Positions 1 through 64,000 of a stretch of 64,000 bases of DNA are shown piece after piece; the first letter of the stretch is position 1, and every line of letters starts with the position of its first letter. Source of the DNA: Streptomyces melanogenes. GTDB lineage: Bacteria > Actinomycetota > Actinomycetes > Streptomycetales > Streptomycetaceae. Made by a program: the position numbers and the translations under genes. The stretch lies in the NCBI RefSeq assembly GCF_014649795.1, contig NZ_BMTS01000007.1, positions 124,001 to 188,000 of the forward strand. Direction: 5' to 3'. The notes below the pieces were generated by a model. That model had not been told where the DNA came from and did no database searches. It saw nothing but the letters and a program-made list of their open reading frames with translations.

Positions 1-1
1 C

Positions 2-3000
2 GATCTCGCGCGGTACGTGGCCGAGGCCGCACTCGACCCCCTGCTGCGCGAGGCGGTCGAGTTGTCCAGCCCTTCGTTGGCCCGTGTCCTGGCCGCCGAC
101 CGGCCCTTGGCGGGTGACGCGCTGCGTCGGGCCGCGAACGCCGTGGGCCGCTACCGGTTGCGGATGACCACCCGGCCCACCCCGTTCGGCCTGCTCGCCG
201 GGGTCGGCCTCGCCCGCTTCGGCGAGGCCACATCCGTCCGCTGGGGCGGCAACCACCGCGCCTCAGTAAGACCCGACCTCGGCTGGCTGGCCAAGGTGGT
301 GAAGCGCCTTCACCAGGACCCGGCGGTCCTGCCCGGCCTGCTGCTCGTAGCCGACCAGCAATGCGTGGTACGCGGCTCCCGGCTCGTGCTGCCCTATGTG
401 CCCAGGGACGGTGACGACACCCTGGAGGAGGTGAGTGTCCGTCACACTCCCGTCGTCGCCGAGGTGTTGCGCAACGCCGCTTCTCCGGTCCCCTTTGCGG
501 AGCTGCTGGCAGGGGTGTCCGAGGCCTTCCCTGCAGCACCCTCGGACGCCGTGGTGAATCTCGTGCGCACCTTGGTCGCCCGCGGTTTCCTGCACACCGA
601 CCTGTTCCCCGCCCCGGACAGCACGGACCCCCTCGGCCATGTACGGGACCGGCTGCCCGAAGACCTTCCCCTGCGCGGCGAACTGGAGAGCATACGCTCC
701 GAGCTGCTGCGGTGCGAGGACCTTGAGGCGGGTGGCGACGGCGCCCGTCTCAAAGCGCTGCAAGTCACCCGGGAGCACATGACCGCGCTGTGCCCGAGCG
801 ACCAGGTGCTGCACGTCGACCTCGTACTGGACGCGGACGTGGTGCTGCCGGAGGCGGTGCGCGAGGAGTTCGAGCGCGCGGCCACCGCCCTGTGGCGGCT
901 CTCCCCGCCCCGCACCGCCCCCGCCCATCTGCGCGCCTACCACCGTGCCTTCGTCGAGCGGTACGGCATGGAACGCGCCGTGCCCGTGTCCGAACTCCTC
1001 GATCCCGCCGATGGGTTGGGGCCGCCGGGGGGATACGAGCACCCGGCCGTCCCCCGGCCCGGCGCCGACGCGGAACCGCACGACGGTGACCTTGAGGACG
1101 CGGAGCGCCGACGGCTCCTGGCCGAACTCGCCGCCGGGGCGCTCGCCGACCTGTCCCCGGGCGCACCGCTCCCCGAGGTGGTGCTCGACGAGGCGCTCTT
1201 CGCCCGCCTCGCAGGCCCCGATCCGGACGGCACCGCCGCCAACCGCCTGCCGGATACCTTGGAGCTGTACGCGGAGCTGGTCGGGGTGTCCGCCGGGCGA
1301 CTGGACTCCGGGGAGTTCAGGATCGCGCTCTCCCCGGTCGTCGGCAGCGACGTGGCCGGAGCCACTTTCGGCCGCTTCGCCGCGCAGCTGGGCGGGCCGG
1401 AGCTCATGGCGCGCGTCAGCGGCGCCCAGGCCCCGACGGGTGGGGACGGCGAGCCGATGCCGGTGCACCTGGAGTTCACCCCGGTCCGGCCGCGCCACGC
1501 CAACATCGCCCGCACCCCGCGCTGGCTCGGCCACCGCGTCGTCGTCGGCGCGTTCCCGGACGCGGCGGGGCCCGAGGTGCTGCCGCTGGACGACCTGGTG
1601 GTCCACGCCGACCCGGAGCGGCTGAGCATCCGCTCCCGCAGCCTCGGCCGCCCGGTACGGGTGACCGCCCACCACGTGCTCAACAAGCGCACCGGCGCCC
1701 CCAACGTGGCCCGCTTCCTGCACGAGGTGGGCCGGCTGAGCGGCCACCGGCTCTGGCAGCCCTGGGACTGGGGCGCGGCCGCCACCAACCCCGCCCTGCC
1801 CCGCGTACGGTACGGGCGCACGATCCTGGCCCCGGCCTCCTGGCGGCTCACCCTGCCCACCGCCGCCTTCGAAGAGTGGTGTGCCGCCCTGCCTCAGTGG
1901 CGGCGGCGCTGGGGCGTACCGGCCGCCGTGCGCCTCGTGACCGGCGACCAGCGGATCACGCTCGACCTCGGCCTTCCCTGGCACCAGCGGCTGCTGTACG
2001 CCCATGCGCGCACCGCCGAGATCACGCTCCTCCAGGAGGACCCGGCGGCCGCCGGGTCCGGCTGGCTGCGGAGCCCCGAGGGCGCCCACACGGCCGAGCT
2101 GGTCGTCGCGCTCCACGCGAGGGAGCAGCCCGCGCCCCGGCCCCAGATGCCGCCCATGGCCGTGCGCCGCACACCCGGGACGGTCTCGCTGCCCGGGGGC
2201 GGCTGGCTGTACGCCCGCGTGGACACCCCGCAAGCCCGGCAGGACACCGTCATCGAGGAGTGGCTGCCGCAGCTAGCCGCGGCGCTCCCGGACGGCATCG
2301 ACCGCTGGTTCTTCATCCGCTACCGCGACCCCCAGCCGCACTTGAGGATCCGCTTCCACGGCGAGTCGCCCGCGCGGACGGCCGCCCTGCTCACCGTCGT
2401 ACGCGAGTGGGCCGCCGAGCTCCGCGCCGCCCACCTCGCCTCGGGGCTGCGCCTGGAGACGTACGACCCGGAGCTCGAACGCTACGGCGGCCCCGAGGCG
2501 ATGGCCGCCGCCGAGCGGGTCTTCCACGCCGACAGCCTGGTGGCCCTCTCCGCCGGAGCGGCTCGCGGCCTGCCGGGCCCCGACCGCGACCTGTTCTCGG
2601 CGGTCAACACCGCCGACATCGCCCGGCACTTCCTGGCGGGCGCGGGCGGCCCGCCCGCCGACGTCTGGCTGCCCGCCGCCTACCCCAAGTCCGAGCACGA
2701 CCACCGCGCCTTCCGGGACAACCGTGCCGCCGTGCTGCGGGCGATCGGCCCCGACGGACCTGCTCCCGCCTTCTCCTCGCCCGAGCTGGCCCTCGCCTGG
2801 CGGCGACGCGCCGCCCGACTCGCCGACCACGGCGCGCTGTTGGCCGAGCTGAGGGAGCGTGACCCGGAGCGGACGCCGCCCGCGCCGGTGGCGGGCAGCC
2901 TCATCCACATGAGTCACAACCGGCTGATCGGCATCGACCCCGAAGCCGAGCGCCGGGCCCTCGCCCTCGCCCGGGGCGCCTTCGAGGCGCATCGTGCCCG

Positions 3001-3025
3001 CCGACGCGCCCAGGAGCAGCGATGA
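2..3025 (+). CDS. lanB: class I lanthipeptide dehydratase LanB (5' truncated by window edge)
   Basis: Full-length-type LanB that glutamylates Ser/Thr of a precursor peptide using glutamyl-tRNA and then eliminates glutamate to give dehydroamino acids. The frame is open to the first base, so the visible GTG at 17 is internal and the true start lies to the left. About 1,007 residues remain. The N-terminal glutamylation domain carries the family motif TPFGLLAGVG near visible residue 60. The C-terminal elimination (SpaB_C) domain starts near residue 730 (WLYARVD, then RWFFIRYRDP) and runs almost to the end. Its stop overlaps the lanC start by ATGA, so the two are translationally coupled. The precursor peptide and export genes must lie upstream, outside the window. 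Confidence 0.93.
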   Translation, partial: DLARYVAEAALDPLLREAVELSSPSLARVLAADRPLAGDALRRAANAVGRYRLRMTTRPTPFGLLAGVGLARFGEATSVRWGGNHRASVRPDLGWLAKVVKRLHQDPAVLPGLLLVADQQCVVRGSRLVLPYVPRDGDDTLEEVSVRHTPVVAEVLRNAASPVPFAELLAGVSEAFPAAPSDAVVNLVRTLVARGFLHTDLFPAPDSTDPLGHVRDRLPEDLPLRGELESIRSELLRCEDLEAGGDGARLKALQVTREHMTALCPSDQVLHVDLVLDADVVLPEAVREEFERAATALWRLSPPRTAPAHLRAYHRAFVERYGMERAVPVSELLDPADGLGPPGGYEHPAVPRPGADAEPHDGDLEDAERRRLLAELAAGALADLSPGAPLPEVVLDEALFARLAGPDPDGTAANRLPDTLELYAELVGVSAGRLDSGEFRIALSPVVGSDVAGATFGRFAAQLGGPELMARVSGAQAPTGGDGEPMPVHLEFTPVRPRHANIARTPRWLGHRVVVGAFPDAAGPEVLPLDDLVVHADPERLSIRSRSLGRPVRVTAHHVLNKRTGAPNVARFLHEVGRLSGHRLWQPWDWGAAATNPALPRVRYGRTILAPASWRLTLPTAAFEEWCAALPQWRRRWGVPAAVRLVTGDQRITLDLGLPWHQRLLYAHARTAEITLLQEDPAAAGSGWLRSPEGAHTAELVVALHAREQPAPRPQMPPMAVRRTPGTVSLPGGGWLYARVDTPQARQDTVIEEWLPQLAAALPDGIDRWFFIRYRDPQPHLRIRFHGESPARTAALLTVVREWAAELRAAHLASGLRLETYDPELERYGGPEAMAAAERVFHADSLVALSAGAARGLPGPDRDLFSAVNTADIARHFLAGAGGPPADVWLPAAYPKSEHDHRAFRDNRAAVLRAIGPDGPAPAFSSPELALAWRRRAARLADHGALLAELRERDPERTPPAPVAGSLIHMSHNRLIGIDPEAERRALALARGAFEAHRARRRAQEQR

Positions 3026-4269
3026 ACCCCTCGCTTTCGTCCCCCGGCCTGTCGGTCGGCGCGGCCCGGGAGGCAGTCGACGAGGTGGCCGCGCGGCTGC
3101 GCACCCCCGAGGCGGTCGCCGCCTCCGGCACCCGGGCCGACTCGCTGGCCGCCGGACACCCGGGCGTCGCGCTGCTCTTCACCGCGCTCGCCGCCGACCG
3201 GGACGGCGACGCCCGGACCGTCGCCCACGGCCATCTCGCCGCCGCGACACGCGTCGACGGCGGGCTGCACGCCGCCGGTCTCTACACGGGGATGGCGGCC
3301 GTCGCCTTCGCCGCCCGCCTCGCGGCCACCGGCCCCGACACCTACCGCTCGCTCCTCGCCACCCTCACCCCCCGCATCGCCGACGCCGCCGTGCGGCGGG
3401 CGCGCCAGCTGCGTACCGCACGCGAAGCCGGTACGGGCGTGGCGTCGCACCAGTACGACGTGGTGTCCGGGGTGGCGGGGCTCGCCCGGCTGCTGCTCGC
3501 CCTCGACCCGAGCGGCCCGGCGCTGCGCCACTGCCTCCAAGCCCTGACCGACCTCGCCGAACCGACCGCCACCGGGCAGGGCACCCTGCCGGGCTGGTGG
3601 TCGGCGGGCGGGCCGGGCCGCGACACCCCTTCCTCCGACTTCCCGCGCGGCCACCTCAACCTGGGCCTGGCGCACGGGATTCCGGGCCCGCTGGCCGTCC
3701 TGGCCCTCGCCCTTGAGCAGGGCGTCCGGGTGCCCGGTCAGGAGGAGGCCGTCGCCCGGCTCGCCGACTGGCTGGCACGGCGCCGCAGCGAGGACGCGTA
3801 CGGACCGTACTGGGCGATGGTGTTGCGCCCGGAGGACGAGCTCGCGGGCGTCCTTCCGCCGTCCCCGGCCACCCGGGCCGCCTGGTGCTACGGGAGCCCC
3901 GGTGTGGCCCGGGCGCTCTTCCTCGCCGGGCGGGCGCTGGGCGAACCCGGGTGGCGCCGGACGGCCGCCCGCGCCCTGCACGCGGCACTCGCCCGGCCCG
4001 CCGCCACGCGCGCGCTGGAGGGAGCCGGGCTGTGCCACGGCACCGGCGGACTGCTCCACATCGCCGCGCTCGTCGCGTACGACGCGGCGGACGAGGAACT
4101 CGCCGCCGGCCTGCCCGCGCTCGCGGCCGAAGTCCGCGCGGGACTCGACGCTCTGGAAGGGCCCGGCTTCCTGGAAGGCGCGGCGGGCGCGGCCCTCGCC
4201 CTGCACACCTACGCCCAGCGACCGGACGCCGGTCGACTGTCCTGGGACGCGGCGCTGCTGACGTCCTGA
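3022..4269 (+). CDS. lanC: lanthionine cyclase LanC
   Basis: Zinc-dependent cyclase adding Cys thiols to dehydrated residues to form (methyl)lanthionine rings. 415 aa, the usual LanC size. The zinc ligands are visible: Cys289 in WCYGSPG and Cys338-His339 in LCHGTGG, in the expected order in the last third. The Gly-rich alpha/alpha-toroid repeats (AGHPGVAL, LYTGMAAVAF, DVVSGVAGLARL) are also present. The ATG overlaps the lanB stop (ATGA). With lanB next door the job is maturation of a class I lanthipeptide. The next gene, a regulator, starts about 130 nt downstream. Confidence 0.92.
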   Translation: MNPSLSSPGLSVGAAREAVDEVAARLRTPEAVAASGTRADSLAAGHPGVALLFTALAADRDGDARTVAHGHLAAATRVDGGLHAAGLYTGMAAVAFAARLAATGPDTYRSLLATLTPRIADAAVRRARQLRTAREAGTGVASHQYDVVSGVAGLARLLLALDPSGPALRHCLQALTDLAEPTATGQGTLPGWWSAGGPGRDTPSSDFPRGHLNLGLAHGIPGPLAVLALALEQGVRVPGQEEAVARLADWLARRRSEDAYGPYWAMVLRPEDELAGVLPPSPATRAAWCYGSPGVARALFLAGRALGEPGWRRTAARALHAALARPAATRALEGAGLCHGTGGLLHIAALVAYDAADEELAAGLPALAAEVRAGLDALEGPGFLEGAAGAALALHTYAQRPDAGRLSWDAALLTS

Positions 4270-4402
4270 TGTGAGCTCGTGGACGAGGGGGATTCGTGGT
4301 TCCTGTGGGGCGGCCTCAAGGGTCGTTTACCCGCTATTGAGTCGGTCGGGTCAGCCTGTACGCCAGCACATACGGGGCCAGTACACGTACAGGAAAGGAC
4401 AG

Positions 4403-5080
4403 GTGGCACACGTGATCACGAAGCGTGTCAGAGTGACCGTCCGCGCATCCGACCCGCTGAGCCGGGCCGGAGTGATCAGTCATCTGCGACACCAGCCGTC
4501 GATCGAGGTGGTGGACGACACCCGCGGGCGGGCCGATCCGACCGCTCGGCCCGACGGCCGGGGCGTCACCGTGATGCTCGCCGACCGGCTCGACGAGCCG
4601 GTCCCGGCGGATCTGCGGCGGGTCGTGCAGGGTGGGGAACAGCGGGTGGTGCTGGTCACCCGTGAGCTGCGCGAGTCGGATCTGCTGACGGTGGTGGAGT
4701 GCGGGGTGCGGGCCATCCTCTGGCGCCACCAGGTCACCGGGCAGCGGCTCCTGAGGGCTGTGCACAGCGCGGCGCGCGACGAGGGCGAGCTGCCGCCCGA
4801 CCTGCTCAGCAGGCTGCTGACACAGGTGGGACGGCTGCACCGCTCGGAGTCGGGCCCCACGACAGGCCCGGGAGGTGGGGCACCCCTGCTCGGCATGGCG
4901 CCGCGCGAGGTGGACGTGCTGCGCCTGGTCGCCGACGGCCTTGACACCCGGCAGATATCCGAGAAGCTCGCGTACTCGGAGCGGACCGTGAAGAACATCC
5001 TGCACGCGCTGACGACCCGGCTCCAGCTCAGCAACCGCGCGCATGCCGTCGCGTACGCGCTGCGCGAGGGCTACATCTAG
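4403..5080 (+). CDS. LuxR-family regulator with degenerate receiver domain
   Basis: About 225 aa. The C-terminal 65 residues are a LuxR/FixJ helix-turn-helix (APREVDVLRLVADG, then ISEKLAYSERTVKNIL), a DNA-binding transcription factor. The N-terminal part aligns in size with a response-regulator receiver, but the acidic pair is reduced to ASDP and the conserved KP lysine is replaced in AILWRHQ, so ordinary phosphorylation is doubtful. An in-frame GTG exists at 4271, but an AAGGA-type ribosome site at 4394-4398 sits just before GTG 4403 (alternative GTG 4412), which I prefer. Its place after lanBC suggests cluster control; this is inference. It resembles the regulator at 47.3 kb in architecture. 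Confidence 0.82.
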   Translation: MAHVITKRVRVTVRASDPLSRAGVISHLRHQPSIEVVDDTRGRADPTARPDGRGVTVMLADRLDEPVPADLRRVVQGGEQRVVLVTRELRESDLLTVVECGVRAILWRHQVTGQRLLRAVHSAARDEGELPPDLLSRLLTQVGRLHRSESGPTTGPGGGAPLLGMAPREVDVLRLVADGLDTRQISEKLAYSERTVKNILHALTTRLQLSNRAHAVAYALREGYI

Positions 5081-5127
5081 GGGCGACGGCTGCCCCGCGC
5101 GGCTGTGAAAGACGATCAACCCTCTTA

Positions 5128-5169
5128 TGGTCCAGACCTATTGACAGGTCTGGACCATTCCGCTTGAGT
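5128..5169 (+). promoter_or_regulatory. chitinase promoter with 12-bp inverted repeat (DasR/chitin-type operator)
   Basis: A perfect inverted repeat, TGGTCCAGACCT at 5128-5139 and AGGTCTGGACCA at 5146-5157, has a 6-nt spacer. Each arm resembles the DasR/dre-type core TGGTCTAGACCA and the 12-bp repeats described in Streptomyces chitinase promoters. TTGACA (5141-5146) and TTGAGT (5164-5169), 17 nt apart, make a good sigma-70-type promoter, so the right arm overlaps the -35/spacer. The chitinase ATG is 41 nt downstream of the -10. Confidence 0.75.
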
Positions 5170-5210
5170 GCCTGGTGCCCCCACTTCATCCCCCCCACAA
5201 GGAGTGGCAC

Positions 5211-6104
5211 ATGTCCCTACGCCGGATCGTCGCGACGCTGGCCTCGGCGGTCTCCGCCATCGGTCTCGCCGCCCTCCTCCCGCTCGCCTCGCCCGCGTAC
5301 GCGGCGAGCTGCGCCGCCCCCTACTCGGCCTCCGCCGTCTATACCGGAGGCATGACAGCCTCCTACAGCGGCCACAACTGGTCCGCCAAGTGGTGGACCC
5401 AGGGGGAGGCGCCCAGCACCGGCGGCTCGGGCGTCTGGGCCGACCAGGGCGACTGCGGCGGCTCCACCCCGCCGACCAACCCCGGTGGATTCGTGGTCTC
5501 CGAGGCCCAGTTCAACCAGATGTTCCCGAACCGGAACTCCTTCTACACGTACTCCGGTCTGACCGCCGCACTCAGCGCCTACCCCGGCTTCGCCAACACC
5601 GGCAGCGACACGGGCAAGAAGCAGGAGGCCGCGGCCTTCCTCGCCAACGTCAGCCACGAGACCGGCGGACTGGTCTACATCGTCGAGCAGAACACCGCCA
5701 ACTACCCGCACTACTGCGACACCACGCAGCCCTACGGGTGCCCGGCCGGTCAGGCCGCGTACTACGGGCGCGGCCCGATCCAGCTCAGCTGGAACTTCAA
5801 CTACAAGGCGGCCGGCGACGCGCTCGGAATCGACCTCCTGCACAACCCCAACCTGGTGCAGACCGACGCCGCCGTGGCCTGGAAGACCGGCCTCTGGTAC
5901 TGGAACACCCAGAACGGCCCCGGCACCATGACCGCGCACAACGCCATGGTCAACGGCGCGGGCTTCGGCCAGACGATCCGCAGCATCAACGGCTCCCTGG
6001 AGTGCGACGGCAAGAACCCGGCCCAGGTGCAGAGCCGGATCAACGCCTACCAGAGCTTCACCTCGATCCTGGGCGTCCCGACCGGCTCCAACCTGTCCTG
6101 CTGA
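5211..6104 (+). CDS. secreted family 19 chitinase with CBM5/12 chitin-binding domain
   Basis: Endochitinase cleaving beta-1,4-GlcNAc chains outside the cell. 297 aa. It has a Sec signal peptide (RR, hydrophobic core, cleavage near SPAYAAS), then a short CBM5/12 domain (HNWSAKWWTQGEAP), a Gly/Pro linker and a GH19 catalytic domain with the HETGG motif (His149-Glu150, the catalytic acid) and YYGRGPIQLSW. An upstream in-frame GTG at 5175 is rejected because AAGGAG at 5199-5204 places the start at ATG 5211 ahead of a proper signal peptide. Expression is expected to respond to chitin/GlcNAc through the upstream inverted repeat. It is unlinked in function to the lantibiotic genes. Confidence 0.95.
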   Translation: MSLRRIVATLASAVSAIGLAALLPLASPAYAASCAAPYSASAVYTGGMTASYSGHNWSAKWWTQGEAPSTGGSGVWADQGDCGGSTPPTNPGGFVVSEAQFNQMFPNRNSFYTYSGLTAALSAYPGFANTGSDTGKKQEAAAFLANVSHETGGLVYIVEQNTANYPHYCDTTQPYGCPAGQAAYYGRGPIQLSWNFNYKAAGDALGIDLLHNPNLVQTDAAVAWKTGLWYWNTQNGPGTMTAHNAMVNGAGFGQTIRSINGSLECDGKNPAQVQSRINAYQSFTSILGVPTGSNLSC

Positions 6105-6187
6105 CAGCGATCACTGTGAACCTGTTCGCGCGGCCGCGTAGTTGGTTAGGGTGGCAAGCAGAGCGGGAAACAGGAAGGCGCTGACGC

Positions 6188-6982
6188 ATGGCTGCCCACC
6201 GGTCGGACGAAGGGGCGCACTCTCACCCCGCCTCACCGAGCCAAGATCCGGAACACCACTTACCGATCGCGGAAAGCCACCGCCGACCGACCGGACACGC
6301 CGCGCGTGCGACCGGCGGGTCGGCGTCCGCGTTGCTGCCCGCACCGCTGCGCGCGTGGCTCGGGCTGACCGCGGTGCTCGCCGCGATGGTGATCGCCCTG
6401 CTCGGGGTCCTGTACGCCGGTCACAGCGAGTCCGGCAGGGTGGACAGGTGGTTCGTCGAGCCGACGGCGGACAGTGTGCGGCCGCCGTGGCGGCGCACCG
6501 CTCTGGCCTTGGACTTCTTGGGGGAGCCTGCCGGTTCGTTGATGCTGGTCGGGGCCATCGTGGCGGGCTGTCTGCTAATTCGGCGTCCTCGCGCGGCGGT
6601 GCTCGTCGCTGCCGGGGTCGTCATGAGCGTCGGGACGGCGACACTCCTCAAGCACGTGGTGGGACGCACCATCCACGGCGCCGGCAACCTGTCCTACCCG
6701 AGCGGGCACACCGCCTTCTTCACCGCGCTCGCCCTCGCGGTGGCGCTGCTCGCGACCGGTTGGCTCGGCCTCGGTAGGACGGCCGGTATGTCACTCGTGC
6801 TCGCGGCGGCGCTGGTGGCGGGCGCCGCCATGGGCTGGGCGGAGGTCGCCCTGAGCGCGCACTACCCGACCGACGCCCTCGGCGGCTGGTGCACCGCGCT
6901 GGCGGTGGTACCGGCGACGGCGTGGCTCGTCGACCGCGCGGCCGACCGGCTGGCCGACGCCGGTCGGCGGGAGCGTCCCTGA
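6188..6982 (+). CDS. PAP2-family membrane phosphatase
   Basis: 264 aa with a roughly 50-residue hydrophilic N-terminus followed by about six membrane segments. PAP2 landmarks are the KHVVGR stretch (Lys155-Arg160), PSGH at 171-174, and His225/Asp229 in SAHYPTD. Two canonical positions look altered: the RP that should close motif 1 reads IH, and the Arg six residues before His225 is Glu219. The catalytic histidines remain. Family members hydrolyse lipid phosphates such as phosphatidate or undecaprenyl pyrophosphate, which could help recycle the carrier used by the adjacent polysaccharide locus (inference). The ribosome site is AGGAAGG at 6169-6177. It converges with the next gene with 7 nt between stops. 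Confidence 0.85.
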   Translation: MAAHRSDEGAHSHPASPSQDPEHHLPIAESHRRPTGHAARATGGSASALLPAPLRAWLGLTAVLAAMVIALLGVLYAGHSESGRVDRWFVEPTADSVRPPWRRTALALDFLGEPAGSLMLVGAIVAGCLLIRRPRAAVLVAAGVVMSVGTATLLKHVVGRTIHGAGNLSYPSGHTAFFTALALAVALLATGWLGLGRTAGMSLVLAAALVAGAAMGWAEVALSAHYPTDALGGWCTALAVVPATAWLVDRAADRLADAGRRERP

Positions 6983-6989
6983 CGTCACA

Positions 6990-8315
6990 TCATGCCAACG
7001 GGCGGAACACGGGCTTCACCGGCCGTCCGGCCAGCCAGGGCGTCGGGTCGGCGGCGTCCAGTGCCTTCCGGTACACCGCGCACGCCTGGGCCACCACATG
7101 GACGGTGCGGTCGATGTCGGCGTCGCTGAGCGCGCTGCTCACCACGAACGACGGGGCCAGCACACCGCCCGCGAGGAGCCGGCGCAGGAACAGCGTGCGG
7201 TACGGCTGCGACGGCTGCCCCTTCTCGTCGAGAGTGGCGAAGACCAGGTTGCTGGCCCGGCCCCGGACGACGACGTGGTCGCCGACGCCCATGCTGGCCG
7301 CGGCCTCGCGGACACCGGCGGCCAACCGATCGCCGAGGGCGTGCAACCGTGCAGTGATGCCCTCCTCGGCGTAGGTGGTCTGCACGGCCATCGCGGCGGC
7401 CAGCGAGTGCGTCTCCGCACCGTGCGTGGTGGACAGCAGGAACACCCGCTCGCCGGAGTGGCGCAGCCCGCCCAGCTCCATCAGCTCGCGGCGCCCGGCC
7501 AGGGCGGAGACCGCGAATCCGTTGCCCAGCGCCTTGCCGAACGTGGAGAGGTCGGGGACGACGCCGTACAGGCCCTGGGCGCCCGCCTCGGACCAGCGGA
7601 AGCCCGTGATCATCTCATCGAAGATCAGCACGCAGCCGTGCCGGTCGGCCAGCTCGCGCAGGCCCTTGAGGTATCCGGGCGGAGGCTCGGCGTGGGTGGC
7701 GGGTTCCAGGATCAGACAGGCGACCTCGTCCTCGTACCGGGCGAGCAGTTCCTCCGTGGCGGCCAGGTCCCCGTACGGGAACGTCACGGTGAGCTCGGTG
7801 GTCGCCGTCGGTATACCGGCGGGCATCGGGGTGGTGCCGATGAACCAGTCGTCGACGGAGAAGAACGGATGGTCGGCGCAGATCGCCACCCGCGGGCGGC
7901 CGGTGGCGGCGCGGGCGAGGCGCACCGCGGCGGTGGTGGCGTCGGAGCCGTTCTTCGCGAACTTCACCATCTCGGCGGTCGGTACGGTGGCCAGGAAGCG
8001 TTCCGCGGCCTCGACCTCCACGATGGAGGGCCGGACGAAGTTGCTGCCGCGGTCGAGTTCCCGCCGTACCGCCTCGATCACGCGCGGGTGGGCGTGGCCG
8101 AGGCTGACCGACCGCAGTCCGGAGCCGTACTCGACGTACCGGTTGCCGTCCACGTCCCACACATGGGCACCCCGGCCGTGGCTGATGACCGGGGCCAGGT
8201 TCTCGGGGTACTGGTCGTCGCCCTTGGCATAGGTGTGCGCGCCCCCGGGGATCATGGCGTGCAGCCGCTCGTTGGCGAGCTGTGACCGGGGGAGGAGGAA
8301 CTCTTCGGTGTCCAC
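6990..8315 (-). CDS. class III aminotransferase, glutamate-1-semialdehyde aminomutase-like
   Basis: 441-aa PLP enzyme of the GSA-aminomutase subgroup: pyridine-contacting Asp233 in LIFDEMITGF and Schiff-base Lys261 in STFGKALGNG. The start MIPGGAHTYAKGDDQYP is typical of the subgroup. Being the last gene of a glycan operon it is unlikely to be the haem-pathway HemL. Relatives in O-antigen and capsule clusters are thought to modify a sugar or an attached side chain, but the exact reaction is not known to me. ATG start, 7 nt downstream of the RmlC-like gene. Last cistron of the 27-kb minus-strand operon. Confidence 0.82.
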   Translation of the reverse strand: MDTEEFLLPRSQLANERLHAMIPGGAHTYAKGDDQYPENLAPVISHGRGAHVWDVDGNRYVEYGSGLRSVSLGHAHPRVIEAVRRELDRGSNFVRPSIVEVEAAERFLATVPTAEMVKFAKNGSDATTAAVRLARAATGRPRVAICADHPFFSVDDWFIGTTPMPAGIPTATTELTVTFPYGDLAATEELLARYEDEVACLILEPATHAEPPPGYLKGLRELADRHGCVLIFDEMITGFRWSEAGAQGLYGVVPDLSTFGKALGNGFAVSALAGRRELMELGGLRHSGERVFLLSTTHGAETHSLAAAMAVQTTYAEEGITARLHALGDRLAAGVREAAASMGVGDHVVVRGRASNLVFATLDEKGQPSQPYRTLFLRRLLAGGVLAPSFVVSSALSDADIDRTVHVVAQACAVYRKALDAADPTPWLAGRPVKPVFRPLA

Positions 8316-8322
8316 GGTGACT

Positions 8323-8874
8323 TCAGCTCTCTTTCTGCTTCAGGACCTCGGCGAGGCTCGGCGCCTCCCGGTCCCGCTGGGACATCGACGTGACCGGCAG
8401 CGGCCACCCAATGGCGAGCTCCGGGTCGTCGAAGGCGATCGTCACGTCCTCGGCCGGATCGTGCGGGCGGTCGATCCGGTACGAGGTGTCGGCGGTCTCG
8501 GTGAGCGCCTGGAAGCCGTGCGCGCACCCCGCCGGGATGTACAGGGTCGCCTGCGTCTCGCCGGACAGGTCGAAGGTGGCCACGTTGCGGTAGGTCGGCG
8601 AGTCGGGCCGCAGGTCCACGACGACGTCGAAGATCCTCCCGTACGAGCAGCGCACCAGCTTGGCCTCGCCGTTGCCGGAGCGCAGGTGCAGACCGCGCAG
8701 CACGCCCCGGACCGAGCGGGACACGCTGTCCTGGATGAAGGCGTCCGGGTCGAGGCCCACCGAGCGGACCACGTCGGCGTCGAAGGTGCGGCAGAAGAAG
8801 CCGCGCTCGTCGGCGTACGGCGTCGGCTCGAAGAGGTACGCGCCCGTGATCTCCGGGACTTCGGTCGCTTTCAT
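8323..8874 (-). CDS. dTDP-4-dehydrorhamnose 3,5-epimerase-like (RmlC family) sugar epimerase
   Basis: 183-aa cupin of the RmlC type: DERGFFCRTF near residue 24, the catalytic histidine motif GVLRGLH near 59-65, IFDVVVDLR, and the terminal DPELAIGWP. The usual KTTDYY-type stretch carrying the second catalytic residue reads SYRIDRPHDP, so it may be a 3- or 5-specific epimerase or act on a different nucleotide sugar. No rmlA/B/D partner is present. The cytidylyltransferase upstream suggests a CDP-sugar substrate (inference). Its ATG overlaps the upstream stop by ATGA. Confidence 0.85.
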   Translation of the reverse strand: MKATEVPEITGAYLFEPTPYADERGFFCRTFDADVVRSVGLDPDAFIQDSVSRSVRGVLRGLHLRSGNGEAKLVRCSYGRIFDVVVDLRPDSPTYRNVATFDLSGETQATLYIPAGCAHGFQALTETADTSYRIDRPHDPAEDVTIAFDDPELAIGWPLPVTSMSQRDREAPSLAEVLKQKES

Positions 8875-10094
8875 GGGGCCTTCCGCAGGGCATGGGCGTG
8901 GTCGGCCGCAGGGAACAGGGCCGTGGTCAAGTCGGTGAACTGGTCCTGGAGTTGGCGGGCGGCTTCCTGGTTCCGCTCGGTGAGGGTCCGCCGCAGCTTT
9001 GCCGATTGCTTCTCCAACTCCCGGAACTGTTCGAGCAGTCGGTCGGAGTCGACCGCGCGGGCCGGGTGGCAGTACGTGCCCAGGCCCATCCGGTCCATGA
9101 GCGCGTCACTCTTCGCCGCGTAGCTGACGGCGAGCGTCGGTGTGCCGGCCTTCAGTGCGCAGATCAGGTTGTGGTAGCGGGTCGCCACCACGGTGTCGGC
9201 GGCCGCCGTCTCCTTCATCAGGTCGGCCAGCGAGGCCGTCTCGGCGGCGGTGACCAGCGGCGAGTCCACCGCGTCGAGGATGGCCGCGACCACCGGCGCG
9301 TCGCATTCGTCGCCGGTGAGCAGCCGGACCGGCCTGCCGTCCTCGACCAGCGTGCGGACGAAGCGAGTCGTCCCGTCGAGGTAGCACCGGTGGATCTCCT
9401 CGGCCCGGGCGCGGTCGTCGTTGCCGCCGTGGAAGGCCATGACGCCGACGCAGACCAGGCCCGGGGTCGGGCTCTCGGAGGGCGTCGGCAGGGCGAACGC
9501 GAGGTCCGGGTAGACCTTGTCGCGCGCGGTGTCCACGCCCATCGCCCGCATCGCGTCGCGGGACGGGGCGTCCCGGTACGAGCGGTAGGCGGCCAGCCGC
9601 GCCGACCAGCGCACCAGGGCCCGGGTCGGCCGGTTGCCGATCGGGGCGGCGCCGACGCTGACCAGCGCGACCCGGGTGCCGAGCAGCCGGCCGGACGCGC
9701 AGAGCAGGAACAGCGAGTACGGGAAGCCCCACGGCCGCAGCGGCAGCGTGGCCTCCAGGACGCCCATGCCCGGCACGATCACCACGTCGTGCCGGCGCAC
9801 CCAGGCGGCGGTGCGGAAGACGTCGACGAGTTTGCCCAGCCCCTTTCCCGCGATCGCGCCCGCACGCGACGCGGTCCGGTACTCCCCGCGGTACCAGTGC
9901 AGCCGCGTCGCGGGGATGCGGTACCGGGTCGCGACGACCTCGGGTCCGCCGCACAGCGCGTCCACGACCGCGTCCGGGTGCTCGGCGCGGAGGTAGCCGA
10001 GCACGGCCTCCAACGACCCGTCGTTGCCGAGGTTGCCGGAGCCGAGCAGGCCGAACACCCCGACGCGCACCGGAGTTCCGTCCGCAGATGTCAC
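8871..10094 (-). CDS. polysaccharide pyruvyl transferase family protein
   Basis: 407 aa. Family members add a pyruvate ketal from phosphoenolpyruvate to sugars of exopolysaccharides or wall polymers, giving them negative charge. The N-terminal nucleotide-binding-like segment GSGNLGNDGSLEA and the C-terminal RYHNLICALKAG motif, which sits in the conserved donor-site region, are typical. A Lys/Arg/Gln-rich amphipathic tail follows after about residue 365. GTG start overlapping the upstream glycosyltransferase stop (GTGA). It probably decorates the repeat unit made by this locus. Confidence 0.83.
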   Translation of the reverse strand: MTSADGTPVRVGVFGLLGSGNLGNDGSLEAVLGYLRAEHPDAVVDALCGGPEVVATRYRIPATRLHWYRGEYRTASRAGAIAGKGLGKLVDVFRTAAWVRRHDVVIVPGMGVLEATLPLRPWGFPYSLFLLCASGRLLGTRVALVSVGAAPIGNRPTRALVRWSARLAAYRSYRDAPSRDAMRAMGVDTARDKVYPDLAFALPTPSESPTPGLVCVGVMAFHGGNDDRARAEEIHRCYLDGTTRFVRTLVEDGRPVRLLTGDECDAPVVAAILDAVDSPLVTAAETASLADLMKETAAADTVVATRYHNLICALKAGTPTLAVSYAAKSDALMDRMGLGTYCHPARAVDSDRLLEQFRELEKQSAKLRRTLTERNQEAARQLQDQFTDLTTALFPAADHAHALRKAP

Positions 10095-11038
10095 GTCTGC
10101 CTTCCCTCACGTCCGGCGACGAGGGCGTCGACGGAGACGGTGAGCTTGGCAGGGTCGACCGGGGCGCGGTCCTCGACCCGCTCCCCGGCGCCCGGCCGGG
10201 CGCGGCTGGTCATCCACGCGGCCAGGTGGCGGTGGCACGCGCGCCGGTCGGCCGAGGACAGCGGCGCCCGCCCGATCGCCGAGACGAAGCCCCAGACGTA
10301 CTCGGCGAGCAGCCGGGGCGTCGGGTGCAGCGGGCCCGCCCGGCGCGGGTCCAGGTTGACGCACCGGGAGCGCTTGGACGGGTTCGCCCGCTCGGCGCGG
10401 GTGGGGTGGTCGCGGCGGAAGTACAGCAGCTCCGGCACCTGGTGGAAGGGTCCGTGCAGCCCGATCTCGGTGACGAACGTGCGGTCCGCGTGGTGGTAGC
10501 TGTCGTGCGGCTTCACCTTGCGCAGCACGTCGGCCCGCATCACCCCGTAGAAGTCGTCGCCGCCGGGCTCGAACAGCATGCTGCGGAAGCGCTCGGGCGC
10601 GTGCGGCGAGCCGGTGGCGAGCGTGTACGCGTACGGCACCTTCACCTGGCCGTTCTCGTCGATGACCGCCTGGTCGGCGTGGGCGAGGATCACCTCCGGC
10701 CGCTCGTCAAGGGCCTCGACGCAGCGCCGCAGCAGGTCCCGGGCGTACAGGTCGTCGTGCGAGGCCCACTTGAACAGTTCGCCCCGGCACTCGGTGAACA
10801 CGTAGTTGTGGTTCGGCGCGGCGCCGATGTTCCTGGGCAGCCGGATGTACCGGATGCGCGAGTCCCGCGCCGCGTACTTGCGGCAGATGTCCTGGGTCCC
10901 GTCGGTCGAGGCGTTGTCGGAGACGACCAGCTCGAAGTCCTCGTAGGTCTGTCCGAGCAGCGCGTCGAGCGACTCGGCCAGGTACTCCTCGCCGTTGTAC
11001 ACGGGTAGGCCGATGCTCAGCCGGGGTTGGGCGGTCAT
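10091..11038 (-). CDS. family 2 glycosyltransferase
   Basis: 315-aa GT-A-fold enzyme. The N-terminus reads LSIGLPVYNGEEYLAESLDALL, followed by the nucleotide-sugar motif SDNASTDGTQD and the metal-binding region KWASHDDLY (DxD-like) near residues 85-95. It adds one sugar to the lipid-linked repeat unit at the inner face of the membrane. The open frame extends far upstream, but the flippase stop overlaps ATG 11038 (ATGA) and the family start sits exactly there. No membrane segments. Confidence 0.9.
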   Translation of the reverse strand: MTAQPRLSIGLPVYNGEEYLAESLDALLGQTYEDFELVVSDNASTDGTQDICRKYAARDSRIRYIRLPRNIGAAPNHNYVFTECRGELFKWASHDDLYARDLLRRCVEALDERPEVILAHADQAVIDENGQVKVPYAYTLATGSPHAPERFRSMLFEPGGDDFYGVMRADVLRKVKPHDSYHHADRTFVTEIGLHGPFHQVPELLYFRRDHPTRAERANPSKRSRCVNLDPRRAGPLHPTPRLLAEYVWGFVSAIGRAPLSSADRRACHRHLAAWMTSRARPGAGERVEDRAPVDPAKLTVSVDALVAGREGRQT

Positions 11039-12345
11039 GTGGTCCTCACTTCGCGGATCGGGTCTTGGTGGTGCGCGCGCAGGGCGGAGCGGAGCTCCAG
11101 CCACCACACGGTCGAGCTGCCGACGGTCGCGGCGGCGACGCCCCAGGCCGAGCCGACCGTGCCGCCCACGGCCGCCCCGCCGAGCCCGCCGCTGACGTAG
11201 CAGGCGGAGGCGAACAGCTGGCAGCGCAGGCTGCGCCGGGCCGCTCCCAGCGCCCGCAGCCCGGCCGCCGCGCCGGTGCCGAGGCCCGCGCCCGCGACGG
11301 AGAGGGTGACCGGCACGATGAGCTGGGAGGCGGAGTGCCAGACGCCGCCCAGGACCAGGTCGCCGAGCCGGTCCGGCACCAGCAGCAGCGCCCCGCCCCA
11401 GAGCAGCGCGCCGACGGCCTGGCCGCCGCCCAGCAGGAGGCAGAACGTGCCGAGGCGGTGCGGGGCGCGCCGCAGCACGCGTGCCGCCTCGGTGACGGTG
11501 ACCAGCGACAGGCCCATCAGGACGGCGAGGAACGGGCCGAGCAGCAACTCGGCGCCGCGTACCGTACCCACCGCGCTGACCCCGACGATCGCGCCGAGCC
11601 CGTACGCCCGCAGCTGGCTCGCGCCGCTGAGGCTGACGTTCTCGACCAGGTACCGGTACCCGAGGTCGCGCTGCTCGCGCAGCCATCCGCGCGCTCCGCC
11701 CAGGTGGGGCCGGATGCCGGACTGGAGCCAGCCGTACCCCGCCGCCACCGCGGCGGACGCGCCCCAGGCCAGCACGAAAGCGGCCACCGTGCCCACATGG
11801 GCCGCCACCACCAGGGCCGGAACGAGCGCGACGCCCCACACGAGGTCGTTGACGAACGCTTTCTGCCCGGTGCCGGCGGCGAAGAACGCGAACCGCCAGG
11901 CGTCCTGCAGCAGCAGCCCCGGCAGCACGACGCCGAGGACGGCGAACGCGGCCCCCACGCTGCCGCCGAGGGCGAGGCCGACCAGCACGCACGCGGCGCC
12001 GATGCTGGTGCCGACGCCGAGCGCGGTACCGGAGGAGCGGGCCACCGCCGAGCGCCAGGCCGGCTCCGGCACGCCGCTGAAGCGCACCACGAGCGGGTCG
12101 GTGGCCAGCCCGCGCGAGACGTTGAGCACCACGCCGTAGGTCACCCAGGCCAGGCTGAACGCGCCGAACGCGGCCGGCCCGAGCGAGCGTGCCACGTAGA
12201 TGCCCACCGCGAAGTTGCTCATGCTGGAGGCCGCCTGGTCGGCCAGTCCCCAGGACAGTCGGCCGACCATGGCCCGCTTGGCGGTCTTCGGCGCGGGTCC
12301 GGGCACGGCCGCCGGTACCGTCGCCTTCTCCCCTTCGGTGGTCAC
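11035..12345 (-). CDS. polysaccharide flippase (Wzx/MATE-like membrane protein)
   Basis: 436 aa with a 25-residue cytoplasmic leader and about 12 hydrophobic helices. The start of the fold, GLADQAASSMSNFAVGIYVARSLGPAAFG, is the typical Wzx/RfbX opening. It should flip undecaprenyl-PP-linked repeat units across the membrane for Wzy-type polymerisation. GTG start, with 4 nt between it and the upstream stop. The end overlaps the GT2 start by ATGA. It is the only flippase candidate in the locus. Confidence 0.87.
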   Translation of the reverse strand: MTTEGEKATVPAAVPGPAPKTAKRAMVGRLSWGLADQAASSMSNFAVGIYVARSLGPAAFGAFSLAWVTYGVVLNVSRGLATDPLVVRFSGVPEPAWRSAVARSSGTALGVGTSIGAACVLVGLALGGSVGAAFAVLGVVLPGLLLQDAWRFAFFAAGTGQKAFVNDLVWGVALVPALVVAAHVGTVAAFVLAWGASAAVAAGYGWLQSGIRPHLGGARGWLREQRDLGYRYLVENVSLSGASQLRAYGLGAIVGVSAVGTVRGAELLLGPFLAVLMGLSLVTVTEAARVLRRAPHRLGTFCLLLGGGQAVGALLWGGALLLVPDRLGDLVLGGVWHSASQLIVPVTLSVAGAGLGTGAAAGLRALGAARRSLRCQLFASACYVSGGLGGAAVGGTVGSAWGVAAATVGSSTVWWLELRSALRAHHQDPIREVRTT

Positions 12346-12349
12346 GGCG

Positions 12350-13624
12350 TCATGCCTTGATCAGATCGGCGCCACGCAGGGCGTCGGCCGCCGTGGCGAC
12401 GGCGTCGAACGGCAGCCCGGCCCGCCCGGCGATGTCCAGCAGACTGTGCTCGCCGTCGGAGAGGCTGAGCACCCAGAGCATGGCCATCTGGGCCTGCTTG
12501 GTGTCGCTGCGGCCACCGAGCGCGTCGTACAACCCGCGCCGTCCCAGCTGGGGTTCGCCGTAGGGGCTGAGGTTGACGTACCGCCGGTTGCGGTCGAGCA
12601 CGGCGAACGCCTCGCGGCAGACCGCGAGCGTGTCCGCCATCGCCTCCTGGGAGACGAAGTCCGGGTTGTCCGCCGAGGTGTGGTACTCGGGGTACCCGGC
12701 GTACGGGGTCCGGCTGAGCGAGCCCACACCGAGGTCGAACCCGGGGGAGCAGTACTGCCGCTCGTCGTAGCCGTACGGAGTGAACTCGTTGATGCCGTGC
12801 GGGCGTTCGGAGGCGGCGAGCACGTGCCGCATCACCCGGTCGATCTCCGCGTCACCGCGCCTGCTCTGCTTGTACGTCAGTTGGCCCCGGTCGCCCGCGC
12901 AGGCCAGCACGAGACCGTGTTTGACCTGGTCGATCCGTTCCGCGTTGCGGGCCAGCCAGGTGATCGCCCCGATGGTGCCGGGCGCGTAGATGAACCGGTA
13001 GGTGTAGTACGGAGTCTGCTCGGCCAGCGCCCGGGCCAGGAACGTCGCCACCGCGATGCCCGCCAGGTTGTCGTTGGCCAGTGACGGGTGGCAGACGTGG
13101 CAGGAGACGATCACCTCGTCGGCGACCTGCCCGGGGACCACGTGCTCGGCGTAGGTGAGGTGGCCGTCGGCGAGGGTGGAGTCGATGTGTACTTCGTACT
13201 CGCCCTCCGGCAGCGCGTCCAGGGTCTCCTGGGCCAGGCAGAACCCCCACTCCGGCTTGTAGTAGCTGGTGCGGTACGGCACCCAGGTCGGGTGGTCAGG
13301 CAGGGTGTGCAGGTGCGCGCGCAGCTCGGACAGCGGCATGGTCTCTGACACCGGCACGCTGTAGCCGAGCACGTGCAGGCTGGACGCGGCGAAGTCGACG
13401 ACCCGGCGACCGGCGCTGTCGGCGATGTACGCGTCCCGGATGTTCCACTCCTGCGGCACCGTCCAGTCGAGCACCTGCGTTCCGGTCGGCACCTCGTGCA
13501 CCCGCAACGGGACGTACTCGCCGACGATGTCCAGGGTGGCGCGCACGCCGTCGCCGGTGATGCTCCGGCAGAGCGGGTACAGCCGCTCCACCAGGGCGTG
13601 CATCTCCTCGCCGGTCGAGGTCAT
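12350..13624 (-). CDS. DUF4910 aminopeptidase-like protein
   Basis: 424 aa. Resembles the DUF4910/DUF2172 family (M28-like zinc aminopeptidase fold with a C-terminal winged-helix). Putative metal ligands are in VSCHVCHPSLANDNLAG (residues about 188-204), with further acidic/His residues in YPEYHTSADNPDF. The last 70 residues (LWVLSLSDGEHSLLDIAGRAGL) look like the winged helix. Such genes recur in O-antigen and capsule clusters next to PIG-L, cytidylyltransferase and GSA-aminotransferase homologues, yet their reaction is not established to my knowledge. Amide or ester hydrolysis on a sugar intermediate is a guess. The start ATG 13624 overlaps the upstream stop. Confidence 0.8.
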   Translation of the reverse strand: MTSTGEEMHALVERLYPLCRSITGDGVRATLDIVGEYVPLRVHEVPTGTQVLDWTVPQEWNIRDAYIADSAGRRVVDFAASSLHVLGYSVPVSETMPLSELRAHLHTLPDHPTWVPYRTSYYKPEWGFCLAQETLDALPEGEYEVHIDSTLADGHLTYAEHVVPGQVADEVIVSCHVCHPSLANDNLAGIAVATFLARALAEQTPYYTYRFIYAPGTIGAITWLARNAERIDQVKHGLVLACAGDRGQLTYKQSRRGDAEIDRVMRHVLAASERPHGINEFTPYGYDERQYCSPGFDLGVGSLSRTPYAGYPEYHTSADNPDFVSQEAMADTLAVCREAFAVLDRNRRYVNLSPYGEPQLGRRGLYDALGGRSDTKQAQMAMLWVLSLSDGEHSLLDIAGRAGLPFDAVATAADALRGADLIKA

Positions 13625-14646
13625 CGGCGCCACCGCAGGGTGTCGTCGACGGTACCGGCGTCGGATGCCGCGCGCAGCACGGCGAGGCGGGTGAAGCGCC
13701 GCTCGAAGTCGTCCCGGGTCAGCTCGAACTTCCGGTAGGCCTCGGCGAGTTCGAGCGCGCCCCGTTTCACCGTCCACTCGCACGCGAAGCCGGGGATCGC
13801 GGCGCGGAACCGGGAGAAGTCCACCCGGTAGGAGCGCGGGTCGGCGCCGTTCTCCCCGGTGATCCGCACCTTCGCGCCGGTCACGGCTTCGGCGACCTGC
13901 TCGGCGATCTCGGCGACCGTGACGTTGTTGGTCTCGCTGCCGATGTTGAACGCCCGGTCGTGGACCGCTTCGCGGGGCGCGGTCAGCGCGGCCGTGAAGG
14001 CCCGTGCGATGTCGGCGGCGTGCACCAGCGGCCGCCAGGGGGTGCCGTCGGAGAGGACGAGGACCTCGCCGGACAGCAGCGCGTGGCCCACCAGGTTGTT
14101 CAGCACGATGTCGGCGCGCAGCCGGGGCGAGTAGCCGAAGGCGGTGGCGTTGCGCATGAACACCGGGGTGAAGTCGTCGTCGGCCAGCGCGTGCAGATCG
14201 TCCTCCACCCGCACCTTGGACTCCGCGTACGGCGTCACCGGGCGCAGCGGGGCGTCCTCGGCCACCAGCTCGTCGCCGCCTGCGGCGCCGTAGACGGAGC
14301 AGGTCGACGCGTACAGGAAACGCTTGACTCCGGCCTCGCGGGCCAGGCGGGCGAGGCGTACGGACGCGTGGTGGTTGATGTCGTACGTGAGCTCCGGCGC
14401 CAGCGAGCCCAGCGGGTCGTTGGAGAGCGCGGCCAGATGGATCACGGCGTCCACCCCGGCCACGTGCTCGGCCGTGACGTCGCGCAGGTCCACCCGGTGC
14501 CCCTGCGGGTCCCCGGGCGGCGGGCCCAGGACGCAGTCGGCGAACAGGCCGGAGTCAAGGCCGACGACTTCGTGCCCGGCGGCCGTGAGGACCGGGGCCA
14601 TCACGGTGCCCAGATAGCCCTGGTGTCCGGTCAGTAGTACGCGCAC
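13621..14646 (-). CDS. NAD-dependent nucleotide-sugar epimerase/dehydratase (extended SDR)
   Basis: 341-aa extended SDR: the NAD-binding GHQGYLG at residues 7-13, IHLAALSNDP, the YAESK catalytic Tyr/Lys near 139-143 and the substrate loop RNATAFGYSPR. Members convert NDP-hexoses by 4-epimerisation, reduction or dehydration. As no separate CDP-glucose 4,6-dehydratase is visible, this enzyme could provide that activity or reduce a 4-keto sugar; the sequence alone does not decide. GTG start, 3 nt after the PIG-L stop, and an ATGA overlap into the DUF4910 gene. Confidence 0.86.
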   Translation of the reverse strand: MRVLLTGHQGYLGTVMAPVLTAAGHEVVGLDSGLFADCVLGPPPGDPQGHRVDLRDVTAEHVAGVDAVIHLAALSNDPLGSLAPELTYDINHHASVRLARLAREAGVKRFLYASTCSVYGAAGGDELVAEDAPLRPVTPYAESKVRVEDDLHALADDDFTPVFMRNATAFGYSPRLRADIVLNNLVGHALLSGEVLVLSDGTPWRPLVHAADIARAFTAALTAPREAVHDRAFNIGSETNNVTVAEIAEQVAEAVTGAKVRITGENGADPRSYRVDFSRFRAAIPGFACEWTVKRGALELAEAYRKFELTRDDFERRFTRLAVLRAASDAGTVDDTLRWRR

Positions 14647-14649
14647 AGT

Positions 14650-15297
14650 TCAGTCCCCCAGATTGAGCGTGAGTTTGGTGACGGCGAACGCCTCGGCGTA
14701 GCGCGCGTGGCATTCGATGCCCCGGATGCGTGCGAGGCCGAGGAAGGCCTCCCGGTCGTACCAGGGCCGGTGCCGCTGCGAGGGGTAGTGCTCCTGCAGC
14801 AGCCGCACCTTCTGTTCGGCGGTCTCCGGCGACAGCGGTTGGTACGCCGACGGGCGGCCGAGATCGCCGTCCCACTTGACGATCTCGTAGCCGAGCACGA
14901 GGTGGTCGCGGAACGCGGTGGGTATCAGCTTCGCCAGGCCGCGGTGGTCCTGGTGCGCGTCGTCGGTACGCGGCGCGAGCACCAGATCCGGATCGGTCTG
15001 CCCGCGCAGCTCCTCGACGGCGGCCTTGGCCTCGTCCCAGTGCACGGGCATCCGCCCGTCCGGCAGCTTGAGCACGGTCAGGCGCAGGTCGGCGCCCGGG
15101 CAGAAGGCGGCGAGCGCGGCCCGCTCCTCCTCCTCGCGGTCGCTGCCGCCGCCGGAGAGCACCAGCGCGTCGACCCGTATGCCCGGCCGCGCGAGGCAGA
15201 GCGTGAGGAGAGTGCCGCCGGCGCCGATGGCGATGTCGTCGCAGTGCGCGCCCACCGCGACGATCCGGTCCAGGGGTCCGGCCCCGAGCCGGATCAC
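14650..15297 (-). CDS. PIG-L family N-deacetylase
   Basis: 215-aa zinc-dependent deacetylase of the LmbE/PIG-L fold. The metal site is AVGAHCDDIAIGAGG (His-Cys-Asp-Asp, residues about 16-20) plus the downstream DAHQDHRGL histidines. These enzymes remove N-acetyl groups from GlcNAc-type sugars or related N-acyl groups. GTG 15297 is chosen because it overlaps the upstream cytidylyltransferase stop (GTGA) and the protein begins just before the first family strand. In context it likely deacylates an amino-sugar intermediate or the repeat unit. Confidence 0.86.
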   Translation of the reverse strand: MIRLGAGPLDRIVAVGAHCDDIAIGAGGTLLTLCLARPGIRVDALVLSGGGSDREEEERAALAAFCPGADLRLTVLKLPDGRMPVHWDEAKAAVEELRGQTDPDLVLAPRTDDAHQDHRGLAKLIPTAFRDHLVLGYEIVKWDGDLGRPSAYQPLSPETAEQKVRLLQEHYPSQRHRPWYDREAFLGLARIRGIECHARYAEAFAVTKLTLNLGD

Positions 15298-16088
15298 GCC
15301 CGCGCCCCCGCACTGTCCCGCTCCCACACGGCCCACGGGCGGTCGCCCCGGGCGTAGGCGTCGTCGAGCGCGGCCCGCTCCTTCACGGTGTCGGTCGGCT
15401 TCCAGAAGCCGCGGTGCTGATGCGCCACCAGGCGTCCCTGCTTGGCGAGTTGGCCGCATCCGTCGGCGACCAGGTCCCCGTTCTCCGGTATGTGGTCGAA
15501 GACCTCCTGGCGGAGCACGAAGTAGCCGCCGTTCTCCCACAGCGGCATGTCGCTCACCGCGGTGATGCCCCCCACCAGGCCGTCCTCGCCCAGCTCCACG
15601 CAGTGGAACGAGGACTGCGGCGGCACCACCATCATCGACGCACCGGCGTCGCGCCGGGCGAACCGGTCGATCATCTCCGGCAGCGGGGCGTCGGTGAGCA
15701 CGTCGGCGTAGTTGGCGAGGAACATCTCCTCGCCTTCCAGATGCTGCCGCACCCGGCGCAGCCGCTCACCGATCGGCGACTCGACACCGGTCTGCACGAA
15801 CGTGATGGTCCAGTCGGCGATGTCGGTGGACAGCAGCTCGGTCTTCCCGCCCCGCAGCACGAAGTCGTTGGACGTCGTCTCCTCGTAGTTGAGGAAGAAG
15901 TCCTTGATGTGATGGGCCCCATAGCCGAGGCACAGGATGAACTCCTTGTGCCCGAAATGCGCGTAGTAGCGCATGACGTGCCAGATCAGCGGGCGCGGCC
16001 CGACCATCGCCATCGGCTTGGGCACGTCGTCGGAGGCTCCGCTGCGCATGCGCATCCCGTAACCGCCGCAGAACAGGACGACCTTCAT
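15294..16088 (-). CDS. glucose-1-phosphate cytidylyltransferase-like sugar nucleotidyltransferase (RfbF type)
   Basis: 264 aa. Nucleotide-binding start LFCGGYGMRMR, the PKPMAMVG motif and LIWHVMRYYAHFGHKEF place it in the RfbF subgroup, which makes CDP-glucose from CTP and glucose-1-phosphate. YADVLTD holds the metal-binding Asp, and GGYFVLRQEVF lies near the sugar site. It would open the pathway for the unusual sugar built by the neighbouring C-methyltransferase, SDR, PIG-L and RmlC-like genes. ATG start overlapping the upstream stop (ATGA). Confidence 0.87.
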   Translation of the reverse strand: MKVVLFCGGYGMRMRSGASDDVPKPMAMVGPRPLIWHVMRYYAHFGHKEFILCLGYGAHHIKDFFLNYEETTSNDFVLRGGKTELLSTDIADWTITFVQTGVESPIGERLRRVRQHLEGEEMFLANYADVLTDAPLPEMIDRFARRDAGASMMVVPPQSSFHCVELGEDGLVGGITAVSDMPLWENGGYFVLRQEVFDHIPENGDLVADGCGQLAKQGRLVAHQHRGFWKPTDTVKERAALDDAYARGDRPWAVWERDSAGARA

Positions 16089-17320
16089 CGCTTGACCTCG
16101 ACAATGCTCAGTTCCGGGATGGGAAAGACCAGTCGGCCGCCCCAGTCGTGCACGAAGGACAGCTGCTCGACCAGCTCGGCCCGCAGGTTCCACGGGAGGA
16201 TGAGTACGTAGTCGGGTTTGTCCGCGGCTATCTGCTCGGGCGCCAGGATCGGGATGCGGGTGCCCGGGGTGAACCTGCCGTGCTTGTACGGGTTGCGGTC
16301 GACCGTGTAGGCGAGCAGGTCGGGCCGGATGCCGCAGTGGTTGAGCAGGGTGTTGCCCTTGCCCGGGGCGCCGTAGCCGACCACCGTCTCGCCGCGCTCG
16401 GCCGCTTCGATGAGGAACTTGAGAAGGTCCCGGCGCACCTTGGCGACCCGGGCGGAGAACTCGGTGTACCCGGACAGCTCCTGCAGCCCGGCGGCCTTCT
16501 CCCGGTCGAGGACGGCGGCCACCTGCTGGGACGGTGCACCGGCCACCTCTGCAGGCCGGGCCCACAGCCGGATGGAGCCGCCGTGCGTGGGCAGCAACTC
16601 CACGTCCACCAGGGCGAGTCCACCGCTCGCGAGCGCCCGGATCGCGGAGGCGACCGTGTAGTACTGGAAGTGCTCGTGGTAGATCGTGTCGTACTGGTTC
16701 TCCTCGATCAGGGTCAGCAGGTGCTGCACCTCGATGGAGACCCAGCCGTCGTCGGCGACCAGGGCGCGCAGCCCCTGGGTGAACCCGACCACGTCGGGGA
16801 TGTGCGCGTACACGTTGTTGGCCACGACCAGGTCCGCCGGGCCGTGCTCGGCGCGGACGGCGGCGCCCGTCTCCGGGCTCAGGAACTCCGTGAGCGTGGG
16901 CACACCCGCGTCCCGCGCCGCGGCGCCCACGTTCACCGACGGCTCGATGCCCAGGCAGCGGATCCCCCGGTCCACCACGTGCTTGAGCAAGTACCCGTCG
17001 TTGCTGGCGACTTCGACCACGAAGGCGTCGGGACCGAGACCCACCTTCTGTACGGCGTCGGCGACGTACGTGCGCGCGTGCTCCACCCAGGAGGTGGAGT
17101 ACGAGGAGAAGTACGCGTACTCCTTGAACGTCTCCTCCGGCGTGATCAGCGGCGGTATCTGTGCGAGCCAGCAGTCGGTGCAGACCCGCAGGTGCAGCGG
17201 GTACGCGGGCTCCGGCTTGTCCAGTTGGTCCGCGGCGAGAAAGCTCTCGCACGGTGGCGTCGCCCCGAGGTCGACGACGCTCGTCATCGCTTCCGAGCCG
17301 CAGAGTCGGCATCCTGTCAT
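16085..17320 (-). CDS. sugar C-methyltransferase-like SAM enzyme
   Basis: 411 aa with the three-part layout of NDP-hexose C-3 methyltransferases (TylCIII/NovU/TcaB9): an N-terminal zinc site (CRLCG at residues 4-8 and CTDC near 50), a class I SAM domain (FVVEVASNDGYLL, GIEPS) and a C-terminal Rossmann-like domain (VVGYGAPGKGNTLLNHCG). The motif HEHFQYYT in the middle is characteristic. It would C-methylate a 4-keto sugar nucleotide. Coupled to the nucleotidyltransferase by ATGA and to the upstream GT4 by ATGA. Confidence 0.86.
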   Translation of the reverse strand: MTGCRLCGSEAMTSVVDLGATPPCESFLAADQLDKPEPAYPLHLRVCTDCWLAQIPPLITPEETFKEYAYFSSYSTSWVEHARTYVADAVQKVGLGPDAFVVEVASNDGYLLKHVVDRGIRCLGIEPSVNVGAAARDAGVPTLTEFLSPETGAAVRAEHGPADLVVANNVYAHIPDVVGFTQGLRALVADDGWVSIEVQHLLTLIEENQYDTIYHEHFQYYTVASAIRALASGGLALVDVELLPTHGGSIRLWARPAEVAGAPSQQVAAVLDREKAAGLQELSGYTEFSARVAKVRRDLLKFLIEAAERGETVVGYGAPGKGNTLLNHCGIRPDLLAYTVDRNPYKHGRFTPGTRIPILAPEQIAADKPDYVLILPWNLRAELVEQLSFVHDWGGRLVFPIPELSIVEVKR

Positions 17321-18561
17321 TTTCCGTCCCCATCCCCCCTGCTCGCGTGGGTGTCCCCACTGCGAGCCAGTGCTGACCGTCCCGCGATCGCGGTGCGGTA
17401 CTCCTCCACCAGGCGGTCCAGGCCCACAGCCGGGCTGAACCCCTGTTCGTAACGGCGCCGGGCCGCCTGGCCCATCTCCCGGTTGCGGTCCGGCTCGGCC
17501 GTGATCCGGCGTATGCAGGACGCGAGCGAGGCGGGCTCGTGCGGCTGGTGCAGCAGCCCGGTCACCCCTTCGTCGACGAGTTCGACGAAGGCGCCGTGAC
17601 CGGCGGCGACGGCCGGGACCCCCGCCGCCATCGCCTCCGCGACCACCAGGCCGAACGTCTCCAGGGCGATCGAGGGAGCCACCACGGCGACCGACCGGGC
17701 GAGGGCCTGGCGGCACTGCTCCGGGTCGTACAGGCCGACGTACCGCACGTCGTCCCGGCCCTGGGCCCAGGCGGTCACCTCCCGCTCCAGCGGCCCCGCG
17801 CCTGCCAGCACGAGCGGGACGCCCACACCGCCGGCCGCGGTGATCTCGTCCCACGCGGCCATGAGCAGCCGTACGCCCTTGGCCTCCGCGAGCCGGCCGA
17901 GGAAGAGCAGGTGCTCGCCGTCGTCCGTGCGGCGGGCGCCGGGGTCGGGCACGAAGTTGTGCTTCACCGCAAGGCGTGAGGCGGGCATGCCGGACCGCAC
18001 CAGGATGTCGCGCTGGGCCGCGGAGATGCAGAAGAACCGCTCCACGCCGGTCCACCACCGGCGCCGGTTGACGGACATGCTGACCGCGAGCGGGACCGTC
18101 GCCAGCCGCGAGTTGCGGTAGCAGCCGTGCCGGACGGCGGGCAGCGGTGCCTTGGCCCCGACGCACTCGGTGCAGGACTGGCCGTTGCGGTGCAGCGTGC
18201 CGGGCGGGCAGACCTGGGTGTAGTTGTGCAGCGTGGCGACGACGGGCACGCCCGCGTCGGCGCAGGCGGCGAGGACCGCCGGTGACAGGAGCGGGAAGAC
18301 GTTGTGGACGTGCACCACGTCAGGCCGTTCGCTGCGCAGCCGTGCGGCGAGCTCCGTGCGGACCGCCGGGTTCCACGGCACGAGGAGCGGCACGGCGACC
18401 TTGCCGAGCAGCGACCGGGCGGCGATGTCGTCGCTGCGCCGCTCGAAGACGTCGACTCGGTGGCCCGCCGCGCGCAGCAGTCCCACCTCCTCGTCGACGA
18501 CCCTGTTCTCCCCGCTCGGCTGCGCCGAGGAGTAGCGGTTGTGCACCACGAGTACGTGCAT
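17317..18561 (-). CDS. family 4 glycosyltransferase
   Basis: 414-aa GT-B retaining enzyme. N-domain start VLVVHNRYSSAQPSGENRVVDEE and HNVFPLLSP. The C-domain has LLFLGRLAEAKGV and the donor-binding EX7E-type region PSIALETFGLVVAEAMA. Two short Cys clusters (VCPPGT, CTECVGAK) near residues 130-150 are common in this subgroup. The open frame continues upstream, but ATG 18561, two nt after the polymerase stop, begins the first strand directly. Adds a sugar during repeat-unit assembly. Confidence 0.88.
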   Translation of the reverse strand: MHVLVVHNRYSSAQPSGENRVVDEEVGLLRAAGHRVDVFERRSDDIAARSLLGKVAVPLLVPWNPAVRTELAARLRSERPDVVHVHNVFPLLSPAVLAACADAGVPVVATLHNYTQVCPPGTLHRNGQSCTECVGAKAPLPAVRHGCYRNSRLATVPLAVSMSVNRRRWWTGVERFFCISAAQRDILVRSGMPASRLAVKHNFVPDPGARRTDDGEHLLFLGRLAEAKGVRLLMAAWDEITAAGGVGVPLVLAGAGPLEREVTAWAQGRDDVRYVGLYDPEQCRQALARSVAVVAPSIALETFGLVVAEAMAAGVPAVAAGHGAFVELVDEGVTGLLHQPHEPASLASCIRRITAEPDRNREMGQAARRRYEQGFSPAVGLDRLVEEYRTAIAGRSALARSGDTHASRGDGDGK

Positions 18562-18563
18562 GG

Positions 18564-19865
18564 TCAGGTCACCTCCCGGTTCCGGGCTCGGCGTGGGATG
18601 CCCCGTCGGGCGACCGCGGGCGGTGCCAGGGGTGTGGCTTCGCCAGGTGCCGCGAGCAGCGAGGCGGCCAGGGCGAGGTGCAGCAGATACGGCGAGGCGT
18701 CGCCAAGACCGGCCTCGGTGTACGAGGAGATGGCGACGTAGCTGATCAGGAAGATCGCGCAGGCCCGCTGCAGCGACGGCGGGCGCAGCAGCGCGACGCC
18801 GCCGAGAACGATGATGATTGCCGCCACGAGGACGACGCCGATCAGACCCTGCTCGTTGTAGACGGCCAGCCAGCTGTTGTCGATCGGCAGGCCGCCGAAC
18901 GACTTGTCGCCCAGGCCCACGCCGAACACCTTCTCCGGCACGGAACGGGGCTCCGCCAGCAGGGCGTCCCAGACCTTGGCCCGGCCGGTGAGGTTGGAGA
19001 AGCTCTCCTTGTCCTGCCCGCGCATGAACCACGTCTGCAGCGCGGAGGCGAACACCACCGCGGCCACCGTGGCGCACAGCACCGACCAGGTGAAGAACCG
19101 GCGGGCGGCGGCGCTGGTCAGGATGAGCGAGCCGATCGCCAGGACCAACCCGAGGAGCAGGCCGATCGTGGCCGTCCGGGTGTGGGTCATCGCGAGCAGG
19201 ACGAACGTCGGCACGATGATCAGCGCCGCGCTCGCCCCGGTGGTGCGGCGGCCCAGCAGGAGCAGCACCGTGAGCCCGATGATCACCGCGGAGTACTGTC
19301 CGATCTGCGGCGGGGTGAGCGGCCACAGCGCGCCGACCAGCCGTCCGCCGTAGTACTCCGGCATGGCGGTGCCCGGTGAGATGACCAGGCCCGCGGCCAC
19401 CGATCCGAGCACCGCGAAGTACATCCGGATGTGGTAGCGGACGAACGTCAGGCTGCCGTCCCACCAGCGGCTGAGCAGCCACAGCGTGCCGACGAAGAGC
19501 GTCAGCCGGAAGCAGCGGAACAGCGCGCCGAGGCCGACCTCCAGGTGCATGCTGGAGATCACGCTCGGCACCAGCAGCAGGGTGAGCAGGAACACGAAGG
19601 CGCTGGGCCGGATGCGCAGCCGGAGGTTGAGCAGGAGCGCCAGCGCGAACGCGGCGACCAGCGCGCCCATGGTGGCCATCTGGATCAGCGAGCGGGGCAG
19701 CGTGACGATGGTCTTCCCGGCGGAGCCGAGCGTGTTGAGGCCCAGCAGTGCCCAGACGATCCAGACGGCTTTCGGCGTGCCGGTGGAGGGCGGTTCGGCT
19801 TCGGTGTGCGTGTCCGTCGTGTCCGGCAGCCCGCCGCGCATGGGGGTCCCGTCCATCTCAACCAC
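18564..19865 (-). CDS. O-antigen ligase/Wzy-like polymerase membrane protein
   Basis: 433 aa with about 11-12 membrane helices and a larger external loop carrying FSNLTGRAKVWDALL and GVGLGDKSFGG near residues 300-340, the Wzy_C/WaaL signature region, followed by the conserved DNSWLAVYNEQG. Expected to polymerise repeat units on the outer membrane face. The start is GTG 19865, overlapping the upstream gene by 8 nt; ATG 19856 three codons later is an alternative. Likely the Wzy of this locus. Confidence 0.84.
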   Translation of the reverse strand: MVEMDGTPMRGGLPDTTDTHTEAEPPSTGTPKAVWIVWALLGLNTLGSAGKTIVTLPRSLIQMATMGALVAAFALALLLNLRLRIRPSAFVFLLTLLLVPSVISSMHLEVGLGALFRCFRLTLFVGTLWLLSRWWDGSLTFVRYHIRMYFAVLGSVAAGLVISPGTAMPEYYGGRLVGALWPLTPPQIGQYSAVIIGLTVLLLLGRRTTGASAALIIVPTFVLLAMTHTRTATIGLLLGLVLAIGSLILTSAAARRFFTWSVLCATVAAVVFASALQTWFMRGQDKESFSNLTGRAKVWDALLAEPRSVPEKVFGVGLGDKSFGGLPIDNSWLAVYNEQGLIGVVLVAAIIIVLGGVALLRPPSLQRACAIFLISYVAISSYTEAGLGDASPYLLHLALAASLLAAPGEATPLAPPAVARRGIPRRARNREVT

Positions 19866-21396
19866 CGGCCTGTGTGCCGAAGGTGCTGCCCGCGTCCTGG
19901 CGGTACGGCGGGCTCTGCCACTGCACGGAGTCGAGCTTGCGGTCCGGGTCGTCGGCGACGAAGGTCCACGGTCCGCGGTAGACGTTGTCGTGCCAGCGGT
20001 TCTGCTGTTTCAGCATGATCGCGTCGGCCACCAGCTTGCCCTTGTACGGCGACCAGTCCGGGTAGGTGCCGTAGTTGGACAGCACCGCCATGAGGCCGCA
20101 CGCCACCGTGCACTTGACGACGGAGGTGTCCAGGACGAAGCGGTTGCCGTGGATGTCGACCCGCTGGGTCTTCCAGCGGCAGTCGGTGTAGAGCGGTGCG
20201 GTGGAGATCGACGGCTGGGCGCAGCGGTGGGTGTCCTTCACCAGCAAGGTGCAGTAGCCGGTGGAGGTGTTGGCCGGGCTGTTGCAGAACCGGTTGGCGT
20301 TCTCCCACAGGGTGATCCCGGACCAGTTGTTCTCCAGGACGTTCCGGTAGATCTCGATCTTGTCGGTGCGGGCCGGGACCCGTGGTTCGCCGCCCGCCTC
20401 CGACACGTAGATGGTCGCGTACGGGAAGGTGTCGCCGTCTGCGGCGTGCTTGCGGCCCTCGACCCAGTTGTTCCGCCGGATCGTGTTGTCGCGGATGACC
20501 GCGTTGTAGCTGGTCTCGTACATCAGCGCGGCACCGTCGTTGGCCTCCAGCAGGTTGTTCTCGATGCGGAAGTCGTTGTTGTTGTTGTCCGCCCACAACC
20601 CGGCTCCGCGGTTGTCGTGCACCCAGTTGCCGCGGATGTCGGCGCCGTTGACGGCCCAGAACTTGATGCCGCCGGTGCAGCCGCAGCCCGGTTCTTTCTT
20701 CTCCCAGTCGTCGGTGTTGTTGCCCACGATCTCGTTGCCCTCGACGACCAGGCCGGTGATGGTGTCGCCGGTCTTGTACGCGTTCATTCCGTACTGGCCG
20801 TTGTCGCGCAGGCAGCTGGCGCGGACCTGCTGGCGGGCACCGGCCATCAGCCCGGCGCCGGAGTTGTTCTGGATCGTCGTGTGCTCGATCTTCCACCCGT
20901 CGGCCATGTCGTGGTTGACGACGCCCTCGTCGTGCGGCGCGACGAAACCCTGCACGGTGAGGTAGCGGATGGTGACGTCGGGGGCGGTGCCGCTGAACGC
21001 GTAGTTGTTGGTCTTGCGGCCGTCGAGCACCGCGCCCGGCGCGCCGAGGTAGGTGTTGCCCTGCTTGGTCATGACTTGGGCGTATTGCTCCGGCAGGAGC
21101 TTGTGCGTGCCCGGCCGGAGCCAGAACGTGGTGCCCGCAGGGCTGCTCTTGCTCTTCGCCTCCAGGTCACCGACCACCGCGGGGTCGACCGCCACCGCTC
21201 CCGGCGGCGGCTGCGACGGCCCGGCGGCGGGTGTGGCACACACCTGGGCCGCGGTCGTGGCGGACGCCTCGGACGTGGCGGACGTACGGCCAGGCTTCGC
21301 CGGGGCGTCCGAGCTGCTCGTACAGCCGGCCGCCGCCAGCAGGACGAGCACCAGCGGTGCCGCCGCCGGCGCCCAGTGCCGCCTCTTGATCACCAC
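19858..21396 (-). CDS. right-handed beta-helix lipoprotein
   Basis: 512 aa. Lipoprotein signal with lipobox LLAAAGC (Cys25), then a Ser/Thr/Ala-rich linker and, from about residue 105 to 400, repeated short strands with Asn ladders (DGRKTNNYAFSG, ENNLLEAN, IRDNTIRRNN, IYRNVLENN) characteristic of parallel beta-helix proteins. This fold includes polysaccharide lyases, mannuronan C-5 epimerases and tail-spike hydrolases. Tethered outside the membrane and encoded between a Wzy-like polymerase and a heparinase-type lyase, it probably trims or epimerises the polymer. The reaction cannot be read from sequence. Confidence 0.8.
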   Translation of the reverse strand: MVIKRRHWAPAAAPLVLVLLAAAGCTSSSDAPAKPGRTSATSEASATTAAQVCATPAAGPSQPPPGAVAVDPAVVGDLEAKSKSSPAGTTFWLRPGTHKLLPEQYAQVMTKQGNTYLGAPGAVLDGRKTNNYAFSGTAPDVTIRYLTVQGFVAPHDEGVVNHDMADGWKIEHTTIQNNSGAGLMAGARQQVRASCLRDNGQYGMNAYKTGDTITGLVVEGNEIVGNNTDDWEKKEPGCGCTGGIKFWAVNGADIRGNWVHDNRGAGLWADNNNNDFRIENNLLEANDGAALMYETSYNAVIRDNTIRRNNWVEGRKHAADGDTFPYATIYVSEAGGEPRVPARTDKIEIYRNVLENNWSGITLWENANRFCNSPANTSTGYCTLLVKDTHRCAQPSISTAPLYTDCRWKTQRVDIHGNRFVLDTSVVKCTVACGLMAVLSNYGTYPDWSPYKGKLVADAIMLKQQNRWHDNVYRGPWTFVADDPDRKLDSVQWQSPPYRQDAGSTFGTQAGG

Positions 21397-21405
21397 GCGT
21401 GCCCC

Positions 21406-23364
21406 CTAGCCGCGGAACCTGAGCACGGTGGTGAACCCCTGTGCGCCGTCGGCGAAGCCGGTGCCGACCAGCGTGGTGGTGGGTTCCTTGCGCCCGAAGC
21501 CCGCCGAGTACCAGCCCAGCGGGGGGTTGGTCTCGCCGCGATGGGCCCGCCAGACCAGCTGTCCGGGCAGGTCGAGTTCGGCGGAGCGGTCCTCGCCGTC
21601 CCGGGTCCAGGTGAGCACGGCCCGGTTGTCCACCAGGTCCGCGGTGATCGCCGGGCCGAGGTGGAACGCCAGGCGCACCGCCCGGCGATCGCCGCGCACC
21701 TCGTCGACCACGCGCAGCTCCTTGGCCGCGGCGATCAGCTCCACCCGGCGGCGGTGCACGGACGGCTCGTAACCGTCGTGCTCGGCACACCACCGGACCG
21801 CACCCGCGTCGGAGGTGTCCGCGACCAGGACGCGGCTGCGGGCATGGCGGGTCCACAGGAACGGGCCGCCGGAGACGGACTGGTCACCGCCGTCCAGCTC
21901 CAGGGTGTTGTGGCCGAGGGTGGAGCGGAAGTACTGCCGCCACTCGGGCTGACCGTGGTAGCAGTACGTCCCCGGGTCGGCCAGCACGTCGACGCCGTCG
22001 TGCCGGACCTCCACGGACAGCGCGTCGGCGTGGGCGTGCGCGGCGATGGACAGGAAGCCGTGCGGACCGCCGTCGCAGCGGCACCAGATCTCTCCTGTCT
22101 CCTCCGGCGCGCGCAGGATGGTCATGCCCGCGTCGGCGAAGTGGGCCGGGCGGCTCGCAGGGCGGGTCACCGTCCCGTTCTTGGCGTACGGCCGGATGAG
22201 CGCGGCGAGCAGCGGGGTGCGCACATCGGTGCCGGTCACCTCCGGCCACCAGGCGAGCCGGCCGAACACGGCGTCCCCGGTGGCGAGCAGCGAGGCCCAG
22301 CGGTCGGTGCCCGCGCCGTCCACGACCAGACCGTGGCCGTCGTCCGCGTCGCCCTGGCGCGGTGGCCGCAGCCGGTTGTCCACGACGGCCGCGAGCGCGT
22401 CGGTCATCCGCAGCAGCACCAGCCGGACGGACGCGGGGACCGGCACGCCGGCGGCGTCCGCCTCGGCCACCGCGGCCAGACCGAGCTCAAGGACCAGCCC
22501 GTGGTACTCGGAGGCCAGCTCGCGGTTGAGGCCGGAGACGAAGGTGTTGCTCCGCAGGTGCCGCTCCAGCGACCGCAGCGCGTCGGCGCGCCAACTGGCC
22601 GAGGAGGGGAACCACCCGAACGCGCAGGCCGCGGCGAACTGCCCGGCGGCCTCGGCGATGACGTGGTTGTTCGCCGAGGACCCCCGGCTGGGGAAGGCGG
22701 CCAGCCAGCGCTGGTGGTGCCAGATCTGGTTGCGCGCCACCGGGTTGTCCTCGAACAGGTCGGCCGCGCCCGGCCAGCCGTCGAGCAGCCGACGGATCCA
22801 CACCCAGGACAGCAGCCGGATGCCCAGCTCGATGCCGCTGATCCAGTGCACGCCGCGCAGCGGCGGGTTGGCCGTCCACCACGAGCGCAGGTGCTGGGCC
22901 ACGCGCTCGGCGTACCGCTCGTTCCCGGTGAGCGCGTAGGCGGCGGCGAGCACGGTGAGGTACTGGTGCCGGGACGGCTCCCAGATCTGCTTGATGTCCC
23001 CGACCGCGTCCTCGTCGCGGTACGGCACGTCGAAGGCGTAGCCCCACGGCGCCCGGCGCCCGGTCTTCGGGTCGCACCACCAGTCCGGGTCGGCGAGGTC
23101 GTGGCGGGCCACCCCGAAGAACTCGGCGTGGCCTTCCATCAGCCGGTCCGCCTCGGCGACGAGACGCTTCGCGGCGTCCGGTGGCACCGCGGCGATCGCC
23201 TGGCCGGGCAGTACGGCGGTGAACCGGGCGCCGGTCACGCGCGGGCAGTCGGGCCGCGCCGACCGCCAGCGCCGCCTGCGCACCGCGTCGCCGACCCGGC
23301 CGCCGACCTCGCTCGGCCCCATCCGGGACAGCCGCCGCAGGTACCAGCCCGCGTTCATGGTCAT
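21406..23364 (-). CDS. heparinase II/III (alginate-lyase-like) family protein
   Basis: 652 aa. An alpha/alpha-toroid N-terminal half (RYAERVAQHLRSWW, NNHVIAEAAG, the conserved NNH with catalytic His) and an antiparallel beta-sandwich C-terminal half with AHAHADALSVEV and DPGTYCYHG. These polysaccharide lyases cleave uronic-acid-containing chains by beta-elimination. No signal peptide is visible (starts MTMNAGWYLRRLSRMG), as in homologues encoded in capsule and exopolysaccharide clusters. ATG 23364 (overlapping stop TGATG), GTG 23367 and ATG 23358 are possible starts. A uronic-acid polymer is consistent with the AlgD-like dehydrogenase in the same operon. Confidence 0.87.
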   Translation of the reverse strand: MTMNAGWYLRRLSRMGPSEVGGRVGDAVRRRRWRSARPDCPRVTGARFTAVLPGQAIAAVPPDAAKRLVAEADRLMEGHAEFFGVARHDLADPDWWCDPKTGRRAPWGYAFDVPYRDEDAVGDIKQIWEPSRHQYLTVLAAAYALTGNERYAERVAQHLRSWWTANPPLRGVHWISGIELGIRLLSWVWIRRLLDGWPGAADLFEDNPVARNQIWHHQRWLAAFPSRGSSANNHVIAEAAGQFAAACAFGWFPSSASWRADALRSLERHLRSNTFVSGLNRELASEYHGLVLELGLAAVAEADAAGVPVPASVRLVLLRMTDALAAVVDNRLRPPRQGDADDGHGLVVDGAGTDRWASLLATGDAVFGRLAWWPEVTGTDVRTPLLAALIRPYAKNGTVTRPASRPAHFADAGMTILRAPEETGEIWCRCDGGPHGFLSIAAHAHADALSVEVRHDGVDVLADPGTYCYHGQPEWRQYFRSTLGHNTLELDGGDQSVSGGPFLWTRHARSRVLVADTSDAGAVRWCAEHDGYEPSVHRRRVELIAAAKELRVVDEVRGDRRAVRLAFHLGPAITADLVDNRAVLTWTRDGEDRSAELDLPGQLVWRAHRGETNPPLGWYSAGFGRKEPTTTLVGTGFADGAQGFTTVLRFRG

Positions 23365-25532
23365 CACGCCCTCGCCAGCGTCACCGGCACGCCGCCGGCC
23401 AGGCTGGCCTGCACGGCGAGGGTGGCCGCCGTGGTGGCGACCAGCGACTCCAGCGGCACCGGCATCGGCCCGCCGGTCCGTACGGCCTTGATGAACGAGG
23501 CCAGTTCGGCGTTCTGGCCCTTGTCCCGGGCCTTGGGCAGCCGCGAACTGACCCACTTCTTCTGGCCGTACACCGACGCGCGGACGAAGTCGTCGAGCCG
23601 TAGCACCTTGCCGTCCGCGACGAGGTCCAGCGTCTCCTTGGGGAAGCCGGACGCACCTGTGGTGACGTAGCTGAGGGTGGCGGTGGAGGCGTCCAGGTAG
23701 CGCAGCACGACCTGCAGGTCCTCGTTGCCGGACGAGGCGACCGCGTACACCGAGACCGGGTCGGCATCGAGCAGCCAGCTCGCCGTGTCGATGAAGTGTC
23801 CGCCCTCGCCCGCGAACCGCGAGCCCTCGGTGCCCTGTTGGAGGTACCAGCTGCCGTGCTGGAGCCGGCCCGCGTTGACGAGGTAGCGCAGGCTCGCCGG
23901 ACCGGTCCGGGCGCCGAACCGCTTCCTGGCCTCCTGGAGCAGCGGCGCGAACCGGCGGTTGAAGCCCACCTGGAGCCGGTCGTTGCCGGACTCCTCCACT
24001 GCCGCGAGCACCCCGGCCAGCTCGTCCTCGGTGAGGGCCAGCGGCTTCTCCACGAACACCGACTTGCCGGCCAGGAGTGCCTTCCGGGTCAGTTCGGCGT
24101 GCGAGCTGTGCCGGGTGACCACGAACACCGCGTCGATGGACTTGTCGCCGAGCACGGCGTCGAGATCGGTGGTCGCCTCGGCGAAGCCGAACTTCCGCTT
24201 GGCGTTGGCCGCGGACAGCGCCGTCGTGGTGACGACGGTCGACAGCTCGACGCCGTCGCGCCCGGTCAGATGCGGCAGCAGCATCGACGTCGCGTAGTTG
24301 CCCGCGCCGACGAACGCGAGCCGCACCGGTGTCCTGACGGCCCGGGCCGGATTCCGCTTCACGTTCACCGGGGGCACGGCCACCTCAGGAGCCTCGGCCT
24401 CCACCGCCTGTTCGGGGTACCGGAACAGCACGGCCACGGCCTTCAGGTCACCGTCCTTGAGGCGCTGGTACGTCTCGACGGCGTCGTCGAAGGCGGCGAC
24501 GTGGGAGACCAAGGGCTCCACGTCGACGCGGCCGCGGGCCAGGAGGTCGAGGAAGCAGGCCAGGTTGCGGCGCTCGGTCCAGCGCACATAGCCGATCGGG
24601 TAGTCCCGCCCGTCCAGCTCGTACTCCGGGTCGTAGCGCCCGGGGCCGTAGCTGCGCGAGAAGCGGACGTCGAGCTCCTTCTCGTAGTACGCGTTCCACG
24701 GCAGGTCCAGACGGCACTTGCCGATATCGACGACCCGGCCCCGGTCCCGGCTCAGCCGGGCGGCCAGCTCGACGGGCTGGTTGGTGCCGCCGCCGGCCGC
24801 CAGGTACACCTGGTCCACACCGTGCCCGCCGGTGAGCTCGGCGACCGCGGATTCCACGGCCGGGGAGGCGGGATCGCCGCAGGCCGCGGCGCCCAGCCGC
24901 TCGGCGAGCTCGCAGCGCGCCGGGTCGGGGTCGGCCCCGACGACCCGCACTCCCGAGGCGGTGAGCAGTTGTGCCACCAGCTGTCCGATCAGCCCGAGGC
25001 CGATGACCAGGGCCACCTCGCCGAGCTGCGGTTCGCCCTGGCGGACGCCCTGCATCGCGATCGACCCGACGGTGCCGAAGGCCGCGTGCCGGGGCGCGAG
25101 GCCGTCCGGCAGCGGGGTGTAGAGGTTCTTCGGCACCCAGTTCAACTCGGCGTGCAAAGCATGCTCGTTGCCCGCGCAGGCCACGAGGTCGCCGACCTTC
25201 ACATCCTCGATCCCGGCGCCGACCTGCTCCACCACCCCGCACAGCGAGTAGCCGAGCGGTGTGTAGGAGTCGAGCTTGCCCATCACCTTGCGATACGTGG
25301 CGGGCACGCCGTTGGTGGCCACGCTCTGCATGACCTTGGCCACCTGGTCCGGGCGGGAGCGGGCCTTGCCCAGCATCGACATGCCGGCCTCGGACACCTT
25401 CATGAGCTCGGTCCCGGTGGAAATGAGCGAGTAGGCGGTGCGGACGAGCACACCGCCCGGCTTGCACCCCGGTACGGGCACGTCGAGCACCGCCAGCTCG
25501 CCGCTCTTGTAGTTCTGAACAACCTGCTTCAC
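23364..25532 (-). CDS. bi-domain oxidoreductase (zinc-ADH-like MDR fused to Gfo/Idh/MocA)
   Basis: 722 aa, a natural fusion. Residues about 1-360 are an MDR-type dehydrogenase (YTPLGYSLCGVV, the nucleotide site VIGLGLIGQLVAQLL). After a linker around 385-400, the Gfo/Idh/MocA half begins with RLAFVGAGNYATSML and carries VFVEKPLAL and QVGFNRRF, the motifs for NAD binding and catalysis. Such fusions are frequent in Wzy-dependent clusters next to asparagine-synthase and heparinase homologues. The sugar substrate is unknown. GTG start behind AGAGGAG. Its end overlaps the heparinase start. Confidence 0.9.
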   Translation of the reverse strand: MKQVVQNYKSGELAVLDVPVPGCKPGGVLVRTAYSLISTGTELMKVSEAGMSMLGKARSRPDQVAKVMQSVATNGVPATYRKVMGKLDSYTPLGYSLCGVVEQVGAGIEDVKVGDLVACAGNEHALHAELNWVPKNLYTPLPDGLAPRHAAFGTVGSIAMQGVRQGEPQLGEVALVIGLGLIGQLVAQLLTASGVRVVGADPDPARCELAERLGAAACGDPASPAVESAVAELTGGHGVDQVYLAAGGGTNQPVELAARLSRDRGRVVDIGKCRLDLPWNAYYEKELDVRFSRSYGPGRYDPEYELDGRDYPIGYVRWTERRNLACFLDLLARGRVDVEPLVSHVAAFDDAVETYQRLKDGDLKAVAVLFRYPEQAVEAEAPEVAVPPVNVKRNPARAVRTPVRLAFVGAGNYATSMLLPHLTGRDGVELSTVVTTTALSAANAKRKFGFAEATTDLDAVLGDKSIDAVFVVTRHSSHAELTRKALLAGKSVFVEKPLALTEDELAGVLAAVEESGNDRLQVGFNRRFAPLLQEARKRFGARTGPASLRYLVNAGRLQHGSWYLQQGTEGSRFAGEGGHFIDTASWLLDADPVSVYAVASSGNEDLQVVLRYLDASTATLSYVTTGASGFPKETLDLVADGKVLRLDDFVRASVYGQKKWVSSRLPKARDKGQNAELASFIKAVRTGGPMPVPLESLVATTAATLAVQASLAGGVPVTLARA

Positions 25533-25550
25533 CCGAACTCCTCTGAATTC

Positions 25551-27485
25551 CTAAGCCGTTAACCGAGTGCTCTGGCCGGACCCAGAGGCCGCATCGCGAT
25601 ACCAGTACTCGAGGGTCAGCACATGCCACAGATGCTTGGAGAAGTCCCGCTGCCCGGCGGCGTCCTCGGCGACCATGCGCGCCAGCGCGTCGCGGCGCAG
25701 GAACCCGGAGCTGACGAGCACCCCGTCGTTGACCACCTCGCGCACCAGCGGCGCCAGATCCCGGCTCATCCAGGCCCGCAGCGGTGCGCTGAACAGGCCC
25801 TTGGGCCGGTAGACGATCTCCCGGGGCAGGATCGAGGTGGCCGCCTCCTTGAGGACGGCCTTGCCCTGCCGCCCGACGATCTTGCGGTCGCCGGGCACCG
25901 CGAACGCCGCCTTGACCACCTCGACGTCCACGTACGGCACCCGCACCTCGGTCGAGGCGGCCATGCTGGAGCGGTCCGTGTAGGCGAGGTTCAGGCCCGG
26001 CAGGAACATCCGGGCGTCGCCCAGGCACATGCGGTTGACGAAGTCGTCGAGCTCGTTGTCCTCGTAGATGTCCGCGTGCTCGGTCAGTACGTCGTCGACC
26101 GTCCCGGCCAGGTCCGGGTTGACCAGGGCGAGCAGCTCGTCCTGGTCGTACATGGTGTAGCTGCGCCGGAACGCGGTCTCCTCCGGCAGATCGGCGAAGG
26201 AGAGGAACCGCTTGGCGAACCGCACCGACCGGTACCCCCGGCGGGCCGTGGCGACCGGCAGCCGGTCCACGGCCCTGGACAGGCCGCGCCGCAGGGGCCG
26301 CGGGACGCGCTGGTAGCGCAGCGCGATCAGGTTGGCCAGGTGCTTGCGGTAACCGGCGAACAGCTCGTCGGCGCCCATCCCCGAGAGCATCACCTTGACC
26401 CCGGCCTCCCGGGCGGCCTGGCAGATCAGGTACGTGTTGATGGCGGCGGGGTCGCCGATCGGCTCGTCCAGGTGATACGTCATCTGCGGCAGCAGGTCGA
26501 GCACGTTCGGCGCGATCTCGATCTCGTGCAGGTCGACGCCGAACCGCTCGGCCACCTGCCGGGCATAGCGCAGGTCGTCCGGCATCGCCTCGAACTTGGC
26601 GTCCTCGGCGCGGAACCCGATCGTATAGGCGGAGATCCCCGGCCGGTCGCGGGCCGCGAGCGCGGTCAGATAGCTGGAGTCGAGCCCGCCGGAGAGGAAG
26701 GTCGCCACGGGGACGTCGGAGAGCAGGTGGCGCCGGGTCGACTCCTCGACGATGGCGGCGACGTCCGGCCGCTCGCCGCTGCGGGCCCGCTCCTGGCCCT
26801 CGGCGGCGACGTCCTTCAGGTTCCAGAACCCGCCGCGCTCCACCCGGCCGTCGGGCCGGCATCGCAGCCAGCTTCCCGGTGGCAGCTTCTCCGCCTCGCG
26901 GAACGCGCAGCGCGAGTCCGGCACCCAGTAGTACAGCAGCGAGGCCACCAGCGCCGCATGGTCCACCTCAAGGGATCCGCCGGTGGCGGCGGCGAGCGCC
27001 TTGAGCTCGGAGGCGAACACCAGGCCCGCACCGCGCCGGAGCAGGAACAGCGGTTTGATGCCCAACTGGTCGCGGGCGAGCACCAGTTCACCGGTGCGCT
27101 CGTCGAAGATCCCGAGCGCGAACATGCCGCGCAGCTTGGGCAGGCAGTCCGTGCCCCAGCGCCGCCAGGCCTCAAGAAGCACCTCGGTGTCGGAGGTACC
27201 GCGAAAGCGCACCCCGGCGGCTTCCAGTTCGGCACGCAGTTCGGGGGCGTTGTACAGCTCGCCGTTGTACGTCAGGGACAGGCCGTCAGAGACCATCGGC
27301 TGGGCGCCGGTCTCGGACAGGTCGATGATGGCCAGTCGGCGGTGTCCGAGGTGGACCTCGCCGTCACCGGCGCGATGGCTGTACCGGCCCGCCCCGTCCG
27401 GTCCGCGGTGGGCGAGGGTGTCGGTGAGCCGGTCGGTGACGGCCTTCCCGTCCGGCCATTGGTAGGTGCCTGCTATGCCACACAT
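25551..27485 (-). CDS. asnB: glutamine-hydrolysing asparagine-synthase homologue
   Basis: 644 aa. Ntn glutaminase domain with nucleophile Cys2 (MCGIAG), LAHRGPDGAG and YNGELYN. The synthetase half has the PPi loop LSGGLDSSYL near residue 260 and GADELFAGYRKH. Chemically it transfers ammonia to an ATP-activated carboxylate. Within a polysaccharide operon with a uronate-forming dehydrogenase it may amidate a uronic acid rather than make asparagine (inference). The third-last sense codon is TTA (25560-25562), a possible bldA control point. ATG start 3 nt after the upstream stop. Confidence 0.9.
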   Translation of the reverse strand: MCGIAGTYQWPDGKAVTDRLTDTLAHRGPDGAGRYSHRAGDGEVHLGHRRLAIIDLSETGAQPMVSDGLSLTYNGELYNAPELRAELEAAGVRFRGTSDTEVLLEAWRRWGTDCLPKLRGMFALGIFDERTGELVLARDQLGIKPLFLLRRGAGLVFASELKALAAATGGSLEVDHAALVASLLYYWVPDSRCAFREAEKLPPGSWLRCRPDGRVERGGFWNLKDVAAEGQERARSGERPDVAAIVEESTRRHLLSDVPVATFLSGGLDSSYLTALAARDRPGISAYTIGFRAEDAKFEAMPDDLRYARQVAERFGVDLHEIEIAPNVLDLLPQMTYHLDEPIGDPAAINTYLICQAAREAGVKVMLSGMGADELFAGYRKHLANLIALRYQRVPRPLRRGLSRAVDRLPVATARRGYRSVRFAKRFLSFADLPEETAFRRSYTMYDQDELLALVNPDLAGTVDDVLTEHADIYEDNELDDFVNRMCLGDARMFLPGLNLAYTDRSSMAASTEVRVPYVDVEVVKAAFAVPGDRKIVGRQGKAVLKEAATSILPREIVYRPKGLFSAPLRAWMSRDLAPLVREVVNDGVLVSSGFLRRDALARMVAEDAAGQRDFSKHLWHVLTLEYWYRDAASGSGQSTRLTA

Positions 27486-27488
27486 GCT

Positions 27489-29024
27489 CTAGTGCGCCTC
27501 CTGGCCGCTGTCCGGGACCCGGGTGGCCCACATCTGCAGTCGCTCCGACCACCGCTGGCCCGTCCCGTTCTGCTTCTGCCGGGACAGCCGCTCGGTGTGG
27601 CCGCGCAGCGCGGTGTGCAGCCCGTCCCAGAGCGTGCCGTCGGTGCGGTCACGCGGATCGGGGTCGATCAGCACCACGCCGATCACCGGGATGTTCAGGT
27701 CCGCTAGCTGCCGCGCCACGGTGTGCAGCCAGGCGGCGCTGCCGTGCCCGGCGCGCACGACGAGCACGGTCTGGTCACCGAGGTACTGGAGGTCGGTCCA
27801 CGCCGTGCCGGGCGCGACCGAGCCGACGCCGAAGCGGCGCTGCGTGGGCGCGATCTCGGCGGCGTCCTTGCCGCTGACCACGGTCGGGCCGTCCGGCTTG
27901 TTGCCGTGATCGGCCAGCTGCGGGCCGGGCAGACCGTCGATGATCACCACGGGCCCGTCCGGTGCCAGTGCCTCGGCGAGGTCCAGGGCGATCACGCTCG
28001 TGCTGCGCGCGCAGCCCAGTTCCAGCAGCGACACCGGTTCCGTGGAGCCGCGTACGGTACGGGCCAGGCTCGTGGTGAGCCGTTCGCGCGCCGCCCGGGT
28101 CCGTTTGCGCTGCCACGGGCGGCGCGGGCGCAAGGCCGTGCGGCGCAGCTCCGCGATGACCGAGGCGCCCAGGTTCGCCGCGATGTCCCGGCGCAGCACG
28201 GGGCGGTCCGCGACCACCGCGGTGACCGCGGAGATCGCCAGCCCGACGACGAGCCCGAGGACGAGCCCGATCAAGGCGTTGGTGGCGGCGGCCTTGGGCA
28301 CGGAGTGCGGCACCGCGCGCGGGGCGTCCACGATCTGCGTACCGGAGATGACCTTGGGCGCCCCGGTGCGCGCCTCCGCGGCGCGCTGGTCGAAGTCGGA
28401 GATGCGCGAGGTGAGTTCGGCCCGGCGGGCGAAGAGCGACTCGCTGTTCGCCGACGCCTTCGGGTCGCTGGTCGGGGGGCGGTTCCCGATCGACTTGTTG
28501 ACCTGGGCGAGCTCGTCCTTCATCCGGTCGCGCTGGTCGAGCAGGGCCTTGGCCTCGGCCTTCGCGGTCTCCTGCATCCGCTGCACGTGGTCCGCGATGA
28601 ACGCGTCGGCCAGCGCCTTGGCCCGGGCCACGGCCTCCGTGTCGCTGGCGCCCTTCACCTCGATCTGCATCAGGTTGTTGGTCACGCCGGTGCCCCGGTA
28701 GTCCGCGATGAAGTCTTCCGGCTTGTCATGGGACTTGAGGGACTGCAGGGCCTTGGCGGCGATCCGCGTGGTCCCCAGGAGCTGGACGTCGGTACGGATC
28801 AGTGTTCCGGAGTCGTTGGGCTGGTCCTCCTGATGCGCGACCAGCAGCTTGGTCACCGCGGTCGGGGGCGGCACCATCACGACCGACATCGCCGCGCCGA
28901 TCAGCAGCCCGAGCAGCGCCAGGGTGGCCCAGAGGCGGCGGCGCCTGCGCACCGCCACCACCAGCGGCTGCAGGTCGATCAGCGGAGCGGCGGCCGACGG
29001 CTCCGAAGTCTTGCTGGTCGTCAC
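27489..29024 (-). CDS. Wzz-like chain-length protein with degenerate C-terminal ATPase-like domain
   Basis: 511 aa. First membrane helix about residues 32-52, a mostly helical periplasmic-side domain (QRMQETAKAEAKALLDQRDR), second helix about 262-285, then a cytoplasmic tail of roughly 220 residues. That tail looks like a BY-kinase/MinD-like fold (VVIIDGLPG, DQTVLVVRAGH, VIGVVLIDPDP), but the P-loop position reads LELGCARSTSVIA without a GK(S/T). Likely controls polymer length or export, not ATP-driven phosphorylation. GTG 29024 overlaps the previous Wzz-like stop. Confidence 0.82.
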   Translation of the reverse strand: MTTSKTSEPSAAAPLIDLQPLVVAVRRRRRLWATLALLGLLIGAAMSVVMVPPPTAVTKLLVAHQEDQPNDSGTLIRTDVQLLGTTRIAAKALQSLKSHDKPEDFIADYRGTGVTNNLMQIEVKGASDTEAVARAKALADAFIADHVQRMQETAKAEAKALLDQRDRMKDELAQVNKSIGNRPPTSDPKASANSESLFARRAELTSRISDFDQRAAEARTGAPKVISGTQIVDAPRAVPHSVPKAAATNALIGLVLGLVVGLAISAVTAVVADRPVLRRDIAANLGASVIAELRRTALRPRRPWQRKRTRAARERLTTSLARTVRGSTEPVSLLELGCARSTSVIALDLAEALAPDGPVVIIDGLPGPQLADHGNKPDGPTVVSGKDAAEIAPTQRRFGVGSVAPGTAWTDLQYLGDQTVLVVRAGHGSAAWLHTVARQLADLNIPVIGVVLIDPDPRDRTDGTLWDGLHTALRGHTERLSRQKQNGTGQRWSERLQMWATRVPDSGQEAH

Positions 29025-30388
29025 GCGGAACCCCCCGAGGAATGGCCGTGCACCGCGGGCTCCGGAGCGGCGTCGTCCGGAGACGGAGCGGTGGTTCGCG
29101 TCGTCCGGGTCCGGACGGTGACGGCGACGACGGTGCCGACGACCTCGTGCCCCGCGTCCGCGCACGCCTCGGCGATGCCGGCGAGCTCGTCCGCGGTCCA
29201 GCTGCCCGCGCTGAGCACGACCAGGGCACCGGATTCGGTGTCGCGGTCCGGCACCAGGGGCTGCGCCACCTCGACGCCCACCACCCGCAGCAGCGGACCG
29301 TGCTCGGCCTCGGCGACGAGCTGTTCGGCCGCCAGCCGGGCGGTTGCGTCGCCGTGCGGTACGACGACCAGCAGCCGCCGGGGAGCAGGCAACTGGTCCC
29401 GCAGACGGGCGCACACCCGCCGGTAGCGGGTCCGTCTGCTGTCCTCGTCGCCGGACATCTGCGGGACCGGTACGTCCCACCGGGTGTCGAGGCCGAGGAG
29501 CCGGCGGACCACGGCCCGCGGGCCGCGCTCTTCCGCCCGGTGCGCGGGCCGTTCGCCGGGTACGTCGACGGTGCCGAGGAGGGTTGCGCCCAGGGCCGCG
29601 GTGATGTCCGGTTCGGTGCGCAGCCGGCGGTTCATCCGCGCGGCGGTGAGGTGGCCGATGACCGCGAGCAGGAAGGCCAGCAGTGCCCCGCCGGCGATGA
29701 GCTGCGTCCTCGTCGGCGGTGCCTCGCTGGTCGGCCGGGGCGCGGGCCCCATGACGACCATGCCGGCCTTGGTGGCCGTCGGGTTGGCCTCGTCGAGTTT
29801 CTTCATGGCGTCCTGCAGCGCGGTGCGCATCTTCTCCAGTTCGGTGCGGGCCTGCACGCTCTCCACGGTCTTGCCCGGGTCGGCCGCGTTGGACAGGTCG
29901 GTGATGCGGCGGCTGGCCTCCGCGACCTTCTGCCGCAGTGCCTCGGAGTTGGTGGCGGCGTCGGTGTCGGCGTTGCTGCCCGAGATCCGCGCGGCGAACG
30001 TGACGAACTCCTTGGCCAGCTGGTCGGAGAGCCGCTGGGCGCGCTCCGGGGTGTCGGCCGTGCCGGAGATCTTGATGATGTTTCCGTCGGCGGCCTTGGC
30101 GCTCACCCGACCCCGCAGGTCGTTGCCCTTGACGCCCTTCCAGCCGAGCGCGGCGGCCGTGCGGTCGACCACCGCCGAACTCGTCGCGATCTGTGCCTGG
30201 GTGAGCAGCTCGCGCTCCTCCCACTGCCCGGGCAGCAGGACCGGTGCCGACGCCGTGTAACTGGGCGGATTGAGCATGGAGGTGCCGTAGCCCAGGAGCG
30301 CGCCCACCACGGTGAGGAGGGTGAGGAGCCGCCAGCGCCGACGGAGAATCCGCCCGATGGTGACCAGGCGTATCGTGTCATCGCTCAA
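29021..30388 (-). CDS. second Wzz-like chain-length protein
   Basis: 455 aa. Helix about residues 20-40 (LLTLLTVVGALLGYG), an external Wzz domain, second helix about 222-240, then a cytoplasmic tail with MinD-like strands (RRLLVVVPHGDATARLAAEQL, GALVVLSAGSW) but no GK(S/T) loop, tyrosine cluster or Walker B that I can identify. The start appears to be TTG 30388, inside the end of the upstream GT4 gene (11-nt overlap); no in-frame ATG/GTG is near. A tandem pair with the next gene suggests a heteromeric co-polymerase. Confidence 0.8.
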   Translation of the reverse strand: MSDDTIRLVTIGRILRRRWRLLTLLTVVGALLGYGTSMLNPPSYTASAPVLLPGQWEERELLTQAQIATSSAVVDRTAAALGWKGVKGNDLRGRVSAKAADGNIIKISGTADTPERAQRLSDQLAKEFVTFAARISGSNADTDAATNSEALRQKVAEASRRITDLSNAADPGKTVESVQARTELEKMRTALQDAMKKLDEANPTATKAGMVVMGPAPRPTSEAPPTRTQLIAGGALLAFLLAVIGHLTAARMNRRLRTEPDITAALGATLLGTVDVPGERPAHRAEERGPRAVVRRLLGLDTRWDVPVPQMSGDEDSRRTRYRRVCARLRDQLPAPRRLLVVVPHGDATARLAAEQLVAEAEHGPLLRVVGVEVAQPLVPDRDTESGALVVLSAGSWTADELAGIAEACADAGHEVVGTVVAVTVRTRTTRTTAPSPDDAAPEPAVHGHSSGGSA

Positions 30389-31661
30389 TGGTGCGGCCTC
30401 CTACCTGTGCGCAGGCAGCGGCGTAGGCGGCGAGCAGCGATTCCTGGGAGTTGCGCCAGGAAAGCTGCCCGCTGATCCGCTCCTGGCCGATCTTGCCCAT
30501 CCGGGCCCGTCTCTCCGGATCGTCCAGGAGCAGCGCGATGAGCTTGGCGAATTCGGCCTCGTCGTTGGCCGGTGCGTATACGGCGGCGTCCCCTGCGGAG
30601 ACGCGCGCCTCCCGGAGGTCGAACGAGACGATCGGCCGGCCCATCGCCATGTACTCCAGGACCTTGTTCATGGTCGACACGTCGTTGAGCGGGTTGCGCG
30701 GGTCGGGGGAGAGGCACACGTCCGCGGTGGAGAGGTAGCGCACCAGATCGGCGTCCGGAATACGCCCGGTGAACTGCACCTGGTCGGAGAGGCCCAGTTG
30801 CCGGGACAGCTCCACCATCGCGTCGTAGGCGTCGCCCGCGCCGACGAACACCGCGTGCCAGTCGTCCCGCCCGAACTCGTCGCGCAGCTTGGCGAGAGAG
30901 CGCAAGGCGTAGTCGACGCCGTCCTGCGGGCCCATGACGCCGAGGTAGCACAGCAGATGGGGCTTGCCGCGCTTCAACTCCGGTTCGGGCGGCACCGGTT
31001 GGAACCGGTCGACCTGGGGTGCGCTGCGCACCACGAAGACGTCTTCCGGCCGTATACCACCACGGCGTATCGCGACGTTGCGGTAGCTCTCGTTCGTGGC
31101 GAGCACGACGTCCGCGGCCCGGTAGGTCCGCCGTTCCAGCGCGCACACGGCGCGGTAGAGCAGGTCCTCGCCGCGGTCGAACCGGGAGAGGTACAGCTCG
31201 GGCACCAGGTCGTGCTGGTCGAAGACGAACCGCGCGCCACGCCGCCTGAGCCACCGCGCCGCCAGGAACAGCAGGTCGGGCGGGTTGCAGGCGTGGACCA
31301 CGTGGACCGGGCCGACCTTGCGGGCCAGCCGGGCCGTGTGCCACAGCGCCGATCCGTACTCCCGAAGGTACCCGGCCGGACCTCCGGTGGCCGCGCGCAG
31401 CGGGTAGCGGTGGATCCGCACCTCGTCGATCTCCGCCTCCGCCTCCGTGTCCCGCTTCTCCCCCCGGGGGCAGATGACGTGCACGTCCCAGCCCGCGTCG
31501 CGCAGCGTCGTGCACTCCTGCCACACCCGCCGGTCGAACGGCACCGACAGGTTCTCCACCAGGATCAGCGCGCGCCGGCCCGGCCGCGCGCCGGCGGTGG
31601 TGTCTTCGGACGATGTGTTACCAAGCAAGGCCCACGTACCCAGGTTCGGTCCGGCGCGCAT
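30378..31661 (-). CDS. family 4 glycosyltransferase (WbuB-like)
   Basis: 427 aa, GT-B fold. LILVENLSVPFDRRVWQE near residue 32, HVVHACNPPDLLF, QHDLVPELYLSRF, and in the C-domain LCYLGVMGPQDGVDYAL and STMNKVLEYMAMGRPIVSFDL around the donor site. It should add the second or later sugar to the lipid-linked precursor. Start uncertain: ATG 31661 overlaps the upstream dehydrogenase by 44 nt, whereas in-frame TTG 31628 would overlap by 11 nt. The family homology begins only near residue 29, so either is possible. Confidence 0.86.
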   Translation of the reverse strand: MRAGPNLGTWALLGNTSSEDTTAGARPGRRALILVENLSVPFDRRVWQECTTLRDAGWDVHVICPRGEKRDTEAEAEIDEVRIHRYPLRAATGGPAGYLREYGSALWHTARLARKVGPVHVVHACNPPDLLFLAARWLRRRGARFVFDQHDLVPELYLSRFDRGEDLLYRAVCALERRTYRAADVVLATNESYRNVAIRRGGIRPEDVFVVRSAPQVDRFQPVPPEPELKRGKPHLLCYLGVMGPQDGVDYALRSLAKLRDEFGRDDWHAVFVGAGDAYDAMVELSRQLGLSDQVQFTGRIPDADLVRYLSTADVCLSPDPRNPLNDVSTMNKVLEYMAMGRPIVSFDLREARVSAGDAAVYAPANDEAEFAKLIALLLDDPERRARMGKIGQERISGQLSWRNSQESLLAAYAAACAQVGGRTIER

Positions 31662-32934
31662 CGGCGTCGGGAAGGTGGATGAGGTCGATCAGCACCGGGC
31701 CGTCGCCATGGGGCAGCGCCGACAGGACGGCCGGATCCCTGGTCCCGACCAGGCACACCTCGGCGTGTTCGAGGACCTCGTCGACGGAGTCCGCGAGCAG
31801 CTGCGCGAGGTGCGGCAGCCGGGACTCGATGTACTCGCGGTTCGCGCCGATCAGCCGGGAGAGGCTCACGTTGGCGTCGTAGATCCGCAGGTCGTATCCC
31901 TTGCCGAAGAGCCGCTCCGCCAGCTCGACGAGCGGGCTCTCGCGCAGGTCGTCGGTGCCGGGTTTGAAGGACAGACCGAACAGGCCCACCCGGCGTCTGC
32001 CGGTGCGCTCGACCAGGTCCACCGCGCGCTGCAGATGGTCGGAGTTGGAGGGCAGCACGTGGGAGAGGATGGGCACCGAGACGTCGGCCCGCTGCGCCGC
32101 GTGGACCAGGCTGCGCAGGTCCTTGGGCAGGCAGGAGCCTCCGAAGGCGAAGCCGGGCCGCAGATAGGCGGGGCTGATGTTCAGCTTGCGGTCGGCCAGG
32201 AACACGTCGATCACCTGGTGCGAGTCCACCCCGAGCGCCTGGCACACCGCACCCAGCTCGTTGGCGAAGCCGATCTTGAGGCCGTGGAACGCGTTGTCCG
32301 CGTACTTGATCGCCTCGGCCGTCGGGACCGGCACCCGGAACACCTCGCCGGGCAGGCCGTCGTACAGCGCCGCCACCGCTTCGCCGCTGGCTCGGTCGAG
32401 TTCGCCGATGACGGTCTTGGGCGGGTCGAAGAAGTCCCGCACGCTCGTGCCCTCGCGCAGGAACTCCGGGTTGACCGCGACCCCGATGTCCACCCCGGCC
32501 GTGCCGCCGACGTACTTCTCCAGGATCGGGACCAGCAGGTTCAGACAGGTGCCCGGGAGCATGGTGCTGCGGAACACGACGGTGTGCCGCCCGCCCCGCT
32601 CGGCCAGTGCGGCGCCGATCTGCTCGGTGACCCGCTCCAAGTACGTGGTGCACAGGCTGCCGTTGGGCTCCGACGGTGTGCCCACGCAGATCAGCGACAC
32701 TTCGCTGCCCATGATCGCCTCGCGGACGTCGCCGGTGGCGCGCAGCGCACCGCTGCGTACGACCTCGGCGGTGAGCTCGCCGATCCGCTCCTCGACCACC
32801 GGGGCCTTGCCGTCGTTGACCAGGTCGACCTTCACCTGGCTGACGTCCACCCCGATGACCTCGTGCCCCAAGCTGGCCAGGCACGCGGCCGACACGCAGC
32901 CCACGTAGCCGAGCCCGAAAACGCTGACCCTCAT
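31618..32934 (-). CDS. GDP-mannose/UDP-glucose 6-dehydrogenase, AlgD-like
   Basis: 438 aa. NAD-binding VFGLGYVG at residues 5-12, NPEFLREG near 155-162, and the catalytic Cys268 within FAFGGSCLPKD. Both the stretch LNISPAYLRPGFAFGG and the Cys position resemble AlgD (GDP-mannose dehydrogenase) more than ordinary UDP-glucose dehydrogenases. It oxidises the sugar-nucleotide C6 to a carboxylate, giving GDP-mannuronate or UDP-glucuronate. ATG 32934 follows GGGAGGAA with 7-nt spacing. It supports a uronic-acid polymer, in line with the heparinase-type lyase downstream. Confidence 0.88.
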   Translation of the reverse strand: MRVSVFGLGYVGCVSAACLASLGHEVIGVDVSQVKVDLVNDGKAPVVEERIGELTAEVVRSGALRATGDVREAIMGSEVSLICVGTPSEPNGSLCTTYLERVTEQIGAALAERGGRHTVVFRSTMLPGTCLNLLVPILEKYVGGTAGVDIGVAVNPEFLREGTSVRDFFDPPKTVIGELDRASGEAVAALYDGLPGEVFRVPVPTAEAIKYADNAFHGLKIGFANELGAVCQALGVDSHQVIDVFLADRKLNISPAYLRPGFAFGGSCLPKDLRSLVHAAQRADVSVPILSHVLPSNSDHLQRAVDLVERTGRRRVGLFGLSFKPGTDDLRESPLVELAERLFGKGYDLRIYDANVSLSRLIGANREYIESRLPHLAQLLADSVDEVLEHAEVCLVGTRDPAVLSALPHGDGPVLIDLIHLPDADARRTEPGYVGLAW

Positions 32935-33007
32935 GACCCGTTCCTCCCCCCGCGCAGACCCTTGCGGCCTGCGGTCCCTGCGTCGGCCGGACAGTGGTTC
33001 CCGCGCA

Positions 33008-34486
33008 TCAGTAGGCCCCCTGTCCGTAGAGCACCGCACGCAGCGTCTTCCACAAGATGACGGTGTCCAGGGCGAGCGACCAGTCCTCGACGTACCGCAG
33101 GTCGAGGCGGACCGCCTCCTCCCACGGCAGGTCGCTGCGTCCGCTGATCTGCCACAGGCCGGTGAGCCCGGGCTTGACGAGGAGACGCCGCCGGATGTCC
33201 GGGCCGTACGCGGCGGACTCCTCCGGCAGCGGAGGCCGTGGGCCGACGAGCGACATGGATCCGGTGAGCACGTTGAACAGCTGTGGGAGTTCGTCGATCG
33301 AGTACCGGCGCAGCACCGCTCCCACCCGGGTCACCCGCGGGTCCCGGCGGAGTTTGAACAGCAGGCCCGCGCCTTCGTTGCGGTCGGCCAGCTCGGCACG
33401 TGCCTCGTCGGCCCGGGCGACCATGGTGCGGAACTTGAGAATGGTGAACTCGCGGCCGTCCTTGCCGACCCTGCGCTGGCGGTAGAACGCCCCACCCCGG
33501 CTGTCCACCAGCACGACCAGAGCCACGAACACCATCAGTGGTGCGAACAGCAGCAGCAGGAGGGCAGCGCCGAGCCGGTCGACGACTCCCTTGACCGCTC
33601 GGCGGCCTCCGGTGAAGGTCGGCATGCTGACCCGCAGCAGCGGTATCCCGAGCACCGCGTCGACGTGCAGTCGCGGGCCGGCCACCTCCATCAGTACGGG
33701 GGCCACGACCATCTCGGCGTCGCTGCCTTCGAGGTTCCAGGCCAGCCGCTGCAGCCGGTCCGGTGACCAGTGCGGGTCCGGTGTGACGGCGACGACGCGG
33801 TAGCCGTCGTGGCGGACGTGCTTGGCGACGTCTCCCAGTTGACCGACGACCGGCACTCCGTCCAGCTGGTCGGTGTCGAGCCCGCGACCGTCGGTCGTGC
33901 ACACCGCGTCTATGCGCCAGCCGAGGTGCGGGAACTTGCGGGTGCGGGTGATCAGGTCGCGTACGGTGTCCGGGCTGCCGGCGGCGAGCACCGGTCGCAG
34001 GCACCGTCCGTCTTTGCGCTGCTTGTGCAGCCAGAGGCGCAGCAGATAGCGCGTGGTCATGGTGACGAGTGCGATCGCGGGGATCGCGACGAAGATCCAG
34101 AGCTTGATGTTGCGCGAGGCGAGGGCGATCCCGCCGAGCGACAGGACGACGGCCGCCGTGCACAGTGAGCGCCCGAGTCTGCGGAATTCCTCGGCGCCCT
34201 GGCCGAGTACGGCCGGAGCCCATGCCCGGCTCACCGCGAGCGCCCCCAGGACCAGCAACTCGGTGCCGAAGGCGAGAATTCTCCACTTCTCGTGCCAGTT
34301 GGCCGCGTCGCGGGCTCCGAAGAAGATACCGATCCCCGCCACCACGAAAGCGGTTGCCAGGGTGTCGCTGGTGATCACAGCGCGGCGGTACCGCTGTTCC
34401 CAGTCGATCTCGGTTTGGCTGATTGTCCCGTTCTCCAGGCGTCTTCGCGCCGGTGGATACGGGCTGACTAATCCCTCCTGGCGCAC
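33008..34486 (-). CDS. polyprenyl glycosylphosphotransferase (priming enzyme of repeat-unit synthesis)
   Basis: 492 aa. Four N-terminal membrane helices, a central CoA-binding-like domain, a fifth helix (LGAALLLLLFAPLMVFV) and the bacterial sugar-transferase core: FYRQRRVGKDGREFTILKFRTM, PQLFNVLTGSMSLVGPRPP and KPGLTGLWQISGRS. It starts the repeat unit by moving a sugar-1-phosphate onto undecaprenyl phosphate. The usable in-frame start is GTG 34486, with TTA as codon 6 (bldA candidate). A better ribosome site and GTG lie at 34530 in another frame, separated by a C7 run (see findings), so the true N-terminus may be longer. First gene of the operon. Confidence 0.88.
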   Translation of the reverse strand: MRQEGLVSPYPPARRRLENGTISQTEIDWEQRYRRAVITSDTLATAFVVAGIGIFFGARDAANWHEKWRILAFGTELLVLGALAVSRAWAPAVLGQGAEEFRRLGRSLCTAAVVLSLGGIALASRNIKLWIFVAIPAIALVTMTTRYLLRLWLHKQRKDGRCLRPVLAAGSPDTVRDLITRTRKFPHLGWRIDAVCTTDGRGLDTDQLDGVPVVGQLGDVAKHVRHDGYRVVAVTPDPHWSPDRLQRLAWNLEGSDAEMVVAPVLMEVAGPRLHVDAVLGIPLLRVSMPTFTGGRRAVKGVVDRLGAALLLLLFAPLMVFVALVVLVDSRGGAFYRQRRVGKDGREFTILKFRTMVARADEARAELADRNEGAGLLFKLRRDPRVTRVGAVLRRYSIDELPQLFNVLTGSMSLVGPRPPLPEESAAYGPDIRRRLLVKPGLTGLWQISGRSDLPWEEAVRLDLRYVEDWSLALDTVILWKTLRAVLYGQGAY

Positions 34487-34530
34487 AGGCCCCCCCAGGT
34501 CACCAGTGGTTCGACGGGTTCGTCAAACAC
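34468..34530 (-). other. 20-codon upstream frame with strong ribosome site ahead of the priming transferase
   Basis: GTG 34530 follows GGGGGAGGA (34534-34542) with ideal spacing and reads VFDEPVEPLVTWGGLCARRD before TAG. It overlaps the annotated start of the glycosylphosphotransferase. Adding one base to the seven-C run at 34490-34496 would join it in frame to that gene, so this is either the real N-terminus shifted by an indel or a leader peptide. Not a separate gene of known kind. Confidence 0.4.
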
Positions 34531-35215
34531 TGTTCCTCCCCCTCGGAAGGCAGCCCCCCGCCTCCCGCGCATCACATCCCGGCTATTCCAAGTGCTATGC
34601 GAACAACCCACCCCGGCGGCATGACCCATGGGTCCTGCCGGATTCTCTGGGTGCACGGGACCCGTCGAAACCCCGGGTGCTCCCCGCACCCAAAGTCCCT
34701 GTCGGGAGCCGAGAATTGATCCCCCCTGGTCCGGTGCCGGGGACGCGACTTCTGGCTGTCCCCAGCGCCCGACCTAAAGATCATTATTGGTCGCCTCGTA
34801 CCTGAGCAGCTGACGCACGGACTCTAGACCATCGCAGCCGTTGTGTAGAGAGGATGTGTGTAATTTGTGCTCGCCTTTGAGACTGGATCAACCGACCGGT
34901 GAGCACCGGAAGGTGACGTGAAGCCATCGCTCGCTCCGGCGGCTTGCCCGGTCCCGGGCACAGCCTTTGCCCGGCAGGGGCATTGAGCTGCGGCGAGGCT
35001 TCTACGGAGCCGAGTTCGACCACGACTTCCCGCTGCTCGCGCACTATGACGTACCGCTGGACGGCGCCCGAAGCGGGTGGGGTGATTGACTTGATCGCGT
35101 CGGTGTTCGGCGGCATGTCCAAAAGCGCGCACAGGACATGAACGGCCGGTGCAATGATGTCAATCCTCCATGGCGACGTGCTCCATGAACGCCACCCGCC
35201 GTGGGTGCTCACCAG
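34531..35215. other. gene-poor intergenic region with a possible degraded frame
   Basis: About 690 bp separate the glycan operon promoter side from the methyltransferase stop. No complete gene with a good start is visible on either strand. On the + strand, 34979-35089 reads a short protein-like stretch (GIELRRGFYGAEFDHDF and on to HYDVPLDGARSGWGD, then stop) that looks like a real protein end without a start, possibly a decayed gene. The operon promoter is presumably at the left part, but no convincing -35/-10 pair stood out. Confidence 0.4.
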
Positions 35216-36067
35216 CTACGCGTCGGCTTGGCGCCGTGCCGTCACCAGGTAGGCGGTGCCGGGCCAGGGGCGCGCTCCCCTTCTCACTGTCCGTTCGGGA
35301 TGGTCGCGCCACGTCCGGCTCCAGCGGCGGGCCAGCCGGTCCAGTGGCGGCACCAGGGGTGTCACGTCGTAGTGCACCGCGTCCTGCGGTGCCAGCCCGG
35401 TCTCGCGCATCATCCGGCGCAGTCGGGCCAACCGGATCGCTCGGATACCGGACACGTCCGCGGCGTGCCGCGGTGTGCCGAGGAGTCGCTCGACGCGGCC
35501 GAGCACACGCAGTAACGGCCAGTAGAGGCACCACTCGACCAGGCGGTACGGGCTGAGCGGGTTGAGCATCGTCACCGCGACCAGCCCGCCCGGCCGCACC
35601 ACGCGCGCTATCTCGCGCAGCCCGTCGGCGGCGTCGGCGTACTCGAGCACGCCCATCGCGACGACGACATCGAAGTGTTTGTCGGGAAAAGGCATCTTCT
35701 CGACGCGCGCCACGGTTAACTCGACGTTGCTGGAGCCTTTCGAGCGAGCGGTGGCGGCATCAATCATTGCCGGGGACTGGTCGCATCCGGTGATCTGGAA
35801 TTTCTCGGGGCGGGTGTCGAGGAGATGCCGCACCAGCATGCCGGGCCCGCAACCCACGTCGAGCAGACGGCCCTGCGGTCCGGCGCGAAGTGCCTCGTCG
35901 ATCGCGTACAGTCGGGAACGGTAGTACCGTGCCGCCGGCCGCCAGCCCTCGTATGACGCGGCATAACTTGTCGCGTTGTCGGAGGTCAGATACTGCGCGA
36001 CTACGGCGGCGTCGCGTGCCGGACTTCCGGTACTGCGATTTGCCCATGCAATCCTGGATGGCGCCAT
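35216..36067 (-). CDS. class I SAM-dependent methyltransferase
   Basis: 283 aa. SAM-binding motif LLDVGCGPGMLV near residues 69-80, ITGCDQSPAMID, motif PFPDKHFDVVVAMGVLEYA and the post-motif RVVRPGG, typical of Methyltransf_11/UbiE-like enzymes acting on small molecules. ATG 36067 is preceded by AGGGGAG at good spacing. Two TTA codons lie in the frame (35717-35719 and 35513-35515), unusual for this genome and suggesting bldA-dependent translation. It is a lone gene 700 bp upstream of the glycan operon on the same strand. Whether it modifies the polysaccharide or another metabolite is unknown. Confidence 0.85.
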   Translation of the reverse strand: MAPSRIAWANRSTGSPARDAAVVAQYLTSDNATSYAASYEGWRPAARYYRSRLYAIDEALRAGPQGRLLDVGCGPGMLVRHLLDTRPEKFQITGCDQSPAMIDAATARSKGSSNVELTVARVEKMPFPDKHFDVVVAMGVLEYADAADGLREIARVVRPGGLVAVTMLNPLSPYRLVEWCLYWPLLRVLGRVERLLGTPRHAADVSGIRAIRLARLRRMMRETGLAPQDAVHYDVTPLVPPLDRLARRWSRTWRDHPERTVRRGARPWPGTAYLVTARRQADA

Positions 36068-36711
36068 TGCTGCTCCCCTTCATTCCTCGGGTATTGCGCT
36101 GAATCCGTTGATCGGATGCTGCGATGCACGAAAGGCGCCGCTGACCTGCAAGGATGTGGGGAGTTGAGTGCGTATCCGGTGCGAGAGTCGAAGCACCTTT
36201 CCGGGGAGTGAGCGTACAGGGCGAGACCGTCGCCTGGTGGCGAGAAGTCGTTATGTGAGCCTTCGGTCAGGGTTACTCCAGCGGGTTTTGTCGGGTCTTG
36301 ACTTGATGAACAGCGGGGCTTGGGATTTGGTGAGGATGCCGCGACTGATGGGGCGTTAGAGCGGTAGATGGTCCAAGCAGGTCAACGGCGCATTGGTGTT
36401 TCACTCATGCTCGACCCACGAATACGACCCGGCCGGAAAATGCCGCCTCGGTGTCTACTGTGCATCCGCCGCGAACATGACCCCGCCTCACCACACCGGG
36501 ATGGGTCTGGCACGGCAGCCTCCAAACGACTGGTGAATATCGCCGAAATCCTCAACGCGACCTCCGGGCCGAGGGGGTGGGTCGGCCGACCCGTCGGTGG
36601 GAAGGCAACCGGCGACGAGGACGTGCTCGGCAAGTTCGACGGATCTGGAGGCGTTGGTGATTCGATGGGCCACCGCAGTGCAACGGAACACGCCGCCTCG
36701 GAGGTATCGCA
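36068..36711. other. intergenic region between methyltransferase and rph
   Basis: About 640 bp holding the divergent start regions of the methyltransferase (-) and rph (+). Short open frames (for example 36368-36715, + strand) lack ribosome sites and protein-like composition, and I do not call them. A candidate rph promoter is at 36298-36326. GC content is lower than in the flanking genes between about 36,070 and 36,420. Confidence 0.5.
36298..36326 (+). promoter_or_regulatory. candidate rph promoter with half of a rifampin-associated element
   Basis: TTGACT (36298-36303) and TGGGAT (36321-36326) are 17 nt apart. GGGGCTTG at 36315-36322 equals the left half of the rifampin-associated element reported upstream of rph and helR genes, but the right half is not recognisable. 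The distance to the rph ATG (about 385 nt) is long, so this is tentative. Confidence 0.3.
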
Positions 36712-39318
36712 ATGACTGAGCAGTACGTGGTGGATCTCCAAGAGGTCGACGCGACGCAGATCGCGGTCGTGGGTGGCAAGGGCGCGCAGTTGGGCGGTCT
36801 GTCGGGGATCGAAGGCGTTCGCGTGCCGGGCGGCTTCTGCGTGACGACGGACGCCTTCCGGCGGGTCATGGCCCAGGTGCCGTCGATCGAGGACCGGCTC
36901 GATCAGTTGTCGCGCTTGAACCCGGACGACCGGGAGGAGATCCGCACACTCAGCGCGCAGATCCGCCGGAGCATCGAGGGGATCGCCATCCCGGGTGATC
37001 TCTCGGCGGCCATCGTTGGCGCGCTCACCCCGTTCGGCGAGCAAACCGCGTACGCCGTCCGGTCCAGCGCGACGGCGGAGGACCTGCCGACGGCCTCCTT
37101 CGCCGGTCAGCAGGACACGTACCTGAACGTCATGGGAGCGACGGCGATCCTCCAGCACGTCAGCCGGTGCTGGGCCTCGCTGTTCACCGAGCGGGCGGTG
37201 ACCTACCGTCGGCGGAACGGCATCGAGGACCGCGCGGTCCACATGGCCGTGGTCGTGCAGCGGATGGTGTTCCCGCGTGCGGCCGGCATCCTGTTCACGG
37301 CCGATCCCGTCACGGGCAACCGGAAGGTCGCCACGGTGGACGCCGGTTGGGGCCTCGGCGAGGCCCTGGTCTCCGGCTTGGTGAACCCGGATGTGTTCAA
37401 GGTGCGAGACGGCGAGGTCGTCGCCAAAGCGATCGCCGCCAAGAAGTGTGCCGTTCACGCCCTTCCGGTCGGTGGCACGGAGGAGGTGGCGATCGACGCG
37501 CAGCGGCAGGAGCAGCCGGCGCTGACGGATGTGCAGGCAGTGGAGCTCGTGCGGCTCGGGCGGCGGATCGAAGCGCACTTCGGCCGTCCTCAGGACATCG
37601 AATGGTGCCTGGCCGATGACGGCTTCCAGATCGTTCAGAGCCGGCCGATCACGACGCTGTTCCCCGTCCCCGAGACCGACGACCAGGAGAATCACCTCTA
37701 CGTCTCCGTCGGCCATCAGCAGATGATGACCGACCCCATGAAGCCCCTGGGGCTTTCCATCTGGCAGCTGACGGCCATGGCGCCGATGCACGAGGCCGGC
37801 GGGCGGCTGTTCGTCGACGTCACCCGGCGCCTGGCCTCGCCCGCGAGCCGCGCCGCCCTCCTGGACCTCATGGGGAGGGGCGATCCGCTGGTGCGGGACG
37901 CGCTGGAGACCGTACTCGACCGCGACGACTTCGTCCCGTCGCTCCCTGACGCGGGGCCCGGCGGGCCGCCGACCAGTGGCGCGCCCGCCCCGATCGAGAC
38001 CGATCCGGCCATCGTCACCCAGCTGATCGAGCGCAGCCAGACGTCCATCGAGACCCTGCGGCGCGACATCCATACGAAGACCGGACCGGCACTGTTCGAC
38101 TTCCTGCCGGAGGCCTTCGAGGAGCACAAGCGGGTCCTCAGAGATCCGCTGAGCATGCAGGCGATCATGGCGGGGATGGAGGCCACCTGGTGGCTCAACG
38201 ACAAGCTGGGGGAATGGCTGGGGGAGAAGAACGCGGCGGACACGCTCACGCTCTCGGCTCCCGGCAACGTCACGTCGGAGATGGGACTGGCGTTGCTGGA
38301 CGTCGCGGACGTGATCCGTCGGCGGCCGGAGGTGGTGGAGTTCCTGCAGGGCGTCGAGTACCTCGAAGACACGGCCTTCCTGGAGGAACTGGCGAAGCTC
38401 GCGGGCGGCACCGAAGCGCGCGACGCCGTGGAGGCCTACCTCGACCGGTACGGCATGCGCTGCGTCGGCGAGATCGACATCACGAGGCCGCGTTGGCGCG
38501 AGCGCCCGACCACACTTGTGCCCGTGATCCTCGACAACGTCAGGAACTTCGAGCAGGGCGCCGCCGAGCGGCGTTTCGAGGAAGGCCGCCAGAAGGCGCA
38601 GCAGAAGGAACAGGACGTGCTGTCACGCTTGCGTGCCCTGCCGGACGGGGACCGGAAGGCCGACGAGGCCAAGCGGATGATCGACCGGGTCCGCACCTTC
38701 ATCGGGTACCGGGAGTACCCGAAGTACGGCATCATCAGCCGCTACTTCGTCTACAAGCAGGCCCTGCTGAAGGAGGCCGAACGCCTCGTACAGGCCGGTG
38801 TGCTTCCTGAGCGGGAGGACGTCTTCTACCTCACGTTCCAGGAGTTCCACGAGGCCGTGTGTGCGAATCAGGTGGATGACCAGCTGATCCAGGACCGCAA
38901 GGACGCGTTCCGCTCGTACCACGCGCTCACACCGCCCCGTGTGCTCACCTCGGACGGCGAGGCCCTCACCGGGGCGTACCGGCGCGACGACGTGCCGACC
39001 GGCGCCCTGGTCGGCCTACCGGTTTCCGCGGGAACCATCGAGGGACGGGCCCGAGTCATCCTCGACATGGCGGAGGCCGATCTCCAAGCGGGCGACATCC
39101 TGGTCACGGCCTACACGGATCCCAGCTGGTCACCGCTGTTCGTCGGAATCGCGGGCCTGGTGACGGAGGTGGGCGGCCTGATGACCCATGGCGCGGTGAT
39201 CGCCCGGGAGTACGGCCTGCCCGCCGTCGTGGGCGTGGAGCAGGCCACTCGCCTGATCCGGGACGGGCAGCGGATCCGCGTGCACGGGACCGACGGGTAC
39301 GTCGAGATCCTGCCTTGA
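36712..39318 (+). CDS. rph: rifampin phosphotransferase (rifamycin-inactivating)
   Basis: 868 aa, the normal RPH length. Three domains as in PEP synthase-like enzymes: N-terminal ATP-grasp (residues about 1-330, with GGKGAQLGGLSG and AVRSSATAEDLPTASFAGQ), a rifampin-binding domain rich in helices (about 330-760, RNFEQGAAERRFEEG), and a C-terminal swivelling His domain with His826 in GGLMTHGAVIAREYG. The enzyme phosphorylates the ansa-chain C21 hydroxyl of rifamycins using ATP, giving AMP and Pi. GGAGG 8 nt before ATG. It is a chromosomal resistance gene of soil actinomycetes and does not imply a rifamycin cluster here. Confidence 0.95.
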   Translation: MTEQYVVDLQEVDATQIAVVGGKGAQLGGLSGIEGVRVPGGFCVTTDAFRRVMAQVPSIEDRLDQLSRLNPDDREEIRTLSAQIRRSIEGIAIPGDLSAAIVGALTPFGEQTAYAVRSSATAEDLPTASFAGQQDTYLNVMGATAILQHVSRCWASLFTERAVTYRRRNGIEDRAVHMAVVVQRMVFPRAAGILFTADPVTGNRKVATVDAGWGLGEALVSGLVNPDVFKVRDGEVVAKAIAAKKCAVHALPVGGTEEVAIDAQRQEQPALTDVQAVELVRLGRRIEAHFGRPQDIEWCLADDGFQIVQSRPITTLFPVPETDDQENHLYVSVGHQQMMTDPMKPLGLSIWQLTAMAPMHEAGGRLFVDVTRRLASPASRAALLDLMGRGDPLVRDALETVLDRDDFVPSLPDAGPGGPPTSGAPAPIETDPAIVTQLIERSQTSIETLRRDIHTKTGPALFDFLPEAFEEHKRVLRDPLSMQAIMAGMEATWWLNDKLGEWLGEKNAADTLTLSAPGNVTSEMGLALLDVADVIRRRPEVVEFLQGVEYLEDTAFLEELAKLAGGTEARDAVEAYLDRYGMRCVGEIDITRPRWRERPTTLVPVILDNVRNFEQGAAERRFEEGRQKAQQKEQDVLSRLRALPDGDRKADEAKRMIDRVRTFIGYREYPKYGIISRYFVYKQALLKEAERLVQAGVLPEREDVFYLTFQEFHEAVCANQVDDQLIQDRKDAFRSYHALTPPRVLTSDGEALTGAYRRDDVPTGALVGLPVSAGTIEGRARVILDMAEADLQAGDILVTAYTDPSWSPLFVGIAGLVTEVGGLMTHGAVIAREYGLPAVVGVEQATRLIRDGQRIRVHGTDGYVEILP

Positions 39319-39476
39319 CCGGTCACACCGGAGGGAGGTGCCACCTCTGGCACGGGGTGCCGGACGTGCACATGCGATCGGGGGCAGCGAGGTCGCCGCT
39401 TGCGCGCCGGTGGTACGGCCTGGCGAACAGCGCCAGGTCGCACCAGACATCAAGGCTAGAGGGCTACCCTGGCGAT

Positions 39477-39707
39477 ATGTTCAAGTCTCGCAAAGTGCAC
39501 GAAGGAGACGCCTGGGACGGCGTCGTCATCGACAAAACCCGTGGGATGACCGACGGCTCCAACCTGTACCACTACGTCGAGGTCCGCCTGCAGGACGGCA
39601 CGACCAAGAAGGCCCGCATCGAGAAGGCCCTCTGGGAAACGCTCAACACGGGCGACCATCTCGTCAAGGAACCAGGTTCCCCGGCTCCGGCAAAGGCACC
39701 TCAATAG
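39477..39707 (+). CDS. small conserved-type hypothetical protein (DUF7489-like)
   Basis: 76 aa, starting MFKSRKVHEGDAWDGVV and containing NLYHYVEVRLQDGTTKK and WETLNTGDHLVKE. It looks like a compact beta-rich domain with an oligonucleotide/OB- or SH3-like pattern. I recall similar short proteins in Streptomyces, but no function is established. The frame is open further upstream to 39315, yet the protein-like composition begins at ATG 39477, which has only a weak ribosome site. No signal peptide or membrane segment. Follows rph by 158 nt; no operon evidence. Confidence 0.65.
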   Translation: MFKSRKVHEGDAWDGVVIDKTRGMTDGSNLYHYVEVRLQDGTTKKARIEKALWETLNTGDHLVKEPGSPAPAKAPQ

Positions 39708-39919
39708 GAGCTCGCGACACGGGCCTTGGATGTGCCGGTCGGCGATGAGGCAGGTTGGCTGACCGGTTCGGCGAGCCAACGACAGGCTTCGGAGGCGATG
39801 ACGCTGAACGTCCGGCCGCGCCGACGACGCGCCAGCTACGTCGCGCGCGTGGCGTCGGCTTCGTCCAGAGCCTGCGCGCCGTGCGGTTCGCCCGGCCGCG
39901 CGAAGAGGGAGCCTGCGTC

Positions 39920-40288
39920 ATGACCGCTCAGCCCTTGCACTTCGACGGTCCCGGCGGCGACGAGCCCCGCCGGGTGCCGCCGATGCCCGAACGCACCCCC
40001 CAGGCGCTGCGCCTGGCCATCCAGGAGCACGCCCCCCACCTGCTGCCGGACTTCGAAGCCCACTGGCGCCGGGCGATCGGCGACGCCTTCGACCTCACCC
40101 CGGTCCCGGCCTTCATGCGGTTGTGGCGGACCCAGTACGCCATCGCCCGTGACCCCGACCTGGAAGCCCACCTGCGCGACCTCGAGGCCCGCGCGGCGAC
40201 GTCCGAGGATCCTGCCGAGTCCACCCGCATGCTGGCCGAGTACAGCCGTCTGCGCCGCCAGGCGGCTGCAGTGGAGCCCGGCCAGTGA
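39920..40288 (+). CDS. hypothetical protein, DUF6247-like
   Basis: 122 aa, hydrophilic and mostly helical, with TPQALRLAIQEHAPHLLPDFEAHW and FMRLWRTQYAIARDP in the middle. It resembles the DUF6247 family that is common in Streptomyces, often beside small toxin-like genes. No such partner is visible here. ATG 39920 follows GAGGGAG; the open frame continues upstream but with non-coding-like composition. A role as antitoxin-type or adaptor protein would be speculation. Confidence 0.6.
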   Translation: MTAQPLHFDGPGGDEPRRVPPMPERTPQALRLAIQEHAPHLLPDFEAHWRRAIGDAFDLTPVPAFMRLWRTQYAIARDPDLEAHLRDLEARAATSEDPAESTRMLAEYSRLRRQAAAVEPGQ

Positions 40289-40422
40289 CCGATGCATTTC
40301 CCGGCCCATCGTGACGGGGATCGTGCCCGTCGTGGTTGCCGGGTTCTGTGCCGGAGGACATTCTCGGAGAGGTCAAGGCCGGGTCCGTCGCGGTGGGAGA
40401 GACAAGCGTGGAGAGGGAAAGC

Positions 40423-41169
40423 GTGGAGGATCTGCCCACGTCGGCTTCCGAGCCTGACGGCTGTGTGGTCGTGCGCGTGCTCAGTTACAACGTTCGCTCG
40501 ATGCGCGACGACGTCGGCGCGCTCGCCCGGGTGATCCGGGCCTGTCGGCCCGACGTGGTGTGTGTTCAGGAGGCGCCGCGGTTCTTTCGCTGGCGCAAGG
40601 CCGCTGCCCGTCTCGCGAGGACTTCTGGGCTTGTTTACGTTACGGGCGGTGCCACTGCCTCCGGCCCCATGATCCTGTCCTCGCTCCGCGCCCACGTGGA
40701 GCGCACCGAGGACGTCCTGCTGCCCCGCACCCCCGGCCTGCACCAGCGCGGCTTCGCGACCGCCGTGCTGCGGTTCGGGCGGGTCCGGCTCGGTGTGCTC
40801 AGCTGTCATCTGAGCATCGACGACCGGGAGCGCTACGGGCAGGGTCGGCTGCTCCTCGACCAGCTGGCCGCCATGGACGTGCCGCACGCCGTCGCCGCGG
40901 GTGACCTCAACGACCGGCCCGACGGGCATACCTTCGGCCTACTCGCCGAGACTCTCCAGGACGGCTGGGCGACGAAGCCGTGGGGGCGGGAGCACACCAC
41001 CCGGTTGGGCGATCCGTTGCAGCGGATCGACGTCGTCTTCGCCACGGAGGGGGTTCAGGTGTTGGGGTGCGGGGTGCCGATGGGGCTCAGCGGAGTCGAG
41101 GAACGGGACCTGCGGGCAGCCACCGATCACTTGCCGGTGCTGGCTGCTTTGAGGGTGCCCCCTACCTAG
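40423..41169 (+). CDS. endonuclease/exonuclease/phosphatase-fold hydrolase
   Basis: About 248 aa. EEP fold motifs: VLSYNVRSMRDD (Asn metal ligand), VVCVQEAPRFF (Glu metal ligand), GVLSCHLS, AAGDLNDRP (Asp/Asn catalytic pair), RIDVVFA and the terminal TDHLPVLA (Asp-His). Cleaves phosphodiester or phosphate esters; homologues include nucleases and sphingomyelinase-like enzymes, and the substrate cannot be assigned. The start is unclear: GTG 40423 follows GAGAGGG with good spacing and is preferred, though TTG 40336 and GTG 40408 are in frame. No signal peptide. Its TAG stop shares the CTAG palindrome with the convergent ligase stop. Confidence 0.82.
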   Translation: MEDLPTSASEPDGCVVVRVLSYNVRSMRDDVGALARVIRACRPDVVCVQEAPRFFRWRKAAARLARTSGLVYVTGGATASGPMILSSLRAHVERTEDVLLPRTPGLHQRGFATAVLRFGRVRLGVLSCHLSIDDRERYGQGRLLLDQLAAMDVPHAVAAGDLNDRPDGHTFGLLAETLQDGWATKPWGREHTTRLGDPLQRIDVVFATEGVQVLGCGVPMGLSGVEERDLRAATDHLPVLAALRVPPT

Positions 41170-42701
41170 CGCGGATTCTCGCCGGGCACCGCGGCCCGCC
41201 TGACCTTGCCCATCGAGCTCTTCGGCAGCGAAGCCACGAAGTGGACCTCGGTGGGAACCTGGTGCGGCAGGAGCCGGGCGCGGCAGTAGGACGTCAGCTC
41301 CGTCGCGGAGAGCGGGGCTCCCGCGACGACGGTGGCCCGTACACGCTCGCCGGTGTCGTCGGTCGTCTCGCCCCACACCACCGCCTCGGCGACCGACGGG
41401 TGGGCCAGCAGGATCTGCTCCACCTCAAGAGGGTTCACCTTCTTGCCGCCCACATTGATGAAGGAGTCCTTGCGTCCGACCAGATGCAGATGGTCTTCGG
41501 GGCCGAGGCGAGCCACGTCGCCGGTTTTGTACCAGCCGTCGCGGAAGGCCCGCCGGGTGGCCTCGGGGTGGCCGAGGTAGTGCGTGAACATCGCGGGTGT
41601 CCGTACCAGCAGCGCCCCCTCCTCGCCTCGTGGCACCTCGTGCCCCTGCTCGTCGACGACCCGGACCCGCACGCCGGGCATGGGGCGGCCCACGCCGAGG
41701 TCCGCGCCGACGCCGTCCTCGGGTCGCCGCGCGGCGATGACTCCGGCTTCCGTGCAGCCGTAGACCTGCTGGATGTCCAGCCCGAGCCGCTCCCTGGCCC
41801 GCTGCGCCACGGCGGGTGGCAGGGCCGCCCCCGAGGAGAGGCACAGCCGCAGGGCGTCCGGCGGGCGCGGGGGAGACGAGCCCGCTGCCGCCGCGCGCGT
41901 CGTGAGGTCGTAGACCATGGGGGCGGCGACCAGCACCGTGCAGCCGTGCTGGTCCAGGGCCCGCAGGAGCTGTGCGGGGGAGAAGCGGCGGAGGAGGACG
42001 AGCTGCGCCCCGGCCCGCAGGGCGGTGACCAGTCCGGCGACCATGCCGAAGGAGTGCAGCAGCGGGACGGCGGCCAGGATGCGGTCGTCCTCGGTGATGC
42101 CGTAGGCGCGTGTGTAGAGGTCGCCGCCGTTGGCGAGGTTGCGCTGCGTGTGGACGGCGGCTTTCGGCTCTCCGGTCGAGCCGGAGGTGTACTGGTGGAG
42201 GAAAGGAGCGTCGGGCGCGGCGCTGGTCGGTGGCTCGTTGCCGTCGGCCTCCCGCGAGGGTGTGTCGCCCGGGTCCTCCACGGGGACGAAGGCGCGGTCG
42301 AGCGGGTCCTGGTCCTTGAAGCCGTTCAGCGCGGTGAGCCTCGCCGCGTGACCGACGACAGGCATGGGGCCCAACTTGTCTCGTACGAGGGTTAGTTGAG
42401 AATGGGGTGTGCCTGGTTCCAGGGGGACCACGCGCAGTCCGAGGTGTGCGGCGGCGAGGAAGGCGACGACGCAGTCCGGGGTGTTCTCCAGGAGCAACCC
42501 CGTCGTGACCTGCTCGGTGAGGCCGTGAGAGCGGAAGCGGCGCGCGGTGGTTCGTACCTTCGCGTGCAGTTCACCGTAGGTGAGGACGTCGTCCTCGCAG
42601 CGCACGGCGACGGCGTGCGGGCGGGTTCGGGAGGCGTCGTCGAGTAACGCCCCCAGGGTGGTGGGAAGTTGGTTCACTTCGGTGTCAGACGCGGTGGCCA
42701 T
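41166..42701 (-). CDS. free-standing AMP-forming acyl/aryl ligase
   Basis: 511 aa of the ANL superfamily. P-loop-like A3 YTSGSTGEPK near residues 169-178, A5 YGCTEAG, A7 WYKTGDVARL, the hinge A8 GRKDSFINVGGKKVNP and the catalytic lysine A10 in PKSSMGKVRR. It activates a carboxylic acid as acyl-AMP and probably passes it to CoA or another acceptor. The PLLHSFGM region is typical of acyl/aryl-CoA ligases rather than NRPS A domains. The ATG lies inside the end of the ABC exporter gene (17-nt overlap), so it is coexpressed with the exporter. Likely supplies an acyl or aryl starter for the nearby cluster (inference). Confidence 0.88.
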   Translation of the reverse strand: MATASDTEVNQLPTTLGALLDDASRTRPHAVAVRCEDDVLTYGELHAKVRTTARRFRSHGLTEQVTTGLLLENTPDCVVAFLAAAHLGLRVVPLEPGTPHSQLTLVRDKLGPMPVVGHAARLTALNGFKDQDPLDRAFVPVEDPGDTPSREADGNEPPTSAAPDAPFLHQYTSGSTGEPKAAVHTQRNLANGGDLYTRAYGITEDDRILAAVPLLHSFGMVAGLVTALRAGAQLVLLRRFSPAQLLRALDQHGCTVLVAAPMVYDLTTRAAAAGSSPPRPPDALRLCLSSGAALPPAVAQRARERLGLDIQQVYGCTEAGVIAARRPEDGVGADLGVGRPMPGVRVRVVDEQGHEVPRGEEGALLVRTPAMFTHYLGHPEATRRAFRDGWYKTGDVARLGPEDHLHLVGRKDSFINVGGKKVNPLEVEQILLAHPSVAEAVVWGETTDDTGERVRATVVAGAPLSATELTSYCRARLLPHQVPTEVHFVASLPKSSMGKVRRAAVPGENPR

Positions 42702-44595
42702 CGATCACGCTCTCCTCTCCGTTCCGGTCCGCGAGTCCGTTCGCCGGTGTCACCGCTCGTGCGTACGGCGCGGGGGTGTGGACCGGACGCTCGGGGTCGT
42801 CGGCGGGGTCGTCGTCGGGCTGCTGGTGGCGGAAGTAGCGGTCGTAGAGGTGGCGGTAGGCTCCGCCGCGAGCCAGCAGGGTCGTGTGGTCGCCCTGCTC
42901 GATGATCCGGCCGTCGTCGACGACGACGATCGTGTCCGCCTTGCGGACGGTGGGCAGCCGGTGGGCGACGACGATGGTCGTACGGTCCGCGGCGAGTGCC
43001 TCCAGGCCCTCCTGGATCTGGGCCTCCGTCAGGGGATCGATGCTGGCCGTGGCTTCGTCGAGGATCAGTACGGGGGCGTCTTGGAGGAAGACGCGGACGA
43101 GGGCGACGATCTGCCGCTGGCCGGTGGACAGGTTGCGCCCGCCCTCGTCGATGGGGGTGTCCAGGCCCTGCGAGAGCGGTGCCAGCCAGTCGCCGCCCGC
43201 CACCGCGCGCGCGGCCGCCTCGATCTCCTCCCGCCCGGCGCCCGGCCGGCCACGGGCGATGTTGTCCGCCACGGTCCCGGAGAAGAGGAACGGCGTCTGC
43301 GTCACCACGCCGAGGCGGCGCCGGTACTGTTCGAGGTCCAGAGTGCGTACGTCGAGGCCGTCGACGTCGATGCTGCCCTGCTGGAATTCGTAAGCGCGCA
43401 TGATCAGCCGCACCACGCTGGACTTGCCCGCCCCGGTGTGCCCCACGAGCGCCACGGTGCGGCCCGCCGGAATGGTGAGGCTCACGCCCTTGAGTACGGG
43501 ATGGTCGGCGTCGTAACCGAAGTGGACGTCGCGCAGCGTGAATTCACCGCGCAGGCGGGGCACCGGGACCCGGTCGCGCTGGCGCACCGACGGCTCGCGG
43601 TCGACGAGCGCGAAGACCCGCTCTCCCGCGGCCAGGCCTTGCTGAAGCTGGCTCCAGAAGGAGGCGATGCTGGTGAGCGGTGACCAGAACAGGGCCAGGG
43701 CCTCCAGGAACAGCACCCACTCGCCCGCCGACACGGACCCCGCGTCGACGCCGTGCCCGCCCACCAGGACCACGGCGACCGTGCCCAGACCCGTGAGGGA
43801 GATCAGCAGCGGGAAGATACCGCTGAACAGGCGGTTCAGTCGCACACTGGCCCGGAACCACTGGTGGTTGACCGCGTGCAGCTCGGCTTGCGCGGATTCC
43901 TGGTGGCTGTGGTTGCGCGCCACGGCGATGCCCCGCAGGGTCTCCTGGACGTATCCGTTGACCTCGGCCAGTGCCTGCTGTTGCTGCCTTGAGGCGTTGC
44001 GCGCGGCACGGCGGAAGGCGAGGCTGACGGCGACGATGAGCGCCGCCACGAGCGCCGTCACCAGGGCCAGCGGCACATTGATCACGAAGAGGGCGGTCAG
44101 CAGGATCACGATCATCAGTACTTGGCCGAGCAGGCTGAGCGCCAGGCTGATCAGCGTCGCGAACGCCTGGGTGTCGTTGGTGACGCGGCTGACCACCACA
44201 CCGGTGGGGTGGGCGTCGTGGAACGTCATGTCCTGGCGCATGGCCGCGGCGAACGCCTGCTCCCTCAGCTTGAGCACCACGTCCCCGGCCAGCGTCCCGG
44301 TCGTGCGCTCCTGGAGGAGCGTGAGCAGCCAGGCGGTGATGCCCGCGACGAGGATGGCCGTGACCAGCAGTGTCAGCCGGCCGTCGCCGTCGTCGTCCAC
44401 GGCCGAGTCCACGGTCCGGGCCAGCAGCAGGGGTACAGCGCTGCCCGCCGTCGCCGCGATGATCACGGCGATGGTCACGAAGGTCACCGCCCCGCCCCTG
44501 CCGCGGAAGTACGGAGCGATACGGCGGGTCAGCTCGCGGTCGCCGTAGCGGCGGTCGTAGCCGTCCGGCTCGATGCCCTCCAGCAGATGGGCCAT
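42685..44595 (-). CDS. ABC exporter half-transporter, consensus ATP site
   Basis: 636 aa. Type IV exporter: six membrane helices over residues about 35-325, then a nucleotide-binding domain from about 360 with Walker A GHTGAGKSS, signature LSTGQRQ (one change from LSGGQ), Walker B VLILDEATASID with the catalytic Glu, and the switch His in VAHRLPT. Pairs with the upstream half-transporter to form an asymmetric heterodimer. Its ATG overlaps the partner stop (TGATG). A proline- and acid-rich tail of about 45 residues follows the NBD. Likely exports a small hydrophobic or peptide-like product. Confidence 0.92.
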   Translation of the reverse strand: MAHLLEGIEPDGYDRRYGDRELTRRIAPYFRGRGGAVTFVTIAVIIAATAGSAVPLLLARTVDSAVDDDGDGRLTLLVTAILVAGITAWLLTLLQERTTGTLAGDVVLKLREQAFAAAMRQDMTFHDAHPTGVVVSRVTNDTQAFATLISLALSLLGQVLMIVILLTALFVINVPLALVTALVAALIVAVSLAFRRAARNASRQQQQALAEVNGYVQETLRGIAVARNHSHQESAQAELHAVNHQWFRASVRLNRLFSGIFPLLISLTGLGTVAVVLVGGHGVDAGSVSAGEWVLFLEALALFWSPLTSIASFWSQLQQGLAAGERVFALVDREPSVRQRDRVPVPRLRGEFTLRDVHFGYDADHPVLKGVSLTIPAGRTVALVGHTGAGKSSVVRLIMRAYEFQQGSIDVDGLDVRTLDLEQYRRRLGVVTQTPFLFSGTVADNIARGRPGAGREEIEAAARAVAGGDWLAPLSQGLDTPIDEGGRNLSTGQRQIVALVRVFLQDAPVLILDEATASIDPLTEAQIQEGLEALAADRTTIVVAHRLPTVRKADTIVVVDDGRIIEQGDHTTLLARGGAYRHLYDRYFRHQQPDDDPADDPERPVHTPAPYARAVTPANGLADRNGEESVIDGHRV

Positions 44596-46454
44596 CAGTG
44601 GCTCTCCTCCTTGGCGCCCGCGGTGTCCGGGCCGGTGGGCGCCGGCTTGCTCAGGTAGGGCGCGAAGATCCGGCGGTAGAGGGGACAGTCCCGCAGGAGG
44701 TGTTCGTGGCTGCCCTGGTCGACGATCCGGCCGGCGTCCAGGACGAGGATGTGGTCGGCCGCCCGGATGCGGGACAGCCGGGGGGTGACGAGGAACGTGG
44801 TGCGCCCGGCCGAGGCCTGGCGCATGGCGCGCTGCACCTCGTATTCGGTGGCGCTGTCGACGGCGCTGGTGGCGTCGTCCACGGCGAGGATCCGGGGATC
44901 GGCGACCAACGCGCGGGCGATGGCGAGGCGTTGGCGCTGTCCGCCGGAGAGGGTGACACCGCGTTGGCCGACGACGGTGTCGTAGCCGTCCTCGGTCGCC
45001 ATGATGAAGTCGTGCGCCTGGGCGATGCGGGCCGTGGCTTCCAGGCGGGCGTGGTCGGTGCCGGTGTCCGATCCGAGGCTGAGGTTGTCCGCGATGGTGC
45101 GGGAGAAGAGCACCACGTCCTGCTCGATGACGGAGATGCGCGAGCGCAGCGAGGTGGTGTCCCAGTCGGTGGTGGCCACGCCGTCGATCAGGACGCGCCC
45201 CTCGTCCGGCGCGTAGGTGCGGTTCAGCAGGTGCAGCAGGGTGGACTTGCCGCTGCCCGTGGCGCCGACGATGGCCACGGTGGTGCCCGGGGCCACGTGG
45301 AACGACACGTCGCGCAGCACGGGCTTGCCGGGTTCGTAGCCGAAGGTGACGTTGTCCATGGCGACTTCGCCGGCGATGGGCGCGATGTGCCGGCCGCCCC
45401 GCTCGTCCTCGTTCTCGGGGTCGTCGACGACCTCCTTGATGCGCTGTGCTCCCGCCATGCCGAGGTAGATGAGCCCGAGGCTGAAGGACGCCAGCTGGGT
45501 GGGGGCTCGCAGGGTGCCCATCAGCCCCAGGACGGCGACGAGTTCGCCGATGGTGAGGGAGCCCGCGTGCAGCAGGATCACGGAGTGCACCAGGGCGCCG
45601 ACGGTGGCGAAGGTCAGCAGCAGCGGGGCCAGGGCCAGCGCCTGGGTGCGGATCTGGTGGACGGAGGCGTCCCGGTAGGCCCTGGCCAGTGCGGCGAACC
45701 GGGCGCGCTCCTCGTCGGCTCCGCCGGTCGACCCCACCACTTCGATCCCGGCGATGCTCTCCGAGGCCTGGGCGGTCATATCGCCGAATCGCTCCCGCGC
45801 GAGATCGGACACGGGCTCCAGGCGCCGTCCGTGTTCGGCCAGGGCCACGGCGAACAGCAGGACGAAGGCGACGGGGGAGACCAGCAGCCGCGGATCCACC
45901 AGGGCGATGAAGACGATCGGCATCAGGATGTTCAGCCCGAGGTCGACGGCCAGGTCGAAGCCGGGCGACACCATCAGGTTGAGTGACTCGGCGTCGCCGG
46001 TGGCCCGGGCCGACAGGTCGCCGACCCGCCGCCGGTTGAAGTAGCTCTGGCCCTTGCGGAGCAGGCTGGCGAAGACCTGGGCGCGCGCGTTGCGTTCCAG
46101 TCCGCTGGCGAAGGACTCCAGGCAGTAGGTGGCCATGATGCCGCCGAGCGCCCGGACGACCACGAGGGCGAGGAGTGCGGCGACGATGGCGTGGAAGGAG
46201 CCGAAGTCGGGCGTCCCGTCGTCCTGGTCGAGGATGGCGTCGAAGGCCAGACCGGTGACCAGGGGGATCGCCGCGGTCAGCGACTGCCAGGCCAGGCTGC
46301 CCAGCAGGAACAGGGCGATGTACGGCCTGAAGGGCCGCATCTGCGCGAGCAGCCAGCGGGGCACGCTGTCCTGAGCGCCTGCGCCGGACGCCGGTCGGGG
46401 AGGGGCACTGGTGTCGGCCGGATCCTCCCCGCCCGGGATGGTCTCGGCGGTCAT
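44595..46454 (-). CDS. ABC exporter half-transporter, degenerate ATP site
   Basis: 619 aa. Six membrane helices (about 45-320), then an NBD with Walker A GATGSGKST and a perfect LSGGQRQ signature, but Walker B reads ILAVDDATSAVD (catalytic Glu replaced by Asp) and the switch histidine is Pro in LVTPRLSRI. With the neighbour's LSTGQ signature this gives one weak and one consensus ATP site, as in known heterodimeric exporters of the TM287/288 and BmrCD kind. ATG 46454 has AAGGAG at ideal spacing and is the first gene of the minus-strand operon. Confidence 0.92.
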   Translation of the reverse strand: MTAETIPGGEDPADTSAPPRPASGAGAQDSVPRWLLAQMRPFRPYIALFLLGSLAWQSLTAAIPLVTGLAFDAILDQDDGTPDFGSFHAIVAALLALVVVRALGGIMATYCLESFASGLERNARAQVFASLLRKGQSYFNRRRVGDLSARATGDAESLNLMVSPGFDLAVDLGLNILMPIVFIALVDPRLLVSPVAFVLLFAVALAEHGRRLEPVSDLARERFGDMTAQASESIAGIEVVGSTGGADEERARFAALARAYRDASVHQIRTQALALAPLLLTFATVGALVHSVILLHAGSLTIGELVAVLGLMGTLRAPTQLASFSLGLIYLGMAGAQRIKEVVDDPENEDERGGRHIAPIAGEVAMDNVTFGYEPGKPVLRDVSFHVAPGTTVAIVGATGSGKSTLLHLLNRTYAPDEGRVLIDGVATTDWDTTSLRSRISVIEQDVVLFSRTIADNLSLGSDTGTDHARLEATARIAQAHDFIMATEDGYDTVVGQRGVTLSGGQRQRLAIARALVADPRILAVDDATSAVDSATEYEVQRAMRQASAGRTTFLVTPRLSRIRAADHILVLDAGRIVDQGSHEHLLRDCPLYRRIFAPYLSKPAPTGPDTAGAKEESH

Positions 46455-47259
46455 CGGCTCTCCTTGTCTGTGTCGGGGGCCGTGGTGTCCTCGGACCCGG
46501 AGGGGGCCGGTAAAGACAATCGGCGCATGGTTTTCGGCCAGGGTTTAACGAATTTCCGGGTGCGTGGCGCGCTGGTGATTTCCGGGCCGTCGTGTGAATT
46601 CGGCTGGGTCGGCAGAGGGGTGCCACGGGGAAGCGATCGGTGCGCCGCAGGCGTGTTCGCGGGCAGGAAACGGGCGTGCGGATGGGGCATACGGGCGTAC
46701 GGTTCGGGCAAAGGGGCTGCCCCGGGTATAGGTGCACGTGTGCGCACCCGGCGCGTATTGAGGCGGTGTGACCGAGGCATTGAGGTGGTGTGGCCGAAGT
46801 CTTCGGCGAGCTCGGTCGGATGAGGATCGTCCCTGTTCAGGGAAGTGGCATTGAGGGCGGAGGTCGTATCTTCGGCATCATGGATTTCCCTGGCACGCGA
46901 ACGGTCTTGGGGCGTGCCGTGGCATGGAAGCTACTTGTTTTCAGGGCGAAACGAAAGTCCGCCCCCGGGTTGCGCAAACAGCTAGTTGTTGAAAATTAAA
47001 TAAATACCCGAAGGGGCGCCCAATCGACATTTTCGGGCCGCCTGGCCTGAATGGGATGCGTCAAGTTGAATGGTTGATCTCACTCGAATCGTGTGGGTAC
47101 TGTGATGAGCTCCAGTGCTGTAACGGGTGTTCAAGTGAGCCGCTATTGCATGTACGCGATGGCGAGTCGGCCACAGCCTGACAGTGGACGGCACGGGGCG
47201 GCGGCATCTCCCCGTGCTGGCTACGCCGGAGCGCGTGGCGACAGTGAGGAGGAGTGAGA
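46455..47259. other. divergent promoter region with an AT-rich patch
   Basis: About 800 bp between the ABC exporter operon (-) and the LuxR regulator (+). No credible gene; short frames such as 46790-46999 lack ribosome sites. A markedly AT-rich patch lies at 46976-47007 (AAAATTAAATAAATA core), rare for this genome. A candidate + strand promoter is at 47074-47103. GGTTCGGGC at 46701-46709 resembles half of the repeated motif found at 48.0 kb. Confidence 0.5.
47074..47103 (+). promoter_or_regulatory. candidate promoter of the pseudo-receiver regulator
   Basis: TTGATC (47074-47079) and TACTGT (47098-47103) are separated by 18 nt, about 155 nt upstream of GTG 47260. Fits a sigma-70-type promoter only loosely. 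Confidence 0.3.
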
Positions 47260-47934
47260 GTGAGCCAGACGCTGTGCCACCCCCCGTCTCAAGGAGAACA
47301 GCTCGGTGTGATCACTCTGGTGCGCAACGGATTCCTGCAGCTCGGGCTGCGAGCCGTGCTGTCGACGACCCCCTTGGTCAGGGAGGTCAGACACTGCGGT
47401 GACTGGAGCGAGTTGGAGGACACGCTGTGTGCCAACAAGGTCGACGTCCTGGTCCTGCACGAGAAGGACTGCAGCCCTGATCGAGGTGTGCTCGCCGACG
47501 CCCGACGCCGGCGCCCCAAAATACTGCTGCTGCTCAGCAGCAGCGACGTGTCCGAGGAGGTCCTCGCGGGGCCCTCGGTCCCCGATGGATTTCTGGTCGA
47601 GAGCGAGTTGACCGCCACCGCGGTCGAGGAGGCGCTCCAGCGGATCGTGGTGGGGGAGGTGCCCATGCCCACCTCGGTGACCCGGGCCCTGCTGGATCGC
47701 GTCCGTGAGCCGGAACAGCAGCGTTGGCGCCGCGACGTCCCCCTGACCGGCCGGGAGAACGAGGTGCTGCCGATGCTCGCCGAGGGACTGAGCAACAAGC
47801 AGATAGCCCGGCGCCTCGGCATCTCCAGTCATGGCGTCAAGCGCATCGTCGCCAGCCTGCTGCTCAAGCTCGGAGCGCCCAACCGGACGGCCGCGGTGGT
47901 CACCGCCATACAGAACGGTCTCATTGCCTACTGA
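47260..47934 (+). CDS. LuxR-family regulator with pseudo-receiver domain
   Basis: 224 aa. C-terminal LuxR HTH (PLTGRENEVLPMLAEGLSNKQIARRLGISSHGVKRIV) and an N-terminal domain of receiver size. The acidic pocket is absent (ITLVRNGFLQLGLRAVL) and the phospho-acceptor strand reads VDVLVLHEKD, so it is probably controlled by ligand or protein binding rather than a histidine kinase; no kinase gene is near. GTG 47260 is chosen over GTG 47254 because GAGGAGGAG (47247-47253) fits only the later one. It sits between the exporter operon and the condensation gene and is the likely pathway-specific regulator. Confidence 0.84.
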   Translation: MSQTLCHPPSQGEQLGVITLVRNGFLQLGLRAVLSTTPLVREVRHCGDWSELEDTLCANKVDVLVLHEKDCSPDRGVLADARRRRPKILLLLSSSDVSEEVLAGPSVPDGFLVESELTATAVEEALQRIVVGEVPMPTSVTRALLDRVREPEQQRWRRDVPLTGRENEVLPMLAEGLSNKQIARRLGISSHGVKRIVASLLLKLGAPNRTAAVVTAIQNGLIAY

Positions 47935-48322
47935 TCGGCCCCGCGCTCGTCCGAGGGTCGCGATGTCCCTGCCCGCTCGGTGGAATGGAAAGCCGCATGT
48001 ATCGATGTTCACCGTGCCCGAGCGGCCTGTGAAGCCTCCCATGGGCGCCCGTTCGGTGTGCCCGAACGGGCAGTCCCATGGAGGCGAGTGTGCCCGAACG
48101 GGCAGACCCGAAGCGCCGGGTGACGCTCTCGCGGCGCCGGCGCTACGGTGATCCCGGGCGTGCGGTCCGCGGCGGCTCACCGCCGGTTCGGGCGCGGAGC
48201 CCGCCGAAACCCCTTGCGCGACATCGCCCGGATCCAGGCCGGCCGCACCGGCCTGGCGGGGCGGTGCACGCACACCCCCACCTCCCCTCACCACGCCTGA
48301 CCGTGCTGGAAAGGAGCGAGCC
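47935..48322. other. intergenic region carrying repeated palindromes
   Basis: About 390 bp upstream of the condensation-domain gene. No gene is seen. Its left half contains four copies of a 12-bp near-palindrome (listed separately) and two CCATGG hexamers bracketing the central pair. The right half before the ribosome site has nothing I can assign. Confidence 0.55.
48016..48105. repeat. four copies of a 12-bp near-palindrome, consensus GCCCGAACGGGC
   Basis: Copies: GCCCGAGCGGCC (48016-48027), GCCCGTTCGGTG (48047-48058), GCCCGAACGGGC (48060-48071) and GCCCGAACGGGC (48092-48103). The last two belong to a 17-bp exact direct repeat TGTGCCCGAACGGGCAG at 48057-48073 and 48089-48105. Copies two and three form a hairpin with 10-bp arms (48047-48056, 48062-48071). 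Start-to-start spacings of 31, 13 and 32 bp put the outer copies about three helical turns apart, as expected for an operator array. Confidence 0.7.
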
Positions 48323-49756
48323 GTGGCGGAATTCGTCCGGTACTGCACCCCCCTCAGTGGAGGACGAGCCGTCACAGCGCCGGCCACCTGCGCGCAGCGG
48401 CACATCTGGAACCTGATGCAGCGTCAACTACCCGACGCCGCGTTCTACGACGTGTGCTACTGGGTGCCGCTGTCCGGCCACGGCACCGCACAGGACCTGC
48501 TCGACGTCTTCGCCGAACTGCTCAGGCGCCACGAGTCGTTGCGTACCTCATTCCATCGGGACGCAGGCGGCTCTCTGGTCCAACAGGTCACGGACTCAGC
48601 TGAGTTCGAGACGGAGGTGTGGACCCTCACGCGCGACGAGGACGCCGACAGTGTGCTGCACACCTGGCAGAGCCGTATGCGGCACACCCCCTTCGAGCCC
48701 GCGCGGGCCCCGCTGATCCGGTTCATGGTGATCGTCGCCGACGGCGCACCAGTGTTCGCCGCGTACTGCGTCTCCCACCTCGTGGTGGACCTGACGTCCC
48801 TGCGCCTCCTGGCCGACGAGGTGACCCGGCTGCTCGACGCCCGGGTGGCCGGTCGCCCCCTGCCACCCGCCGCACCGGCACGGCAGCTCGTCGAGCAGGC
48901 GGAGTTGGAGCACTCTCCGCGCGGCCGGGCCCTGCTGAAGCGGGCGCGCGCCTACTGGAGCCGCCAGCTCGCCAGCGCGCCCGCCACCCTGTTCCCGCCC
49001 CGGAACGGAGCCGGGGGCGGCCTGGCGGCGGCGGTCCGCTACAGCGCCGGCATGGAGTCCCGGGCGGTGGCGCTCGCGGTGCCGCTCCTGGCCCGGCGCT
49101 GGCGGGTGAGCACCTCCGTGGTGCTGCTGACCGTCGTCGCACAGCTCCTTGGCCGCCGCGCGGGGACGCCGACGTGCGCCCTGCGCCTGCTCGCCGCCAA
49201 CCGGTCGGACCCGGAACTGCACGCCACCATCGGCAATCTGCACTCGGAGGTGGCCGTGACGATCGGCCTTGAGGGCGAGCGCATCGAGGAAGTCGCACGC
49301 CGGGCCTTCGCCGAGTGCACCGCCGCGTACGCGAACGGTCTCTACGACCCCGACGAGGTGGCGGAGCTGATCGCCTCCGCCCACGGGCCCGGTGTGCCCA
49401 TCGACCTCTCGTACTGCTTCAACGACGTCCGGTTGGAGCACACCCTGCCGCCCGAGGCCGAGGACCGTGCCGCGGTGTCCGGCGCGGCCCTGCGGGCCGC
49501 GATGGCCGACACCGTCGTCGCACCGGATGAGTTCGAGGAGGGGGAGACCTTCTTCCTCGTGATCGACGACGAGATTCCGGGCCGGATCCGGCTGGTGCTC
49601 AACGCCGACCACCGGGCGCTCACCCCGTCCGAGGTGCACGGATTCCTGTACGACGTCGAGCGCTCGCTCGTCGAGTACGCCGAGGGTACGGGGCAGCAGG
49701 CCATGGAAGAACGCGGCGCGGCGGCCGCAGGCGGGCTCGGCCGGTCCCTGTCCTAG
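48323..49756 (+). CDS. free-standing condensation-domain protein
   Basis: 477 aa, a complete NRPS-type C domain (CAT-like fold) with no adenylation or carrier domain. C1-like CAQRHIWNL, exact C2 RRHESLRTSF, and the active-site motif reading SHLVVDL at 151-157: the catalytic second His (152) and Asp (156) are kept, while the first His is Ser and the final Gly is Leu. Later GNLHSEV and YCFNDVRLE replace the usual latch motifs. It could join an acyl group to an amine or hydroxyl acceptor. GTG 48323 follows AAGGAG. No PCP is present locally, so the acyl donor may be CoA- or AMP-linked (inference). Confidence 0.85.
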   Translation: MAEFVRYCTPLSGGRAVTAPATCAQRHIWNLMQRQLPDAAFYDVCYWVPLSGHGTAQDLLDVFAELLRRHESLRTSFHRDAGGSLVQQVTDSAEFETEVWTLTRDEDADSVLHTWQSRMRHTPFEPARAPLIRFMVIVADGAPVFAAYCVSHLVVDLTSLRLLADEVTRLLDARVAGRPLPPAAPARQLVEQAELEHSPRGRALLKRARAYWSRQLASAPATLFPPRNGAGGGLAAAVRYSAGMESRAVALAVPLLARRWRVSTSVVLLTVVAQLLGRRAGTPTCALRLLAANRSDPELHATIGNLHSEVAVTIGLEGERIEEVARRAFAECTAAYANGLYDPDEVAELIASAHGPGVPIDLSYCFNDVRLEHTLPPEAEDRAAVSGAALRAAMADTVVAPDEFEEGETFFLVIDDEIPGRIRLVLNADHRALTPSEVHGFLYDVERSLVEYAEGTGQQAMEERGAAAAGGLGRSLS

Positions 49757-50395
49757 GGGACTCTCGGCTGCCACAGAGGTGCCACCCTGGCGCGGGAGCG
49801 TGCGTCCGGCGGACCGATGGGCCGTTCCGGACCGCTCTCGCGCTGTGGTGTGACGGCTCGCGGCAGGTGCTGTCCGGCTCCACTTGAGGGTCGGCGCTGA
49901 GGCATGCCCGGCCTTGGGACTCAGGCGCTCGCGCACGCCCGTACATGCGGCGTGCCAGTTTGAGGGAACCCCGGCATCAGGCCGGAGAGCGAGTCCGTAC
50001 GCTCGATGCTCCCCGGGAGCCCCCGCGCCCGCCATGCGCATTCGACCGGGCGATCGGCGTAGCCGAATGACCCTAGCCCAAAGTGGGGGTGTTCGATCAC
50101 CGGGGTCCCGGTGAGACTGTTTCCGGGCCGTCCGATCACGGCCATCCATCGGCGCTCGCCGGTCATCCCAGTGCCCTAGGTCCGTGGCACCGCTCCCGGC
50201 CCGCGTTGTCTTCGGACACCAGGACCAGAGAGCGCTCCCGGTGCCCTCCACCTGCCCGCCCCTCTCAACAGTCGGCAACCGCCCTTACGCGACCACCTCG
50301 TGACGGGAACACATGTCCGCATTTGTTGATCAACTCCCTTATGGAAACGCCGAGTTCATTTCTGAACGTGTGCTGCCGTCGATGGAGTGCGGCCG
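49757..50395. other. intergenic region before the aldehyde dehydrogenase cassette
   Basis: About 640 bp without a credible gene on either strand. Contains an 18-bp inverted repeat at 50097-50114. It probably holds the promoter of the four-gene cassette that starts at 50.4 kb, but no clear -35/-10 pair was found. Confidence 0.45.
50097..50114. repeat. 18-bp inverted repeat TCACCGGG-GT-CCCGGTGA
   Basis: Perfect 8-bp arms around a 2-nt centre, 282 nt upstream of the preferred aldehyde dehydrogenase start. The minimal loop argues for a protein-binding operator rather than a terminator. Confidence 0.5.
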
Positions 50396-51838
50396 GTGAA
50401 CGTCCGTGCCGTCGGACCGGCGGTCGCTGTCCAGGGAGGCCCTGGGGTCTCCCCGTACGGACCGATGCCGGTCGAGAACCCCGCGCTCGGTGAGGTCTTC
50501 GACCGGACCCCGGGGTGCACGCCCGAACAGCTCGACAGGGTGCTGGAGGACGCGGCCCGTGCCTTCCCCGGCTGGGCGGCGACACCCTTGGACGTCCGTC
50601 GCGAGCGGCTTCTCTCGTGTGAGCGTGCCCTGCTGGGCGTGGTGGATCCGATGGCCGAACTGCTCACCAGGGAGCAGGGCAAGCCCCTCAAGCACGCCCG
50701 GGCCGAAGTCCGCCTCGCGGCCGAGTGGTTCGGCCACACCGCTCGGTTGGAGTTCGCGCCGCAGCGGCTGGTCGACGAGCCCGGCGCCCGCGTCGGCCTG
50801 GAGCGCGTGCCCCACGGAGTGGTCGCCGCGATCGCGCCCTCCAACTACCCGATCCTGCTGGCCGTCTGCAAGATTGCCCCCGCGCTGCTGGCCGGTAACA
50901 CCGTGGTCCTCAAGCCTTCGCCGGACACGCCGATGTCGAGCCTGATGATGGGCCGGATCCTGAGTGAGGTGCTGCCCGCTGGTACGTTCGCGGTCGTGGA
51001 CGGCGGTGCCGAGCTGGGTGCCCGGCTGACCGCCCACCCCGTGGTCCGGCTGGTCTCGTTCACCGGCTCGGTCGGCGCCGGGCGAGCTATCGCCCGGCAG
51101 GCCGCCGCCGACCTCAAACGGGTCGTGCTGGAGCTCGGCGGCAACGACCCGGCCGTCGTCCTGCCCGGCACGGACGTCCTGCCCCTCGCCCGGGACCTGT
51201 TCACCAGGGCCATGACGAACAGCGGGCAGTTCTGCGCCGCGGTCAAGCGCGTCTACGCGCCCCGGGACCGGTACCGCCAACTCGCCGAGGCCATGGCGGC
51301 CGTGGCGGACTCGGCCGTCGTGGGTGACGGGCTCGACCCGGCCACCGAGTACGGACCGCTCGTCAGCCGCGCCCAGCTGGACCGGGTCGCGGACATGGTG
51401 GACGAGGCCGTGGGCCGCGGCGCCCTCGTCCTGGCCGGCGGCCATGTCCTGGACAGGGCCGGCCACTTCTATCGCCCCACCGTCGTCACCGACCTTCCGC
51501 CCGGCAGCCGCCTCGAAGAGGAGGAGCAGTTCGGCCCGGTGGTCCCCGTCATCCCCTACGACGACCCGGAGCAGGTGATCGCCCGGGCCAACGCCTCGCC
51601 CTACGGGCTGGGCTGCTCCCTGTGGGGCGACGAGGACCGGGCGCGGGCCCTGGCCGGGCGGCCGGAGTGCGGGACCGTGTGGATCAACACCCACGGCGAC
51701 GTGCGGCACGACGTGCCGTTCGGCGGTCACCGGCACTCGGGGATCGGCGTCGAGTACGGCCCATGGGGTCTGAACGAGTACACGCAGCTCAAGGTGCATC
51801 ACATCGCGCTTCGCCAAGCAGATCGGGAGATGTCATGA
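50396..51838 (+). CDS. NAD(P)-dependent aldehyde dehydrogenase
   Basis: About 480 aa, full ALDH superfamily length. NAD-site AIAPSNYP and VVLKPSPDTP, glycine motif FTGSVGAGR, general-base Glu in LELGGND near residue 245, nucleophile Cys in NSGQFCAAVKR near 280, and EQFGPVVPV. Oxidises an aldehyde to an acid (or semialdehyde to acid). GGAG at 50384-50387 suits GTG 50396; GTG 50387 is an alternative. The stop overlaps the next ATG (ATGA), starting a four-gene coupled cassette. Confidence 0.9.
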   Translation: MNVRAVGPAVAVQGGPGVSPYGPMPVENPALGEVFDRTPGCTPEQLDRVLEDAARAFPGWAATPLDVRRERLLSCERALLGVVDPMAELLTREQGKPLKHARAEVRLAAEWFGHTARLEFAPQRLVDEPGARVGLERVPHGVVAAIAPSNYPILLAVCKIAPALLAGNTVVLKPSPDTPMSSLMMGRILSEVLPAGTFAVVDGGAELGARLTAHPVVRLVSFTGSVGAGRAIARQAAADLKRVVLELGGNDPAVVLPGTDVLPLARDLFTRAMTNSGQFCAAVKRVYAPRDRYRQLAEAMAAVADSAVVGDGLDPATEYGPLVSRAQLDRVADMVDEAVGRGALVLAGGHVLDRAGHFYRPTVVTDLPPGSRLEEEEQFGPVVPVIPYDDPEQVIARANASPYGLGCSLWGDEDRARALAGRPECGTVWINTHGDVRHDVPFGGHRHSGIGVEYGPWGLNEYTQLKVHHIALRQADREMS

Positions 51839-52380
51839 GTGAGAGCAGGCCGTTACGCGTCGACGGGACGGAGGGAATCGACCTGACGGGAGTCAGCGTC
51901 TTCGTCGGCGGCCCCATCCAGCACGCGATCCGGGACGACGGCTTCCACCAGCCGCTGCGCAACACGATCGGTGACATCATCGAGGCCGTCTCGGTCGTCA
52001 ACGGCACGGTGTTCTCCGCGCATGTCGCCGAGAAGTTCGGTGAGGACACGCCGTTGTTCTCGCCCGATCAGGTCAGTGTGCGGGACTTCGGCTGGATGCG
52101 GCGCTGCGACGTGTTCGTCCCGGTGCTTCCCGTGGACGCGGCCGGTGAGCTGATGCGGACCGACGGCACCCATGTCGAGCTCGGCTGGGCCTCCGCGCTG
52201 GGCAGGCCCATCGTCATCGTCACCCCGGTGCCGATGGCGGCCAACGCCAGCCACCTGCTGCGCGGGCTGCCCACCGTCGCCGACGTCACGGTCTTCGACC
52301 TGGCCGAGGCGCACGCCAACCCCGTCGAACTGCTGCGGCTGCTGGAGAAGTTGGGCCGGGAGGCCGTGATGTCGAAGTGA
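51835..52380 (+). CDS. nucleoside 2-deoxyribosyltransferase-like protein
   Basis: 181 aa. Begins VFVGGPIQHAIRDDGF, the Rossmann-like start of the NDT/YtoQ-type superfamily, and keeps the catalytic glutamate motif THVELGWASALG near residues 110-121 (NDT: VELGYA). Members cleave or transfer N-glycosidic bonds of (deoxy)nucleosides; some, such as the MilB/BlsM hydrolases, work in nucleoside antibiotic pathways. Codon 7 is TTA (51853-51855), a likely bldA control point. ATG overlaps the aldehyde dehydrogenase stop and its own stop overlaps the next GTG. Substrate unknown. Confidence 0.78.
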   Translation: MSESRPLRVDGTEGIDLTGVSVFVGGPIQHAIRDDGFHQPLRNTIGDIIEAVSVVNGTVFSAHVAEKFGEDTPLFSPDQVSVRDFGWMRRCDVFVPVLPVDAAGELMRTDGTHVELGWASALGRPIVIVTPVPMAANASHLLRGLPTVADVTVFDLAEAHANPVELLRLLEKLGREAVMSK

Positions 52381-53333
52381 CGGCCATCAAGGACGCGGGA
52401 AGCGCCCCCGAGGGTGTCGACGCGGTGCCCGACGCCGGGTCCGCGCCGGTGGAGGTCCTCGGGCTGCGCCTGCGGTCACCCGTCGTCGTGGGCTCTGGTC
52501 TCCTCACCGACCAGGAGCGCAACATCCGTCGGCTGCTCGAGGGCGGGGCGGGCGCCGTGGTCACCAAGACCATCCACCCCGACCCCGGCCCCTCGGGCAA
52601 CGAACGCCTGCTCCGTCTGCCCACGGGCATGCTCAACAACACCACGTACTCCCGTCGCTCCGTGGACGACTGGTGCGCGATGCTGCGCCGGTTCGCCGAC
52701 GACGGCCTGCCGGTGATCACCTCCGTGCACGCGGACTCGCCGGACCAACTCGCCGATCTGGCGGAGCGTGTGACCGATGCGGGCAGCGCAGCCCTGGAGC
52801 TCGGCATCTCGTGCCTCAACGAGGAGGGCGGCGGTCTGGAGGACACTCCCGAGCGGGTCGCCGCGTACACCGAGGCGGTGCGGCGCCGCACCCCGGTGGC
52901 GTTCAGCGTCAAGCTGGCGATCGGGGAGCGGGTGCGCGAGCGCATCGACGCCGCCACGGCCTCGGGCGCGGACGCGATCACCCTGAGCGACACCATCGCG
53001 GGTCTGGCCGTCGACGCCGACACCGGTGAGGTGCGCCTGGGAGGAGCGTTCGGCTACTCGGGGCCCGGCATCAAACCGCTCGTGCTCGCCGAGATCTTCG
53101 GGCTGCGCCGCGACGGGCTGACCGTGCCGGTCATGGCGAGCGGCGGAGTCAAGGACGCCGTGGACGTGGCGGAGTATCTGAGCGTGGGCGCCGAGGCCGT
53201 CCAGGTCTACACGGCGCTGCACCGGAACATGCACGTCACGCTCCGCACCATCCGCCAGGGCTTCGACGACTGGCTGGCCTCGCGCGGCGGCACGGTGGCG
53301 GACCTGGTGGGTCAGAGCGTGAAGAGGGCATGA
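52377..53333 (+). CDS. dihydroorotate-dehydrogenase-like flavoprotein
   Basis: 318 aa TIM barrel with FMN-type motifs: VVGSGLLTDQ, VVTKTI, ALELGISCLNE in place of the usual NISCPN (the Cys retained), FSVKLA and MASGGVKDAVD. Similar small DHODH-like proteins reduce or oxidise ring C=C bonds next to a carbonyl in pyrimidine-like or other substrates. It is not linked to pyrimidine biosynthesis genes, so a secondary role is likely. GTG start overlapping the NDT-like stop (GTGA). Confidence 0.84.
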   Translation: MTAIKDAGSAPEGVDAVPDAGSAPVEVLGLRLRSPVVVGSGLLTDQERNIRRLLEGGAGAVVTKTIHPDPGPSGNERLLRLPTGMLNNTTYSRRSVDDWCAMLRRFADDGLPVITSVHADSPDQLADLAERVTDAGSAALELGISCLNEEGGGLEDTPERVAAYTEAVRRRTPVAFSVKLAIGERVRERIDAATASGADAITLSDTIAGLAVDADTGEVRLGGAFGYSGPGIKPLVLAEIFGLRRDGLTVPVMASGGVKDAVDVAEYLSVGAEAVQVYTALHRNMHVTLRTIRQGFDDWLASRGGTVADLVGQSVKRA

Positions 53334-53334
53334 G

Positions 53335-54114
53335 GTGAAGGCGATGCGGCAACGCACCACGAACGTACCCCGCTACCAGGACCTGACCAGTCCGCAGGTG
53401 CCGCAGACCGCGGCCGGCGCCACCCTGGTGTGGCCGGTGGGAGGACTGGAGCAGCACGGCCCCCACCTCCCGCTCTCGGTCGACCTGGACATCCCGGAAG
53501 CCCTGGCCCGGCAGGTGGTCGCGGAGCTCGACGGTCTGCTGCTGCCCGGCCAGCCGCTCTCGGCCAGGTCGCTGCCGCAGAGCGGGGGCGGACTGCGCTT
53601 CCCGGGCACCGTCCACATCTGCGGCACCACCTTCATCGACTACCTGACGGACTGTCTGAAGTCCCTCTCCCGCCTCGGCCTCGGCCGGCTCGTCGTGATC
53701 AACGGGCACTACGAGAACGAGGGCCTGCTCTTCGAGGCGATCGACGGCTGCGCCCCGGACACCCTGTTCGCGGACACCGAGGTGGTCGCGTTCAGCTGGT
53801 GGAGTCTGGTCACCGACGCCTGGCTCGGCGAGCACATCCCGCACTTCCCCGGATGGCACGCCGAGCACGCGGGCCTGACCGAGACCAGCCTGATGATGTA
53901 TCTGCGCCCCGACGTCGTCCGCGCGGAGCGCCCCAGCCATTCCTCACCACCGCCAGCGGGGGTGTACCGGCACCCCGTCGACGTGGACGAGATCTCGAAC
54001 CAGGGTGTGCTGTCCTCCGCCGTCGGCGCCTCCGCCGAACTGGGGGAGCGCCTGTTCTGGCACCTGGTCGACGGCGCCGTCGAACTCCTCGGCAAGCCGT
54101 CCCGGGTCCCGTGA
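53335..54114 (+). CDS. creatininase-family amidohydrolase
   Basis: 259 aa. Metal-ligand motifs of the creatininase/MftE family: GGLEQHGPHLPLSVDLDI (Glu, His, Asp), INGHYEN and WHAEHAGLTETS near residues 165-176. Family members open cyclic amides or cut amide/formamide bonds (creatinine, FAPy, the mycofactocin peptide). Here it may open or close a lactam made by the preceding enzymes (inference). GTG 53335 follows GAGGG; ATG 53344 is an alternative. Last gene of the cassette, with an 88-nt gap to the sugar operon. Confidence 0.85.
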   Translation: MKAMRQRTTNVPRYQDLTSPQVPQTAAGATLVWPVGGLEQHGPHLPLSVDLDIPEALARQVVAELDGLLLPGQPLSARSLPQSGGGLRFPGTVHICGTTFIDYLTDCLKSLSRLGLGRLVVINGHYENEGLLFEAIDGCAPDTLFADTEVVAFSWWSLVTDAWLGEHIPHFPGWHAEHAGLTETSLMMYLRPDVVRAERPSHSSPPPAGVYRHPVDVDEISNQGVLSSAVGASAELGERLFWHLVDGAVELLGKPSRVP

Positions 54115-54202
54115 ACACGACGAGCTCCAGCAGCCGAGGACGGGCCGCCCGCGATACGTACCGGTGACTCCACCACTCCAGCCACTCCCAGGGGGCTATG
54201 CA

Positions 54203-55507
54203 ATGCCATCGACCAGGCCGTACGAGGACTACGACGTGTGTGTCGTCGGGCTGGGCTACGTCGGCGTCACACTCACCGCCGCGCTGCTCACCACGGGCAG
54301 AAGCGTGCTCGGCTACGAGACCAACCCCAAGGCGGCCGACGAACTCGCCCGGGGCGTCCTGGAGTTGGCCGAACCGGGCGTCGAGGAGGAGATCGAGGGC
54401 GGGGCCGCGAGCGGTGCCTTCGCCGTCACCACCGACCTCGGCGAGCAAAAGCTGCCGCCCGTCGTCATCATCTGCGTCGGCACACCGATCGAGACCGGCG
54501 GGACCACACCCGATCTGAGCCATCTGCGGGCCGCCACCGAGGCGATCGCGGCCGGCATCGACGAGACCACCGTGGTCATCGTGCGCAGCACGGTACCGGT
54601 GGGTACCTCGCGGAGCCTGGTGCTGCCCCTCCTGCGCGGCAGGATCCCCGAACCGCTGCTCGCCTACTGCCCGGAGCGCACCATCCAGGGCCAGGCGCTG
54701 GCGGAACTGCTGTCCCTGCCGCAGATCGTCGGCGGTCTCAGCGACGAGGCGGCCAAGCGGGCCGCGGAGTTCTTCGGCACCCTCTCCGACCAGGTGGTGC
54801 CGGTGTCCTCGCTGGAGAGCGCCGAACTGGTCAAGCTGGTGTGCAACTGCCACACCGACCTGATCTACGGCTTCGGCAACGAGATCGCACTCATCACCGA
54901 GACCCTCGGCCTGGACGCACGCGAGGTCATCGACTCCGCCAACCTCGGCTATCCCCGGCCCACCCTGCACAAGCCGGGCTTCGTCGGCGGCAGCTGCCTG
55001 ACCAAGGACCCCTATCTGCTCGCGTACTCGGTCGCCGCGTACGACCACACACCCCAGATGATCACCGCGGCGCGCACGCTCAACGAGTCCATGCCGCGCA
55101 GGGTCGGCGAACGCGTCCTGGCCGCGCTGTGGGAGCAGGGCAGGGACCCGGCCGGCGCCAGGATCCTGATCTCGGGCTTCGCGTACAAGGGCCGTCCCGA
55201 GACCGACGATCTGCGCGGAGCCCCCTACGAGCGGCTGCTGCCGTTCCTCAGGGGCCGGGTCAAGGAGATCGTCGGGCACGACTTCGTGGTGCCGCCGGCC
55301 CGGATCGAGGCGCTGGGTGTCCGGGCGGTCGGCCTGACCGAGGGCTTCACCGGCGCGCACGCGGCCATCCTCCTCAACGACCACCGGCGCTACGGCGAGG
55401 TCGACGCCGCCGACCTGGTGGCGAGCATGGCGGACCCGGCACTGGTCTACGACACCTGGCGGGTCCTCCCGCCCTCGACGAAGGCGATGAGGCTCGGCCG
55501 TGCGTAA
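54203..55507 (+). CDS. UDP-sugar 6-dehydrogenase (WecC/UDP-ManNAc dehydrogenase-like)
   Basis: 434 aa. VCVVGLGYVGVTL at residues 12-24 binds NAD. AYCPERTIQG, SAELVKLVCNCHTDL and the catalytic Cys in FVGGSCLTKDPYLL (about residues 269-282) are those of the group that oxidises UDP-N-acetylhexosamines as well as UDP-glucose. Gives a UDP-hexuronate or hexosaminuronate. ATG 54203 with AGGGGG upstream. An open extension to 54005 is not needed. Overlaps the next gene by 8 nt. Distinct from the AlgD-like enzyme of the glycan locus. Confidence 0.9.
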   Translation: MPSTRPYEDYDVCVVGLGYVGVTLTAALLTTGRSVLGYETNPKAADELARGVLELAEPGVEEEIEGGAASGAFAVTTDLGEQKLPPVVIICVGTPIETGGTTPDLSHLRAATEAIAAGIDETTVVIVRSTVPVGTSRSLVLPLLRGRIPEPLLAYCPERTIQGQALAELLSLPQIVGGLSDEAAKRAAEFFGTLSDQVVPVSSLESAELVKLVCNCHTDLIYGFGNEIALITETLGLDAREVIDSANLGYPRPTLHKPGFVGGSCLTKDPYLLAYSVAAYDHTPQMITAARTLNESMPRRVGERVLAALWEQGRDPAGARILISGFAYKGRPETDDLRGAPYERLLPFLRGRVKEIVGHDFVVPPARIEALGVRAVGLTEGFTGAHAAILLNDHRRYGEVDAADLVASMADPALVYDTWRVLPPSTKAMRLGRA

Positions 55508-56483
55508 GAAGATCCTGATCACCGGAGGAGCGGGCTTCATCGGCCTGCACCTGGCCCGCCGTCTGGCCGCCACCTGCGAGGTCACCCTGCTCGACGACTT
55601 CAGCAGGGGCCGGTCCGACGCGGAGCTGTCCGCGCTGCTCGGCCCGGTCCACGTCGTCGGGCACGACCTCACCACGCCCGTGCCCGACGGACTGCTCCCG
55701 GACGACTTCGCCGAGGTCTACCACCTGGCCGCCGTCGTCGGCGTCGCCCACTCCAACGACAACCCCCGGCGGGTGCTGCGCACCAACCTCCTCACCACCG
55801 TCCACCTCCTCGACTGGTTCTCCGGCCTGACCGGAGCCACCCTCTGCTTCGCCTCCTCCAGCGAGGCCTACGCGGGCAGCGTCGAGGCCGGCATCGCGTC
55901 CGTCCCCACCACCGAAGACGTACCGCTGATGCTCCCCGATCCCACCGTGCCCCGTTCCTCGTACGGCTTCAGCAAGATCGCCGGAGAGCAGCTGTGCCGC
56001 ACCTACGCGCGCACCCACGGCTTCGCCCTGCGCATGGTCCGCTTCCACAACGTCTACGGACCCCGAATGGGATACGACCACGTCATCCCGCAGTTCATCG
56101 AGCGGCTGCTCGGCGGCGCGGACCCCTTCGAGATCCACGGCGCCGACCAGACGCGCGCGTTCTGCTACGTCGACGACGCCGTCGACGCCATCACCGCGCT
56201 GACCGCCCTGCCCACCAAGGAGCCACTGCTGGTCAACGTCGGCAACGACCAGGAGGAGATCCTCATCAGGGACCTGGCCCGGAGCGTCTTCGACGCCCTG
56301 GGCCGCCACCCGGCCGTCGACGTCCACCCCGCGCCCCCGCTGTCGCCCGCCCGGCGCCTGCCCGACATCTCCCGGCTGCGCGAACTGACCGGGTACCGCC
56401 CGGCGGTTTCACTGAGCGAGGGGTTGCGCCGCACCTGCGAGTGGTACAGCCGGGACATCGCGGCACGCGGAAGCGGAGCGTGA
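55500..56483 (+). CDS. NAD-dependent nucleotide-sugar epimerase/decarboxylase (extended SDR)
   Basis: 327 aa. GGAGFIG at residues 9-15, HLAAVVG, and catalytic SSYGFSKIAGE (Tyr/Lys). The sequence FHNVYGPRMGYDHVIPQFIERLL resembles UDP-glucuronate decarboxylase/epimerase relatives. Follows the dehydrogenase directly, so it probably acts on the UDP-uronate, by 4-epimerisation or decarboxylation to a pentose. GTG start in the end of the upstream gene; the stop overlaps the glycosyltransferase GTG. Confidence 0.88.
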   Translation: MRKKILITGGAGFIGLHLARRLAATCEVTLLDDFSRGRSDAELSALLGPVHVVGHDLTTPVPDGLLPDDFAEVYHLAAVVGVAHSNDNPRRVLRTNLLTTVHLLDWFSGLTGATLCFASSSEAYAGSVEAGIASVPTTEDVPLMLPDPTVPRSSYGFSKIAGEQLCRTYARTHGFALRMVRFHNVYGPRMGYDHVIPQFIERLLGGADPFEIHGADQTRAFCYVDDAVDAITALTALPTKEPLLVNVGNDQEEILIRDLARSVFDALGRHPAVDVHPAPPLSPARRLPDISRLRELTGYRPAVSLSEGLRRTCEWYSRDIAARGSGA

Positions 56484-57562
56484 GCGGCGTGCGCGTACGG
56501 TACGTCCACCGCGGCTACTTCCCGGCGCGTGCCGGAGCCGAACTGATGACGCAGTACCTCGCCGCGTCGATGAGCCGGCTCGGCTGGGACGCCGGCGTGT
56601 ACACCCACCAGGTCGACGAGGACACCGCGACCTTCATGCGGGGCGCGGGCGTGAGTATCCAGCCGCTTCCGGCCACGCCCGACGAGACCGACCGGGCGGA
56701 CGTGGTCCACGCCATCGACGCCTTCCACCCGCAGGACATCGCGGCCGGCCTGGACCTCGCCCGGGCCTGGGACGTGCCGTTCGCGGTCACCCCCGCCTCC
56801 GCCCCCGACGTCTGGCCGGACCGCGAGACCGTACTCGACGGCTGCCGCAGCGCGGACGCCGTCTTCGCCCTGTCCGTGGCGGAACGCGGCATGCTCCGCG
56901 ACGCCGGCGTCAACGCCTCCAGACTGCACATCATCGGCCAGGGACCACACCTGCCCGGCACCCCCGACCCCGCCCGGTTCCGCCGCGAGCACGGCATCGA
57001 AGGACCCGTGGTGCTCTTCCTGGGGCGCAAGACGCGCTCCAAGGGCTACGTCACGCTCCTGGAGGCCACCGAGCACGTCTGGCAGCAACACCCCGACACC
57101 ACCTTCGTGTTCATGGGACCCCGCTGGGACGAGGACTGCGCGCAGCGGTTCGCCGAGCACGCCGACCCCCGCGTCATCGAGCTCGGCATGGCCGACGAGG
57201 ACGCCAAGCACAGCGCCCTCGCCGCCTGCGAGCTGCTGTGCGTGCCCTCCACCGTCGACCTGTTCCCGCTCGTCTACGTGGAGGCGTGGGCCTGTCGCAA
57301 ACCCGTCGTCGCGTCCACCTTCCTCGGCAGTACGGAGGTCGTCGCCCACGGACGGGACGGCCTGCTCGTCCGCCCCACCGCCCGGACCGTCGCCGAGGCG
57401 GTCAACCGGCTCCTCGGCAACCCGTCCGAACGCCGCGCCATGGGAGAGCACGGCTACGACAAGGTGCGCCGTGAACTCGGCTGGGACGCGGTCGCCGACC
57501 GGGTCCACACCGTCTACCGCACGCTGATCGCCGCCCGGAAGCAAACGGAGAACGTCCGATGA
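56480..57562 (+). CDS. family 4 glycosyltransferase
   Basis: 360 aa GT-B enzyme. N-domain YVHRGYFPARAGAELMTQYLA, C-domain VLFLGRKTRSKGYVTLLEA, and the donor motif PSTVDLFPLVYVEAWACRKPVVAS (Glu pair). GTG 56480 overlaps the SDR stop (GTGA) and begins the fold at once; longer in-frame extensions are out of register with the operon. Likely attaches the sugar built by the surrounding genes to the cluster product. No membrane segment. Confidence 0.88.
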   Translation: MSGVRVRYVHRGYFPARAGAELMTQYLAASMSRLGWDAGVYTHQVDEDTATFMRGAGVSIQPLPATPDETDRADVVHAIDAFHPQDIAAGLDLARAWDVPFAVTPASAPDVWPDRETVLDGCRSADAVFALSVAERGMLRDAGVNASRLHIIGQGPHLPGTPDPARFRREHGIEGPVVLFLGRKTRSKGYVTLLEATEHVWQQHPDTTFVFMGPRWDEDCAQRFAEHADPRVIELGMADEDAKHSALAACELLCVPSTVDLFPLVYVEAWACRKPVVASTFLGSTEVVAHGRDGLLVRPTARTVAEAVNRLLGNPSERRAMGEHGYDKVRRELGWDAVADRVHTVYRTLIAARKQTENVR

Positions 57563-58323
57563 AAGCAGTGGTCCTGGCCGGAGGTGAGGGTCGTCGGTTG
57601 CGGCCCGCCACCCTGGCCACCCCCAAACCCCTCATCCCCATCGACGGCATACCGATCCTGCACATCATCCTGACGCAGTTGGAGCGCGCGGGCTTCACCC
57701 ATGTGTCGCTCTCCCTCGGCTACCGGGCCCACATGATCAAGGCGAGCTTCGGCGGTAGTTGTTCGCCGGATGTGGAGCTGGACTTCTTCCAGGAGGAGGA
57801 GCCGCTGGGCACCGCGGGCCCGCTCGCGCTGCTGCCGCCTTTCGAGGACTCCACCCTGGTGATGAACGCGGACCTGCTCACCGACATCGACTTCGCCGAC
57901 CTGGTCAGGCGCCACAAGAAGTCCCAGGCCGCCGCCACGGTCGCGCTCAGCCGCCAGGACATCGACATCGCGCACGGCGTGGTGGAACTCGACGAGGAGG
58001 GGCGCGTGACCGACTTCCGCGAGAAGCCCCGGTTGAGTTACCTGGTCAGCGGGGGCATCTATGTGCTGGAGCCGTCGTTGCTGCGGTTGCTGCCGCCGCG
58101 CGGCCGGCACGACATGCCCGCCCTGCTCGACCGGGCCCGGGCCGAGGGCGAGCGCATCGAGGGCCATGTCATCGAGGGGGACTGGCACGACATCGGCACG
58201 CCCGAGCAACTGGACCTGGCCGCCGCCGCGTTCCGCGCCGACCGGGCCCGCTACCTGGGCCGTCGCGCCGCGGCCGCGCTGTGTGCGGGGAGCGGCGCCT
58301 CGCAGGAGGTGGTGGGTGGATGA
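57559..58323 (+). CDS. sugar-1-phosphate nucleotidyltransferase
   Basis: 254 aa. VVLAGGEGRRLRPATLATPKPLIP is the nucleotide-binding signature, EEEPLGTAGPL and VMNADLLTDID provide metal and base contacts, and GDWHDIGTPEQL closes the sugar site. Short form without acyltransferase domain, like RmlA-, ManC- or HddC-type enzymes, so the NTP and sugar cannot be fixed. Makes an NDP-sugar for this operon. ATGA overlaps at both ends. Confidence 0.9.
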   Translation: MKAVVLAGGEGRRLRPATLATPKPLIPIDGIPILHIILTQLERAGFTHVSLSLGYRAHMIKASFGGSCSPDVELDFFQEEEPLGTAGPLALLPPFEDSTLVMNADLLTDIDFADLVRRHKKSQAAATVALSRQDIDIAHGVVELDEEGRVTDFREKPRLSYLVSGGIYVLEPSLLRLLPPRGRHDMPALLDRARAEGERIEGHVIEGDWHDIGTPEQLDLAAAAFRADRARYLGRRAAAALCAGSGASQEVVGG

Positions 58324-59471
58324 CGGCCTTCGACATCGCGCTGTACCGTCCGCAGATCGGGCCGGCCGCGATCGAGGCGGTCAGCGGCGTCCTGCGGTCC
58401 GGGTGGCTGTCGGCCGGGCCCGTCACCGAGGAGTTCGAGGGCAAGTACGCGGCCGCGCTGGGTGTCGGGTCCGCGGTCGCCGTCAGCAGCGGCACGGCCG
58501 CCCTGCACCTGGCCGTCCTGGCTCTGGGCCTGGGCCCGGGCGACGAGGTCGTGCTGCCGTCGCTGAACTTCGTCTCGGCCGCCGCGACTGTCGCGCTGTG
58601 CGGCGCCACCCCGGTGTTCGCCGACGTGAAGGGCCCGCACGACCTGTGCATCGACCCCGAGGACGCCGCCCGCCGCATCACCTCGCGCACCCGGGCGATC
58701 GTCGCCATGCACTACGGCGGTTACGCCGCCGATCTGACGGCCCTTTCCCGGCTGGCCCGTGCGCACGGCCTCGCCCTGATCGAGGACTGCGCCCACGCCC
58801 CCGTCACCGACTCGGTCCACGGCGTGCTCGGCACGGTCGGCGACATCGGTTGCTACAGCTTCTTCGCCACCAAGAACCTGGCCATGGGCGAGGGCGGCAT
58901 GGTGGTCGCCCGCGACCCCGTCGTGAGTGAGCGCATCCGGCGGCTGCGCTCGCACGCCCTGACCGTCAGCGCCCAGCAGCGCGACCGAGGCGGATCCTCG
59001 CTGTACGACGTCGACGCCCTGGGCCTCAACTACCGACCCACGGAGATCGGCTGTGCCATCGGGTGCGTCCAGCTGGAGGCCCTGCCCGCCGCACAGGCCC
59101 GCCGACGGGACGCGGTGCGGATGTACCGCGAGCGACTGGCCTCACTGCCCGGGCTCACCGTGCCGTTCGCCGACCGGCCCGTGGAGGACAGCGCCCACCA
59201 CCTGTTCGCCGTGGTGCTACCCGAGGGCACCGACCGCGAGGCGCTTCAGGGCCGGCTGCGCGCGGCGCGGATCCAGACCGGCGTGCACTACCCGCCCACC
59301 CACCTGTTCACCCCCTACCGGGAGCGCCAGGAGGACGAGCCGTGCCGTCTGCCGGTCACCGAGGACGTGATGGCACGTCAGCTCTCGCTGCCGCTGCACC
59401 CGGGCATCGGCGCGGCCGAGGTCCGCCAGGTCGTCGAAGCGGTGAGCGCCGCATGGCAGGAGACACCGTGA
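58320..59471 (+). CDS. DegT/DnrJ/EryC1-family PLP aminotransferase
   Basis: 383 aa. GSAVAVSSGTAALHLAV, EDCAHAPVTD (Asp of the PLP ring contact), the Schiff-base Lys in SFFATKNLAMGEGG near residue 185 and LNYRPTEIGCAIGCVQLE are all typical. Transfers an amino group from glutamate to a keto-sugar nucleotide, implying an amino sugar in the product. ATG 58320 overlaps the upstream stop (ATGA). The gene end contains AGGAGA, which serves as the ribosome site of the next gene. Confidence 0.9.
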   Translation: MTAFDIALYRPQIGPAAIEAVSGVLRSGWLSAGPVTEEFEGKYAAALGVGSAVAVSSGTAALHLAVLALGLGPGDEVVLPSLNFVSAAATVALCGATPVFADVKGPHDLCIDPEDAARRITSRTRAIVAMHYGGYAADLTALSRLARAHGLALIEDCAHAPVTDSVHGVLGTVGDIGCYSFFATKNLAMGEGGMVVARDPVVSERIRRLRSHALTVSAQQRDRGGSSLYDVDALGLNYRPTEIGCAIGCVQLEALPAAQARRRDAVRMYRERLASLPGLTVPFADRPVEDSAHHLFAVVLPEGTDREALQGRLRAARIQTGVHYPPTHLFTPYRERQEDEPCRLPVTEDVMARQLSLPLHPGIGAAEVRQVVEAVSAAWQETP

Positions 59472-61375
59472 AGGGTGGCCGCGTCACGCTCTCCGACGGC
59501 GCCCTGTACCGCGACGGGCGCCCCTTCGTCAGCGTCGGGGTCAACTACCACCCCTCGCCCACCGGCTGCGACTACTGGCGGGAGTGGGACGGCGCCCGTA
59601 TCGACGACGACTTCCGCCGGATGGCCGCCGCCGGACTGAACACCGTACGGTTCTTCGTCTTCTGGGCCGACCTCGAACCCAAGGAAGGCGTCTACGACCC
59701 CGAGATGACCAACCGGCTGCGGGAGCTGGCCCGGAGCGCCCATCGGCACGGTCTGACGTGTCTGCCCTCGCTGCTGACGATCTGGATGAACGGCCAGTGG
59801 TTCGACCCGCCGTGGCGCGAGGGCCGGGACCTGTGGCGGGACGCGGACCTGCGCGAGCGGCAGCGGGCCTTCGTCCACCACATCGCCACCGAGCTGCGGG
59901 ACGCGCCGAACATCCTCGCCTACGACCTCGGGGACGAGGTGATCCACGTCGACTCCGCGTCGTCCGCCGCCCTCGGCGCCGACGAGGTCCGGGCGTGGTG
60001 GGGGATGCTCGCGGGAGCCATCCGCGCCGCCGACCCGAACGCGCTGGTCCTCCAGGCCAACGAGGCCTCGGCGGTGCTCGGCGGCCATGCCTTCCGCCCG
60101 GAGCACGCCGAGCCCCTTGACCTGGTGGGACTGCACGGGTTCCCGGTGTGGACACCGTTCCACATCGAGTCCGTCGCGGCCCGCAAGGCCACCGCCTTCC
60201 TGCCCTACCTCGTGCGGCGCGGGCGCGCCCATCGGCCCGTGTACGTCGACGAGATGGGCAGCTACGGCTGCGACGAGAGTACGGCCGCGCGGTATCTGCG
60301 GGCCGCGTCCCACTCCGCCTTCGCGGCCGGCGCGGTCGGCACCGCCGTCTGGTGTTGGCAGGACTTCACCACCGACCGCAAGCCCTACGCGCTGCGGCCC
60401 AACGAGCGGCGCGTCGGCCTGCTGGACGCGGACGGCCGCGAGAAACCCGCCCTGGCCGAGTACCGGACGTTCGCCCGGCGCGTGACCGGCGAGCTGGCCG
60501 GGTTCAGGCCGCTGCCCGCCCCGGTGGGTGTCTTCATTCCCGAGCCGGAGCCGCAGGACGAGGCCGGTTACCTGACGCCTTCGGGCAGCGACGCGCCCGC
60601 CGCCTTCTACGCCCACCTGCTCCTCCAACAGGCCCACCTACCATACGAGTTCACCGGCCGCGACGCGGATCTGGAGCGTCACGCGCTGCTGATCTGCCCC
60701 TCGGCGCGGCAGCTGTCGCTGCCCGACCGCCGCCGCCTGGCGCGGTACGTCACCTCCGGCGGCGTTCTGCTGTACTCCACCGGCAGCCTGCTGGACGCCG
60801 CGGGCGACGAGGAGTTGTTCGGCATTCGCGTGCGGGACTTCACCCGGGCCGACGACACCCACGCCGAGTTCACCTGGACGGGCGTACGCTTCCCGCTGCG
60901 CTGGGACCCCGGCCCGATCCCGGTGATCGATGCGGCGGGTGCCGAGACCCTGGCCGCGTTCCCCGACGGCTCGCCCGCCCTGACCCGCCACCGCCTGGGC
61001 GAGGGGAGCGCCTACTACCTCAACGCCCCGCTGGAGGCACAGCTCAACGCCCCCTACCGCCTCCAGGAGGTCGCCTGGCACCGGCTGTACGAGGCGGTCG
61101 CCGAGGCGGCGGGTGTACGTGTGCCGCTGACCGCGGACGACCCGTCGGTGGAGGTCACCGTGCTCGGACGCGGCGACGAGCGCTGCGCCGTGGTCATCAA
61201 CCACGCTCCCGAAGCGGTGGACACGACGCTGCGGCGCCGACCGGTGGAAGGCACCCCGGAGACCACGGAGCCCCTGCGCCTGGAGCCCAAGGGGGTGCGT
61301 CTGCTGTTCTGGCCCGGCGACGCCACGGCGCGGCACCCCGGTGGGCGGGAGCGGCCCGAGGAGCGACAGACGTGA
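59468..61375 (+). CDS. clan GH-A glycoside hydrolase with GATase-like domain (beta-galactosidase-like)
   Basis: About 635 aa. TIM-barrel hydrolase: GVNYHPSPTGCDYW, MAAAGLNTVRFFVFWADLEP, acid/base Glu in YDLGDEVIH (NE of relatives reads DE) near residue 157 and nucleophile Glu in VYVDEMGSYG near 261. After about residue 350 comes a GATase1/trimerisation-like domain (LLICPSARQLSLPDRRRLARYV) and a final beta-rich part. Resembles GH42/GH5-like enzymes. No signal peptide, so it acts inside the cell, perhaps removing a sugar from a glycosylated intermediate (inference). GTG 59468 has AGGAGA and a GTGA overlap; ATG 59453 is an alternative. Confidence 0.82.
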   Translation: MKGGRVTLSDGALYRDGRPFVSVGVNYHPSPTGCDYWREWDGARIDDDFRRMAAAGLNTVRFFVFWADLEPKEGVYDPEMTNRLRELARSAHRHGLTCLPSLLTIWMNGQWFDPPWREGRDLWRDADLRERQRAFVHHIATELRDAPNILAYDLGDEVIHVDSASSAALGADEVRAWWGMLAGAIRAADPNALVLQANEASAVLGGHAFRPEHAEPLDLVGLHGFPVWTPFHIESVAARKATAFLPYLVRRGRAHRPVYVDEMGSYGCDESTAARYLRAASHSAFAAGAVGTAVWCWQDFTTDRKPYALRPNERRVGLLDADGREKPALAEYRTFARRVTGELAGFRPLPAPVGVFIPEPEPQDEAGYLTPSGSDAPAAFYAHLLLQQAHLPYEFTGRDADLERHALLICPSARQLSLPDRRRLARYVTSGGVLLYSTGSLLDAAGDEELFGIRVRDFTRADDTHAEFTWTGVRFPLRWDPGPIPVIDAAGAETLAAFPDGSPALTRHRLGEGSAYYLNAPLEAQLNAPYRLQEVAWHRLYEAVAEAAGVRVPLTADDPSVEVTVLGRGDERCAVVINHAPEAVDTTLRRRPVEGTPETTEPLRLEPKGVRLLFWPGDATARHPGGRERPEERQT

Positions 61376-62274
61376 TCGTCGACGCGCATGTGCACGCGGG
61401 GGAGTACTACCGCCACTACTCGGCCCGCTTCGCCGAGCAGATGACCGCCACCACCGACCTGGCACCCGAGGACCTGTCCGCGCCGGAGGCGAAACTGCTC
61501 GCCGAGATGGACGCCGCGGGCGTCGACCGTGTCTTCCTGCTCGCCTTCGACGTACAACGCGTCGAGGGGTTCTCGGTGCCGAACGAGTTCGTCGCCGAGC
61601 TGTGCGCCCGCCACCCCGACCGGCTGACCGGCTTCGCCTCCGTGGACGCGGGCGTCCCGGGCGCGGCCGGGCGCCTGCGCGAGGCCGTGACCGGCCTCGG
61701 CCTGCGCGGGCTGAAGACCGCCCCCTGCTACCTGCGCATGTCACCCGCCGACCGGCGGTGGTACGACGTGTACGAGACGGCCATGGACCTGGGCCTCCCG
61801 GTCCTGATCCACACCGGATACACACCGTCGCGCAACGCGGACGCCCGGTTCTTCTCCCCGCTGCTCGTGGAGCAGGTGGCCCGGGACTTCCCCGACCTCA
61901 CGGTGATCCTCGCCCACCTCGGCACCCCCTGGACCCGGCCGTGCGTCGACCTGCTCGCCCGGCACGCCAACCTCCACGCGGACCTGTCCATCTTCGGCTC
62001 CTACCAGCCGCCCGCCACCGTGGCCCGGGCACTGGCCCACGCCCGCGACAGCGGTGTCCTCGACCGGCTCCTGTGGGGCACCGACTTCCCCTTCGCCTCC
62101 ATGACCGGGTCCGTGACCCGCATGGCCGAGCTGGCCCGGGACCCCGGCCTGTGGCCGCACGGCAGCGACCCGCTCTCGCCGCGCGAGTACGCGGCCCTCA
62201 TGGGCGGTACGGCGGCGCGGCTGCTCGCCCGCGCCGCACCCCGAGCCACACCGACTCCCCCTTCGAACCGATGA
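61372..62274 (+). CDS. amidohydrolase-2 family metal-dependent hydrolase/decarboxylase
   Basis: 300 aa TIM barrel. Metal ligands His6-x-His8 in VDAHVHAGEYY, further His in VLIHTGYTPS and ILAHLGTPW, and Asp in LWGTDFPFAS: the pattern of the ACMSD-like amidohydrolase_2 group, which contains decarboxylases and lactone/amide hydrolases. GTG start overlapping the glycoside hydrolase stop (GTGA). Substrate unknown; its place argues for a late step on the cluster product or a ring-opening reaction. Confidence 0.85.
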   Translation: MIVDAHVHAGEYYRHYSARFAEQMTATTDLAPEDLSAPEAKLLAEMDAAGVDRVFLLAFDVQRVEGFSVPNEFVAELCARHPDRLTGFASVDAGVPGAAGRLREAVTGLGLRGLKTAPCYLRMSPADRRWYDVYETAMDLGLPVLIHTGYTPSRNADARFFSPLLVEQVARDFPDLTVILAHLGTPWTRPCVDLLARHANLHADLSIFGSYQPPATVARALAHARDSGVLDRLLWGTDFPFASMTGSVTRMAELARDPGLWPHGSDPLSPREYAALMGGTAARLLARAAPRATPTPPSNR

Positions 62275-62285
62275 CTTGAGGTGCC

Positions 62286-63110
62286 ATGACCTTTTCCCGC
62301 GGCTACGAGTTCGACGCCATGTCGCGCCGCCCCCTGTACGGCGACGTGACCCAGCGTCTGGTCGCCATCTGCGAGGCCCCGGACGGCGGTGTCGTCGCCG
62401 ACGTCGGCTGCGGCTCGGGCCTTGCCACCCAACTGCTCCTGGAACGCTCCGCGCAGGTCAGCGCCATCATCGGCATCGACCCCTCGGAGCACGAACTGGC
62501 CATCGCGCGCCAACGGTTGCGCGACCCCAAAGTGCGCTTCGTGCAAGGGCGCGCGCAGGACGTCGAATCCCTGACCGGACCGGTGGACGTCGCCGTCCTG
62601 AGCAACGTGATGCACCAGATACCGGCAGCCGAGCGCGGCCCCGTGATCGCCGGCTGCCACCGGCTGCTCGCACTGGGCGGGCGCTGCGTCCTCAACACCC
62701 TCTTCTACGAGGGAGCCGTGCTCCCCGAGACCCGGCCCTTCTACGCACACTGGCTGCGCGCCACCCGCGACGCCCTGCGGGAAAGGGGCGAGGACCTCGT
62801 CCTGGCCCGCAGCAAGCCGGTGGCCCTTCAGACCCTCACTCCACACCGCCACGAGGAGCTGTTCGCCGAGGCGGGGTTCTCCCAGACCAAGTCCGAGGAG
62901 GCCGTGTACCCGTGGACCCTCCAGGACTGGGAGGCCCTGTGCACGTACTCGGTGTTCGTGGAGGGGGCCACCGGGATCAGCGACCTGGCCCTCGGCTCCG
63001 AGGCGCTGACTCAGGGCCTGCGGGCCACCTTCGAGCGGCTTGAGCTGACCGAGGTGCCCCGGCGCTGGCTCTTCGCCTGGGGCATCAAGGGATCCCAGGA
63101 GGAGGCGTGA
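62286..63110 (+). CDS. class I SAM-dependent methyltransferase
   Basis: 274 aa. SAM motif VVADVGCGSGLATQLLL near residues 36-52, IGIDPSEHELAIAR, VLSNVMHQIP and LLALGGRCVLNT, typical of small-molecule O/N-methyltransferases. A C-terminal lid of mixed helices follows. Starts at ATG 62286, 11 nt after the amidohydrolase stop, the only clear gap in this operon stretch. The stop overlaps the next GTG. Confidence 0.87.
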   Translation: MTFSRGYEFDAMSRRPLYGDVTQRLVAICEAPDGGVVADVGCGSGLATQLLLERSAQVSAIIGIDPSEHELAIARQRLRDPKVRFVQGRAQDVESLTGPVDVAVLSNVMHQIPAAERGPVIAGCHRLLALGGRCVLNTLFYEGAVLPETRPFYAHWLRATRDALRERGEDLVLARSKPVALQTLTPHRHEELFAEAGFSQTKSEEAVYPWTLQDWEALCTYSVFVEGATGISDLALGSEALTQGLRATFERLELTEVPRRWLFAWGIKGSQEEA

Positions 63111-64000
63111 GAGCCCTGCGATGGCACGGCACACGCACGGCGGCGGTCGCGGACGACATCGCCATGCCCCGTATCGAGGAACCGCGCGACGCCGTCGTCC
63201 GCGTCGTGCGCAGCGCGATCTGCGGCACCGACCTCCACCCGTTCCGCGGCGAGATCGACGCCTTCACGCCGGGTACCGTGACCGGCCACGAGTTCACCGG
63301 CGTGGTCGAGGAGGCCGGGCCCGAAGCGCGCGGTCTCCGGCCCGGGGACCGGGTCGTCGCCTCGGACATCATCGCGTGCGGGCACTGCCGCTCCTGCCGC
63401 CGGGGCTGGCACTACCAGTGCGACCGGGTGGGCCTGTTCGGCTACTCGACCGTGGTGGGCACACGGGCCTACGACGGGGGACACTCCGAGTACGTACGGG
63501 TTCCCTTCGCCGACACCGTGCTGTTCCCGATCCCCGACGACGTCGGCGACGAGCGGGCGCTGTTCATCGGCGACGTACTCGCCACGGGCTACGCGTGCGC
63601 GGTCGGTGCCGAGGTGCGCCCCGGGGCCACGGTGGCGGTGGTCGGCTGCGGCCCCGTGGGCCTGCTGGCCCTGGAGGCCGCCTGGGTGCTGGGCGCCGCT
63701 CGCGTGCTCGCCATCGACCCGCTGGAGAGCCGACGGAAACTGGCCGCCGAACGCGGCGCCTGCCCCGTGCCCGCCACGCCCGACGTCGACCAACAGGTCG
63801 CCGACCTGACCGACGGGCGCGGCACGGACGCCGTCCTGGAAGCCGTGGGCACCGACGCCGCACTGCTGACCGCGCTGGACGTCGTACGGCCACGCGGAAC
63901 GGTGTGCGCCGTGGGCGCCCATGCCTCCGAGGCCATGCCCCTGCCGACCCGGCTCGCCTTCGCCAAGGAGATCACGCTGCGCTTCGCCGTCGGCGACCCC
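63107..64000 (+). CDS. zinc-dependent alcohol dehydrogenase (MDR), 3' truncated by window edge
   Basis: 298 codons visible, open at the right edge. Catalytic zinc site SAICGTDLHP and TVTGHEFTGVV, structural zinc Cys cluster CGHCRSCRRGWHYQC, and NAD-binding VVGCGPVGLLALEAA near residue 180. Oxidises a secondary alcohol or reduces a ketone, perhaps of the sugar or aglycone. GTG 63107 overlaps the methyltransferase stop (GTGA) behind AGGAGG. The cluster clearly continues beyond the window. Confidence 0.9.
   Translation, partial: MRALRWHGTRTAAVADDIAMPRIEEPRDAVVRVVRSAICGTDLHPFRGEIDAFTPGTVTGHEFTGVVEEAGPEARGLRPGDRVVASDIIACGHCRSCRRGWHYQCDRVGLFGYSTVVGTRAYDGGHSEYVRVPFADTVLFPIPDDVGDERALFIGDVLATGYACAVGAEVRPGATVAVVGCGPVGLLALEAAWVLGAARVLAIDPLESRRKLAAERGACPVPATPDVDQQVADLTDGRGTDAVLEAVGTDAALLTALDVVRPRGTVCAVGAHASEAMPLPTRLAFAKEITLRFAVGDP

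Follow-up and report, generated by a model that had tools for sequence, protein, structure and literature searches.

A putative nucleotide-to-amidine gene triad in a probable pyrrolamide cluster of Streptomyces melanogenes

INTRODUCTION

Four tightly packed genes of Streptomyces melanogenes, encoding an aldehyde dehydrogenase (ALDH), an NDT-like protein, a flavoprotein resembling dihydroorotate dehydrogenase (DHODH) and a creatininase-like protein, pose a simple question: what do they make, and do they make it together? A sequence-only reading of the window, the 64,000-nucleotide stretch of DNA analyzed here, had proposed a single pathway without described counterpart, making or remodelling a small N-heterocycle such as a modified pyrimidine or a lactam. 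Very probably, the cassette is not an unknown pathway and belongs instead to a known antibiotic cluster type, that of the congocidine/distamycin family of DNA-binding antibiotics, so that one candidate unknown pathway is struck off. The explanation in which we place considerable confidence is that the cassette sits in a pyrrolamide biosynthetic gene cluster, where the NDT, DHODH and creatininase-like proteins (the triad) make the amidine tail, 3-aminopropionamidine, and the ALDH serves the pyrrole branch. Gene content, conservation, catalytic residues and homology to Streptomyces netropsis are its observed basis; the substrates and products of all four enzymes are inferred.

THE CASSETTE AND ITS SURROUNDINGS

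The four open reading frames occupy positions 50396–54114 of the plus strand, with a GC3 of 0.90–0.92 in every one. The ALDH frame, starting at 50396 or alternatively at 50387, meets the NDT gene in an ATGA overlap, and the NDT and DHODH genes are joined by a GTGA overlap; the GTG start of the creatininase-like gene lies 2 nt past the last DHODH base, with a single base between. Reading frames, overlaps and Pfam families all confirm the tight operon of the sequence-only reading. The features of window positions 41166–64000 are as follows:

41166..42701, minus strand: AMP-dependent acyl-CoA synthetase (Pfam AMP-binding; 61% to S. netropsis, 79% to S. atriruber)
44595..46454, minus strand: ABC exporter subunit (74% to the like-placed S. 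netropsis protein; family call from a Pfam run on the S. netropsis neighbor L031:2540-5017)
47254..47934, plus strand: LuxR-family regulator (Pfam GerE; 66% to S. netropsis)
48323..49756, plus strand: stand-alone NRPS condensation (C) domain (Pfam Condensation, E 1.9e-26; 60% to S. netropsis)
50396..51838, plus strand: aldehyde dehydrogenase, candidate for the closing oxidation in the pyrrole branch (Pfam Aldedh)
51835..52380, plus strand: CMP N-glycosidase-like protein, MilB/BlsM group (nearest solved chains, six CMP-hydrolase entries)
52377..53333, plus strand: DHODH/dihydropyrimidine-dehydrogenase-like flavoprotein (Pfam DHO_dh)
53335..54114, plus strand: creatininase-like amidohydrolase (Pfam Creatininase)
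54203..55507, plus strand: nucleotide-sugar dehydrogenase (UDPDH), pyrrole branch (Pfam; TIGR03026 above cut-off; 77% to S. netropsis)
55500..56483, plus strand: NAD-dependent epimerase/dehydratase (EPIM), pyrrole branch (Pfam; 83% to S. netropsis)
56480..57562, plus strand: GT4 glycosyltransferase, pyrrole branch (Pfam; 72% to S. netropsis)
57559..58323, plus strand: sugar-1-phosphate nucleotidyltransferase (NTPT), pyrrole branch (Pfam; 75% to S. netropsis)
58320..59471, plus strand: DegT/DnrJ/EryC1 aminotransferase, pyrrole branch (Pfam; 75% to S. netropsis)
59453..61375, plus strand: GH35/42-like glycoside hydrolase (GH), pyrrole branch (Pfam on 59465–61375; 76% to S. netropsis)
61372..62274, plus strand: amidohydrolase (Pfam Amidohydro_2, 132.9 bits)
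62286..63110, plus strand: methyltransferase (Pfam; 75% to S. netropsis)
63107..64000, running on to ~64153, plus strand: zinc alcohol dehydrogenase (Pfam ADH_N/ADH_zinc_N on the full gene in L045; 78% to S. netropsis)

Comparison with the congocidine/distamycin clusters (cgc of S. ambofaciens, pya of S. netropsis) was made on the genes of S. netropsis CECT 3265. The triad is 78–81% identical between the window and this strain; the corresponding figures are 72–83% for UDPDH, EPIM, GT4, NTPT, DegT and GH, which we take to be the makers of a sugar-derived 4-acetamidopyrrole, and 60–78% for the regulator, C domain, ABC exporter, amidohydrolase, methyltransferase and alcohol dehydrogenase. A discrete PCP at L045:2251-2637 (Pfam PP-binding 32.5 vs. 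20.8) is 74% over 77 aa to that of S. netropsis. The work of Juguet in 2009 and later congocidine studies reportedly assigned the triad enzymes to 3-aminopropionamidine. S. netropsis, a published congocidine/distamycin producer, holds triad and ALDH in one cluster, and the earlier statement that no pathway with this set had been described is thus very probably wrong. According to PMC4047045, 3-aminopropionamidine is a precursor common to all pyrrolamides studied there; cytosine, DHODH, creatininase and ALDH go unnamed in that paper.

A CONSERVED TRIAD

Among 297 genomes of the family, the S. melanogenes genome included, 14 hold NDT relatives at E <= 8.3e-47, and DHODH and creatininase genes adjoin all 14, in contrast to 0/16 weaker NDT relatives, counted within ~1.5 kb at the fetched loci. 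The neighborhood search found the full triad at 53 of 70 related loci from named genomes, spanning Actinobacteria and Proteobacteria, in the order NDT–DHODH–creatininase on one strand at all but one of the 53; within the fetched stretch, an ALDH gene preceded the NDT gene at pyrrolamide-type loci only. The notion that the four families keep company beyond chance therefore holds for three of them.

A PUTATIVE ROUTE FROM CMP TO THE AMIDINE

Judged by enzyme families and the congocidine literature, the sub-route most likely taken by the triad leads from CMP through cytosine and dihydrocytosine to 3-aminopropionamidine. Support is given to the original grouping of an N-glycosidic-bond enzyme, a flavin enzyme acting on a pyrimidine ring and a cyclic-amide hydrolase in one small-N-heterocycle route. 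A lactam or modified pyrimidine as the product gives way to what we infer is most likely cytosine breakdown to an acyclic amidine.

The first step would fall to the NDT-like protein, a predicted CMP N-glycosidase releasing cytosine and ribose 5-phosphate. Its score against Pfam Nuc_deoxyrib_tr (PF05014), 28.6 bits, is just short of the 28.8 gathering cut-off, and its top six matches among solved chains are all CMP-hydrolase entries (E 3.6e-13 to 2.4e-9). It shares family and aligned catalytic residues with MilB/BlsM, its E66, D84, G111 and E115 corresponding to MilB E62, D78, G99 and E103, and retains the residue with which MilB contacts the cytosine 4-amino group. The NDT glutamate is also conserved in 17/17 NDT-only and 16/16 distant relatives, and so marks the group as a whole. 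The protein differs from MilB/BlsM by Phe22 to Ile, Arg23 to Gln and Ser97 to Thr, and by a 6-residue insertion ahead of the nucleophile loop. MilB proper, a hydroxymethyl-CMP hydrolase, was rejected as its identity: the F-L-(G/A)-(G/A)-P-F-(R/K) motif is replaced by Pro-Ile-Gln, with Gln where hydroxymethyl-CMP enzymes carry Arg/Lys. Pro-Ile-Gln recurs at 53/53 triad loci and in 13/13 sequences of alignment A1, a constancy of Ile and Gln that is partly built in because VGGPIQHA served as a search pattern when loci were collected. The resemblance to MilB and BlsM, together with a UDP-sugar dehydrogenase and an aminotransferase close by, might suggest a nucleoside-antibiotic pathway in which the cassette supplies the base, on the pattern of the mildiomycin or blasticidin clusters that use these enzymes; with neighbors matching the S. 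netropsis cluster gene for gene, C domain, PCP and ligase included, we find this hardly credible.

In the proposed second step, the flavoenzyme would reduce the 5,6 double bond of cytosine, yielding 5,6-dihydrocytosine; the cassette itself contains no electron-transfer partner for it. Pfam DHO_dh matches at E 5.7e-26 (91.8 bits), and the protein falls below every listed NCBIfam cut-off. Dihydroorotate dehydrogenase proper (equivalog 151 vs. 269 bits, with substitutions at two of the four Asn positions in 53/53) and the dihydropyrimidine dehydrogenase PreA (equivalog 100 vs. 335 bits) were both rejected. Like class 1B DHODH and dihydropyrimidine dehydrogenase (DPD)/PreA, it keeps the aligned active-site Cys and Lys, and in 52/53 a Thr follows the changed Asn; unlike them, it has Asn to Gly and Asn to Asp replacements at every triad locus, and a further Asn position is His in 10/53. 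These Asn residues we take to be orotate contacts in DHODH, and the Asp in place of the DPD/DHODH Asn is a plausible uracil-to-cytosine switch.

The final step is modeled on creatininase, which opens the acyl-guanidine of creatinine: by analogy, the creatininase-like metalloenzyme may cut the acyl–amidine bond of the dihydrocytosine ring, and the resulting carbamate would shed CO2 to leave 3-aminopropionamidine. The protein scores 182.5 bits against Pfam Creatininase (PF02633; E 1.1e-53; gathering score 31.3). Creatininase proper (TIGR04448) was rejected at 190.6 bits against an equivalog cut-off of 235. The aligned metal-ligand, Trp and Glu-His positions of creatininase (solved chains 1q3k and 1j2t) are present, with the metal-ligand and Trp positions kept at 53/53 triad loci. 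Distinct from creatininase is an Asp to His change preceding the Glu-His pair, again in 53/53, and the HYE motif has Tyr in 30/53 and Phe in 23/53.

Could the triad instead degrade uracil or another pyrimidine reductively to a ureido acid, for base catabolism or beta-alanine supply, and have been recruited to the cluster to do so? The enzyme types do parallel the reductive pyrimidine route, and an NtaA/DmoA-type flavin monooxygenase occurs within the fetched stretch at 20/53 triad loci, accompanied there by a flavin reductase in 14/20 and a RutE-like protein in 9/20, whose sole member tested, that of locus L042, scores 227 bits against a model cut-off of 152. Such a role is nonetheless unlikely: the NDT groups with CMP hydrolases, two base-contact Asn are altered in the flavoprotein, the hydrolase is creatininase-like rather than dihydropyrimidinase-like, and the pyrrolamide tail precursor would be left without evident genes.

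THE ALDEHYDE DEHYDROGENASE

The ALDH (Pfam Aldedh, E 5.6e-133, 444 bits) exceeds no cut-off among the 25 NCBIfam models listed of 42, and contains the motifs GQFC and LELGG. It precedes the NDT gene in the window and, at the script's threshold, in 4/6 pyrrolamide-type loci; in a fifth, L048, it does so as fragments where the contig ends. At the 47 other triad loci, no ALDH precedes the NDT gene within the fetched stretch. In S. netropsis, a 60% relative sits between the A-PCP-C and PCP genes, in the same cluster and away from the triad. Because it is seen only with pyrrole-making genes and is absent from those 47 loci, we place the ALDH in the pyrrole branch. It probably carries out the final oxidation of this other branch: a sugar-derived pyrrole aldehyde would be converted to 4-acetamidopyrrole-2-carboxylate, to be assembled on separate NRPS domains.

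The original proposal was one linear pathway for all four genes, acting on a new small N-heterocycle. The tight operon and the recurrent ALDH position speak for it; the 47 loci, the displaced S. netropsis gene and the explanation of both parts by a known cluster type make it very unlikely.

A POSSIBLE PORTABLE MODULE

The triad loci lie mostly outside pyrrolamide clusters, for instance next to Photorhabdus PKS genes or ATP-grasp genes. A broader proposal, on which we are evenly divided, is that the triad is a portable CMP-to-3-aminopropionamidine module in at least five kinds of cluster across Actinobacteria and Proteobacteria, and that the window cluster yields a pyrrolamide headed by 5-imino-proline without an A-PCP-C NRPS. 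The five kinds would be pyrrolamides; noformycin-like loci that carry ATP-grasp and EctC-like genes; loci combining ATP-grasp with ketosynthase and aminotransferase genes; NRPS-PKS-aminotransferase clusters of Photorhabdus/Pseudomonas; and NtaA-type monooxygenase loci. If true, the triad gives genome mining a way to reach amidine natural products not yet seen. Far more widely spread than pyrrolamide clusters, and reaching Photorhabdus, it can be used to seek new amidine compounds and also allows a short nucleotide-to-amidine route to be tested. This broader use is a better lead than the cassette itself.

COMPARISON WITH KNOWN PYRROLAMIDE CLUSTERS

The window cluster and that of S. netropsis CECT 3265 have in common the triad, the six sugar-to-pyrrole genes, the C domain, the discrete PCP and the acyl-CoA synthetase, as well as the ABC exporter, LuxR regulator, amidohydrolase, methyltransferase and alcohol dehydrogenase. 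Unlike the congocidine/distamycin type, the window lacks a 377-residue gene between creatininase and UDPDH. S. netropsis CECT 3265 also carries a second C domain and an A-PCP-C protein in addition to its discrete PCP, matching the unusual congocidine/distamycin NRPS set described in PMC4047045. The same paper gives the amidohydrolase Cgc14 (Cgc14/Pya25) as without homologue in the main cluster of S. netropsis CGMCC 4.1650. The window Amidohydro_2 gene has 75–91% relatives in 5/6 other pyrrolamide genomes, and the main cluster of CECT 3265 contains one between GH and methyltransferase, 78% to that of the window; either this gene is not Cgc14, or the two strains differ.

The S. melanogenes genome holds no close A-PCP-C (Cgc18) among 34 matches of 27–44% identity; S. 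coffeae, S. niphimycinicus and S. sp. ERV7 hold one at 61–66%. In place of the congocidine-type A-PCP-C NRPS, ATP-grasp-like and EctC-like cupin genes stand just outside the window, at window positions 64720–66558, the EctC-like protein scoring 119 bits against the ectoine-synthase cut-off of 128. Close relatives of both occur in S. atriruber and S. uncialis, which with S. melanogenes are the three of seven genomes without a close A-PCP-C; all seven pyrrolamide genomes fit a pattern of either A-PCP-C or ATP-grasp plus EctC-like genes. Anthelvencin bears a cyclic 5-imino-proline (ADPC) head, and its cluster includes an ATP-grasp ligase, Ant23, to which the ATP-grasp-like gene here may correspond. 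EctC is described in PMC4795551 as able to convert glutamine to ADPC in a side reaction. By these features, the window cluster looks like an anthelvencin-type variant.

A coupled four-gene cassette and its surroundings

The cassette consists of four genes:

50396-51838, + strand: aldehyde dehydrogenase (ALDH), aldehyde dehydrogenase family in Pfam
51835-52380, + strand: NDT-like protein (NDT), Pfam Nuc_deoxyrib_tr at 28.6 bits against a cut-off of 28.8
52377-53333, + strand: DHODH-like protein, Pfam DHO_dh
53335-54114, + strand: creatininase-like protein, Pfam Creatininase

The open reading frames, the Pfam assignments, and the junctions (ATGA, then GTGA, then a one-base gap) bear out the sequence-only reading of four coupled genes of these families, and GC3 is 0.90-0.92 across all four. 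None of the proteins reaches an NCBIfam cut-off (for ALDH among the matches listed, best 25 of 42), and NDT has no NCBIfam match at all. On the 5′ side of the cassette in this 9.58 Mb genome lie a stand-alone condensation domain, a LuxR regulator, an ABC exporter gene, and an AMP-dependent ligase. On the 3′ side are genes for a nucleotide-sugar dehydrogenase (UDPDH), an epimerase, a GT4 glycosyltransferase, a nucleotidyltransferase, a DegT aminotransferase, and a GH35/42-like hydrolase, followed by an Amidohydro_2 protein (61372-62274; Pfam), which has a relative in Streptomyces netropsis, a methyltransferase, and a zinc alcohol dehydrogenase. Genes just past the window end encode a discrete PCP, an ATP-grasp-like protein, and a cupin of 125 residues; among solved chains, ectoine synthases come nearest to this cupin. 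Neighborhoods were checked with tblastn; GC3-based gene calling alone misses real ORFs and calls shadow frames. Elsewhere, at 25551-34486 on the - strand, the window carries exopolysaccharide-type genes (Asn synthase, Wzz, GT4, UDP-sugar dehydrogenase, bacterial sugar transferase).

The last three genes form a conserved triad

Among 297 genomes of the family, with that of S. melanogenes itself counted in, 40 have an NDT match, 14 of them at E ≤ 8.3e-47. Genes for the DHODH-like and creatininase-like proteins adjoin NDT in all 14 of these close relatives and in none of the 16 weaker relatives with short loci examined. A pattern-based scan of genome contigs, in which VGGPIQHA served as the pattern and thus biases residue statistics at those positions, returned 70 loci. 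Scored by identity thresholds, 53 hold the full triad, 52 of them in one order on one strand, with a Chromobacterium locus (L111) as the sole exception. The 17 without it include all 11 Xenorhabdus loci (L101, L103, L105-L110, L112, L113, L116), which have an NDT relative and no DHODH or creatininase gene in the fetched stretch (L110 ends just upstream of NDT). Six of the 53 triad loci are pyrrolamide-type, that is, of the congocidine/distamycin family, 20 carry an NtaA/DmoA-type monooxygenase, and 27 have neither.

ALDH precedes NDT in four of the six pyrrolamide-type loci by the identity threshold. Broken ALDH pieces of 74-81% identity lie before NDT in L048, a locus at a contig end, while the S. 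netropsis relative (60%) sits between the A-PCP-C and PCP genes, not before NDT. The fetched stretches of the 47 non-pyrrolamide triad loci contain no ALDH. This pattern indicates that ALDH goes with the pyrrole genes, not with the triad, and the earlier proposal of one pathway for all four genes is therefore half right: the grouping of the last three stands, whereas ALDH, found in 0/47 non-pyrrolamide triad loci, falls outside it. On the whole, it is probable that the window's cluster is a pyrrolamide cluster in which the triad makes 3-aminopropionamidine, the amidine tail, and ALDH finishes 4-acetamidopyrrole-2-carboxylate.

A putative route to the amidine tail

In the cgc cluster of S. ambofaciens, genes of the three triad families presumably turn cytosine into 3-aminopropionamidine; an aldehyde dehydrogenase presumably completes the pyrrole acid. 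The closest solved chains to NDT are CMP hydrolases, MilB and BlsM among them. The MilB contact residues E62, D78, S97, G99, E103, F22, and R23 (PMC4081090) align with E66, D84, T109, G111, E115, I28, and Q29 of NDT, respectively. E66, D84, G111, and E115 are kept in 53/53 triad loci and, since they are equally kept in 17/17 NDT-only loci and 16/16 distant relatives, mark the group, not the cassette. The glutamine at Q29, where hydroxymethyl-CMP enzymes have Arg or Lys, speaks against hydroxymethyl-CMP.

Alignment of the DHODH-like protein to dihydropyrimidine dehydrogenase and DHODH B shows the active-site Cys and Lys retained. Two Asn positions have become Gly and Asp in all 53 triad loci; a further Asn position is unchanged in 43 and holds His in 10. 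The change to Asp would be expected to fit a 4-amino rather than a 4-oxo pyrimidine. In the creatininase-like protein, the metal-ligand positions, the Trp positions, and a Glu-His pair are retained throughout (53/53), with an Asp-to-His change just before the pair. Creatininase cleaves a cyclic acyl-guanidine; dihydrocytosine contains the corresponding cyclic acyl-amidine, and its hydrolysis would be expected to yield N-carboxy-3-aminopropionamidine and then the free amidine.

Two alternative sets of putative head-group genes

Seven pyrrolamide genomes were compared. A close A-PCP-C protein (61-100%) occurs in S. netropsis, S. coffeae, S. niphimycinicus, and S. sp. ERV7; for S. melanogenes, S. 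atriruber, and S. uncialis, the matches listed do not exceed 44%, so the idea that every pyrrolamide cluster requires an A-PCP-C NRPS was dropped. In the four A-PCP-C genomes, a 377-residue gene (78-100% identical, with 78-82% conservation across the four clusters; S. netropsis L031:11964-13097, and L048, L049, and L102), matching nothing in Pfam, NCBIfam, or PDB, separates creatininase from UDPDH by a gap of 1.27-1.29 kb. In the other three genomes, which lack this gene, the two lie 69-89 bases apart. Conversely, the ATP-grasp-like gene and EctC-like cupin adjoining the window's cluster (window positions 64720-66558; L045:2720-4558) have counterparts in S. atriruber and S. uncialis (ATP-grasp 75-83%, cupin 86-90%). 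In S. uncialis the coordinates of both hits run past the end of the contig that carries its triad locus, so these genes seem to sit in another part of the genome. In the other four, an ATP-grasp search at E 1e-8 gives no match, and the cupins are all distant (32-47%). The two sets are thus either/or in 7/7 genomes. A desaturase-like protein (L045:4858-5910) adjoins the EctC-like gene; its best NCBIfam match is the guanitoxin arginine hydroxylase GntB, at 62.5 bits against a cut-off of 380.

Both anthelvencin and noformycin carry the cyclic amidine ADPC as their head group. EctC reportedly converts glutamine to ADPC in a side reaction (PMC4795551). Together with the either/or pattern, this leads us to predict, from gene content, an anthelvencin-like pyrrolamide as the product. 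Among the literature matches listed for noformycin, dihydrocytosine, anthelvencin, and related names, there was no paper on biosynthesis, aside from a review that refers at one point to deletions of anthelvencin genes (PMC10949845).

The triad in other settings

Partner counts for classes S and T are lower bounds because contig ends or the 10 kb flank limit may hide genes. Of the 27 triad loci that belong to neither the pyrrolamide nor the monooxygenase class, where family names come from one or two members, 15 share an ATP-grasp gene from a single family (39-100% to L052), four of these with an EctC-like cupin. Ten have an ACP-aminotransferase gene (nine Photorhabdus, one Pseudomonas), with the PKS query gene in nine, and two have neither. 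The four cupin loci (L052:9526-15147, L056, L060, L095) combine cupin, triad, and ATP-grasp, with an MFS gene too in L052, and look like minimal noformycin-type clusters, noformycin being ADPC joined to 3-aminopropionamidine. The ATP-grasp locus L065 has Pfam-confirmed ketosynthase and class-III aminotransferase genes; three Pfam-negative ORFs there may be shadow frames. The Photorhabdus loci (L054, L055, L061, L063, L064, L068, L069, L072, L097; PKS query gene in 8/9) are resembled in gene set by Pseudomonas sp. S30 (L053).

The 20 monooxygenase-class loci, whose gene families are named from the single member L042 (L042:7881-16110), include flavin reductase in at least 14, a RutE-like protein in at least nine, and an efflux-type MFS in at least 17; many have an AsnC-type regulator. 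A Rut-like catabolic operon, the initial reading of the stand-alone clusters, is possible for these 20 and fits the window more poorly. The possibly portable triad and the head-group either/or are the points that merit more work.

Comparison with known pyrrolamide systems

S. netropsis CECT 3265, one of the 14 close relatives, shares the window's neighborhood at 60-83% identity, and its locus encodes an A-PCP-C protein, two separate C-domain proteins, and a PCP. A peptidyl-nucleoside product, prompted by the MilB similarity and the UDP-sugar genes, was dropped on this match. Another strain, CGMCC 4.1650, produces congocidine and distamycin, and its main cluster is described as having no homolog of the amidohydrolase Cgc14 (PMC4047045); the text of that paper makes no mention of cytosine, DHODH, creatininase, or aldehyde dehydrogenase. 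The CECT 3265 main cluster has an Amidohydro_2 gene 78% identical to the window's. This gene could be distinct from Cgc14, or the discrepancy could reflect strain variation. This mismatch notwithstanding, we still take the window's cluster to be a pyrrolamide cluster. Literature searches found no paper on Streptomyces clusters that links creatininase to DHODH or to NDT, and one paper on 3-aminopropionamidine. The idea that this gene set belongs to no described pathway is very probably wrong: given the S. netropsis counterpart, the pathway type is already known, and the cassette is ordinary in that respect.
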